A stretch of DNA of 42,508 nt, from positions 1-42,508 of the forward strand of contig JAGVPM010000041.1 of the NCBI GenBank assembly GCA_020052235.1. The letters are read 5' to 3'. How positions within the stretch are numbered: the stretch's first letter is position 1; each line of letters starts with the position of its first letter. The notes under the pieces were generated by a model, which was given only the letters and a program-made list of their open reading frames with translations, did no database searches and had not been told where the DNA came from. This DNA comes from Candidatus Goldiibacteriota bacterium (GTDB taxonomy: Bacteria > Oederibacteriota > JAAXVQ01). The position numbers and the translations under genes are program-made. Shown here piece after piece: positions 1 through 42,508 of the stretch.

Positions 1-1
1 C

Positions 2-3000
2 GGTGTTTATCTCACGCCGAAAGGTGAGTGGGTTAGTTTGGCCCAGGGAGTGCTCGTGAACGGGCCCTCCACGATTGACTTGACCGAAGAAAATCCTGAG
101 TTTGCCGGGACGAAGCCAGTTAAAGATCAGTTCAGCCAAAAAACGATTACCATGAATATCTATAAAACCAAGCATGGCATCATTGTGACTGCTGAAAAAA
201 TTACCGGCAATGTATTCACCAACCGGGTGATAAAGGGCGAAATTAAGGGTAGCGATATTTATCTGAGCCGGGACGGTTCTTGGATTTCTTCGTTCAACGG
301 CCGCACGATTCACGGTAAAGTCTTGCTCCCCAACGGCATTACGGAAAATCCCTATTTGCGTGAAAGTACTCTGGACTACGGACAGGAAATTGAAATTATC
401 ACGGAAAAGGATAATGTCCGCCATACCGTCGCGCTTGAAAAGGGTAACTTCCAAAATGGTACCTATAATGGTACCTATGTAGATGCCAAAGGTAATTTGT
501 GGACCATTGCCTCGGGGCGCTGGATTATTGAGGACGGAATTCTTCCTTCTGAGAAATCTAAAAATCCATTTGAAGTTGGGGTTGAATTTAAAAATTGCAA
601 ACCGGTCGCTATTATGACCGTCAAAGACGGTATATCGCATACCATTCACATCAGTGAAAAAGGGAAGTTGGTGAATGGCACTTATATTGATAAAAACGGC
701 GACCTGCAGGAATTTAATGAAAAAGGGACCATTGTGCGGGGAACGATTCGCGATAAGGGGTTCCCGAATGAATTGTTCGTCAAACAAATTGAAAGCGCCG
801 GACCGTTGGCGCTGGAGCAGAGTTTTTACGGCGCCCAAGGCATAACCTCCAAAGTTGCCAGCGGGCGGCTGGGGATCGGGCTTTCGGACATTCCCGTGCG
901 TTTGTATGTAGGTGCGGCCATTGATCAGACGGACGCCTTTCCCGCTGGAATCGGTCAGAAGCAAGATCCGGTCCGGAGCGTATTGACACCACGTTTTGGT
1001 TTGGAGATCAATCCCACCTCGAAAATATGGAAAATATTTATCGATCTTGGTTTTTCACCGCGGGCTTTTGGGTATGATTTTCAATCCGGCGGTGACCAGA
1101 ATAACGCCAATTTGAACGGCCGGGTCACGTTCCGGTTAAAAGATACGGAAAAACAACGGATTGATTTGATGCTTGGAATAGATGCCAACCAGAGCAATGT
1201 GGATAAAAGCTCCAAGCCCAGCGTTTCCGGGACGATTGGTATAAAAATAAGCTTTGTCAATTTTCTGAATACAGTGAAACACTCGTGGCGCGTTTTACGA
1301 GGAAATGCTGATTTCAATTATGGCTTGGTTGGGTCTGTAATAGGCTCAGGATTTTTCCTGGCCATGGCTGGATTTATTCTTTTGGCCAAAGCCGCGAAAG
1401 CGCTCAATTTTCCACGGTTTGCGGATTTGGCTGAATTGAAAGCCTACCAAGATTTGCGGGATAATCCGGCGGTTAGCGCGCCTTGGCATGCCCTGGGCTA
1501 TGAACAGGCCGGTCAAATTTATTTAGATAAAGAGGCTTTACTTCGCTTGCCCAAGGCTGTGCGTAATCTTTTCATTCAACACGAAGAACAACACAAACTG
1601 GGAGGTCCGGAGGAAGCGCTCGCTTTCCATGCCATGTACATGAGCGCATTGCAATCCTTGCCTGCTTCAGTTCGTGGTTTGATTTTAGGCCGGCGCGACA
1701 TTGCGATTGGAAGGATTATGTGGAAAGGATTGGTTACCCTTTCTGTCGCAGTTTTTCTGTCTATATTTTCCGTGATGGCGTTTGCCCAAACGGCCAGTGA
1801 GTCTGTGCAGCGAATTGCCTGGCTTTCCGAGGCTAAGGCCATGGCGTCCCGGGTTCAGGAGATAAAAGAGCAAGATCCCAAAGCCGCGCGGGTTTGGGCC
1901 GGCGTGGGTATGGATAATCGCGATATCCCGGCCATGGCGTCCTATTTCTCGAAAATCGGGGCCCGGGTGGCGGCGATTAATTTATTCCAGGATTGGTCAA
2001 AAGATGCGGATAAAATTGTTCTGGAAAACGCGCGGCAGGTTATTGCCAATGGCGCGGTTCCGATTATTACCTGGGAGCCCTGGAAAGCTTGGGGTGAAAA
2101 AACGCCCCAAGTGATTTCCTTAAAAGCTATTGCCGCTAGGGAGTATGATACTTATATTATCAATTATGCCAAAGCTCTCAAAGCGCTTGGCCAGCCGGTG
2201 ATCTTGCGCTGGGGTCATGAGTTCAATGTAGAAACCAATTATCCCTGGGCCGTAGGGCAAGGCAACAGCGCCAGGGATTATAAAGCTGCCTATATTCATA
2301 TTCATAATTTATTTACGCAACCCCAAGTTGGCGCCAATAATGTAATTTGGATGTGGTCGCCCAATGTCGAGTCTCATCTCGGAACTCACGACAACCTGGC
2401 GCAAGCCTACCCGGGAAGCCGGTATGTGGATGTGGTGGGTGTCAGTGTATATAATTTACTCATGCCCAAATGGCGTGAATTCGATGAGATTTTTGGCCCC
2501 TTCCAAGCCGCATTGGCACGCTTTTGCCCGGATAAACCGGTTATCCTAGCCGAATTGGGAACTTCAAAAACCGGCGGGGATGCCGCACAGTGGTGGAAAA
2601 ATTTCAGGGCTTCCTTGAGCCAGTATCCTCGAATCAAGGGTTTCCTTCAATTTGAGGCCAATGTAGGCCAAGGAAAAAATTTCCGTTTGGAAGCAGATGC
2701 CGCCGGATACAGGGATTTGGTTAAGGATTCCTCCGTGGGCGTAACTGGGACCGGTTTTATCAAGTCACTGGGTATTACACGGAATGGCACGCCTTTGGAA
2801 TTTAAACGTCAATATATTAATATCTTCAATGCTCTGGGCATGAGCCTGCGCGTTTTAACCCGCTTGGGTCTGGGCGAAGCCCGGACATATTATGGTTTTG
2901 CAGGCACGGTGATCGGCGGGGCGTTATTTATCGGGGTGGCTCTGTCCATTGTTTATGCAAAACTAACCAAAATTATTCCGGGAAAAACATTAACCTTCGG

Positions 3001-5641
3001 TTCAGGGGCGGACCTTTCGCCTTACCGTTATTTCAGCGAAGATGTTCCCGGAGGGACTCCCTGGCAGCGTTTAAGAATCAGGGCCGGCCGTTGGTTCTCG
3101 ATTTCTTATGAACACCAGGGTGAGATTTATTTGGATAAAAACGCCATGCTCCATTTGCCGGTTTTTGTCCGTTCACTGTTTTTGGCGCATGAAGAGGCAC
3201 ATCGCGGGCAAGGGCAGGCGGTTCAAAATGAAGTTAGTGCGTTTACGGAAATGTATTTGCGCCTTAAAAATATGGTTTTGCCCATCCCATCGCAGCCTGA
3301 AGAAGTATTAGGACGCCCGAGTGCACCCGTTGGGCAGGGTTTGATCCAAAAGATCCAAACCTTGCAGCCGGGCTTTGGTGAACGCCAGAAAATACCCGGC
3401 AAACTTTTCCCATTGTTTTTAAAACTAAACTCATTGGGCATAACCGGATTGCTTTTCCCGGTGGTTTCCTCCATGCAAATCACAGGCGGGCACCTGCAAG
3501 CTAATCCAACGGCTTTGACGATTGCTCTGGCAGGAGTCATCGGGTTGCTGGCCGTGAAAACTCTAGCCTATGCTTGGGCGAACAGTGGGAAACCAGTCAC
3601 GCTGACTGCTGACCAGCGCCAAGAACTCCGGCAGCTCGCTGGGTTGGAAGCTAACGCCAATTTGCGGTTCGGCACGATTTCGGAAACAAGGCAGGGCAGT
3701 TTTATGAGCCGTGTTCTGGCTGGCTCCGTGGCTGAATATCAGGGTGGGAACGGCCAAGTGCCTACGGCCTATTTGGCCGACGGGCTGGTAAGGACATTGT
3801 TTGAGTTAGGGCAGAAAGCCCAGTGGACCCCTTGGGAACGCATTCAATTCGGTGTGGCGCGCGCCATGGCGCAATCGGCCGTGAACCGCGAATTGACCGA
3901 GTGGGCCATACCGCAAGTTGGAGAAAGCGCTTCTATTTTGACGCAAGTGCAAAATAGTGTAGCCCGTCAGTTAACGGCTCAGGCCTTGGAAAAGGGCGTA
4001 GGTGTGTTTGCCGGTTTAGCCGCCACCAGTGGCATTTTGTTCGGTGCTTTGGTTGCTGTGATTGCCGGCGTGCCGGTGATGGCTATCGCGGCAACCGTAG
4101 GGTTATTTGGCGGCGTATTGGGCTTACTCTATGCGTTTGTTGTGGAACGCCATTACAATAACCTTGAGGCAGGAGAAAAAGAAGCTGAAGGCCTCACGGC
4201 GGAAGTTTTGGCCGGCGATTTTCTCAATGGTGGAAAGTATCAAGTTATGGGTAGCGAAAATGTGGCTGCCGATGTTTCGGATTTGTACGGCGCAGTGCAA
4301 AATATGCTCCGCGTTATTAAACCGGTCTGGCAAGTGCCGGATGTGGTCCGCTTGATGTCAGATCAGAAAAAGAGCGGTTTTGGGAAGGAATTGTCCACGT
4401 TGGTCGAATACATTAGAAATAATACCTTTGAAGCGGACAGCCCATTGGCGCAGTTGCAGCAAACGGTTATTGAGGCGGGCAGTTTGTCTGGAGAAAAAGC
4501 GGCTGTGGAGGTGGCATTATTGCAGAATGCGGCGCTGGCTTCCTTGCTCTCGGCTGCTTCGGAAGTCAATGTTCAGCGGGCGGATATTACGTCGCTGGCG
4601 GACAAGCGGGTTTTTATTCAAAATGCACCCGAGGCTTTTGCTACCTTGGCCCGGCAGGTTGAAACAGCGCTCCAGGAAGCCAGTACGGCGGGCATCGGCA
4701 ATCTGCAGGATTTACAGGATTTGGCCGAAGGTTTGCGGGCTTTAAGTCAAAAAGCGCAGGGTGAAGCCAAGGGGAAATTGATGCTGTTGGATAAGGCAAT
4801 AACAGACAAGCTGATGCCTTTTATCCTGGGGTATGACCAGAAAAATACCCAGCAGCAGTTTGCGGATTTCGGCCAGGATTATGACCAAAAGAGCGCCGTA
4901 GTGACAGAAGGTTATACTATGGAAAATATGACCACTGTCCAAGGGGAGATTGTCCAGGTGCCGGTACCTCGGGTTCTGGAGCTGACCAGCCGCAAGCCGG
5001 TTTCGGCTTCGGAATGGAGGAAGAAGGTTCAAGAAAAAGAAGCTAAGGCAGCCGGATATTATCAGAGCCAGGTTGCCGCGCTTCAAGCTGCCCGGCAACC
5101 GGATGCAATTTCCAGTACTTTCAGCCGGTTGCTCGCAGCTGGCGCCGGTATTTTTGGAGGAACGTTTATAGGCAGGGCATTGAATACCTTGGCCCTGGAT
5201 TTGAACCATGAGGCCTATATGCTGGCGCAGGCAAAATCCGGTCAATACCGTTCGAGCATTATGCAGAATATTTTAAAAAATAAAGGTAGCGGTCTGCAAA
5301 CTTTAATCCAGCGGCGGGATTTAAATCGGGTTCAGTTCCAAAAACAGATGTTATCCGCCTTGATCCGTGTTTTGGATGCCAATCCGCAGGATATTACCTT
5401 GCTCCAGGATGTCATTGATATGATGAACCGCGTTGCCCCATCATCCGGCGTAGCGGCTGGAAAGATCCAGGGCAAGAATTTTATGCTGCCTAATATTTTA
5501 GCAGGACGCATCATGTACGGTCGTTTGGGTAAAATGCTTGGGATTTTAAGAGGTTTTCCGCAGGGTGTTGTTGAGCTGGATGATAATGTGGAAAATATCA
5601 TTAAGCGTCAAATCATGCGGTCGGTTGCTCAAGCAGCCTAA
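2..5641 (+). CDS. Giant multidomain membrane protein with GH26-like domain between two HExxH modules (5' end outside window)
   Basis: The frame is open from the first bases (nt 2), so the start lies upstream; a TTG at 38 is only an internal codon. Residues here count from nt 2. Residues 1-250 hold spaced G-x-Y/W beta-repeats (MORN-like in look), followed by a beta-rich stretch to about 420. Two similar modules follow, each a hydrophobic segment (about 441-465 and 965-987) and a zincin-like HExxH motif: HEEQH at 527-531 and HEEAH at 1063-1067, both preceded by G-x-IYLDK and followed by an acidic residue that could be a third ligand. Between them, residues 595-915 resemble GH26 mannanases, with a candidate acid/base Glu740 in RWGHEFN and nucleophile Glu851 in ILAELG. 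More membrane segments lie near 1172-1194 and 1334-1381, then a long helical tail. GH26 normally acts on beta-mannan; the protease activity of the HExxH modules is inferred from the motif only. Confidence 0.8.
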   Translation, partial: GVYLTPKGEWVSLAQGVLVNGPSTIDLTEENPEFAGTKPVKDQFSQKTITMNIYKTKHGIIVTAEKITGNVFTNRVIKGEIKGSDIYLSRDGSWISSFNGRTIHGKVLLPNGITENPYLRESTLDYGQEIEIITEKDNVRHTVALEKGNFQNGTYNGTYVDAKGNLWTIASGRWIIEDGILPSEKSKNPFEVGVEFKNCKPVAIMTVKDGISHTIHISEKGKLVNGTYIDKNGDLQEFNEKGTIVRGTIRDKGFPNELFVKQIESAGPLALEQSFYGAQGITSKVASGRLGIGLSDIPVRLYVGAAIDQTDAFPAGIGQKQDPVRSVLTPRFGLEINPTSKIWKIFIDLGFSPRAFGYDFQSGGDQNNANLNGRVTFRLKDTEKQRIDLMLGIDANQSNVDKSSKPSVSGTIGIKISFVNFLNTVKHSWRVLRGNADFNYGLVGSVIGSGFFLAMAGFILLAKAAKALNFPRFADLAELKAYQDLRDNPAVSAPWHALGYEQAGQIYLDKEALLRLPKAVRNLFIQHEEQHKLGGPEEALAFHAMYMSALQSLPASVRGLILGRRDIAIGRIMWKGLVTLSVAVFLSIFSVMAFAQTASESVQRIAWLSEAKAMASRVQEIKEQDPKAARVWAGVGMDNRDIPAMASYFSKIGARVAAINLFQDWSKDADKIVLENARQVIANGAVPIITWEPWKAWGEKTPQVISLKAIAAREYDTYIINYAKALKALGQPVILRWGHEFNVETNYPWAVGQGNSARDYKAAYIHIHNLFTQPQVGANNVIWMWSPNVESHLGTHDNLAQAYPGSRYVDVVGVSVYNLLMPKWREFDEIFGPFQAALARFCPDKPVILAELGTSKTGGDAAQWWKNFRASLSQYPRIKGFLQFEANVGQGKNFRLEADAAGYRDLVKDSSVGVTGTGFIKSLGITRNGTPLEFKRQYINIFNALGMSLRVLTRLGLGEARTYYGFAGTVIGGALFIGVALSIVYAKLTKIIPGKTLTFGSGADLSPYRYFSEDVPGGTPWQRLRIRAGRWFSISYEHQGEIYLDKNAMLHLPVFVRSLFLAHEEAHRGQGQAVQNEVSAFTEMYLRLKNMVLPIPSQPEEVLGRPSAPVGQGLIQKIQTLQPGFGERQKIPGKLFPLFLKLNSLGITGLLFPVVSSMQITGGHLQANPTALTIALAGVIGLLAVKTLAYAWANSGKPVTLTADQRQELRQLAGLEANANLRFGTISETRQGSFMSRVLAGSVAEYQGGNGQVPTAYLADGLVRTLFELGQKAQWTPWERIQFGVARAMAQSAVNRELTEWAIPQVGESASILTQVQNSVARQLTAQALEKGVGVFAGLAATSGILFGALVAVIAGVPVMAIAATVGLFGGVLGLLYAFVVERHYNNLEAGEKEAEGLTAEVLAGDFLNGGKYQVMGSENVAADVSDLYGAVQNMLRVIKPVWQVPDVVRLMSDQKKSGFGKELSTLVEYIRNNTFEADSPLAQLQQTVIEAGSLSGEKAAVEVALLQNAALASLLSAASEVNVQRADITSLADKRVFIQNAPEAFATLARQVETALQEASTAGIGNLQDLQDLAEGLRALSQKAQGEAKGKLMLLDKAITDKLMPFILGYDQKNTQQQFADFGQDYDQKSAVVTEGYTMENMTTVQGEIVQVPVPRVLELTSRKPVSASEWRKKVQEKEAKAAGYYQSQVAALQAARQPDAISSTFSRLLAAGAGIFGGTFIGRALNTLALDLNHEAYMLAQAKSGQYRSSIMQNILKNKGSGLQTLIQRRDLNRVQFQKQMLSALIRVLDANPQDITLLQDVIDMMNRVAPSSGVAAGKIQGKNFMLPNILAGRIMYGRLGKMLGILRGFPQGVVELDDNVENIIKRQIMRSVAQAA

Positions 5642-5892
5642 TTGGTATTTATCTCTTTTGGGGAGGGGGGCGGGGAAATTTCTATCCTTTCTCCCCACGT
5701 AGTCCGGACGCTGATGTTAACTTTTTCACGTAATAAATTAAGTGGAATTTATTTTATTTTAAATGTAGAATAATCAGGCTAAAAGAAAATAGGGATTGTT
5801 TTTAAAAAAGCAAAAATTTATGTAATGATTTTACTTCAAAATAGTCTAATTCAATATAGGGCAGTTAATTTTTTTTATTACGGAGGTGTAGG

Positions 5893-6582
5893 ATGAGGAA
5901 AAATGTTGTTTTGGCCGCTCTGTTCGTGGGAGCGCTTTTGGGAAGCAGAGTTTTCGTTCAGGCTGCTTTTACATCTGATATAACCAGTCAAGCCACGGCC
6001 GTTGCGGTTTTAAATTCTCCCAATACGCTCACAGTAACCATTGAAAATGTTGCGGACAACAATCCTGCTGCCCAACTGGGTTGGACGTCCCCCACGAATA
6101 TCTGGGTAGAATCGAATCAGTGTTTTAAAATTGCATATGCGTCCAATGAAGTTAACTGGGGAATTCAAATTTACACGGATAATAAAAATGGCGCGGCTTC
6201 ACCTGCATACACGGGTAATACCTCGGCTGGGTATGAAGGTGCTGGGTTGATCGGCGTTACGGACAGCACGGTCTATGTACCGATGGCTTGGACCGCGTTG
6301 ACAGCCAAAGGATCCCGGCCCACCCTTACCACTGATGTTAACGGTGTATTGCTTTCAAACAATGGTTATGCCTATTTCAAGGATAAATTGCAGAGCACTT
6401 TTTCTGCAGGAAATGACTATATTACCGTTGTAAACACCAGCGGGTTGGCTAAAAATGACGGCACGGGCAGAAATTCGAGCGCTGTTTCGCCGGTCTATGT
6501 ATATATCGATGCCAATTTCAGGGGCGTCGCTAATCAAACATACCGTACTAATCAGTTGGTTATAGAACTGTTTCATCAATAA
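5893..6582 (+). CDS. Secreted beta-rich protein, paralogue of the 7380 gene
   Basis: 229 residues with a clear signal peptide (basic start, hydrophobic core, cut near VQA-AF) and a GGAGG ribosome site 5-8 bases upstream. It is the first gene of a long same-strand series after an AT-rich 250-base gap. No known family is recognised. The mature part is rich in T, N, Y and aromatic residues, and shares long similar blocks with the product at 7380-8054: WGIQIYTDN, a G-AGL-GVT block, VPMAWTA, GYAYFKD and a C-terminal NQTYRTNQL-IEL-HQ. The shared C-terminus ending in alternating hydrophobic residues looks like a final beta-strand. Together with the two-Ig-domain protein encoded between the two copies, this suggests a surface structural or adhesive subunit; that role is inference. 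Confidence 0.75.
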   Translation: MRKNVVLAALFVGALLGSRVFVQAAFTSDITSQATAVAVLNSPNTLTVTIENVADNNPAAQLGWTSPTNIWVESNQCFKIAYASNEVNWGIQIYTDNKNGAASPAYTGNTSAGYEGAGLIGVTDSTVYVPMAWTALTAKGSRPTLTTDVNGVLLSNNGYAYFKDKLQSTFSAGNDYITVVNTSGLAKNDGTGRNSSAVSPVYVYIDANFRGVANQTYRTNQLVIELFHQ

Positions 6583-6588
6583 ATTGGC

Positions 6589-7383
6589 ATGAAATTAGGA
6601 TGGGGCTTTTTAGTGCTCTTAAGCGGGATTTTTACCGGTTTTTCGAGCTCCGCTTATTATACACTCCCGGTTCGCCAGGAATTTGAACTTAAAGCCGGTG
6701 ACGAAAAAGATATTGAATATGTGTTTGTTAATGATGCGGAAAAGGAAAGAGTGATTGAAATTTCCGCTATCGAATGGCGGCATTACGCTTGGAACCGGGA
6801 AATCAAGTTGGAAGACTGGTTGGCGTTTACCCCCAAGCAATTGCGGGTAAGCCCAGCGGAGCAAAAAAAGCTCAGCTTTCATGTCCGGGTTCCGGAAACA
6901 GCACGAGGCGAGTTGGTTGCGATGATTTATTTTTGCGATGCGGACTCAACCCGGCAATATAAAGTTAAATTTGGCGTATCTGCGTATGTGTTGGTGAAAA
7001 ATACCATCCAGCGTGATTTTGAAATTCAAAACGTCATCATCCGCCAGGTGGATGAAAAAGACGGTAAAAATATAAAATTGCAAATTGCTGTCGCGTTATT
7101 TAACCGGGGCAATATTCATTTACGCCCCGCCTTGGAAGCGGAGATTATTGCTCCCGGCGGGAATATGAAAGTGATTTTGAAATTTGGGGACCCGGTTTTC
7201 CCAGGTGAAAGTGTCGTGTATAATGGGGAACTGCCTTTGACCCGGTTTTTAGCGGATGGGGTATATCCAGTCACCCTTGATGTTCGGGAAGCCGGATTGG
7301 AACACGATCGCGTTCAAAAAGGTACGTTGCAGGTGTTAAAAGGTGTGATTCAGTTTAAAAAAAATAATCAAGGTGCTCCATGA
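6589..7383 (+). CDS. Secreted two-Ig-domain protein, PapD-chaperone/DUF916-like
   Basis: 264 residues with a signal peptide (about 1-22). The N-terminal half has the layout of periplasmic pilus chaperones and of DUF916-type proteins: a YVFVN strand, then FTPKQLRVSPAEQKKLSF, a VRVP strand, and RGELVAMIYF. The second half is another beta-sandwich containing NRGNIHLRP. It begins six bases after the previous stop with no good ribosome site, which suggests translational coupling, and its stop overlaps the next start (ATGA). It sits between the two paralogous secreted proteins. In chaperone-usher systems such a protein holds subunits before assembly, but no usher is visible here, so it could instead be a surface protein that binds its neighbours. 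The fold call is based on sequence pattern alone. Confidence 0.65.
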   Translation: MKLGWGFLVLLSGIFTGFSSSAYYTLPVRQEFELKAGDEKDIEYVFVNDAEKERVIEISAIEWRHYAWNREIKLEDWLAFTPKQLRVSPAEQKKLSFHVRVPETARGELVAMIYFCDADSTRQYKVKFGVSAYVLVKNTIQRDFEIQNVIIRQVDEKDGKNIKLQIAVALFNRGNIHLRPALEAEIIAPGGNMKVILKFGDPVFPGESVVYNGELPLTRFLADGVYPVTLDVREAGLEHDRVQKGTLQVLKGVIQFKKNNQGAP

Positions 7384-8054
7384 CGCGAGCAAGCCGTATT
7401 TTCATTAAAAGCATCAGCCGAGTTTTTCTTTTGGCGTTTTTTTTCGCCTCTTGGGTTGTGTCAAGTTGGGGTGCTTTCAGCTTAACCGTCACTATAAAAA
7501 ACATTTCAGACAATGCCGCCGTTTCCCAAGCCACTTGGTCCAGCGTAACCCCGACATGGAAGGAAGCGGATCAATACTTGGAAGTAGATTATTTTTCCGA
7601 TCAAAGTGGTTGGGGTGTCCAGATTTATACGGATAATCACCACGCCGGCGCCGATCCGGCGTATACAGGCGACACCACCGCGGGTTGGGAGGGAGCGGGG
7701 TTGGTGGGAGTGACAGCGCCTTCATATTTCGTGCCTATGGCCTGGACCGCTCAGACGGCCACGGGCACAGCCAGACCGGACATTATCACGACGGATATTT
7801 ACGGGACTTTGGATTCCAATAAGGGTTATGCGTATTTCAAGGATCCCATGCAACAAGTGGTCGGGAACAATCCTTTTGTTCCCGGTGATGACTATATTAC
7901 GCTGATCAATGTCAACGGTTTGGCAACCAATAAACCTTCCTGGAGAATCGCGGCATCCTCTCCGGTTTATGTCTATTTGATTGCTAATTTTATAGGGCGG
8001 CCCAATCAAACTTATCGTACCAATCAGTTGATTGTTGAATTATACCACCAATGA
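7380..8054 (+). CDS. Secreted beta-rich protein, paralogue of the 5893 gene
   Basis: 224 residues with a signal peptide ending near SSWG-AF. The start overlaps the stop of the chaperone-like gene by four bases and has an AAGGTG ribosome site. It lines up along its whole length with the 5893 product, including VTI-N-(V/I)-DN, WGVQIYTDN, WEGAGLVGVT, VPMAWTAQT, GYAYFKD and the C-terminal NQTYRTNQLIVELYHQ, while differing at many positions between these blocks. The pair therefore looks like an old tandem duplication with the chaperone-like gene between the copies. No family is recognised; a surface subunit role is inferred from context. Confidence 0.75.
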   Translation: MTRASRIFIKSISRVFLLAFFFASWVVSSWGAFSLTVTIKNISDNAAVSQATWSSVTPTWKEADQYLEVDYFSDQSGWGVQIYTDNHHAGADPAYTGDTTAGWEGAGLVGVTAPSYFVPMAWTAQTATGTARPDIITTDIYGTLDSNKGYAYFKDPMQQVVGNNPFVPGDDYITLINVNGLATNKPSWRIAASSPVYVYLIANFIGRPNQTYRTNQLIVELYHQ

Positions 8055-8067
8055 TCAGAGCGGCGGG

Positions 8068-8808
8068 ATGATGAACAACCAAAGCAGCTTGATTAAAAGA
8101 AAACGCTACATCCGAGCCTGGATACCTTTATGCCTGGCGGCGCTGGCAATTTCCCTGTCTGCGTCAGCATTTGTTTCGGTTCAACTTTATTCATTTTCCG
8201 CCGAAGCCGTGGTGAACAACAACCAACCTGCCCCGATTCCCAGGGCTTTATCCATTCAAGCCGATGACATGGTACGCGGCCGTGACTATACATTGACAAT
8301 TCCGGTTTTGGATACCGTGGGACATCCTATGGCGAATTTTGTGGTTAAAATCGTATTGAAAGGCCCGGATGGGAAGAGTCAAACTTTTTTTGCCAATACG
8401 GATGCTCAAGGCACGGCAACTTTGACGGTTACTGCATCCGAAATTAACCAGCTTGGGCAATACACAGTTACGGTTTCTGGAAACAACCTGAATGAGACCA
8501 CTACCGAGTTTATGGTTTTGGAACCCAAAAAAGGCGGCGTGGCCGTTGGTCCGAATCCTTTTTCACCCAGCGATCCTATTTACAATCAGGCGCGTTTTAT
8601 ATTTTTGGAACCTGGCCCGGATCCGGTTACGCTCGAAATATACAGGATGGACGGCGCCAAGGTGTTTAGCCATGAGTTTTCTCCCGTGGAGACCATTTCA
8701 TGGCGCGGCAACAATTTCCTGGATCAACGCGTTGCTGGTGGAATTTATATTTGGCAAATAAAAACCGGTGCCCGGAAAATTAACGGCACCGTAGTGGTTG
8801 TTCGCTGA
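8068..8808 (+). CDS. Exported protein with C-terminal FlgD-Ig-like domain
   Basis: The frame is open from a TTG at 8032 inside the preceding gene, but ATG codons at 8068 and 8071 give a normal start, a basic N-terminus and one membrane/signal segment (about residues 18-42). The middle part, roughly 60-160, reads as an Ig-like domain (VKIVLKGPDGK, then TVTVSG). The last 85 residues match the FlgD-type Ig domain often found at the C-terminus of exported proteins: VGPNPFSP, then VTLEIYRMDGAKV, a WRG-N motif and GGIYIWQIK. Such domains act as surface-sorting or attachment modules in some phyla (type IX secretion) and as hook-cap domains in flagella. It lies between the paralogous secreted proteins and a PorV-like barrel, which fits a surface-sorted component. 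Confidence 0.7.
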   Translation: MMNNQSSLIKRKRYIRAWIPLCLAALAISLSASAFVSVQLYSFSAEAVVNNNQPAPIPRALSIQADDMVRGRDYTLTIPVLDTVGHPMANFVVKIVLKGPDGKSQTFFANTDAQGTATLTVTASEINQLGQYTVTVSGNNLNETTTEFMVLEPKKGGVAVGPNPFSPSDPIYNQARFIFLEPGPDPVTLEIYRMDGAKVFSHEFSPVETISWRGNNFLDQRVAGGIYIWQIKTGARKINGTVVVVR

Positions 8809-8839
8809 TGAGGGCTGAATCCAAACAGGTGATGAACGA

Positions 8840-9796
8840 ATGAAAAAAATTTGCGCTTTAATCATCGTGTCACTCCTGGCTTCCACGAGTTATGCGGATT
8901 TTCCCTATATGCAGTCCGGTGCCAGGCCTGTGGGCATGGCAGGTGCTTTTATTGCCGTGGCCGATGATATCAATGCTTTCTTTTATAATCCGGCAGGGCT
9001 GCAAGCTATTCAGCGGCTGGAAGCCATGGCCATGTATGGAAAATTATATTGGGGATTATCGGACGAGAGCAATTTATACGAAGGCACTGCGGCTTTGGCG
9101 TACTCCATCCCAGTTTATGGTACTGTCGCGCTGGGGTGGACAGGCCGGGGTCTTAGCGATTTTTATCAGGAAGACGCCTTCAAAGTCGGGTACAGCGCAA
9201 AAGTCCCGCGCGGTTGGGTGCAAGCCGTGAAATTAAAATTTTTATCGAATGTTTCGTTTGGGATTAATGCAAATATGTATATGGTGCATTTGGCTGAAAA
9301 TGACTATACCCGGTTGAGCTCATCTATTGCCAAGTTGTCCACCACAGGATTTAGCCTGGATGCCGGTTTGCTGGTTAAAATAGGCGAATTTAAAGCCGCG
9401 GTGGTGGCCAAGGACATTATGGAACCCGACCTAACCCTGACAGCGGCTGATAAGAATGTTTTGCCAATGGAAATTTCCGCAGGCATTTCTTATCGTTGGG
9501 TGGAATTTGGAAAATTGCTTGCCACTGTGGAGGTGATTTCCCGGGTGCAGGATTACAAAGCGCGCGCAGGACTTGAAAAATGGTTTTTCGAAAATCAGTT
9601 AGGTTGCCGGGCGGGGTTCGGATATGGCCGCGATCAGGGCGCGGATTACGCAAGTGACGCTTCCGTAGGGTTCAGCTATATCTTAAAAACAGCGTCCAAT
9701 ATGCCTGGTTTGGATTATGCCTTTACCTATCCGTTAAACGGTGGTATTGAAAATACGTGGGGAAGACATTTTTTTTCAATTTTTGTCAAATGGTGA
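8840..9796 (+). CDS. PorV/UPF0164-like outer-membrane beta-barrel protein
   Basis: 318 residues with a signal peptide cut near SYA-DF, and an AGGTGA ribosome site. The mature N-terminus has the signature of the PorV/PorQ/UPF0164 group: GARPVGMAGAFIAVADD followed by FFYNPAGL. The rest alternates short polar and hydrophobic stretches typical of barrel strands. Members of this group are FadL-like barrels; PorV is the shuttle protein of type IX secretion, while other members have no known role. The position directly after a gene with a FlgD-Ig-like C-terminal domain makes a surface-sorting link attractive, but no other type IX component (PorU, SprA, GldKLMN) is visible in the window. Confidence 0.8.
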   Translation: MKKICALIIVSLLASTSYADFPYMQSGARPVGMAGAFIAVADDINAFFYNPAGLQAIQRLEAMAMYGKLYWGLSDESNLYEGTAALAYSIPVYGTVALGWTGRGLSDFYQEDAFKVGYSAKVPRGWVQAVKLKFLSNVSFGINANMYMVHLAENDYTRLSSSIAKLSTTGFSLDAGLLVKIGEFKAAVVAKDIMEPDLTLTAADKNVLPMEISAGISYRWVEFGKLLATVEVISRVQDYKARAGLEKWFFENQLGCRAGFGYGRDQGADYASDASVGFSYILKTASNMPGLDYAFTYPLNGGIENTWGRHFFSIFVKW

Positions 9797-9848
9797 TATT
9801 TTGCATAAGCATAGAACACTTCATTTAAATGCCCGGATTGATGGGAAA

Positions 9849-11693
9849 ATGACCCAGCGTCTTTTAATGGGTTGTTTTTTATTCTTTTTTTTCTTGCCGA
9901 TTTTTTGCTTTGGGCAGGAACCAGGAAAACCGGAAGAGCAAACCACTTTAAGTGCTGTGCTGGGCATGCGCGGACAGGCAACACATTCTGCCGGGTTGGG
10001 AAGCGTCTACCATTCCGCCCTGGAACAATTTTTAACACTAAATATGCTGGGCACGCTTGGTCCCGAATTTGATTTTACCTTCTCATTCACCCTGATTAAT
10101 CCCGGCGATGAAAGCATCAGCCCGTATTATCAATCCGGACGGCGTTTGTTGGATAACCTAGTCATGGACACTCGTTTTCAAAAATGGCTGGGGCGTATTG
10201 GTTTTTTATGGGGTGACTTGTCTTCATTGACCTTTGAAGCTCCGAATTCCAAACGTCCTTTGTTATTTGACCGTGATCTCAATGCCGGAGAGGAAAAATT
10301 GCCGGATTTTTATAAGCGTTTATTTAAGGAAGGATTTTTAAACGAAGCCCAGCTTAATCCAATGGAATATTTTTCCGGCGGCCGGGGCGGTTATTATTGG
10401 TTGTATCGCCCCTTAATGGGTGTGCACGTAGAGAATAATGATTTGCCCTGGGGTGGATACTTTAAAATTTATTCCGGAAAAGCGGAGGGCTATTTTTCAA
10501 AGCAAAAGTTCCTTTCGGAGCAGGGCGGACGTATAGGGCTCAACTTTGATAAGGCTCAATGGCTGGAGAAAACGAAGGTTGAAGTTAATGCCTACAACCA
10601 ATCCAATGACCGGGGCGAAGTCTTGGGTCTTGGCGGGGACCCGGCATCTGCACTGCAAAACAACACTGTGGTTTCAACCCTATTGGGGTCGCAGCTTATT
10701 CCCAATTGGAAGTTTGAAGGCGAATTAGGCAGGAGTTTTTTCAACAGCGAGACCCAGGGTTATGAAGATTGGGCGCTTAATCTGGAAAATACATTTTTTC
10801 TTGAAAAAATATTCGCTTGGGATTTCCGTCTGCCGGTTTCGGTAACTTATCGTAAAATTAATCCTGACTTTATTGGCCAGCAAAATTCGATTATCGACAG
10901 CGCCATCTATGCCTCTAAGCGGGTTTATCAATCCAGCTTGGGGGATTCAAGTTTATTATATAATAATGAAGAAACTTGGCAGATGGATGCCAAGTTCGGC
11001 GGGGAGCAAACCCTGCTGAGACTTATTTATGGCGGGCGCCATCAAATTCACGATACCGGCAATCAGGTAGCTTCGACTCATTTTTTAGATTCCATTCATA
11101 ACAATGGTGCGGCCTGGTGGCATATTTTTTTCACCAATTATGGTCAGACGTCCAACCCGGCTGCTCAAGCGTACAGCAGCAATGCCCAAGGTTCGCGTAA
11201 AATTGAGACCATGTACTACCGTGGGAATACGGAGACTATTACGCTAAAAAATCCCATTCCGAGCCGGAAGTATCTTTCGTTTTTGAATTTTGAAATCCGG
11301 CAGAATCTTCAGCCATGGTTTGATCTTTCCAACCTGTTTTTTCTCCAGCTTTATTCAGATTTTCAAAATTTGCACGAACAAGTCGAAGGTTCGCCTTTTT
11401 TTAAGAGTTCTGACCTGCTTTTCCAATCGTATGCGCAAGCGGTGCTGGTTTACCAGCTGACGCAGCCGGTGTTTGTTTCCGCCGAATATGGATTGGAAAC
11501 TTGGCTCAGCGATCAGGTGGAACCTGGTGTTCGTTATTTAGATAAAAGTTACGGCGCCGGAGTTGATTTAATGTTGGATGATCGGACGTATGTTTTTTTT
11601 CGCTGGAAGCATTATCAGCACACAGATCAGGTTATTTTGGATAATAATTTCGGGGCGGAACAATTTTATTTGGAGTTTAAAAACTATTTTTAG
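9849..11693 (+). CDS. Predicted large outer-membrane beta-barrel protein
   Basis: The frame opens at 9741 inside the preceding gene, but ATG 9849 places a clear signal peptide at the start (MTQRLL followed by a Phe-rich core, cut near CFG-QE), so the shorter 614-residue form is preferred. The mature protein is rich in Tyr, Trp, Phe, Asn and Gly in alternating patterns and ends in Phe (EFKNYF), the usual last residue of proteins assembled by the BAM machinery. No TonB box, plug domain or known family is recognised. It is followed by a second protein of the same type. A role as a porin or scaffold for oligosaccharides is inferred from the neighbouring carbohydrate-binding genes. Confidence 0.65.
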   Translation: MTQRLLMGCFLFFFFLPIFCFGQEPGKPEEQTTLSAVLGMRGQATHSAGLGSVYHSALEQFLTLNMLGTLGPEFDFTFSFTLINPGDESISPYYQSGRRLLDNLVMDTRFQKWLGRIGFLWGDLSSLTFEAPNSKRPLLFDRDLNAGEEKLPDFYKRLFKEGFLNEAQLNPMEYFSGGRGGYYWLYRPLMGVHVENNDLPWGGYFKIYSGKAEGYFSKQKFLSEQGGRIGLNFDKAQWLEKTKVEVNAYNQSNDRGEVLGLGGDPASALQNNTVVSTLLGSQLIPNWKFEGELGRSFFNSETQGYEDWALNLENTFFLEKIFAWDFRLPVSVTYRKINPDFIGQQNSIIDSAIYASKRVYQSSLGDSSLLYNNEETWQMDAKFGGEQTLLRLIYGGRHQIHDTGNQVASTHFLDSIHNNGAAWWHIFFTNYGQTSNPAAQAYSSNAQGSRKIETMYYRGNTETITLKNPIPSRKYLSFLNFEIRQNLQPWFDLSNLFFLQLYSDFQNLHEQVEGSPFFKSSDLLFQSYAQAVLVYQLTQPVFVSAEYGLETWLSDQVEPGVRYLDKSYGAGVDLMLDDRTYVFFRWKHYQHTDQVILDNNFGAEQFYLEFKNYF

Positions 11694-11726
11694 TTATTCT
11701 TGTGTTGAGGGGAAGGAGGCTTTACT

Positions 11727-13493
11727 TTGAAGCTGGTATTCCGCATGATATTAGTTTTAATCCTGGCCGGTTTTTCTCAGAGCTTATGGGGAGCCGAGAG
11801 TAGTGCACGTGCCGAAAAAGCGAAAGATGCTACGGAATATGCGGGCGATCAGAAATTGGAAACTGTTTCGGTACCGGTGGCACACGATTTGGATCCAAGC
11901 GGGAAAGTTAAATTAGGTGCAGCCGTAAACGCTTCCTACATTGATTTCACCTTAGCCGGCCCAGCCGCAGGCGCGACCAAACGGTATCGTCCCTGGAATG
12001 AATATATTGATCTGCTTTTTTATGCCAACCCTTTGGCAGAATTACAAGGACAGGCCGTTTTTCGCCTGCAAAACGTTTTTGGGGGCTATTGGGGGGAACG
12101 CAACAGCTATGCCGTGCGGCGCCTTTTTATCAAAGGTGATTATATGGTGAAATTTTATCTCGGAGATTATAATGCCAAGCTCACGCCATTGACTCTGATG
12201 ACCAGCGAAGACGGCAGCGAATTGGACGCCCGGTTTTTCAAGGAGAAAAAGCAGAAAAATCGTGATGAACTTTATTTGCTGCCGGACGGCACATGGCCAT
12301 TGACCGGGTATCAAATCGGGTATTATCAAGATTTGGATGTAAAAAAACATATGGGGATAGGGATTAAAAGTTTCGGAGCGCGTTTGGGCACCCAGGGAAC
12401 CGCGACGGATTATTTTGCGTTTGCACACGACCAATATTTGGCAGCCGTGGCCGGGGATCTTGATTTGACCAAAGAATTTCATGCCGGTATCGCGTTGATT
12501 ACTCAATTCGACGTTCAGGAAACCGGAGACCAGCAGGCTGCTGTTTTCAGGAACAAGATATCCGATGTCAACGGCCAGTTATACTTGTGGCCGGATCGTG
12601 TAGCTATTCAAGGAGAATGGGCGACCAGTCAGAGTAATACGGACACAGGCCGCACAGACTATTTTTCCGATCAAGCAGTCCAGTTGGGTGTTTTGACGGA
12701 ATTGGAGTATTTTAAATTGGATGCCAAGCTGTTTCAGGTTGGAGGCGACTATTTCGCACCGGGGGCTCAAACCCGCATCCAGGATGCTGGGATTAATTTA
12801 CCTGTGATTACGGGTAATAATACCTGGGATTCTTCCAGCAACGCGTTTTCCTCTCCGTCCATACAACCGCATTACGACCCGGCGTATCCATTGAATAAAT
12901 ACAATAATCGTATTTTGGCTTCTCAACGTTTGGGTTTTTCCCCCTATGAAAATAACCTTTTTCCCTATGGACCGGCCACTCCCAATCGGAACGGTTACCA
13001 AGTTGCGTTGCGCCTTGATTTTTTAAAGCCATATATCCAGCCGGTTTTAAAATATGCGACTGCCTGTGAAATTAAAGATGCTACTGAAGACGGGAAGCGG
13101 AATTTTGTCCTCAAGGAAGCCGGGAGTCGTTTCTCGTGGGAATTTATTACGGGAACCATTGGCTACCAAAATGAAGATACCAGGAATGGGAATCATATCG
13201 CCATGACGACCACCACGATTCGCGGAGGTTTGGAGTTTAAGTTTCTTTCAAGTTTGGAATTGGCTTTGGGGTATAAACACCAGGATTTTAATGGCAGTGA
13301 ATTTATAGGCAATGTGTTTCAACCCTATATGGATCGAATTATCGACCAATATGGCGCGGGTGTTACCTACCACTGGTCGAATCGTGTTGAAATGGTTTTG
13401 GGTTATCAGATGAGCAAAGTCATGGATTTATTCAACGACCTCGGCAGCATGAGTGCGCACGAGGTTGACGCCAGTGTGAAAATGTTTTTTTAA
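11727..13493 (+). CDS. Predicted outer-membrane porin-like beta-barrel protein
   Basis: 588 residues. The TTG start at 11727 is supported by an AAGGAGG ribosome site seven bases upstream and by the signal peptide that follows directly (cut near LWG-AE). The mature protein has many alternating strands (LGAAVNASYIDF, MVKFYLGDYNAKL, LELALGYKHQDF) and ends in KMFF, a BAM-type terminal Phe. It is similar in style to carbohydrate or alginate-type porins but no specific family can be named. Thirty-three bases separate it from the preceding barrel gene and nine from the lipoprotein gene that follows, so all are probably co-transcribed. Confidence 0.65.
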   Translation: MKLVFRMILVLILAGFSQSLWGAESSARAEKAKDATEYAGDQKLETVSVPVAHDLDPSGKVKLGAAVNASYIDFTLAGPAAGATKRYRPWNEYIDLLFYANPLAELQGQAVFRLQNVFGGYWGERNSYAVRRLFIKGDYMVKFYLGDYNAKLTPLTLMTSEDGSELDARFFKEKKQKNRDELYLLPDGTWPLTGYQIGYYQDLDVKKHMGIGIKSFGARLGTQGTATDYFAFAHDQYLAAVAGDLDLTKEFHAGIALITQFDVQETGDQQAAVFRNKISDVNGQLYLWPDRVAIQGEWATSQSNTDTGRTDYFSDQAVQLGVLTELEYFKLDAKLFQVGGDYFAPGAQTRIQDAGINLPVITGNNTWDSSSNAFSSPSIQPHYDPAYPLNKYNNRILASQRLGFSPYENNLFPYGPATPNRNGYQVALRLDFLKPYIQPVLKYATACEIKDATEDGKRNFVLKEAGSRFSWEFITGTIGYQNEDTRNGNHIAMTTTTIRGGLEFKFLSSLELALGYKHQDFNGSEFIGNVFQPYMDRIIDQYGAGVTYHWSNRVEMVLGYQMSKVMDLFNDLGSMSAHEVDASVKMFF

Positions 13494-13502
13494 GGCGGGA
13501 TT

Positions 13503-14177
13503 ATGTTTTATTTTAGATATATTATTTTATGGGGCTTAATGGGCGGGATGCTTTTCGGTTTAGGCGGTTGCGCCAAGAGCAATCCCGTATTTCCGGTTGC
13601 GCCGGAACCCCAGGTCATCTCGGGAGCTCTGGATGATTTTGAAGAAGGAAGTTCCCAAAATAAATTAGGCGGTCAATGGTTTGTTTATGCCGATGCCTCG
13701 GGTACTCGTATAAGTCCGACCCCCAATACGTATACGGCCATTGCCATGTATCCCTTTGGATCGCCCGCAACACCCCGGTTTTCTTTTCGCTTTTCAGGAG
13801 TCTTGGCCCCGGCCGACCCCGGCCGGGTGATTTTTGCAGGTTTTGGATGTACCCTGAACTCTTCGGGAGCTTCGGTTGATCTTTCACGTTATCGCGGCAT
13901 CGAATTTTATGCCCGTTCCGGGGTTGGAACCCGGGTTACTTTTTTGCTTAAAAAACACGCACTTACAGCGGCCAATTCAGACTTTCAAATTGTCGTGCCC
14001 TTGACACCGGATTGGAAAAAAATCCGAATTGATTTTTCGGAGTTAAAGCAACCAGCAACAGCTTTTCCTATTTCTTTTTCATCCCGGGACATTGACTCGT
14101 TGCAATGGCTGCCTGCCGCCGGAGAAACTCAGTTTGATTTTCAAATTGATGACGTGAATTTTTATGGGTATAATTAA
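13503..14177 (+). CDS. Lipoprotein with CBM11/CIA30-like carbohydrate-binding domain
   Basis: 224 residues. The N-terminus is a lipoprotein signal peptide with lipobox LGGC, then a short spacer rich in Pro. The domain beginning at about residue 42 (LDDFEEG, then GGQWFVYAD) has the order of CBM11 and CIA30-type galactose-binding-like folds: a DLSRYRGIEFYA strand, WKKIRIDFSELKQP, and a final DFQIDDVNFYG strand. Family members bind beta-glucans, or act as assembly factors in other settings. Attachment to a membrane next to barrel genes suggests that it catches glycans at the cell surface; the ligand cannot be read from the sequence. Confidence 0.75.
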   Translation: MFYFRYIILWGLMGGMLFGLGGCAKSNPVFPVAPEPQVISGALDDFEEGSSQNKLGGQWFVYADASGTRISPTPNTYTAIAMYPFGSPATPRFSFRFSGVLAPADPGRVIFAGFGCTLNSSGASVDLSRYRGIEFYARSGVGTRVTFLLKKHALTAANSDFQIVVPLTPDWKKIRIDFSELKQPATAFPISFSSRDIDSLQWLPAAGETQFDFQIDDVNFYGYN

Positions 14178-14195
14178 ACCCATGAGGGAGCGCTT

Positions 14196-14888
14196 ATGTT
14201 AAAAAAATTAATACTCCTGCCGCTGGTTTTGACGGTCAGTTTGGTGTTGGCCAATGGATGCACCAAAAGGAATCCGGCAGCGCCCGCTGATGCTTTTGTT
14301 TTAACCCCTACGGCCACGCCGGTTACTCCCAATCTTCTCCTGATTGATGACTGCGAGACCGCAACGGTCATCAACAAATGCGGCGGCGCTTGGTATGTGT
14401 TCAATGATGCGGGCAATGGCGGGACGTCTCAAGTGGTTCCCAATCCGTTTCAAATGACGCTGCTTACGGGCCAGGGTGCGCAAGGCTCCAATGGATATGC
14501 TGGGATTACCGGAACAGTTACCACTGCGTTTGTCTTCGGGTTTATTGGCATGGGTACGGCTTTGGCGCCGGCCAACGGTAAAGTAGATTTAAGCCAGTAT
14601 CAGGGCGTTCGTTTTTTTGTCAAAGGCGACGGCAAAACGTATAGTTTGAAAATTCAAACTTCGAATATTACGGATTATGATTATTATCAGGTCATATTTT
14701 CGACCACCGGAGCTTGGGAAGAGAAAATTCTTCCATTTACGGATGCGATTTTTAAACAAGGCGGATTCGGCACACCAGTGTCTTTTCTACAGGCAGAGCA
14801 AAGTGCCACAGGGTTTCAGTGGCAGACCGTCGGGCAACCTTTCAGTTCAGTTGAACTGGAGATTGATAATATTTTTTTATATAAATAG
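14196..14888 (+). CDS. Lipoprotein with CBM11/CIA30-like carbohydrate-binding domain (second copy)
   Basis: 230 residues with a lipoprotein signal peptide (lipobox ANGC at about residue 24), preceded by GAGGGAG. The domain starts with LLIDDCETA and GGAWYVFND, followed by DLSQYQGVRFFVKG, W-EKILPFTDAIFKQGGFG and a terminal VELEIDNIFLYK strand. This parallels the neighbour at 13503 and the product at 27042, so it belongs to the same local family. It lies 18 bases after the neighbour's stop and 14 bases before the next gene. It probably binds polysaccharide at the cell surface; the sequence does not show which one. Confidence 0.75.
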   Translation: MLKKLILLPLVLTVSLVLANGCTKRNPAAPADAFVLTPTATPVTPNLLLIDDCETATVINKCGGAWYVFNDAGNGGTSQVVPNPFQMTLLTGQGAQGSNGYAGITGTVTTAFVFGFIGMGTALAPANGKVDLSQYQGVRFFVKGDGKTYSLKIQTSNITDYDYYQVIFSTTGAWEEKILPFTDAIFKQGGFGTPVSFLQAEQSATGFQWQTVGQPFSSVELEIDNIFLYK

Positions 14889-14902
14889 GAGGGGGAATTA
14901 CA

Positions 14903-16036
14903 ATGAAAAAAGCTTTAGCGATTTTAAGTACAATTTGGGTGGGCTTGTTTTTAGCAAACCCGGCTTTGGCATTAACTGCAATTTCACTTGAAAATGATAA
15001 TTTGACCAAATGGGAATCGTTCGCGGACAATAAATCTGACAAGAAGACGCAAATTTCACATGAAAAAATCGCCAATGAAAAAGGTAAGGACGTATTGAAA
15101 GTGAAGTATTTTTTAGATAAAGAAAGTTGGTGCGGAATTTTACATCATTCCATGAACCAGAAGTGGACTGCGGCTAAAAGTATCTCGGTTTTAATCCGGG
15201 GAACGCAAGACAGCATGGTACGAATTTCGTTTTTGGATTTAAATCATGTTTCCTATATCAGTGAAGTGCAAATTTCCGCGGAATGGAAAACTCTGACCAT
15301 TCCAATAGAAAAATTTAAACAAAATCCTTTTTTTCAGCCCGAAAATGCTAAGAAAGAAAAACCGCTCAATCTCAATATGGTCTATCAAATGCAGTTTGAA
15401 CCGTTGACCACAGGGAATGGTATTTTTTACTTGTCGAAAGTTGAAGTGAATGGCATCTTGTTGACATCGGAGAAAGTTGATAATGGCGTGGGTGCGAAGT
15501 CTACGGTTTCCGAGGAAGTGTTCGAAACTTTCGAGCGGAATCAATTGATCAATAAATATGTTTTTGAGGATAAGCAAAACGACGCTTCCATCAACGTTGT
15601 AGTTAAGACCAGAAAAAACGCTAAAAATAAAAAGAATGAAAAATATCTTGATATCGTCTATAACTCGGGTAAGGGCGAGTACGGTTGTGGTGTCGGTTTT
15701 GGTTCTTCACTGGGAGACACTTCTACCGCGTTTAATGCCAAAGGCACGACCTTGCTGCAAGTGGTGGCCAATGCACCCATAGGGATGAAATTTCAGGTCT
15801 CTGTTAATGAGGCGGAGAGCCATGATGGTGAAAAATGGACGTCGGTTTGGCAAAGTGGAGCCGGCGCTTGGAAGCGTTATGTATTGCCCATGAATACGTT
15901 TGAGAGAAATCAATACGCCGGCAATCAGACTGGAAATAATAAATTCGATTTGGAAAATGTCCAGACCGTGGAAATCGAGATTGCTCAAAAGCAAGGCAGC
16001 GGCACCATTATGGTGGATGACATTGTTTTTCAATAG
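14903..16036 (+). CDS. Secreted protein with two CBM11/CIA30-like domains
   Basis: 377 residues with a GGAGGGGGA ribosome site and a signal peptide ending near ALA-LT. There is no lipobox, so the protein is exported free or kept by contacts. Two beta-sandwich domains follow: about 25-190 (WCGILHH, AEWKTLTIPIEKF, IFYLSKVEVNGI) and about 210-377 (YGCGVGFG, AWKRYVLPMNTFERN, GTIMVDDIVFQ). Each repeats the order strand, W-K-x-ip-F and terminal D/V-rich strand seen in the neighbouring lipoproteins. The first domain is notably close to the N-terminal domain of the glycosidase encoded next, including an NPFFQPENAK block matching NPYFQPPNVK. A soluble glycan-binding helper of that enzyme is a reasonable inference. 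Confidence 0.7.
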   Translation: MKKALAILSTIWVGLFLANPALALTAISLENDNLTKWESFADNKSDKKTQISHEKIANEKGKDVLKVKYFLDKESWCGILHHSMNQKWTAAKSISVLIRGTQDSMVRISFLDLNHVSYISEVQISAEWKTLTIPIEKFKQNPFFQPENAKKEKPLNLNMVYQMQFEPLTTGNGIFYLSKVEVNGILLTSEKVDNGVGAKSTVSEEVFETFERNQLINKYVFEDKQNDASINVVVKTRKNAKNKKNEKYLDIVYNSGKGEYGCGVGFGSSLGDTSTAFNAKGTTLLQVVANAPIGMKFQVSVNEAESHDGEKWTSVWQSGAGAWKRYVLPMNTFERNQYAGNQTGNNKFDLENVQTVEIEIAQKQGSGTIMVDDIVFQ

Positions 16037-16044
16037 GCAATGAC

Positions 16045-16087
16045 GTTTCGCTGCCGTCCACCCTTGTAAGGTGGACGGCAGCGAAAC
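16045..16087 (+). terminator. Perfect 18-bp intercistronic hairpin
   Basis: The arms 16045-16062 and 16070-16087 are perfectly complementary with a seven-base loop. The hairpin lies in the 103-base gap between the double-CBM gene and the CBM-glycosidase gene, starting nine bases after the first stop. The bases after it (CTTAAAATTTCC) include only short T runs, so it is either a weak or partial terminator, or a processing/stability element separating the expression levels of the flanking genes. Confidence 0.6.
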
Positions 16088-16139
16088 TTAAAATTTCCCA
16101 CCTAGGGGCTTAAAAAATAAAAAGGATCAAAGAAACAAT

Positions 16140-18659
16140 ATGAAAATGATATGGGGTTTTTTGGTTTGTTTTGCTTTGTTGACTGCGGTCATGCCGGCTG
16201 GTGCTGATATTACGTTGAGTGATTACAGTAAGCGAATTAAGTTTATGGGAACATATAAAAAAGACGCTACCATTCAATTCTTGGTGGATAATACCCAGAT
16301 TAAAAATCAAAACATTTTAAAAATCCAATATCAAACTAAAAACCAGGGATATTGCGGTGTATATGAGCACATGAAAAAAAACTGGAGCAATGCTACGGGC
16401 CTAAAGATATTCACCAAGGGCATGCCCGGCAGAACCCTGCGGATTACTTTGGTGGATGCCGATGATCGATATTTTATTTATTCCTATATTTACCAGGATG
16501 AAGAATGGAATATGCTGGATATTGACATAGATGAATTCGTTTTAAATCCTTATTTTCAGCCGCCGAATGTTAAAGATAAAACGTCCCCCATTAAGCTCAA
16601 TTTAATCAAGCAATTGGAGTTCTCGCCGGCGCAGCCGGGGGAGGGGATCTTTTATATTGGCCAAATTGTGATCAAGGGTATTGCGGAAAAACGGAAAAGT
16701 TCGCAGAAACTTTCCGATGTTTCCGGGGCGCATATTTATTTTAATCGAAAAATAGATAACACTAATCTTGAAAAATATTATGCCTACTGTACACCCATCG
16801 AAATTTACGGTGAAAACCAGGTGACTTCGGGTACTTGGCAGGAATTTAAGGATTTAAATGCCACAGTTTATTTGATGGCCGATCCGCAAAATATTTATGT
16901 TTCAGCCTCGGTACGAGAAACCAATCCTGTCTATAACAATAAAACAAAGGGAAATATTTGGAACGGTGATTGTATTGAACTGTTTTTAGGGTTCGGCAAA
17001 GAATTGAAGCGTACGTATGGCTCCAAGGACTTTCAAATCGGAATCAGCCCAAGCAAAGGTTCTTCGGAATCCTTCTTGTGGGTTTTTAACCAGAACCGAA
17101 AAATCGATATGCCGGTTTTTGTTGATAAAAATGAAAAAGGATACCAAGTCCGGACACAAATTCCGATCAAGGATTTGGGGCTGGAACCTTTGAGGGAAGG
17201 CCAGGTTGTTTTTGTGGATGTGGCCGTGGATAAAGCAGGTGAAGACGGGGACCGTATGCGCCAATTGACCTGGCATGGAAAAGGGTTGGGGCATATTGAT
17301 CCGACCCAGTGGAATTATGGTGTTATTTCTTCCAACCGTTCCGATGCCATGGAAGGTTTGAACAGAGTATTCAATAGTCAATGGGTTAAAAATCAAAATG
17401 CCGAAATTTTAATTGATGGCAGCCAACCCGCTACAAAGATAAGCCCAGGGGTATACGGGATTAATGCTTTTCCAGCCGTGGAAACACCGGGTGGCTGGAT
17501 GGATTACTCCAAGGCGGCGCTCGCCATGTATAAAAAGGCGCACCCGTCGATTTTACGGTTTCCCGGCGGGGATTGGGGCGACGAACATAAACTCCAACCT
17601 GAGCATATTCTGAAGTTTGCGGCTTTATGCAAAGAATTAAAAGCTGAACCCATGATTCAAGTCAAGCTGCATGAAGGCACGCCCGAAGAAGCGGCGGCTT
17701 TGGTCGACCTTTGTAAGAAAAAAGGATTTAACGTCAAATATTGGGCAATCGGTAATGAACCTGATTTCTTTGAATCGCGTCATTTTGTGAATCAACCTTA
17801 CCGTGTCGCCGATTACATCAAAGCATTTAGGAATTTTAGCCGTGCTATGAAAAAAGTGGATCCGAAAATAATTATTTGCGGCCCCGAACTTGCACAATAC
17901 GGATATTCCCCGGATAAATCCGATGCGCCCCTTGATAAAAGCGGTCAATCCTGGATGGAAACATTTTTGCGGGAGTGCGGCAAAGACGTGGATATTGTAA
18001 CCTTTCATCATTACCCGCTGGGTAGACCGGACGGCGTGGCTGATTGGCATGTGGAAACACTTTTGGAAACCACCGCGGCATGGGATGACTTGATTCCCGG
18101 GTTGGCGAAAAAAATTAAAAAAATTACCAATCGCGCTATTCCGATCGGGATTACAGAAATCAATTCCGATTGGAGTGGCTTGTACAACGGAGAAGCCACT
18201 CCGGATACCTTTGCCAATGCGGTTTGGTGGACAATTACTCTGGGCGAATTGATTAAACAGCAAGTTAATATGGTGTGTTTTTTCGCTTTGTATGATACCG
18301 GTTCTTATGGAATCGTGACCAAGGAATTGGGAACCCTTCCTGCGTTTTACACGTATCGTTTATTTGAACAATTTGGCGACGAACTTATTAATGTCCAAAA
18401 CAACAATAACTATCTTAAAGTTTACGCAGGCCGCAGAAAAAAAGGGTATAACATCATCTTTGTTAATAAAAACACAAAAATGGACATTACTTCCACCATT
18501 CGATTTAAAGGCATTTCTTGTTCGAGTATAAAAGTTAGACGTTATTCGGAATATGAATTTATCAATAATCAGGATTTTTCCACCAATGAATTGAAGCCGG
18601 CTGAAAAAATTGATTACACATTTCCCGGCTATTCCATTACTCAATTCATTCTGGAATAG
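16140..18659 (+). CDS. Secreted modular glycosidase: CBM11-like + CBM9/DOMON-like + clan GH-A catalytic domain
   Basis: 839 residues with a signal peptide (cut near AGA-DI). Residues 25-190 form a CBM11/CIA30-like domain like that of the preceding gene. Residues 195-400 resemble CBM9/DOMON sugar-binding domains (NATVYLMADPQNIYVSASV, then WNGDCIELFLG). From about 425 a TIM-barrel glycosidase follows, with RFPGGDWGDE, YWAIGNEPD (acid/base candidate Glu540), VDIVTFHHYP and GITEINSDW (nucleophile candidate Glu673), and then a small beta-domain to the end. This order is that of clan GH-A, closest in look to GH39/GH44/GH51-type enzymes, which cut xylo-, gluco- or arabinosides; the exact family cannot be fixed by eye. 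It is probably secreted and held on polysaccharide by its two binding domains. Confidence 0.75.
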   Translation: MKMIWGFLVCFALLTAVMPAGADITLSDYSKRIKFMGTYKKDATIQFLVDNTQIKNQNILKIQYQTKNQGYCGVYEHMKKNWSNATGLKIFTKGMPGRTLRITLVDADDRYFIYSYIYQDEEWNMLDIDIDEFVLNPYFQPPNVKDKTSPIKLNLIKQLEFSPAQPGEGIFYIGQIVIKGIAEKRKSSQKLSDVSGAHIYFNRKIDNTNLEKYYAYCTPIEIYGENQVTSGTWQEFKDLNATVYLMADPQNIYVSASVRETNPVYNNKTKGNIWNGDCIELFLGFGKELKRTYGSKDFQIGISPSKGSSESFLWVFNQNRKIDMPVFVDKNEKGYQVRTQIPIKDLGLEPLREGQVVFVDVAVDKAGEDGDRMRQLTWHGKGLGHIDPTQWNYGVISSNRSDAMEGLNRVFNSQWVKNQNAEILIDGSQPATKISPGVYGINAFPAVETPGGWMDYSKAALAMYKKAHPSILRFPGGDWGDEHKLQPEHILKFAALCKELKAEPMIQVKLHEGTPEEAAALVDLCKKKGFNVKYWAIGNEPDFFESRHFVNQPYRVADYIKAFRNFSRAMKKVDPKIIICGPELAQYGYSPDKSDAPLDKSGQSWMETFLRECGKDVDIVTFHHYPLGRPDGVADWHVETLLETTAAWDDLIPGLAKKIKKITNRAIPIGITEINSDWSGLYNGEATPDTFANAVWWTITLGELIKQQVNMVCFFALYDTGSYGIVTKELGTLPAFYTYRLFEQFGDELINVQNNNNYLKVYAGRRKKGYNIIFVNKNTKMDITSTIRFKGISCSSIKVRRYSEYEFINNQDFSTNELKPAEKIDYTFPGYSITQFILE

Positions 18660-18669
18660 CGGATTATTC

Positions 18670-21600
18670 ATGGGAACCGGTAAGAACGTTCAGGCGGAAG
18701 AGATGCAAGCGCGAGCTTCTTTTACGGTCCGGGATTATAATGCAAAATCACCATTTGCAGGTTTTTTACCCGGATTAGGCGGTAAATTTGGGATTCCCAC
18801 TTGGGTTTTTTATGTCAATCGCGGCCAAGGTGTATGCAGCTTTGGAGCGCAGGACAAAGACCATGCTTTTATGGAATATCTTCCCGCCACGCATGCCTAT
18901 CAGTTGGTTAACCAGCAGGGCTTTAGAACTTTTTTGAATATCCAAAGGGGCCGTTCTTCTTTCCTATATGAACCGTTTCAATATCTCCGTCCTGGTTACG
19001 GCCGTATTGAACAGGACATGACGGTTTCAGAAGAGCGCATCCGGCTGCGGGATTTTAACTATCGCGCCGGGCTTGAGACCACTGTGGAATATTTTTCCCT
19101 GCTCAATGAAAATCTGGGCGGTTTGGTCCGTACGCTGGTCATGAAAAATCAAGGCAAAACCGCTTTGATTTTGGAAGTGGCGGATGGTTTGCCGGTTTTA
19201 CTCCCCTATGGGTTGGAAGAAGACGGGTTGAAAAATCGCAGGTATCTGATGGAAGCCTTTTTAGAAACTCAATGGCTGACTCCCCGTGTACCTTTATTCA
19301 AACTGAAAATCGAGGAATCTGATTCCCCTGAAGTTAATGCGGTTCATGCATTTCATTTCGGGATTGCTCTGGAAGCCTACCGGGGTAGGGAACAGACCCT
19401 TCGCCCCCTGATTGATCCGGGTAAAATTTTTGGTTCCTTCAAGGATTTTTCTTTTCCCAAGGCAATACCCACCAGCGCTTCCTTGGACAGACAAGTGGAG
19501 GGGAATCAGTTTCCTTGTTTTTTTACTTGCCGGCGGCTGGTACTTGCTCCTGGGGAAAAAGTTAGTTTTTTTTATCTTTTTGGCCGTTCAGATCAGGCGG
19601 CGGATTTGAAAGCGAAAATTCCGCAAATGTCCCGGTCCGCTTTTTTTGAGCGTAAATCCATCGAAAGCCGGCAAGCCGTAGCCACTATTCTTCGCAACAG
19701 CCTGACCGTGAGCCGTTCACGAGATTTTGACGCTTATTGCCGCCAGAATTACCTGGATAATGTCATGCGTGGTGGTTTTCCGGATGAAGTCGGTTCGGCT
19801 AAAGTATTTTACCTGTATGGCCGGAAGCACGGTGATTTGGAGCGCGATTACAATAAATTCAACCTGCCTGCAACTTATTGTTCGCAAGGTGCCGGTAATT
19901 ATCGCGATGTGAATCAGAACCGCCGCAACGATATTTTTTTTCTTCCCTGCACCGGGGAATACAATATTAAAAAGTTTATGAATTTAATCCAACTCGATGG
20001 ATTTAATCCGCTCTTGGTGAAGGAAGTAATGCTTGCGATTCCACTGGCGAAGCTCAAAGATTTTGAAAAAGCCGCCGGATGCACTTTGCGGGCGGCCGGT
20101 TTTATGCCGGATGTGCCCTTTATACCAGGGGAATTTCTTTTACAGCTTGAAACTAAAAAACTCATTGCGCACGCGGCTTTGGAAAAAGTTTATGCTGCGA
20201 TTTTGGAATACGGGGATTTGAAAGACCAAGCGGATTTTGGCGAAGGGTATTGGACTGACCATTGGACGTATAATTTGGATTTGATCGATAGTTTTTTAGC
20301 TGTGTTTCCGGATCGGCTGGAAGAATTGTTTTTTGGGCCTCGGGAGTATATTTATTTTGACAGTTCACGCGTAGTGCTTCCCCGGAGCAAGCGGTTCCGG
20401 GTTGAAGGTGGCCGGATCCGGCAATTTCACAGCGTGCAGGAAGATGAAACAAAAAAGGCGCTCATTCAAGCGCGCTGTGAATCAAAAAACGCGCTTCGCA
20501 CCAGAAACGGCGTGGGAATGGTTTACCGGACCAACCTGGCAGGGAAATTGGTTTGTTTGGCTGTAAACAAATTGGCTTCTTTAGACCCTTCAGGCATCGG
20601 TGTGGAAATGGAGGCCGACAAACCGAATTGGTATGATGCGTTAAATGGTCTTCCCGCTCAATTGGGGTCGTCGGTTTCGGAAACATTTGAATTGAAGAGG
20701 TTGTTGCTCTGCCTGGATTATGCTTCCCAAAAAGTTCGGGACGTAAAAATTAAAGTACCCGTGGAGTTGTATGAATTTTACCGTGTGCTTATTCGTTTGC
20801 TTACCCATCCTGGCCGGAAAACGGACCGGAGTGCGGATTTCATTTACTGGGATCACGCGAATACTTTAAAAGAGGACTTCAGGAAAAAAACGAAATTGGG
20901 TATTTCCGGTTTAGAATCAACGATGACACATAGGGAGTTACAAGCCTTGATTCAGGCCGGCTTGAAAAAATGTGACGAGGGCATACGCAAAGCCTTTGAC
21001 TCCGCTGCCGGGATTTATCGGACCTATTTTACTCATGATTTGAAAGTGGACCGCTCTTTGCGCCCACGGTCCGGGAGCGTTAAGTATCTCCCGTTTTTCC
21101 TGGAGGGGAACGTCCATGCCCTGCGCCTTGAACGAGACCGGGAAGTTTGCCGCCGCTTGCACCGGCAGGTTAAAAAAAGTGCTCTGTTTGACGCAAAACT
21201 GAAAATGTACAAAGTTAACGCCAGCTTGGCTGGAGAATCTTTTGCCATCGGCCGCACCCGCGGCTTTACCCCGGGTTGGCTGGAAAACGAATCAATTTGG
21301 CTGCATATGGAGTATAAGTATCTGTTGGAGCTTTTACGGACCGGGTTGTACACGGAGTTTTTTTCGGAAATTAGGAATACACTGGTGCCGTTTTTATTGC
21401 CTGAAACCTATGGGCGGAGCATTTATGAAAATTCTTCTTTCATTGTCAGCAGTGTCCATCCGGATACAAATAGGCATGGCAAGGGTTACTATGCCCGTTT
21501 AAGCGGTTCGACGGCAGAATTTATCCATATGTGGTTGTTGATGTGCGTCGGGCCAACCCCGTTTTTCGTGGATGAAAAAAATCATCTGCATTTGTCGTTT

Positions 21601-21909
21601 CGCCCGCTCCTTCCTTCCTGGTTGTTTACAGAGGCTTCTAAAGATTTGGAATATGAATTGGACGGGGGGATTCATCGGCACCGGATACCAGTTCGGGCGT
21701 TCGCGTTTATGTTTTTAGGAAAAACCTTGGTGGTGGTCCACAATCCATCCGGTACGGACACGTTTGCACCTAATGTTAAAATTTATCTGATCCGGCTTTG
21801 GCCCATGTCCGGAACGTCACTCACTTTGGAAGGCGGGGTCATACCTCCACCATTTGCCGCACGTGTCCGTAATCGTGAATTTGCTAAAATTGAACTTTTT
21901 TTAAAATGA
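18670..21909 (+). CDS. Large GH94/GH149-like (alpha/alpha)6 beta-glucan phosphorylase-like protein
   Basis: The frame opens at a TTG (18610) inside the preceding gene, but ATG 18670 is just after its stop and is preferred, giving 1079 residues. There is no signal peptide, so it is cytoplasmic. The N-terminal part is a beta-sandwich of the glycoside phosphorylase type; the C-terminal part contains GNYRDVNQNRRNDI, GEGYWTDHWTYNLDL and KPNWYDALNGLP. The Asp656 in the last motif corresponds in position to the catalytic Asp of the GH94 motif DWND, also seen in the two GH94 genes of this window. The length of about 1080 residues fits 1,2-beta-oligoglucan phosphorylases of GH94 or GH149 beta-1,3-glucan phosphorylases, and not the ~800-residue cellobiose type. 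The substrate remains open. It is the last gene of the long operon. Confidence 0.6.
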   Translation: MGTGKNVQAEEMQARASFTVRDYNAKSPFAGFLPGLGGKFGIPTWVFYVNRGQGVCSFGAQDKDHAFMEYLPATHAYQLVNQQGFRTFLNIQRGRSSFLYEPFQYLRPGYGRIEQDMTVSEERIRLRDFNYRAGLETTVEYFSLLNENLGGLVRTLVMKNQGKTALILEVADGLPVLLPYGLEEDGLKNRRYLMEAFLETQWLTPRVPLFKLKIEESDSPEVNAVHAFHFGIALEAYRGREQTLRPLIDPGKIFGSFKDFSFPKAIPTSASLDRQVEGNQFPCFFTCRRLVLAPGEKVSFFYLFGRSDQAADLKAKIPQMSRSAFFERKSIESRQAVATILRNSLTVSRSRDFDAYCRQNYLDNVMRGGFPDEVGSAKVFYLYGRKHGDLERDYNKFNLPATYCSQGAGNYRDVNQNRRNDIFFLPCTGEYNIKKFMNLIQLDGFNPLLVKEVMLAIPLAKLKDFEKAAGCTLRAAGFMPDVPFIPGEFLLQLETKKLIAHAALEKVYAAILEYGDLKDQADFGEGYWTDHWTYNLDLIDSFLAVFPDRLEELFFGPREYIYFDSSRVVLPRSKRFRVEGGRIRQFHSVQEDETKKALIQARCESKNALRTRNGVGMVYRTNLAGKLVCLAVNKLASLDPSGIGVEMEADKPNWYDALNGLPAQLGSSVSETFELKRLLLCLDYASQKVRDVKIKVPVELYEFYRVLIRLLTHPGRKTDRSADFIYWDHANTLKEDFRKKTKLGISGLESTMTHRELQALIQAGLKKCDEGIRKAFDSAAGIYRTYFTHDLKVDRSLRPRSGSVKYLPFFLEGNVHALRLERDREVCRRLHRQVKKSALFDAKLKMYKVNASLAGESFAIGRTRGFTPGWLENESIWLHMEYKYLLELLRTGLYTEFFSEIRNTLVPFLLPETYGRSIYENSSFIVSSVHPDTNRHGKGYYARLSGSTAEFIHMWLLMCVGPTPFFVDEKNHLHLSFRPLLPSWLFTEASKDLEYELDGGIHRHRIPVRAFAFMFLGKTLVVVHNPSGTDTFAPNVKIYLIRLWPMSGTSLTLEGGVIPPPFAARVRNREFAKIELFLK

Positions 21910-21938
21910 TTTTTAGGGTATGGAGCAAAAACCGGTTT

Positions 21939-22472
21939 TTATCGTATAAGCCGTGTTCTTTGGTTTTGCTTTTCCAACAGTGTTTTTTTAGTAAGATGAT
22001 CTTCAGGGTGAGGTGCCTGTCCAGGATGATGACTGTCAATGACCTGTGTTTTAGCCCAACCGTCTCCAAACCGCAGGCCTTGCGGATTTAGGATTACCTT
22101 CAAACCTTCCAATAACCAAACAGCGACTCCTAGGGGAAACATCCAAGCAGGGCTTAAAAAAGGGAGCATGCCAACCAGAGGCGGGAGGGCCAGCATCCAG
22201 TTCCTGGCAATAGACGTCTGTAAATCAGGCTTAGTGTCGGAAGCTGTCCGCACCAAGTTTAATTTCATGATTTGTTTCCCTAAACTTTTCCGGCGCATTC
22301 CAGGCCAGTCGAATCCGTCCCGGAACAGAATATATCCGGCGGCTGCAATCCCGCCCCAAACCGGCAGGAAGGATAAAATCGTTGCCAGCAGGTTATCAAT
22401 CAAAACGGCTAAAAATCTTCGGGTGGGATCGGCTTTAGTATAAATGGGCATGGGATTTACCTGATTTTTCAT
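21939..22472 (-). CDS. RDD family membrane protein
   Basis: 177 residues on the opposite strand to its neighbours. Near the N-terminus it has RRFLAVLIDNLL (the RDD signature: Arg, then Asp in the first membrane helix), a membrane hairpin, then KSLGKQIMKLNLV and a late RFGDGWAKTQVID; these blocks occur in that order in RDD proteins. Two or three helices are likely. The family has no fixed role; some members are linked to ion transport. The start could also be the Met eight codons downstream (22451). It overlaps no neighbour and is convergent with the phosphorylase gene. Confidence 0.75.
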   Translation of the reverse strand: MKNQVNPMPIYTKADPTRRFLAVLIDNLLATILSFLPVWGGIAAAGYILFRDGFDWPGMRRKSLGKQIMKLNLVRTASDTKPDLQTSIARNWMLALPPLVGMLPFLSPAWMFPLGVAVWLLEGLKVILNPQGLRFGDGWAKTQVIDSHHPGQAPHPEDHLTKKTLLEKQNQRTRLIR

Positions 22473-22573
22473 GGTTTAGGCATTAGCTTAAAAAACAGAT
22501 TAGCAAAAAGCGGAAATGGATGCAATCAGAATAGTCAGGCCTTTTTTTGGCATTTTGAGAAGCATACGAATAG

Positions 22574-22602
22574 TTGTTGACACTCTGTTTCTTTGATATA
22601 CT
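22574..22602 (+). promoter_or_regulatory. Likely promoter of the GH5 gene
   Basis: A TATACT -10 element at 22597-22602 follows either TTGTTG at 22574-22579 (17-base spacing) or an exact TTGACA at 22577-22582 (14-base spacing, short). It is about 75 bases upstream of the GH5 start, in the divergent gap with the RDD gene. Confidence 0.45.
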
Positions 22603-22678
22603 TTAGAGGGATTTGAAAGTCAACCGGTCAGCCGGAGGCGGCCTATACTATTTCGTGCTTGGTTGAAAAAGGAGACGT

Positions 22679-24631
22679 ATGAAATATTCTTTCTTAGGGA
22701 TTTTTTTTTGCGCACTTGGACTGGCGGGTTGTTTGAATGTTTCTGCGCCCTCTTTAATGGCTCCATCCGCTACCTCTACCCGGGCAAATTTAGGTTCAGT
22801 TTTGCCTGGCAACTATTCATCGTTTTCACACTGGTTGCCTTGGCTGGATTCCAAAGTTGCCCAACGGACGGCGAACACGGTCACTGTAGGACAATGGTCC
22901 AAACCTGCGGCGGATCTTGATACAAGTCTGCTGATTTCATTGAGTACGGGAACTTATGCACCGGCTCCGGAAAAATTTCTGTCTGTTTCCGGGCAGGTGG
23001 TGGTGGACCAAAACAGCACGCCGGTTACTTTGCGCGGGCTTTCCACTTCCAATGGCGTGTATTGGTTGAAAACGTCCCAGGAATTGGTAGATCCGTACGC
23101 TCCCTGGTTCGTGCTGTATGATGCGGATTATGCGGCCATGCAATCTATGGGAGTGAAGGTCATCCGTTTCTATATGCAATATTATTGGCTGAAAGACGCA
23201 CTCAGCCAGAATCAATTTTTTCATTACTTGGATCAGCAATTGGCTTTGGCACATAAATACAATATTTATATTATTTTAAACCTTCATTATTTCGGCGTGG
23301 ACTGGGAAGTCAATCAAGGTTTGGATGATGGTTTTTTTACCGGCGATCAGTACAGCCGCGGATATGATTTGGTGAACTTTTGGGACTTGATTTCCAAACG
23401 GTATAAGGACGAGTCTATGATCGCCGCTTACGATCTCATCAATGAACCCCGGGTGCGCACGGGGTTTAAGGAATCAAATTTAACCGCTTTGTACACCTCT
23501 ATGATCCAGAAAATCCGCAGCAATTCCGATTCCCATATCATCATGGTGGCGGAGGCCACGGGAGATGCCGCGTCCTTGGATGAACCTGGGCCTTTCACCA
23601 AGCAATCGGATAATAACATTATTTATACGTTCCATTATTACGAACCGTTCGAATTTACACACCAAGCGTATTATAAGGATACGCAATATGAATTGGGCGC
23701 CGAGTATCCATTCACAACCCGCTGGGGAGATTATACCGGGGGATACTACAGCAATCCGTACTGGCAATCCACTACCGGCAATACTTGGCAATATTACCAG
23801 GGAAATTGGGTGGATTTAAGCGCGCTCACGACCGGTCAATTCAGCGTTTCTTTATCAGCCGGACGTCTTGAGGGGCGGGTTTGGTTTGATGAAATTGTTC
23901 TGGAGAGCCGTAACAAGTCAACCCTGTTGGTTACCAATATTCCTTTAAAAAACGCCACATTTACTCTTCCTAAAACTTATGTGGGCACAACGCCGCAACC
24001 TTCTTTCTTGCCCGCCAGTTGGTATTTTACCGGCAATTGGATTCCAAACAATGCAACGGATTACGCAAGCAACCCCAGTGCTTATTACCGCATGGATACG
24101 GCCAGCCATACAGCCGATGGTTCGGGTTCTTTATTTCTCGATGCTACTGCTGTAACCTGGCCGGTTTCCAACGCCTATGCTTCATGGGGACAGAGTGCCG
24201 GGATTATGCCCAGCTTTTTTGCCGTTGATTCCAATTCGGAATACCGAGTTTCCGCTTGGATTAAGATTGAAGCCAACACGCAATGGGTCGTCAGTATCAA
24301 TCATGATTTTTTTACAACCCACGAAGTGTTGAAAAATAAGGCCTATCTTCAAACCGGACTCAATGCGTATTTCAATTGGGGACAGACCAACTCGGTTCCG
24401 GTTTTTTGCGGAGAATTTGGCGTCACCAATCCGTCCATGCGGGATTCCGGGTTTCCTAATTCACCGGCCATGCAAACGAACTGGATCAACGATATGACCG
24501 ATATTTTAAATACAGCTTCGGTCCCATGGACCTATCATGTTTACAAAAGTTACGAGCAGCGCGGCGATGTTTTCGGTTTATTCAACCCGGACGATGCGAC
24601 GCTGCAAAATACCCTGAAGACAAAATTTTAA
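22679..24631 (+). CDS. GH5-family glycosidase lipoprotein with a large insert in the barrel
   Basis: 650 residues with an AAAGGAGA ribosome site and lipobox GLAGC (Cys18). The GH5 barrel begins near residue 100 (VTLRGLSTSNG) and contains VKVIRFYM, IILNLHYFG, YDLINEPR with acid/base candidate Glu256, and IYTFHYYEP. The nucleophile region FCGEFGV with Glu579 comes only after an extra ~200 residues (about 350-550). That insert is rich in Ser, Thr, Trp and Tyr and contains a beta-sandwich-like stretch (GSGSLFLDA, then EYRVSAWIKIEAN), as in carbohydrate-binding modules of the CBM4/9/16 type. The enzyme likely cuts beta-1,4-glucan, mannan or a related chain at the cell surface. The subfamily cannot be named. 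Confidence 0.8.
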   Translation: MKYSFLGIFFCALGLAGCLNVSAPSLMAPSATSTRANLGSVLPGNYSSFSHWLPWLDSKVAQRTANTVTVGQWSKPAADLDTSLLISLSTGTYAPAPEKFLSVSGQVVVDQNSTPVTLRGLSTSNGVYWLKTSQELVDPYAPWFVLYDADYAAMQSMGVKVIRFYMQYYWLKDALSQNQFFHYLDQQLALAHKYNIYIILNLHYFGVDWEVNQGLDDGFFTGDQYSRGYDLVNFWDLISKRYKDESMIAAYDLINEPRVRTGFKESNLTALYTSMIQKIRSNSDSHIIMVAEATGDAASLDEPGPFTKQSDNNIIYTFHYYEPFEFTHQAYYKDTQYELGAEYPFTTRWGDYTGGYYSNPYWQSTTGNTWQYYQGNWVDLSALTTGQFSVSLSAGRLEGRVWFDEIVLESRNKSTLLVTNIPLKNATFTLPKTYVGTTPQPSFLPASWYFTGNWIPNNATDYASNPSAYYRMDTASHTADGSGSLFLDATAVTWPVSNAYASWGQSAGIMPSFFAVDSNSEYRVSAWIKIEANTQWVVSINHDFFTTHEVLKNKAYLQTGLNAYFNWGQTNSVPVFCGEFGVTNPSMRDSGFPNSPAMQTNWINDMTDILNTASVPWTYHVYKSYEQRGDVFGLFNPDDATLQNTLKTKF

Positions 24632-24721
24632 ACCCAATTTACGGTTTACTTAAAAGTCGATTTGATAGTTGTTTTTGTTGCGGGTGGCCTTGATCGGCAA
24701 AGCGAACTGGTCGGCCCCTCG

Positions 24722-26848
24722 TCAACGTTCATACAACCAGAGAATGCTTGTGACACCCCGTGGATAATAGCGCGCGCCGACTGCCGCACCATTCAACATT
24801 TGATCACTCCAGCCCCAGTACAGGCTTTTGGGGTGCAAAAACCAACTAAGATGTGCGTGGTCCGCTTTTTTCCCCTGTTCGTCCCAATCGATTCCCAAAA
24901 TTCGTCGGCTGATGAATTGGGTCAGATAAATTTTACTGGGCCAAGAGTTGTCATCCTCGGTAGTCAGTTTCCAGCCCCCATCCTCGAAGAGGCAAGCGCC
25001 GGGCACTAAAATGGTTTTTAAATGTTGCCGAAGCGCATTTAGTAAATTTTTAAACCGGCCGTTGAAATCCAAAGCGTCGGAGCAGCCGGCAAACAAAGGA
25101 AAAACTAACCCTTCAATGGCCGGAATGATCTTGGCCGTGTTTATGGTTTCACCGTTTTCCGGAAGGATGGCCGGCAGGTAGTTGTCGGGCAATTGGTGAC
25201 GCAAAATCGTGGCCGCGCAGCGTTCGGACTGTTTTCCGGCTTCTTCCGCCTCGCGCGGGCATTGGAAATGTTTGAATGCTTTTTCTAAAACTACATACGC
25301 AGCCCAGGCTTTCACGGCAAGGTACAGGCTGTTGCGGGCCTGTTTAAGGGAAAGTCCTTCGCAGTCGTAGGTGGTGATTTCCGCACCCAGGCCAGTACGG
25401 CTGCTGTCCAATCCCATGATACCGTTTCTTTGTTCGGCGTGGGGGTGGTCTCGGTGCAACAAGCTTTGCAGGCCCTCCTTTAAGAGTGGGAGGTTGGTTT
25501 TCAACCAGGATTGATCCTGCGCGCCTTCGGCATAGACCGAAGCGGATAAAAGCCAGTTTAAAAGTTGCTCGTGGGTCATGTGGGAAAAACAACCCTTGAG
25601 CCCATGGCATTCGTACGCGGAAAAATTTGGACGGGAAAAGACATTGGCCACGCCCATATCGTGTGTGAAGCTCAATCCCCCGGGATGTTCGACGGAGTCG
25701 CCGGGGAAGCGGACTTGGTCGTAGTACCTGTAGTCCTTGGCATAGCGGTCTAAAACATTGCGTACGGTCCAGGGATGCATCCGCATTTCATAAAACAAAT
25801 GGTCCACGGCGAGGTCCAAGGTATTAATCATGCGGTATTCGCCCTCGTTTACGATCCACAGGGGTGTGTCGCCCTCGGCGAGCAATTGGGTGCTGCCGGT
25901 ATAGCTGCGGACAGCATGCGCCAGCATAAATTTTTGTTCCCAAGAGAGCGGTGAAGACTCCCATTCAGCATCCGAAGCCAGAGCTGCCAGTTTAAGGGCT
26001 TCGAAATGGTCCAGGGCATATTTGGCCACGGCTTCGATGTCCGAAAAAAAGCGGGTGTAAAAATTGACGGCGTCTAAACCCGCGGTTATGAATCCTCCAC
26101 GGTAAAAGCAGACCGCGAAGCGGAAGGTTTTTTTCTCTCCCGGCTCAACCTGCATGATCAGGCCGCCTAATCCGCCCAAACCAAACCGGTAGAGATCCGG
26201 ATTTTCCAAAGTCAGCAGTTCTTCCATGGTAAAGGCCAATCCGGAATAAATAGTTTCATCTTGGCTGGCAATTAAGGTGTGGCGGCCTTGTCCAATGGCT
26301 TGGAAGGGTGTGCGGTCTGAGGTGCCGTTTTTGACATGCCGCATGGCTGTATAAGGGTCAGAGCCCATGTAGCCAAAAAAGGCCTTGCGCGGTTTGTTCA
26401 CCCGAGTGTTGTCCACCGTGATCTCCACTCCCACAGCCGGAAGTAACGCAGTCTCTAATTCGTCTTTAAGCCCCAAAACAGGATCCGGGATCGGCTGTAG
26501 TGGGGAATAAATAGTGAACGCCAAATCACCGGCCCGCCAGGTGTCGGTGGAAAGTTTGAACTCGCGGTGGATGGCTTCGTCTGGAAAAGGAATCATCACC
26601 GCTTGAGCGGAAGGGTTGGGTGAATGCGGGTTCGTCTCATAGCGGGCCCGCTCGTCGGCCGTCAGCGCGTAAAAGGGAAAGGCTTCAAAAATGTTTTTTT
26701 CAGCCTGCTCCAAGCCGATGTAAAAATTTTGGTCCGCCGGTTTACTTAGCTCAGTCCCAAGTCCGCCGGATGCCCCCCGGCATCCGAGCGTGAACGTGGA
26801 AAAGGCCCCTTGCGGTGCATGATGGGCATTGAAAAAGATTGTGCTCAT
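24722..26848 (-). CDS. xynB: GH52 beta-xylosidase
   Basis: 708 residues, no signal peptide, ribosome site AAGGAG. The protein matches GH52 enzymes along its whole length: FFNAHHAPQGAFSTFTLG at the N-terminus, DTWRAGDLAFTIYSP, FFGYMGSDPYTAMR, SFTHDMGVANVFSRP, HMTHEQLLNW, KIIPAIEGLVFP and YYPRGVTSILWL at the end. The nucleophile is Glu335 in VNEGEYR and the general acid Asp495 in EITTYD. Both residue numbers agree with those known for the Geobacillus enzyme XynB2, so the gene aligns almost without gaps there. GH52 enzymes are retaining beta-xylosidases that release xylose from xylobiose and short xylo-oligosaccharides in the cytoplasm. The gene is convergent with the GH5 gene and divergent from the CBM lipoprotein/ABC genes. 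Confidence 0.95.
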   Translation of the reverse strand: MSTIFFNAHHAPQGAFSTFTLGCRGASGGLGTELSKPADQNFYIGLEQAEKNIFEAFPFYALTADERARYETNPHSPNPSAQAVMIPFPDEAIHREFKLSTDTWRAGDLAFTIYSPLQPIPDPVLGLKDELETALLPAVGVEITVDNTRVNKPRKAFFGYMGSDPYTAMRHVKNGTSDRTPFQAIGQGRHTLIASQDETIYSGLAFTMEELLTLENPDLYRFGLGGLGGLIMQVEPGEKKTFRFAVCFYRGGFITAGLDAVNFYTRFFSDIEAVAKYALDHFEALKLAALASDAEWESSPLSWEQKFMLAHAVRSYTGSTQLLAEGDTPLWIVNEGEYRMINTLDLAVDHLFYEMRMHPWTVRNVLDRYAKDYRYYDQVRFPGDSVEHPGGLSFTHDMGVANVFSRPNFSAYECHGLKGCFSHMTHEQLLNWLLSASVYAEGAQDQSWLKTNLPLLKEGLQSLLHRDHPHAEQRNGIMGLDSSRTGLGAEITTYDCEGLSLKQARNSLYLAVKAWAAYVVLEKAFKHFQCPREAEEAGKQSERCAATILRHQLPDNYLPAILPENGETINTAKIIPAIEGLVFPLFAGCSDALDFNGRFKNLLNALRQHLKTILVPGACLFEDGGWKLTTEDDNSWPSKIYLTQFISRRILGIDWDEQGKKADHAHLSWFLHPKSLYWGWSDQMLNGAAVGARYYPRGVTSILWLYER

Positions 26849-26877
26849 ATGTAGAAAGACTCCTTAGGCAAAAAAAA

Positions 26878-26931
26878 ATGTGACATAGTATAATGAATTT
26901 AAAAATATTCAGCAAACTATTTTTGTCACAT
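26878..26931. repeat. Inverted 8-bp repeat flanking the GH52 promoter (operator-like)
   Basis: ATGTGACA at 26878-26885 and its exact inverse TGTCACAT at 26924-26931 lie on either side of the GH52 promoter core. The first covers the expected transcription start; the second abuts the -35 box. Such placement fits a repressor binding as a dimer at each site or bridging them. The regulator is unknown and is not encoded in the window as far as seen. Confidence 0.5.
26887..26915 (-). promoter_or_regulatory. Promoter of the GH52 gene
   Basis: On the minus strand, TTGCTG (26915-26910) and TATACT (26892-26887) are 17 bases apart, about 40 bases upstream of the GH52 start codon. It is the only good match in the gap on this strand. 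Confidence 0.6.
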
Positions 26932-26944
26932 AAATTAAAGTTTC

Positions 26945-26973
26945 TTGACATAAATAAAGCCAGTGGTTAGCAT
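26945..26973 (+). promoter_or_regulatory. Promoter of the CBM lipoprotein gene
   Basis: An exact TTGACA at 26945-26950 is followed after 17 bases by TAGCAT at 26968-26973, about 70 bases upstream of ATG 27042. It is divergent from, and close to, the GH52 promoter, so the two may share control. Confidence 0.55.
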
Positions 26974-27041
26974 AGTGGGATAATTTTTAGTCCGCTTGAG
27001 TAGAATGGGCATCATCAATTTTTTCGGGGAGGAACCAATTT

Positions 27042-27662
27042 ATGAATAAAATTTTTCGTCTGATCAGTGGTGTTTCATTCTTGGTCGTGTTTTCCGCTTG
27101 CGCGCAAAACACGACCAAGAATGAAACTGCGGGTTTGTTTTTGACCAATAATCCGGATTTTGACTGGCAGATTATATTGGATTCGACCAATGGCGGTAAT
27201 TCGACGGGCGAGGTGAAAAAAGTGGACGGCCGGACCAATCAACCCAGCGCCATCCGGCTGGATTATGTTTTGAAGGAAAAATATCAATACCGGAATGTCA
27301 TAGCCGCGCTCATCTTTGGCAAGGTTCAGGATTGGTCGCAGAGCAATGGTTTGAAATTTTGGTTAAAAGGCAGCGGTCATAAATTGAGAGTTGTCCTGAT
27401 CACACCCGCGGTAAATGACTATGATTTCCATGGTTTTGTGCTGGATGCGACGCCCGCGGAGTGGAAGGAAATCACAATTCCTTTTTCCGCCATTAAACAG
27501 GAAGGTTGGGGGAAACCCGTAGCGTTTAATCCCGCCCAGATACTGGAATTGGATCTGAAAACTGCTTCCGCCCAAAAGGATGAGAAAGGATTCTTTTTGG
27601 TGGATGATTTTCGGGTGATCAATGATCCCGTTTCGAAGGGTGTCACAGAGACTGTCAAATAG
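27042..27662 (+). CDS. Lipoprotein with CBM11/CIA30-like domain
   Basis: 206 residues with a GGGAGGA ribosome site and a lipoprotein signal peptide (lipobox FSAC, Cys about residue 21). The mature domain shows the CBM11/CIA30-like order found in the 13503 and 14196 products: SNGLKFWLKGSGHKL, W-EITIPFSAIKQEGWG and a final GFFLVDDFRVI strand. The sixty-odd bases encoding the signal peptide end and mature start contain a perfect inverted repeat (27072-27127), described separately. The gene stands between the GH52 and ABC importer genes and has its own promoter. It probably holds a sugar polymer or oligomer at the membrane for the importer; the ligand is not known. Confidence 0.75.
   Translation: MNKIFRLISGVSFLVVFSACAQNTTKNETAGLFLTNNPDFDWQIILDSTNGGNSTGEVKKVDGRTNQPSAIRLDYVLKEKYQYRNVIAALIFGKVQDWSQSNGLKFWLKGSGHKLRVVLITPAVNDYDFHGFVLDATPAEWKEITIPFSAIKQEGWGKPVAFNPAQILELDLKTASAQKDEKGFFLVDDFRVINDPVSKGVTETVK
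27072..27127. repeat. Perfect 22-bp inverted repeat inside a coding region
   Basis: Arms 27072-27093 and 27106-27127 are exact reverse complements with a 12-base GC-rich loop (27094-27105). They begin 30 bases after the start codon. In mRNA they would fold into a very stable hairpin right after the initiation region. The symmetry also explains a mirror-like open frame on the other strand. Confidence 0.85.
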
Positions 27663-27727
27663 ATTTAAAACTGTCCGGGCGCACCTGTTGATGGCCGGCA
27701 TCCTTATTATGAAATTTTAAAAAAAAC

Positions 27728-27755
27728 TTGACAATGAGCAATCATGTTGTATATG
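27728..27755 (+). promoter_or_regulatory. Likely promoter of the ABC importer operon
   Basis: An exact TTGACA at 27728-27733 is followed after 16 bases by TATATG at 27750-27755. It overlaps an upstream in-frame ATG (27744), which supports the downstream GTG at 27813 as the true start of the binding-protein gene, giving a leader of about 50 bases. Confidence 0.6.
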
Positions 27756-27812
27756 ATCTGCACATTCATGTTTGATACCGCCGGGTTTAACCGAGGGAAT
27801 CAAGGGGGAAAA

Positions 27813-29099
27813 GTGAAAAAAAGTCTGGCTTTTTTGAGCATTGTATTATTGCTTTTTTCTAATTCGGCTTGTACCTCAAAAAAAGACGCCAAAACCGAAT
27901 TGCGCTTTGTTTTTTGGGGTGATCTTTCCGAAATTCAAATCATTAATAATATTGTGAGCGAGTTTGAACGAGAAAATCCGAAAATCCGGGTCAAACTCGA
28001 ACGCTCCCCTAGCGGTGCCCCTTATATTGAAAAGCTTTTGACTCAATTTGCCGGCGGTATGGCGCCGGACGTTGTTTTTGTGGAAGTTAACAATTTCGTG
28101 AATTTTGCGCAAAGAAACGTTTTGATGAATTTGTCCGAGTTTATTTTCTCCGATGACAGTTTCAAACTGGAAAATTATTATCCTGAAGTTCTTTCCCGTT
28201 TCAGCGTGGACAATAAGCTTTTTGTCATTCCGCGTGACACGGCGCCGATTTGCTGCATTTATTACAATAAAGATCTGTTTGACGAAGCGGGTGTGCCATA
28301 TCCCAAGGACGAGTGGCAGTGGCCACGGGATTTTTTGCAAATTGCCCAAAAATTGACAAAAACCGACGCTTCCGGGCGGATCACCCGGTTCGGTTTTGTG
28401 GATGACTGGAGCTTGTGGGATGCCTTCGTTTTAAGCAACGGCGGGAATTATGTGGATGATATTAAAAATCCGACCCGTATCACCTTGGATTCCCCCGAAG
28501 CTTTGGCTGGCTTTCAGTTCCGTCAGGATCTTATTTATAAATATAAGGTTATGCCTTCGCCTTCGCAAATGTCCTCCACGGGTGGGGTGGGAAGCGCGGA
28601 TTTGTTCATGACCGGCAAAGCCGCTATGTTTTTAAGCGGGATTTGGAAAACGCCTTATTTCCGCGATATTAAAAATTTTGACTGGGATGTGGTTCCGTTT
28701 CCCAAGGGACCCACCGGCATTCGGCGATATTCAACGGGTGGTTCCGGATATGCCATCACTAAAACCTGTAAAAATCCCCGCGAGGCCTGGAAGTTGGTTA
28801 AATATCTTTGCGGACGGGAAGGCCAGGTGCAATTGGCGAAAACAGGTTTGGCCCAACCAGCTAACATGGAAATTGCCAAGTCTGAGTACTTTTTAGACGG
28901 CCAAAAACCGAAAAATAAAGGCATGCTGTTGGAAGCGGTTAAATATGTGACTTACTCACCCTATATGGACCGCTGGAATGAATTTTTAATTGCCTATTTG
29001 AACCCGGCGCTGGACAAAGTATGGGCAGGTGAAAAAACACCGGAAGAAGTATTGAAAGAAGTGGTCGCCAAGGCCAACAAGGAACTGTTCAAGAAATAA
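27813..29099 (+). CDS. Sugar ABC importer, substrate-binding lipoprotein (family 1)
   Basis: The GTG at 27813 is chosen over the upstream ATG at 27744 because it has AAGGGGGA just before it and starts a proper lipoprotein signal peptide (lipobox SNSAC), while the ATG lies within the promoter. The 428-residue product has the layout of family 1 binding proteins: ELRFVFWGD, then FERENPKIRVKLE, FAGGMAPDVVFVE, DTAPICCIYYNKDLFDEAG, GKAAMFLSGIW and a C-terminal lobe with PREAWKLVKYL. These proteins deliver mono- or oligosaccharides to MalFG-type permeases, which are encoded directly downstream. The bound sugar is not evident; xylo- or cello-oligosaccharides would fit the neighbours. Confidence 0.9.
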   Translation: MKKSLAFLSIVLLLFSNSACTSKKDAKTELRFVFWGDLSEIQIINNIVSEFERENPKIRVKLERSPSGAPYIEKLLTQFAGGMAPDVVFVEVNNFVNFAQRNVLMNLSEFIFSDDSFKLENYYPEVLSRFSVDNKLFVIPRDTAPICCIYYNKDLFDEAGVPYPKDEWQWPRDFLQIAQKLTKTDASGRITRFGFVDDWSLWDAFVLSNGGNYVDDIKNPTRITLDSPEALAGFQFRQDLIYKYKVMPSPSQMSSTGGVGSADLFMTGKAAMFLSGIWKTPYFRDIKNFDWDVVPFPKGPTGIRRYSTGGSGYAITKTCKNPREAWKLVKYLCGREGQVQLAKTGLAQPANMEIAKSEYFLDGQKPKNKGMLLEAVKYVTYSPYMDRWNEFLIAYLNPALDKVWAGEKTPEEVLKEVVAKANKELFKK

Positions 29100-29115
29100 T
29101 TCTTTGGAGTGTAGG

Positions 29116-30012
29116 ATGAAATCAAGTCAGCTTGAATCCGTTTGGGGCTATATTTTTATTTTTCCTTGGATTTTAGGGTTGCTTTTTTTTACAGCCGGCC
29201 CGATCATTGCGTCCATGCTTTTAAGTTTTTGCGAATGGGACCTGATTACTCCGATTAAATGGGTGGGCTTCCAAAATTATATTAAAATGTTCACGCAGGA
29301 TCCGCGGTTTTGGAAAAGTTTGTACAATACATTTTTCTACACTGCGATGAGCGTACCCCTGCAGTTGGTCGCTGGTCTCACAATTGCCGTATTGATGAAT
29401 CAGCAGGTACGCTTCATTAAAGTATTTCGTACGCTTTTTTACTTGCCTTCGGTAACCGCAGGCGTGGCGTCTTCCATTATCTGGATGTGGCTTTTTAACC
29501 CGGACGTAGGATTGATTAATTATTTCCTGTCGATGTTTGGCATTCACGGCCCCCTCTGGCTGGCGAGCGAGTTTTGGGCTAAACCGGTTTATGTGATTAT
29601 GAGTTTGTGGGGTGTTGGCGGTGGCATGCTGATCTATCTGGCCGGACTTCAGAGTATTCCGGCCGCATTATACGAAGCGGCATCCATCGACGGGGCCAAT
29701 TCTTTTCAAAAATTTATCCATGTCACTCTGCCCATGCTTTCACCCATTATCTTCTTTAATTTGGTTATTTTGGTCATTCAATCATTCCAAATATTCACGC
29801 AGGCTTATGTCATGTCAGGCGGTTCGGGTGCGCCGGCGGATTCCACGCTTTTTTATGTTGTGTATTTGTACCAGATGGGCTTCCGCTTTCATCAAATGGG
29901 ATATGCATCGGCCTTGGCATGGATTTTATTTTTGATCATCTTGGGGGCGACTTTGCTCCTGTTTCGTTTTTCGGGTTGGGTTCACTATGAAGGAAACACC
30001 AAAGGCAAATAA
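29116..30012 (+). CDS. Sugar ABC importer permease, MalF/UgpA type
   Basis: ATG 29116 with GGAG six bases upstream is preferred to the in-frame TTG at 29104. The 298-residue product has six predicted membrane helices, beginning with WGYIFIFPWILGLLFF. The cytoplasmic EAA loop that docks the ATPase is clear: EAASIDGANSFQKF from Glu187, followed by LP. It starts 17 bases after the binding-protein stop and is followed 14 bases later by the second permease, so the three form one operon. Confidence 0.92.
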   Translation: MKSSQLESVWGYIFIFPWILGLLFFTAGPIIASMLLSFCEWDLITPIKWVGFQNYIKMFTQDPRFWKSLYNTFFYTAMSVPLQLVAGLTIAVLMNQQVRFIKVFRTLFYLPSVTAGVASSIIWMWLFNPDVGLINYFLSMFGIHGPLWLASEFWAKPVYVIMSLWGVGGGMLIYLAGLQSIPAALYEAASIDGANSFQKFIHVTLPMLSPIIFFNLVILVIQSFQIFTQAYVMSGGSGAPADSTLFYVVYLYQMGFRFHQMGYASALAWILFLIILGATLLLFRFSGWVHYEGNTKGK

Positions 30013-30026
30013 AGGGGTCGGTAGCA

Positions 30027-30899
30027 ATGGTCGATTTTAATCTCAATCAAGCAGCTTTAACCAGAAAAAAGATCAAAGGAATCATCATTCTTGGGGTTAT
30101 CTGCCTTTTCGGTTTTGTCATGCTGATTCCCTTTCTATGGATGATCTCGACATCATTAAAAATTTCAACCGAAGTTTTCGCCACGCCCCCGCAGTGGATA
30201 CCTTGGCCACCCCAGTGGATAAACTATCTATCCGCCTGGGCGCCCAAAGGTTTGCCGGAGACCTTCAACACATATTTGAAGAATACCTTGATCATCACGT
30301 TTTTCAACACCCTGGGGGCCATTGTTTCCTCCTCCTTTGTAGCATTCGGGTTTGCACGGCTCAGATTCAAAGGCCGTGATTTTCTGTTTATCCTGCTCTT
30401 GGGAACTATGATGATTCCCGTCCAGGTGACCATGATCCCCCAATTTATCCTGTTCCGCTCTTTGGGTTGGATCGATACGTTTTTGCCTCTGATCGTACCA
30501 AATTTTTTCGCGATTAGTGCGTTCAATGTGTTTTTACTGCGTCAATTTTTCATGACCTTGCCGCCGGAATTGGATGAAGCTGCATTGATTGACGGATGCA
30601 GTTATTTTGACATCTATTGGCGCATTATTATGCCGCTTTCCTGGCCAGTAGTGGCCACAATTGCCGTATTCAGTTTCGTTTATAATTGGAATGATTTTTT
30701 AAATCCCTTGATCTATTTAAATTCCTCCCAGAATTTTACACTTGCGCTGGGTCTGCAGACCTTTACCACGGTTTACGGGTCCAGTTATCACCTCATGATG
30801 GCGGCGTCTATGCTAATGCTGCTTCCCATTATCGTCGTATTCTTCATCGGGCAAAAATATTTCATCGAAGGTATAGCCACAACCGGCTTAAAAGGCTAA
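30027..30899 (+). CDS. Sugar ABC importer permease, MalG/UgpE type
   Basis: 290 residues with six helices. The N-terminal part has the family block PFLWMISTSLKISTEVF, and the EAA loop is present as EAALIDGCSYFDIYWRIIMPL from Glu184. It pairs with the upstream MalF-type protein to form the membrane channel. No ATPase gene follows, which is common for this importer class, where one MsmX/MalK-type ATPase encoded elsewhere serves several importers. Confidence 0.92.
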   Translation: MVDFNLNQAALTRKKIKGIIILGVICLFGFVMLIPFLWMISTSLKISTEVFATPPQWIPWPPQWINYLSAWAPKGLPETFNTYLKNTLIITFFNTLGAIVSSSFVAFGFARLRFKGRDFLFILLLGTMMIPVQVTMIPQFILFRSLGWIDTFLPLIVPNFFAISAFNVFLLRQFFMTLPPELDEAALIDGCSYFDIYWRIIMPLSWPVVATIAVFSFVYNWNDFLNPLIYLNSSQNFTLALGLQTFTTVYGSSYHLMMAASMLMLLPIIVVFFIGQKYFIEGIATTGLKG

Positions 30900-30916
30900 A
30901 TCACCAGGAGGATCCA

Positions 30917-32068
30917 GTGAAGCAAGACGCAACACCGTTTATTTCTATTGTTTGTCCAGTACGCAATGCGGACCGGACGATCGCTAAGACTTTTGAATAT
31001 TTTTTCAACATTGATTATCCCCAAGATCGCTTTGAAATCATTATTGCCGACGGTGGTTCCACGGATGAAACCGTTGCCATTACTAAAAAATGGGCGAAAG
31101 CGCACCCACAGATCGTGCTGGTGGAAGTGCCCAACTGCGTCTCACCCGGGTTTGCGCGCAACGCGGCCTTGAAAATTGTCAAAGGGGAGTACATCCTGTT
31201 CACGGATGGCGACTGCGCCCCGGAGAAAGACTGGGTGACCAAGCTGCTGAACCCGTTTAAGCTGGATCCAAAAATCGGCATTGTGGGCGGCGAGATTCTT
31301 ACGCTGCGGACGGACATGAACAACTTCACGGAAAGCTACTGTGAACAAGTCCGTTTTTTAAGTGTGGCCGGGCGTTGCGGCGTGCGGGAAAACGGTTTCA
31401 TGCCGGAAATCAAAAATTACGATCCCCACGAAGTCAATGGTGGTGATTGGTCGCCTTTTTTCGCTACGGCCAATCTGGCGATTTCCAAAAAAGCCCTGCA
31501 GGACATTGGCGCCGAATTTTGGCATGAGATTACCGGCGAGGATGTGGATTTTTGCATCCGTGTGCAGTCTAAGGGCTACAAATTATATTTTGCCGTGGAC
31601 GCGGTCGTCAAGCACATGCACCGTGTTTCACTGGAGAGCTACCTGAAGCAGTGGCACGGTTATGGTTATGGTCATCCGCTGCTGATCCAGAAACATGCCC
31701 GGAACCGTTTTGAGATTATCTTGCAGTACGGTAAAAAGAGGAGCATTCCGCTGGCCTTGCCTTTGGGGAAGGGAATCATGCATATCGGCGACTATCATCT
31801 TATGCACTTTTTCGGCCTGTTGTTCATCTTGGGCCTGATTGCCTGCGCATTTTCCCGCAGTGCGCTTCTTTCCTATCTGACACTGGGCAGCTTCCTTCTG
31901 GGATCGTTTTTTCTGTATCGTTATTTCCGGCCTTGTTTTAAGCTCAAGCCTGGTTCAAAATTTTTTAGCTGGTGTAAAATTCGGTACCTGACCAACCGCA
32001 GCTTCATCAAGGGAGCTTCCCAAGGTTCGAAAAAATTTGGGCCTATTTGCATTGAAGGCAGCTGGTAA
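30917..32068 (+). CDS. GT2 family glycosyltransferase with C-terminal membrane segments
   Basis: 383 residues, GTG start with AGGAGG upstream. The GT-A domain shows SIVCPVRNADRTI, an ADGGSTDET block, FARNAAL and the metal-binding TDGDC (Asp97, Asp99). The acceptor-side motif GEDVDFCIRV contains Glu208/Asp209, and a KQWHGYGYGH block stands where processive enzymes have QxxRW. Two or three helices lie near 285-335, so it is anchored in the inner membrane. Such enzymes move sugars from nucleotide sugars to lipid or glycan acceptors. It follows the permease gene by 17 bases and is closed off by a terminator, so it is part of the importer operon; why a transferase sits there is not clear. Confidence 0.85.
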   Translation: MKQDATPFISIVCPVRNADRTIAKTFEYFFNIDYPQDRFEIIIADGGSTDETVAITKKWAKAHPQIVLVEVPNCVSPGFARNAALKIVKGEYILFTDGDCAPEKDWVTKLLNPFKLDPKIGIVGGEILTLRTDMNNFTESYCEQVRFLSVAGRCGVRENGFMPEIKNYDPHEVNGGDWSPFFATANLAISKKALQDIGAEFWHEITGEDVDFCIRVQSKGYKLYFAVDAVVKHMHRVSLESYLKQWHGYGYGHPLLIQKHARNRFEIILQYGKKRSIPLALPLGKGIMHIGDYHLMHFFGLLFILGLIACAFSRSALLSYLTLGSFLLGSFFLYRYFRPCFKLKPGSKFFSWCKIRYLTNRSFIKGASQGSKKFGPICIEGSW

Positions 32069-32092
32069 GCACTGGATTTTGTAGGCGATTTT

Positions 32093-32123
32093 AAGCTCCC
32101 TGCGGCTTTGCTGCAGGGAGCTT
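32093..32123 (+). terminator. Rho-independent terminator-like hairpin
   Basis: An 11-bp perfect stem (32093-32103 with 32113-32123) and a nine-base loop are followed by CATTTTATCT. It lies 24 bases after the GT2 stop and separates the importer/transferase operon from the GH94-glgA genes. Confidence 0.65.
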
Positions 32124-32153
32124 CATTTTATCTATAAGGAATAATTAAAAGTT

Positions 32154-34493
32154 ATGCGCTATGGATATTTTGATCAGGCAAACAAGGAATATGTAATTGA
32201 GCGGCCGGATACGCCCCTGCCGTGGATAAATTATCTCGGCGCTCAGCAGTACTGCGGCCTGATATCCAACACGGCCGGAGGGTATAGCTTTCACATTGAT
32301 CCTCGGGAGCGCCGGATTTTGCGCTACCGGTACAACAGCGTACCCTATGATCGCCCGGGGCGCTATTTATACCTGCGCGACGCCCAATCCAAGAAATATT
32401 GGTCGCTTTCCTGGCAGCCGACGCAAAATGATCTTAAGAAATATAAATATGCATGCCGCCACGGGTTGGGCTATACGAGAATTACTTCGCGTTATGAAGA
32501 GATTGAGACCGAGACCACCTATTTTGTCCCATTAAATGCCAATGTTGAAATTTGGAAACTCAAAGTGAAAAATCTTGGCAAAAAAAATCGTCAGCTGAAT
32601 TTATTTTCTTATGCAGAATTCTGCCTGTGGGATGCCTTTAATGATATGACCGATTTCCAATACAATCTGAACATCGGAGAAGCAGAATTTAAAAACGGCA
32701 CTATTTATCATTTGACCAAGTACAGGGTGGAAAAAAATCTCTTCGCCTTTTTTGATTGCAATGAGAAAGTTTCAAGTTTTGATACGGATCGCGCAACATT
32801 TTTGGGACTTTACCGGTCCGAGTCCAATCCCCAGGCCATTGAGCGGGGCGCCTGTGCCAATTCCAAAGCCATGGGCTGGTCTCCGGTAGGCGCCCACTGC
32901 GTGGCGTTGAGTTTAAAACCAGGTGAGGAAAAAGAAATAGTCTTTCAATTGGGTGTCGGCAAGGATTTAGGCGATGAAAAGCCGGTGATTCAAAAATTCC
33001 GCAAGCTCAAGAATGTTGAGGCGGCTTTAGCGGAACTAAAACATTTTTGGGAAAGAAATCTGCAAAATTACCAGGCGGAAACTCCCGACGAACAGGTCAA
33101 TGCCATGGTCAATGTCTGGAACCAGTATCAATGCCGAACTACCTTCAATTGGTCCCGGTCGGCCTCTTATTATGAATCGGGCATCGGGCGGGGCATGGGG
33201 TTTCGAGACAGCAACCAGGACACCCTTGGTTTTGTTCACCAGATTCCCGCGGAAGTCAAAATGCGTCTGTGCGACATTGCTGCCACTCAGTTCCCGGACG
33301 GCAGTGCCCACCACCAGTACTCGCCTATGACCAAGAAAGGCAATGGCGGCGGATACTCGGACGATCACTTGTGGCTGATTTATTCCGTGTGCGAATACAT
33401 TCGCGAAACCGGTGACTTCGAATTCGCCAACCAGGCAGTTGCCTATAACGACAGTTCCAACGGCACCATGCTGGAGCATATGGAACGCGCGATTGAGTAC
33501 ACGCGCGCGCATTTGGGTGCGCATGGCTTGCCGCTCATGGGCAATGCGGATTGGAACGATTGCCTGACCCTCAAGCCGGGCGGGGAGAGCGTGATGGTGG
33601 CGCAAATGTTCGTGCTCGCTGCGCGGGAATTGGCCGGGCTTTTGGAGCGTTTGGGCAACCCCGGATCGGCCGGGCGATACACTCAATATGCCGAGGCGAT
33701 GAAGCAAACCATCAATGAACAAGCCTGGGACGGCGAGTGGTACATCCGCGCGTTCACTGGAAAAGCGCAACCCGTGGGCTCACATACTTGCGATGAAGGG
33801 AAGATTCACTTAAATGCGCAGTCATGGAGCGTATTGAGCGGGACAGCGGATCATGCGCAAGCGGAATCAGCGATGAATGCCGTTAAAAAATATTTGGCCA
33901 CGAAATATGGTATCGTGCTTTTATGGCCGGCGTATAAAAATTGGGACAATGAAGTCGGCGCCGTGACCTTGTTTCCTGAGGGGTTAAAGGAAAATGCCGC
34001 GATTTTTTGCCATCCCAATCCCTGGGCGATGATCGCGGAGACTATGTTGGGCCGGGGTGAGCAGGCCATGAAGTATTACAAGGCTATTTTACCAATTAAT
34101 AAAAACGACATGGCGGAGATTCACCGCACCGAGCCGTATGTTTATAGTCAAATGATCGCCGGGAAGGAAAGTCCGAAATTTGGCGAGGCAAAAAATTCTT
34201 GGCTGACAGGGACCGCGGCCTGGAATTTTGTAGCCATTTCCAAATATATCCTGGGCGTGCGCCCTCAATATGACGGTTTGCTGGTGGACCCGTGCATTCC
34301 GGCGGGGTGGAAGCATTTTTCCGTGCGCCGGTTTTTCCGGGGCGCATGGTATTGCATTGAGGTAAAAAATCCAAAACGGGCCCTCAAGGGCGTCAAAAGC
34401 ATGTGCGTCAACGGCATCCCGGTTGAAGGAAACGTGATTCCGGTTTTGCCCGTTGATAAGGAACATCATATTGAAGTGGTCATGGGGTCCTAA
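32154..34493 (+). CDS. GH94 cellobiose phosphorylase-like enzyme
   Basis: 779 residues, no signal peptide. The N-terminal sandwich opens with MRYGYFDQANKEYVIERP, WINYLG and ISNTAGGYSFHIDP, as in cellobiose and chitobiose phosphorylases. The helical barrel contains NWSRSASYYESGIGRGMGF, RDSNQDTLGFVH and the catalytic ADWNDC with Asp469; NSWLTGTAAWNF and VDPCIPAGW close the domain. These enzymes split beta-linked disaccharides with phosphate to glucose-1-phosphate and a free sugar in the cytoplasm. The GRGMGFRDSNQD block and the length favour cellobiose, but laminaribiose or another beta-glucoside cannot be excluded by eye. Its stop overlaps the glgA start (TAATG), so the two are translated together. 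Confidence 0.88.
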   Translation: MRYGYFDQANKEYVIERPDTPLPWINYLGAQQYCGLISNTAGGYSFHIDPRERRILRYRYNSVPYDRPGRYLYLRDAQSKKYWSLSWQPTQNDLKKYKYACRHGLGYTRITSRYEEIETETTYFVPLNANVEIWKLKVKNLGKKNRQLNLFSYAEFCLWDAFNDMTDFQYNLNIGEAEFKNGTIYHLTKYRVEKNLFAFFDCNEKVSSFDTDRATFLGLYRSESNPQAIERGACANSKAMGWSPVGAHCVALSLKPGEEKEIVFQLGVGKDLGDEKPVIQKFRKLKNVEAALAELKHFWERNLQNYQAETPDEQVNAMVNVWNQYQCRTTFNWSRSASYYESGIGRGMGFRDSNQDTLGFVHQIPAEVKMRLCDIAATQFPDGSAHHQYSPMTKKGNGGGYSDDHLWLIYSVCEYIRETGDFEFANQAVAYNDSSNGTMLEHMERAIEYTRAHLGAHGLPLMGNADWNDCLTLKPGGESVMVAQMFVLAARELAGLLERLGNPGSAGRYTQYAEAMKQTINEQAWDGEWYIRAFTGKAQPVGSHTCDEGKIHLNAQSWSVLSGTADHAQAESAMNAVKKYLATKYGIVLLWPAYKNWDNEVGAVTLFPEGLKENAAIFCHPNPWAMIAETMLGRGEQAMKYYKAILPINKNDMAEIHRTEPYVYSQMIAGKESPKFGEAKNSWLTGTAAWNFVAISKYILGVRPQYDGLLVDPCIPAGWKHFSVRRFFRGAWYCIEVKNPKRALKGVKSMCVNGIPVEGNVIPVLPVDKEHHIEVVMGS

Positions 34494-35953
34494 TGAATAT
34501 ACTTTTTCCTGTTTCCGAATGCGTGCCTTTTGCCAAAACCGGCGGCTTGGCCGATGTAGCCGGAGCCTTACCGCAAGCATTGGCGAAGGGTGGACATCAA
34601 GTTTCCGTGGTTATGCCCATGTATCGCCACATACACAATGCCGGAGTGAGTGTAACTTCCACGCACCTAACCCTGCAGGTCCCCTTAGGACAGCAAACCA
34701 TTCCCGCCGAGGTTTGGGAAGCGCAACTTTTCGAACCCGGTTTGCGAATTTATTTTATTCAATGCACTCCTTTTTTTGAGCGCGCGGAACTGTACGGCAA
34801 TGGAGAAGGGGATTATCCCGACAATGACCAACGTTTTGTATTCTTCAGCCGCGCCGTATTGGAATTGGGCAAAGCTCTGAAACAATCCTGGGATATCCTG
34901 CACGGGCATGACTGGCACACAGGACTTATTTTGGTTTATCTCAAAACCTTGTATGCTGCCGAACCGGCTTACAAACATTGCAAAAGCTTGCTGACCATTC
35001 ATAATTTGGCTTATCAGGGGATCTTCCCTCCGGAGAGTATGGCGCTTACAGGCTTGCCCACCAGCGTATTCAATGCCGAGGGCGTGGAATTTTGGGGACG
35101 ATTGAATTTTCTCAAAGCTGGTTTGGTTTTTTCCGACTGGATAAACACGGTTTCCCCTACGTATGCCCGTGAGATTAAAACCCCCGAGTTTGGACATGGC
35201 CTGGACGGTGTTCTGCGCGCGCGCGGGAATAAAGTTTCCGGTATTTTAAACGGCCTTGATTACGCTGTCTGGAATCCGGAAAACGATCCCTTGCTTCCCA
35301 TTAATTACCAGTCCCACGAACGGAAGCGTAAACTTGAAATTAAAGCCAAATTGTTCGAAGAGCGGCAGATGTTTCCGTTGGAGAACGCTCCGTTGGTGGC
35401 CTTGGTGGGCCGCTTGGACGAACAAAAGGGCTTGGACATTCTAGCCGCGGCCAGCGAGTTATTGCATTTAAACCTGCAACTAATCATCCTGGGCACGGGC
35501 GCGCGCAAGTACCATGAATACCTGCTTAATTTAAAATCCAAATTCGCGCGCAAACTTTCAGTGAATCTGGAGTTCAACAATGAACTGGCGCATAAAATTT
35601 ATGCCGGAGCAGACATGTTCCTCATGCCCAGCCGCTTTGAACCCTGCGGCCTGGGGCAGCTGATCGCCATGCGCTATGGCACGGTGCCCATCGTGCGCAC
35701 TACCGGCGGCCTGGCCGACACCGTGACTGAGTTCGACGGCACGCACGGGAATGGATTTACTTTTGCGGATTATTCCGCCGAGGGCCTGCTCACCGCCGTT
35801 AAGCGCGCCTGCGAAGTTTACGCCAATCCCACGGCTTGGGAAAAAGTTACCCACAACGGCATGCTCGCGGATTTTTCTTGGGAGCGTTCGGCTGGGGAAT
35901 ACGACCGACTCTACCGCCAACTGCAACTTTCGGCCCGGATTTTTAAAAATTAA
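34493..35953 (+). CDS. glgA: Glycogen synthase GlgA (GT5)
   Basis: 486 residues, the usual length for bacterial GlgA. It starts with MNILFPVSECVPFAKTGGLADV, including the ADP-glucose-binding KTGGL (Lys15), then DILHGHDWHTG, LTIHNLAYQGIFP, GILNGLDYAVWNP and, near the C-terminus, SRFEPCGLGQL with the conserved Glu383 and TGGLADTV. It transfers glucose from ADP-glucose to the non-reducing end of an alpha-1,4-glucan. No glgB, glgC or glgP is visible here. Overlap with the GH94 gene suggests that glucose-1-phosphate from phosphorolysis is sent towards glycogen, through a GlgC encoded elsewhere. Confidence 0.95.
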   Translation: MNILFPVSECVPFAKTGGLADVAGALPQALAKGGHQVSVVMPMYRHIHNAGVSVTSTHLTLQVPLGQQTIPAEVWEAQLFEPGLRIYFIQCTPFFERAELYGNGEGDYPDNDQRFVFFSRAVLELGKALKQSWDILHGHDWHTGLILVYLKTLYAAEPAYKHCKSLLTIHNLAYQGIFPPESMALTGLPTSVFNAEGVEFWGRLNFLKAGLVFSDWINTVSPTYAREIKTPEFGHGLDGVLRARGNKVSGILNGLDYAVWNPENDPLLPINYQSHERKRKLEIKAKLFEERQMFPLENAPLVALVGRLDEQKGLDILAAASELLHLNLQLIILGTGARKYHEYLLNLKSKFARKLSVNLEFNNELAHKIYAGADMFLMPSRFEPCGLGQLIAMRYGTVPIVRTTGGLADTVTEFDGTHGNGFTFADYSAEGLLTAVKRACEVYANPTAWEKVTHNGMLADFSWERSAGEYDRLYRQLQLSARIFKN

Positions 35954-36109
35954 TCCGTGACATGTTTTGCTTTTTATGTCAATTGTTCGAAAAGGTTAAC
36001 CTAACGACCCCGATACAAAGATCTATCAGAATAGAATGACTTTTCCCCCCTTATGTGGTATCTTTTTTGCGTTTTCAACCATTTTTAATTTTGAGGAGGC
36101 TTTCGCCTT

Positions 36110-38527
36110 ATGCAATATGGGTATTTTGACAATGCCAGCCGGGAGTATGTCATTACGAACCCGGAAACTCCGGTTAAGTGGATTAATTACGTCGGGGAAC
36201 TTTCCTTTGGCGGGATTGTTGATCATACGGGTGGTTCTTTGATTTGTAAGGGTGATCCGGCCCTGAACCGGATGGTTAAATATATCCCACAATTACCGGC
36301 TTCGGATTTTAAGGGGGAAACTCTTTATGTTAGGTTTAAAGATAAAAATGGAAAATATCAAGTGTTTTCGCCTTATTATGTACCTACTTTAGATGCTTAC
36401 GATCGTTTTGAGTGCCATATCGGTCTTGGGTATTCACGGTGGGTGACTGAATTTTATGGCATCCGTTGCGAGATCACTGTGTTTATTCCCAAAGGAAGCA
36501 GCGTCATGCTGCGCGATATCAAAGTCACCAACTTGGCGAAAGCAGCGCGGGAAATTGACATTATTCCAGTGGTCGAATACACCCATTTTGATGCTTTGAA
36601 GCAGTTTACCAACGCGGATTGGGTTCCGCAAACCATGCAAAGCAAGGTTTACTCTGAAAAAACCGGGCATAAGATTTTAACGCAATATGCGTTTATGTGC
36701 CGTGATTTTTCGATCAACTATTTTACCTCCAACTGGCCGGTTTCTTCCTTTGAATCGGACCGCAAGAAATTCCTAGGGCGCAACGAATATGGAACTTGGA
36801 AACAACCGCTGGCTCTGCTCCAGCCTGAATTGGAAAATTATGAAGCTTTGCGCGGGGATAATCTTGGTGTTCTGCTGCACCATTTAGGCGTGATTCAGCC
36901 GAATGAAACGAAACGTTTAATTACGCAATTGGGCAAGGAAGAAAGCTTGGATAAAGTCATGACTGGTATCTTGCGCTTTCGGGATGAAGCGCAGGTGGAC
37001 GGAGCATTTGCGGAACTGAAGGCTTTTTGGGAGAACTATTTATCCAATTTGCAGGTTGAGACGCCGGACGAGAACATGAATGCAATGCTCAATGTTCACA
37101 ATCCCAGGCAATGTTACATTACAAAAAATTGGTCGCGGTATTTGTCTTTATATCAATTAGGGTTGGGTTCAGCCCGGGGGATTGGAACGCGCGACAGTTT
37201 GCAGGATGTCATGGGCGTGATGGGGCATATGCCGGAAGAGGGCAAGGAATTGATCCGGAAAATTCTGATGATCCAGAAGCGCGACGGTTCTTCCATGCAT
37301 CAATTCAACCCCATGAGCATGGCGGCCACTGTCGGTGATTCCGAAGAACGCGAAGACCGGCCGCATTATTATGGCGACGATCATTTATGGTGTGTGTTGG
37401 CGATCACTGCTTATGTTAAAGAAACCGGCAACTTTGAGTTCCTCAAGGAAAACGTACCGTTCTATGAGAAAGATAAGCAAGGCAGGCCGGAAGAACAAGG
37501 AACTGTGCTGGAACATATGATCCGGTCATTGGAATTCAGCCATACCAATGTTGGGAAACATGGGTTGCCGCTGCTGGGGTTTGCGGATTGGAATGACACC
37601 GTGAATTTGGCGACCGGTGCGGAATCCAGCTTTAACGCCAACCTATACGGCTGGGCTTTGCAAGAAATGATCGATTTGCTGGAATTTATGGATAACCAGG
37701 TCATGGTGGATCAATACCAGTGCTACTATGCGGAGATGAAGAAAAATTTTAATGACGCCGCCTGGGACGGAGAATGGTACATCCGCTATTTTGATTATGA
37801 CGGCAAACCTCTCGGTTCGCATATCAACGAGAAGGGAAAAATTTATATCAATGCTCAGTCGTGGGCAGTGCTGTCCGGTTTTGCACCGGACGACCGGGCG
37901 AAAAAATCTCTGGAAAGCGTGAATAAATATTTGAACACGGCGAATGGCATGAAATTGAGCGCCCCTGGATTTAATGGATTTGATCCGAATATTGGAGGGA
38001 TTTCCACCTATCCGCCCGGGGCGAAGGAAAACGGCGGCATTTTTTTACATACCAATCCTTGGGTGATTATTGCCGAAACGAAGGTTGGCAACGGGGAGCG
38101 GGCTTTTCAATATTATAACCAAATTAATCCGGCTACCAAAAATGACCGCTTGGATGAATTCGAATGCGAACCTTACAGTTATCCCCAAAATATTTTGGGC
38201 GATGAACATTCGCAATTTGGTCTGGCGCGCAATAGCTGGCTGTCTGGTACGGCCTCCTGGATGTACCAGGCAAGCACGAAATACATTTTGGGCATCCAGC
38301 CGACCTATCAGGGCTTGAAGATTGATCCTTGTATTCCCGCCAGCTGGAAGGGATTCACTGTCCGGCGTACATATCGGGGAGCGCACTACCGGATCATGGT
38401 GAAAAATTTATCAGGTGTTAGTCGCGGCGTGAGAGCGATAAAAGTAGACGGTCAGGAGACGAAGGGGTTAGTCATTCCGATTTTTAGCGATGGCAAGACG
38501 CATGACGTGGAAGCGACCTTAGGTTAA
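36110..38527 (+). CDS. Second GH94 family phosphorylase, divergent from the first
   Basis: 805 residues with an AGGAGG ribosome site. It shares the N-terminal opening (YGYFDNASREYVITNPETP, WINYVG) and the catalytic FADWNDT (Asp496) with the 32154 product, as well as NSWLSGTASWMYQAS and IDPCIPASW. It differs where substrates bind: the first enzyme's ISNTAGGYSF is here IVDHTGGSLI, and RGMGFRDSNQD is RGIGTRDSLQDVMG. It therefore probably accepts another beta-linked sugar (a longer cello-oligomer, chitobiose or beta-1,3 disaccharide). It is 156 bases after glgA with its own strong ribosome site, and is followed after 32 bases by the nucleotidyltransferase-like gene. Confidence 0.85.
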   Translation: MQYGYFDNASREYVITNPETPVKWINYVGELSFGGIVDHTGGSLICKGDPALNRMVKYIPQLPASDFKGETLYVRFKDKNGKYQVFSPYYVPTLDAYDRFECHIGLGYSRWVTEFYGIRCEITVFIPKGSSVMLRDIKVTNLAKAAREIDIIPVVEYTHFDALKQFTNADWVPQTMQSKVYSEKTGHKILTQYAFMCRDFSINYFTSNWPVSSFESDRKKFLGRNEYGTWKQPLALLQPELENYEALRGDNLGVLLHHLGVIQPNETKRLITQLGKEESLDKVMTGILRFRDEAQVDGAFAELKAFWENYLSNLQVETPDENMNAMLNVHNPRQCYITKNWSRYLSLYQLGLGSARGIGTRDSLQDVMGVMGHMPEEGKELIRKILMIQKRDGSSMHQFNPMSMAATVGDSEEREDRPHYYGDDHLWCVLAITAYVKETGNFEFLKENVPFYEKDKQGRPEEQGTVLEHMIRSLEFSHTNVGKHGLPLLGFADWNDTVNLATGAESSFNANLYGWALQEMIDLLEFMDNQVMVDQYQCYYAEMKKNFNDAAWDGEWYIRYFDYDGKPLGSHINEKGKIYINAQSWAVLSGFAPDDRAKKSLESVNKYLNTANGMKLSAPGFNGFDPNIGGISTYPPGAKENGGIFLHTNPWVIIAETKVGNGERAFQYYNQINPATKNDRLDEFECEPYSYPQNILGDEHSQFGLARNSWLSGTASWMYQASTKYILGIQPTYQGLKIDPCIPASWKGFTVRRTYRGAHYRIMVKNLSGVSRGVRAIKVDGQETKGLVIPIFSDGKTHDVEATLG

Positions 38528-38559
38528 GGTGTTTGAATTCGTCAGGAAGCAGGGGCGAG

Positions 38560-39960
38560 ATGAAATTAGGGGCAAGTGGGCAGCCATTGTCGGATTTATC
38601 TCAAGTAAGAACCGTCGTCATGGCTGGTGGAGCGTCTAGCCGGTTTTGGCCGGTTAATAAGATTCTTGCGTTCTTAGCGGACCAGTCACGCTCTATGATT
38701 AAACTCGCCCGAGACCGTGTTGTACGTAATGAACCAAAAGGTGAATTTCCGAAGTTCGTAGATGAGAATAATTTTTTCATCGTAACCGGTGCAGACAACG
38801 CGGCTCTTATTCAGCGGAATTTGGGATTGGCCAGCGAGAACATGCTGATAGAACCGGGAAGGCGCAATACACTTCCGGCAATTCTCTGGACCATGGCCAA
38901 TCTTTGCGCGCGTGAAATCATGGATCCCACGTTGGTGATTTTAACCGGGGATCATCTGATGCCGGAAGTGGACAGGTTTAGGACTACGCTGGACAAAGCC
39001 GCTGCCGCTGCGCAGAAGACGGCAGCTATTGTCACAATAGGCATTCAGCCGAGCCGGGATACCAGCCGCTGGACTTCTTTCGGGATGATCAATGTGGGCA
39101 AGGCGGAGAAAATTTCCGGCGTTGAAGGTCTGGACCGAATTTTGAAATTTGAGGAAAAGCCAAACGAGGCTCGTGCCAAAGCGATGCAGGCGGAAGGCGA
39201 GGGCAAATGGCTATGGAATGCCGGAATGTTTGTGTTCCGGGTTTCTGTCATGGAGAAAGTCCTGGAGAAAATCCAGCCGGAAATGTATACGCAATACCAG
39301 GCCATGGTGAAGGCGCTGCGACAGAATCAAGCCGAGGAAGCAAAAGTTGCGTTTTTAGATTTGCCCTTAAAAATTAAACATCCTGAGACTACAAAATATG
39401 TGGACAACTCGATAGATTTTGCAGTCATGATGCCGTTGACCAGTCAAAACATCCAGGCTGCTGGAATTCAGGGGTTGGTGGTACCCGGTAATTTTCAGTG
39501 GATTGATATTGGCAACTGGGATGAGATTGAGTGTTTGGCACAAGCCGGGCTGGTTCCGAAAGATCGGAATGGAAACATCGTGCTGGGTCAAGGAAGAGTA
39601 AATCTAAACAATGTAAAAAATTCAGTGATTTACACAGGCGAGGACGTGACACTAAATCTGGAAAATGTGGACGCTATGGTGTTTGCGGCAGAATCCAACG
39701 GGAACATGTTGGTGACTGTGAAAGGGAAAGCCAAGGACATCAAGGAGGTGTCAGAGCCCATCATCAAAGGGCAAGTGGCGGCAGGGATAAAGATTTTTAA
39801 GGATGAAGCCGGTGCAAGTGTTCCGACAGAAAACCTGGGTCCTGGCATTGTGGTGTATTATGGGATTGAAGCGGGAACTGTAGCGGATGTGAGTGTCAGT
39901 GAAGACGGCAAAACCATGACCCTGCGGGCGCCGATGGACAAATTGCGTAACCTTCGATAA
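38560..39960 (+). CDS. Divergent mannose-1-phosphate guanylyltransferase-like nucleotidyltransferase
   Basis: The frame opens at TTG 38533, but ATG 38560 after AGGGGCGAG is preferred, giving 466 residues. The N-terminus has a Rossmann-type VVMAGGASSRFWP, then NNFFIVTGADN, ENMLIEPGRRNTLPAI, VILTGDHLMPE, ILKFEEKPNE, WLWNAGMFVFR and WIDIGNWDEI, in the order found in ManC-type enzymes (GDP-mannose synthesis). The usual Pro-Lys after the first motif is not seen: about 20 residues of other sequence stand there. The C-terminus has a left-handed beta-helix-like part and an extra stretch up to 466. It may use a different sugar phosphate or may be inactive; a sugar-phosphate product from the phosphorylases upstream is a possible substrate. 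Confidence 0.7.
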   Translation: MKLGASGQPLSDLSQVRTVVMAGGASSRFWPVNKILAFLADQSRSMIKLARDRVVRNEPKGEFPKFVDENNFFIVTGADNAALIQRNLGLASENMLIEPGRRNTLPAILWTMANLCAREIMDPTLVILTGDHLMPEVDRFRTTLDKAAAAAQKTAAIVTIGIQPSRDTSRWTSFGMINVGKAEKISGVEGLDRILKFEEKPNEARAKAMQAEGEGKWLWNAGMFVFRVSVMEKVLEKIQPEMYTQYQAMVKALRQNQAEEAKVAFLDLPLKIKHPETTKYVDNSIDFAVMMPLTSQNIQAAGIQGLVVPGNFQWIDIGNWDEIECLAQAGLVPKDRNGNIVLGQGRVNLNNVKNSVIYTGEDVTLNLENVDAMVFAAESNGNMLVTVKGKAKDIKEVSEPIIKGQVAAGIKIFKDEAGASVPTENLGPGIVVYYGIEAGTVADVSVSEDGKTMTLRAPMDKLRNLR

Positions 39961-40265
39961 AGTTGCCTCTGGAATTTTTCTGCCGAAATATTTCATGTCA
40001 TTGTATTTTTTTCCTAAAAGTCTTCGTTTAACTTCTTTTTGACGTGTTGATACTCTTTTTTATAAAATGAGTAATGGAAAAAGCTTTTAAATAAAGGGTA
40101 ATGTTGTTTCTTTAAAAACGCCCGCTATGTGTCTTTTTGAAACACCGATTTAAATAACATTTAATTATAATAATATTATTGATGTTTATTTTTGAATGCT
40201 TCGGAAATAAATGATATAATTTTTAAAATTAAAAGATTTTTAGGACTTTTCCGGAGCGTTATTCA
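39961..40265. promoter_or_regulatory. AT-rich intergenic region with two strong promoter matches
   Basis: This 305-base gap has no gene. It contains TTGACG (40039-40044), 16 bases, TATAAA (40061-40066), and nearer the gene TTGAAT (40192-40197), 17 bases, TATAAT (40215-40220). The second lies 46 bases before ATG 40266, with GGAG at 40253-40256. No hairpin of note was seen. Confidence 0.6.
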
Positions 40266-42508
40266 ATGAATTTGCTCACCCGATTAAGCAATAATAGCGG
40301 TTCTTTTTTATCACTTGGCTTTTGGCAAAAAGCCCAAAGCTGTATGTTGACTAAAATTATTTCTTTGTTACTTACGGTTACGTTTGTGTTCCCGTATCTG
40401 ACCTGGGCCTTTGAAGGCGGGTCATACCCCGGCGCCGAAGCGTCTATCCTGTACAACCATCAAATCGTAAAAATTCCCAAAGAGTTTGGGAATGTGCAAG
40501 CGGCCTTCCAGGGAAAAGAGCAACTCATCATTCACATCCAAGATTTGCATTGCAACTACGAAGTGCAGAGCAATATTGCCAAGTTGATCCAGCAACTGTC
40601 GAAAGAACAGGGGCTGAAGTTGGTGGCCATTGAAGGCGCATCGAAGCCGGTGAACATGGCGCAAGTCAAAACCATCGCGAACGCGCGGGTGAAAAAAAAT
40701 CTCGGGCAGTATTTTGTGAAACAAGGAAAAATGTCGGGTGCGGAATATGCGACGGCCATGGGCAAAGAGCTGTTGCTGCTGGATGGAATCGAAAACGCGG
40801 AGTTATACGCGTCGAGCCGGAAAGTAGTGAACGAGTTTTTGAATGATGAAAGTCAAGGTTACGTGTATGACCTGCGGGAAATATTCAAGGAACTCAAGGG
40901 CGGGGTGTACAGCGCGGCGCTGCTGTCGCTGGATAACCAGAAGCAAGCGAGCCGGGAAGGTGAAATTCCGCTGCTGAAGTACGCGATGGTGGAGAGCGGC
41001 TACGCGAAGAAAATGGGAGTGAACCTCAGCGCGTACCCGAACGTGAGCCAGTACGTGAGCAAGGGAGCAAATGCGGTTTTTGGTGAAGTGAACCCGGATG
41101 CGCTGTTTGAAGAGTTGGAAACCATGGATCGCGAGATACGCGAGCGTATGTACAGCCATGAGGCGGAACGAGAATTGGACCGCCTGGAGCACCGCTTGGA
41201 TATCATGGAGCGGATGCTGAATATTTCGGTGAAGCCGTCGGAACTGGCGGAATACCGAGCCAACCCGAAAGCGTACCGGGTGAGCCAGTTCGTGGACTTC
41301 ATCAAGCAATACGACCGGAACAGCGAACTGTGCGTGGATACGGAAATTTATGATTTGGACAAATATATGTCGAAGGTGCAGGCGTTTTACGAGCTAGCGG
41401 ATGCGCGTAGCGGGGTGTTTGTGGAGAACACGTTGCAACGGATGAACGAGTACCGCACGGGGGTGGCTGTGTTGGTCACGGGCGGGTTCCACACGGCCGG
41501 TGTGCTGCAAAATCTGAAAAACCGGAATGTGTCGTACCTGTCAGTGCAACCGAAAATCACTCACGAAGATTTGGTAAACCCGTATTACGCGCTGCTGCGC
41601 AACCGGCGGACGCCGCTGGAGAAGTTGCTGGCGGAGAATCAAAATATCTTGGCGTTGGAAAGCGAATATCCGTTGGTGGCACCTGCGGACCGCGAACGTG
41701 TGTTGAGCGCGGGAGAGTTGGCAAATCAGAGCGAGCATGTGCAGTTGAATGCACGCATGGTGGCGTTGATCGAACAAGTTTTGAACGCAGCGGTTACGGC
41801 TGAACAAGGAAAAGTGGATGCCAAGCAAGCGGCGGTGAAGGGAATAATCCGCCCGTTGTGGGAACAGGTCAAATCTAACGGTGCTACGCACATTGTCCCG
41901 TTTGAACTGGGCAGCGTTAGCACAATGTCGGTGGTGATCCGGCCCGAGGGTCAAGGTGCGGCGCTGAACCAGACGTTGGGGAAAGTAAGTCTGGATGGAA
42001 AGACGGAAGCTGTGTTGGTGGAAAACCGGGTTGTGGCCGGCATGGAAAAAACGCTCTTGGGCACAGTACAAACCGGCGGCATTGCCGCGGGCTTGGGTGT
42101 GTTGTTGCAGAGCCCCATGACGGCGATTATAGCCGTGGGCAGCACGGCTGTGCTGGCGCCGGGTGGACTGACTGTGAGCCGGCTGGGACAAAGTTTGGGT
42201 TTAACCGCGGGCACGCAACGAGCGAACATGTTTAAACGCGTCACTGATTTAATTGCGCCTTTCTTGGAATGGCCGCTGACCTTGGGTATTTCCATAGCCA
42301 CGATGCTGGGTGTCAAAGGCTTGGAAGAACGCTTTGCCGCAGTGCATGGTCCTGAAAAGCAAGCGCGCCTTTTGGAATTTATGAAGGAATTGACGGCCAA
42401 AACGCCTTTTGGATTGCTGGCCGGATTGGCAACGGGATTGGGTGCCTTGATGCTGGCCGTCGGCCTGGGCCAAGATGTTGCCTCGGCATTGAAAATGGCC
42501 GGGCTGGC
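40266..42508 (+). CDS. Giant ORF with Tiki/ChaN-like domain and membrane segments (3' end outside window)
   Basis: The frame is open from ATG 40266 to the window end (747 codons) with no stop. A GGAG ribosome site lies nine bases before the start. Residues 27-50 form a signal-like segment (LLLTVTFVFPYLTWA). The next 400 residues show three motifs: LIIHIQDLHCNYEVQ (His90, Asp93, His95), KLVAIEGA (Glu123) and LVTGGFHTAGV (His409). The order acidic/His, Glu, then Gly-x-x-His resembles the TIKI/TraB/ChaN/erythromycin-esterase-like superfamily, which binds metal or heme. Between them lies a charged helical stretch. After a mixed region, hydrophobic segments appear at about 606-635, 665-685 and 715-735. 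Function is unknown; the style resembles the giant protein at the other end of the window. The domain assignment is inference from motif spacing. Confidence 0.75.
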   Translation, partial: MNLLTRLSNNSGSFLSLGFWQKAQSCMLTKIISLLLTVTFVFPYLTWAFEGGSYPGAEASILYNHQIVKIPKEFGNVQAAFQGKEQLIIHIQDLHCNYEVQSNIAKLIQQLSKEQGLKLVAIEGASKPVNMAQVKTIANARVKKNLGQYFVKQGKMSGAEYATAMGKELLLLDGIENAELYASSRKVVNEFLNDESQGYVYDLREIFKELKGGVYSAALLSLDNQKQASREGEIPLLKYAMVESGYAKKMGVNLSAYPNVSQYVSKGANAVFGEVNPDALFEELETMDREIRERMYSHEAERELDRLEHRLDIMERMLNISVKPSELAEYRANPKAYRVSQFVDFIKQYDRNSELCVDTEIYDLDKYMSKVQAFYELADARSGVFVENTLQRMNEYRTGVAVLVTGGFHTAGVLQNLKNRNVSYLSVQPKITHEDLVNPYYALLRNRRTPLEKLLAENQNILALESEYPLVAPADRERVLSAGELANQSEHVQLNARMVALIEQVLNAAVTAEQGKVDAKQAAVKGIIRPLWEQVKSNGATHIVPFELGSVSTMSVVIRPEGQGAALNQTLGKVSLDGKTEAVLVENRVVAGMEKTLLGTVQTGGIAAGLGVLLQSPMTAIIAVGSTAVLAPGGLTVSRLGQSLGLTAGTQRANMFKRVTDLIAPFLEWPLTLGISIATMLGVKGLEERFAAVHGPEKQARLLEFMKELTAKTPFGLLAGLATGLGALMLAVGLGQDVASALKMAGL

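Follow-up and report, generated by a model that had tools for sequence, protein, structure and literature searches.

A predicted giant membrane protein of an uncultured bacterium with a lichenase-type GH26 domain between HExxH modules

Giant proteins of uncultured phyla are known, and their working is obscure. The giant open reading frames (ORFs) of Omnitrophota are described as huge frames that encode multiple membrane helices and have few annotated domains; large extracellular domains are predicted for them, and a role in polysaccharide degradation is suspected (PMC10066038). Viral polyproteins, which contain their own proteases and internal signal sequences, likewise unite many unrelated units in one chain. 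In a gluzincin, the active-site half runs from a hairpin through an HExxH helix to an acid-bearing helix, and in BlaR1 and MecR1 a zincin lies in the cytosol between membrane helices while the sensor is outside.

The stretch of DNA analyzed here (the window; 42,508 nucleotides) is the entire contig C123 of one genome, G000, from a Candidatus Goldiibacteriota bacterium, and was compared with a congener (G001), with members of other genera (G003 and G005) and with further genomes. It opens with the C-terminal part of a giant protein in which a GH26 glycosidase domain lies between two HExxH modules, an architecture that the initial annotation held to be undescribed and for which we found no published description. 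The protein, once joined to its probable front, and a giant of genome G004 both exceed 20 kb and carry several membrane helices, as the Omnitrophota giants do. Unlike those, they belong to an order of another, candidate phylum (FCPU426/Firestonebacteria), and recurrent HExxH modules with swappable glycosidases are not mentioned for the Omnitrophota giants in the available part of that report (PMC10066038). The likeness to viral polyproteins is an analogy only, as the window giant is bacterial and its cleavage is conjectural. What the locus offers is a testable rule for such giants, combining zincin-like modules, exchangeable glycosidases and a shared N-terminal block and C-terminal cap. If the modules are proteases, these proteins would be self-processing bacterial polyproteins, and there would be an answer to the question of how a chain of 5,000 to 13,000 residues that bears unrelated enzymes is able to function.

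The giant reading frame and its predicted topology

The ORF at 2-5641 encodes 1,879 residues without a stop and is open at the 5' edge of the window; residue numbers of window motifs follow frame-2 numbering. Its features are as follows.

2-5641, + strand: open frame of 1,879 codons, C-terminal part of a giant protein, 5' truncated at the contig edge
2-790, + strand: end of a beta-rich repeat array (units GVYLTP..GEWVS..G..VNGP..DL) continuing from contig C171
797-1276, + strand: beta-strand-rich segment 5' of module 1, probably barrel- or sandwich-like judging from its sequence
1325-1381, + strand: predicted membrane helix 1, out to in, N-terminal part of module 1 (hydropathy, positive-inside rule; AF2 helix 12-43)
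1490-1645, + strand: HExxH module 1, with IYLDK at 506-510, HEEQH at 527-531 (nt 1580-1594) and third-ligand candidate E538 (1613-1615)
1730-1786, + strand: predicted membrane helix 2, in to out, signal-peptide-like, ending AFA/Q (hydropathy, sequence)
1889-2776, + strand: GH26 domain, lichenase-type, with acid/base E740 (2219-2221) and nucleophile E851 (2552-2554)
2897-2953, + strand: predicted membrane helix 3, out to in, N-terminal part of module 2 (hydropathy, charge bias)
3098-3256, + strand: HExxH module 2, with IYLDK at 1042-1046, HEEAH at 1063-1067 (nt 3188-3202) and third-ligand candidate E1077 (3230-3232)
3413-5638, + strand: C-terminal block, with membrane helices near 3413-3469 and 3512-3568, plus others
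5051-5638, + strand: C-terminal cap ending ..QAA, present in several giants of the order

The front of this protein is very probably encoded on another contig of the same genome, C171, where a frame of 6,556 codons (2993-22660, L007) is open at the 3' end. Residues 1-82 of the window frame are 45% identical (BLASTP, 2e-19) to residues 6475-6556 of the C171 frame, its last repeat unit, and the two ends can be joined in frame given at least one missing base. We infer this join, since the contigs do not overlap. The C171 frame carries a second GH26 domain and a third HExxH module (HEKTH), and the joined giant, about 8,400 residues long, would have HExxH modules in three places (HEKTH, HEEQH, HEEAH) and two GH26 domains. 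Its length would be about 25 kb, of which 19.7 kb lie on C171 alone; the giant of G004 measures 28 kb. A comparable join in genome G002 is backed by an exact 127-base end overlap between contigs C91 and C85, which yields a single ORF from N-terminal block through C-terminal cap. The start block of this ORF shares 46-57% identity with that of C171, and its end block has its homologue in the last part of the window frame. The C-terminal block is common to G002, G003 and G005 (32-34% identity over 500-750 amino acids). A Pfam search with the protein of ORF 2-5641 matched nothing noteworthy apart from GH26. Giants with the C-terminal cap (window 5606-5641; L015, L021, L022, L025, L026) all end in AA, mostly QAA; the final two residues are invariant in the six copies, and this ending could conceivably serve in degradation or sorting.

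Each module of this giant lies between an out-to-in helix, which is followed by positive residues, and an in-to-out helix, and the latter is signal-peptide-like after HEEQH and HEKTH, as in MWKGLVTLSVAVFLSIFSVMAFA/Q. From hydropathy and charge bias, the HExxH modules are predicted to be cytosolic, and the GH26 domain and repeats to be outside. This is a simple prediction, because positive residues precede the first helices as well. In two related giants (G005:C211, L019 residues 214-240, and G002:C91), the helix before a glycoamylase-like domain ends FVGIGC or FVSIGC, which is lipobox-like and corresponds in position to AFA/Q of the GH26 version.

The HExxH modules and the GH26 domain

Duplicated modules made of a membrane segment, IYLDK, HExxH and a trailing acidic residue had been noted in the initial annotation, and all these motifs do lie in one frame. 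The two modules are homologous rather than alike by chance: their Smith-Waterman score is 178 against 30 +/- 5 for shuffles (maximum 58), and 133 against 25.5 +/- 4.5 when the membrane part is left out. Chance HExxH motifs are ruled out by an expectation of 0.013 in the ORF and by the enrichment across giants given below. An alignment of eight copies of the module from five genomes spans 148 columns, in which HExxH and features resembling IYLDK are conserved. HExxH is present in all nine strong profile matches, each with an acidic residue in [ED]-x-x-A-[FY] (Asp in the copies of C171 and G001:C255), so that a third-ligand candidate is conserved at the level of sequence. Distant copies in G002, G003 and G004 have spacers of up to about 28 residues and retain E-x-x-A-Y; HExxH has been lost in a related G002 stretch, near residue 5594 of the C91 giant. 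Among 384 genomes, 45 of them from the same phylum, modules were found in six, all of one order. Scans of IMG/VR with the module and with GH26 gave no confirmed match.

AF2 models of both modules have the same order of elements: membrane helix, beta-hairpin, HExxH helix, and a helix that starts at the conserved acid, in agreement with the alignment, where E or D opens the helix following the HExxH helix. The structured core is small. Modelled from seven sequences with moderate confidence, it reaches pLDDT of about 70-88 in module 1 (hairpin, HExxH helix and Glu helix) and of about 60-87 in module 2 (hairpin and two helices). By this predicted secondary structure and the E/D-x-x-A-[FY] motif, the module fits a minimal gluzincin, and we infer that it binds zinc. 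With gluzincins of clan MA (M48, M56/BlaR1 and M78/ImmA types) it shares an HExxH helix with an E-x-x-A helix after it and, in the AF2 models, a hairpin before them. It differs from them in its much smaller core, in the Phe or Tyr after Ala, in a spacer from HExxH to the acid that spans about 5 to 28 residues, and in having no family match: Pfam, NCBIfam (peptidase families included) and PDB sequences gave none for the module, and Pfam peptidase families including M56 matched none of the eight copies. A Foldseek search of the PDB with the module 1 model, hampered by its long membrane helices, returned no match with E below 3, and comparison identified no cleavage site.

The GH26 assignment of the initial annotation was borne out by a PF02156 match of 1.2e-9 (38.5 bits against a curated cut-off of 20.2, and 41.5 bits in the genome search), with both catalytic glutamates where they had been placed, in RWGHEFN (736-742, nt 2207-2227) and ILAELG (848-853, nt 2543-2560). 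The domain had been called a mannanase-type barrel, and here the comparison with solved structures points elsewhere. A profile built from two sequences, the window domain and its C171 paralogue, has as its top PDB matches only CtLic26A, the endoglucanase H of Clostridium thermocellum (2bv9, 2v3g; 1e-38 to 1e-40, over the whole domain), whereas mannanases and xylanases score no better than 1e-10, with partial coverage. Because CtLic26A is matched far above the mannanases, the domain is best named lichenase-type on this profile comparison, and mannanase specificity was rejected. The counterparts of E740 and E851 in CtLic26A are E109 and E222 (profile alignment, 2bv9), which we take to be its acid/base and nucleophile, and the TWEPW motif is common to both proteins; unlike CtLic26A, the window domain sits between membrane modules in a giant protein. 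Homology suggests a TIM barrel for it, while an AF2 model made without homologs has pLDDT mostly below 60. In phage records, relatives of this GH26 are distant only. Downstream, the window encodes GH5, GH52, a weak GH44/39-like match, CBM9 and CBM11 proteins, an ABC sugar uptake set and a GT2, a gene content in keeping with polysaccharide use.

Exchanged glycosidases and shared blocks in related giants

The module-flanked glycosidase slot is, by sequence comparison, a recurring design within one order and not a one-off, because GH5, GH26 and a glycoamylase-like domain adjoin the modules in relatives. In the congener, contig C255 aligns with window residues 95-577 (39% identity, 5e-79, 510 columns), that is, beta segment and module 1, and then has GH5 (1.3e-38) where the window has GH26. 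Its contig C309 carries GH26 followed by a module, and here GH26 and module 2 are continuous with the window over 470 columns (45%). In G005:C211 and G003:C150, HExxH modules flank a glycoamylase-like domain that is 45% conserved between the two genomes; its assignment is weak, with PF10091 at 3.8e-4 at best, below cut-off in the member shown, and PDB XCC2207 at 0.003. At the end of G001:C255 (L009) and the start of G001:C309 (L018), the giant frames are continued by DHQ-synthase-like and PFK-like (6.5e-15) pieces, which were left out of the analysis because the contigs are possibly chimeric.

In genome G000, 11 ORFs open with the N-terminal block of C171, among them a second giant at the other end of the window.

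40266-42508, + strand: start of a second giant ORF, N-terminal block, open at the contig end

Its block (40320-41657) is 44% identical to that of C171 (1.6e-130). Genomes of the order have 8-34 such matches each. Among the sampled genomes, no block was seen in own-phylum genomes outside the order, and five genomes beyond the phylum carry it (G131, G186, G159, G070 and G118), in frames of up to 13,841 amino acids. The 27 giant frames contain 27 HExxH motifs where 2.08 would be expected, an enrichment of about 13-fold, and permuted motifs occur 0-9 times, which argues that zincin-type motifs are a general part of the giants; in 17 frames of paralogous giants, HExxH was seen 12 times against 1.61 expected.

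Self-processing and alternative roles of the modules

We tentatively favor, at somewhat less than even confidence, the reading that the modules are built-in, membrane-proximal, gluzincin-like proteases of a membrane-threaded giant of about 8,400 residues with interchangeable glycosidase cargo. Minimal zinc sites would hang in the cytosol between an out-to-in helix and a signal-peptide-like helix, and loops across the membrane would display the cargo, in this case a GH26 beta-glucanase of the lichenase type. The modules would cut the giant chain in cis or in trans, signal peptidase perhaps joining in at AFA/Q-type sites, and the glycosidase segments would end up as separate enzymes, anchored or released. 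Proteolysis and self-processing, the latter already raised as a possibility in the initial annotation, are conjecture. Three points lead us to prefer them: no strong module copy lacks the catalytic Glu, zincin motifs turn up repeatedly in giants whose cargoes are unrelated, and a polyprotein is a sensible reading of unrelated enzymes strung together with internal signal-like helices.

The strongest rival to self-processing is a structural role, which we regard as possible but doubtful. The module would then be a hairpin, zinc-stabilized or degenerate, that has no peptidase activity and returns the chain to the membrane between exported domains; the glycosidase would simply be displayed at the surface. 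The very small core, the lack of a peptidase-family match and the variation of the third acid between E and D all agree with this, but a structural zinc has no need of the general-base Glu of HExxH, which every strong copy has kept, and HExxH is enriched in paralogous giants over both composition and permuted motifs. The initial annotation had imagined a surface machine, with modules and GH26 both outside, that cuts glycan and protein. The beta-rich repeats and a GH26 of exported type would suit it, as would the large extracellular domains predicted for Omnitrophota giants (PMC10066038). We consider it unlikely, because the modules are predicted to be cytosolic and the glycosidase outside: a single hydrophobic helix parts each module from the exported domain on each side, and the charge bias puts the modules inside.

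That same predicted topology follows the logic of BlaR1 and MecR1, so that an exported glycosidase, or its binding site, might sense glycan and a cytosolic zincin might then cut a regulator. Such signalling appears quite improbable, since M56 and the other peptidase families of Pfam gave no match, the intact catalytic glutamates of GH26 argue for an enzyme rather than a sensor alone, and zincin motifs are also found in giants with no recognized glycosidase. An assembly or frame artefact that fused unrelated genes is the least credible explanation and is largely refuted. These are contigs of metagenome-assembled genomes in which such genes are often broken, and two G001 contigs end in chimeric-looking PFK-like or DHQ-synthase-like pieces; but GH26 with module 2 (G001:C309) and the beta segment with module 1 (G001:C255) are linked in independent assemblies, and the linkage of module and C-terminal block is conserved in G002, G003 and G005.

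Self-processing may extend to a class of bacterial polyproteins in which an N-terminal block, common to 8-34 ORFs per genome, heads chains of unrelated enzymes, membrane helices and signal-like segments, zincin modules cut the chains into working units and cassettes such as GH26, GH5 and glycoamylase are swapped, a proposal that we hold to be rather doubtful as it stands. The cargo of the paralogous giants comprises methyltransferases with NUDIX and LOG, HTH, SecY with SecA pieces and TolC-like domains, NTP transferase and LysM; it is mutually unrelated among giants, as expected of polyproteins.

An ORF of 9,337 codons in G004 (C4:2956-30966, - strand; L041/L042) contains SecY (2e-47), SecA pieces and TolC-like OEP domains, and long frames of G005, G003 and G007 have accessory SecY domains alongside a normal stand-alone secY; possibly, these form an accessory Sec system inside giant proteins. 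The motif HExxExxGxxH occurs five times in giants (C171 residues 860 and 1636, G000:C120, G004:C8 and G004:C12). Examples such as HEALEINGATH and HEVLEMAGLGH are metzincin-like, with Glu replacing the second His.
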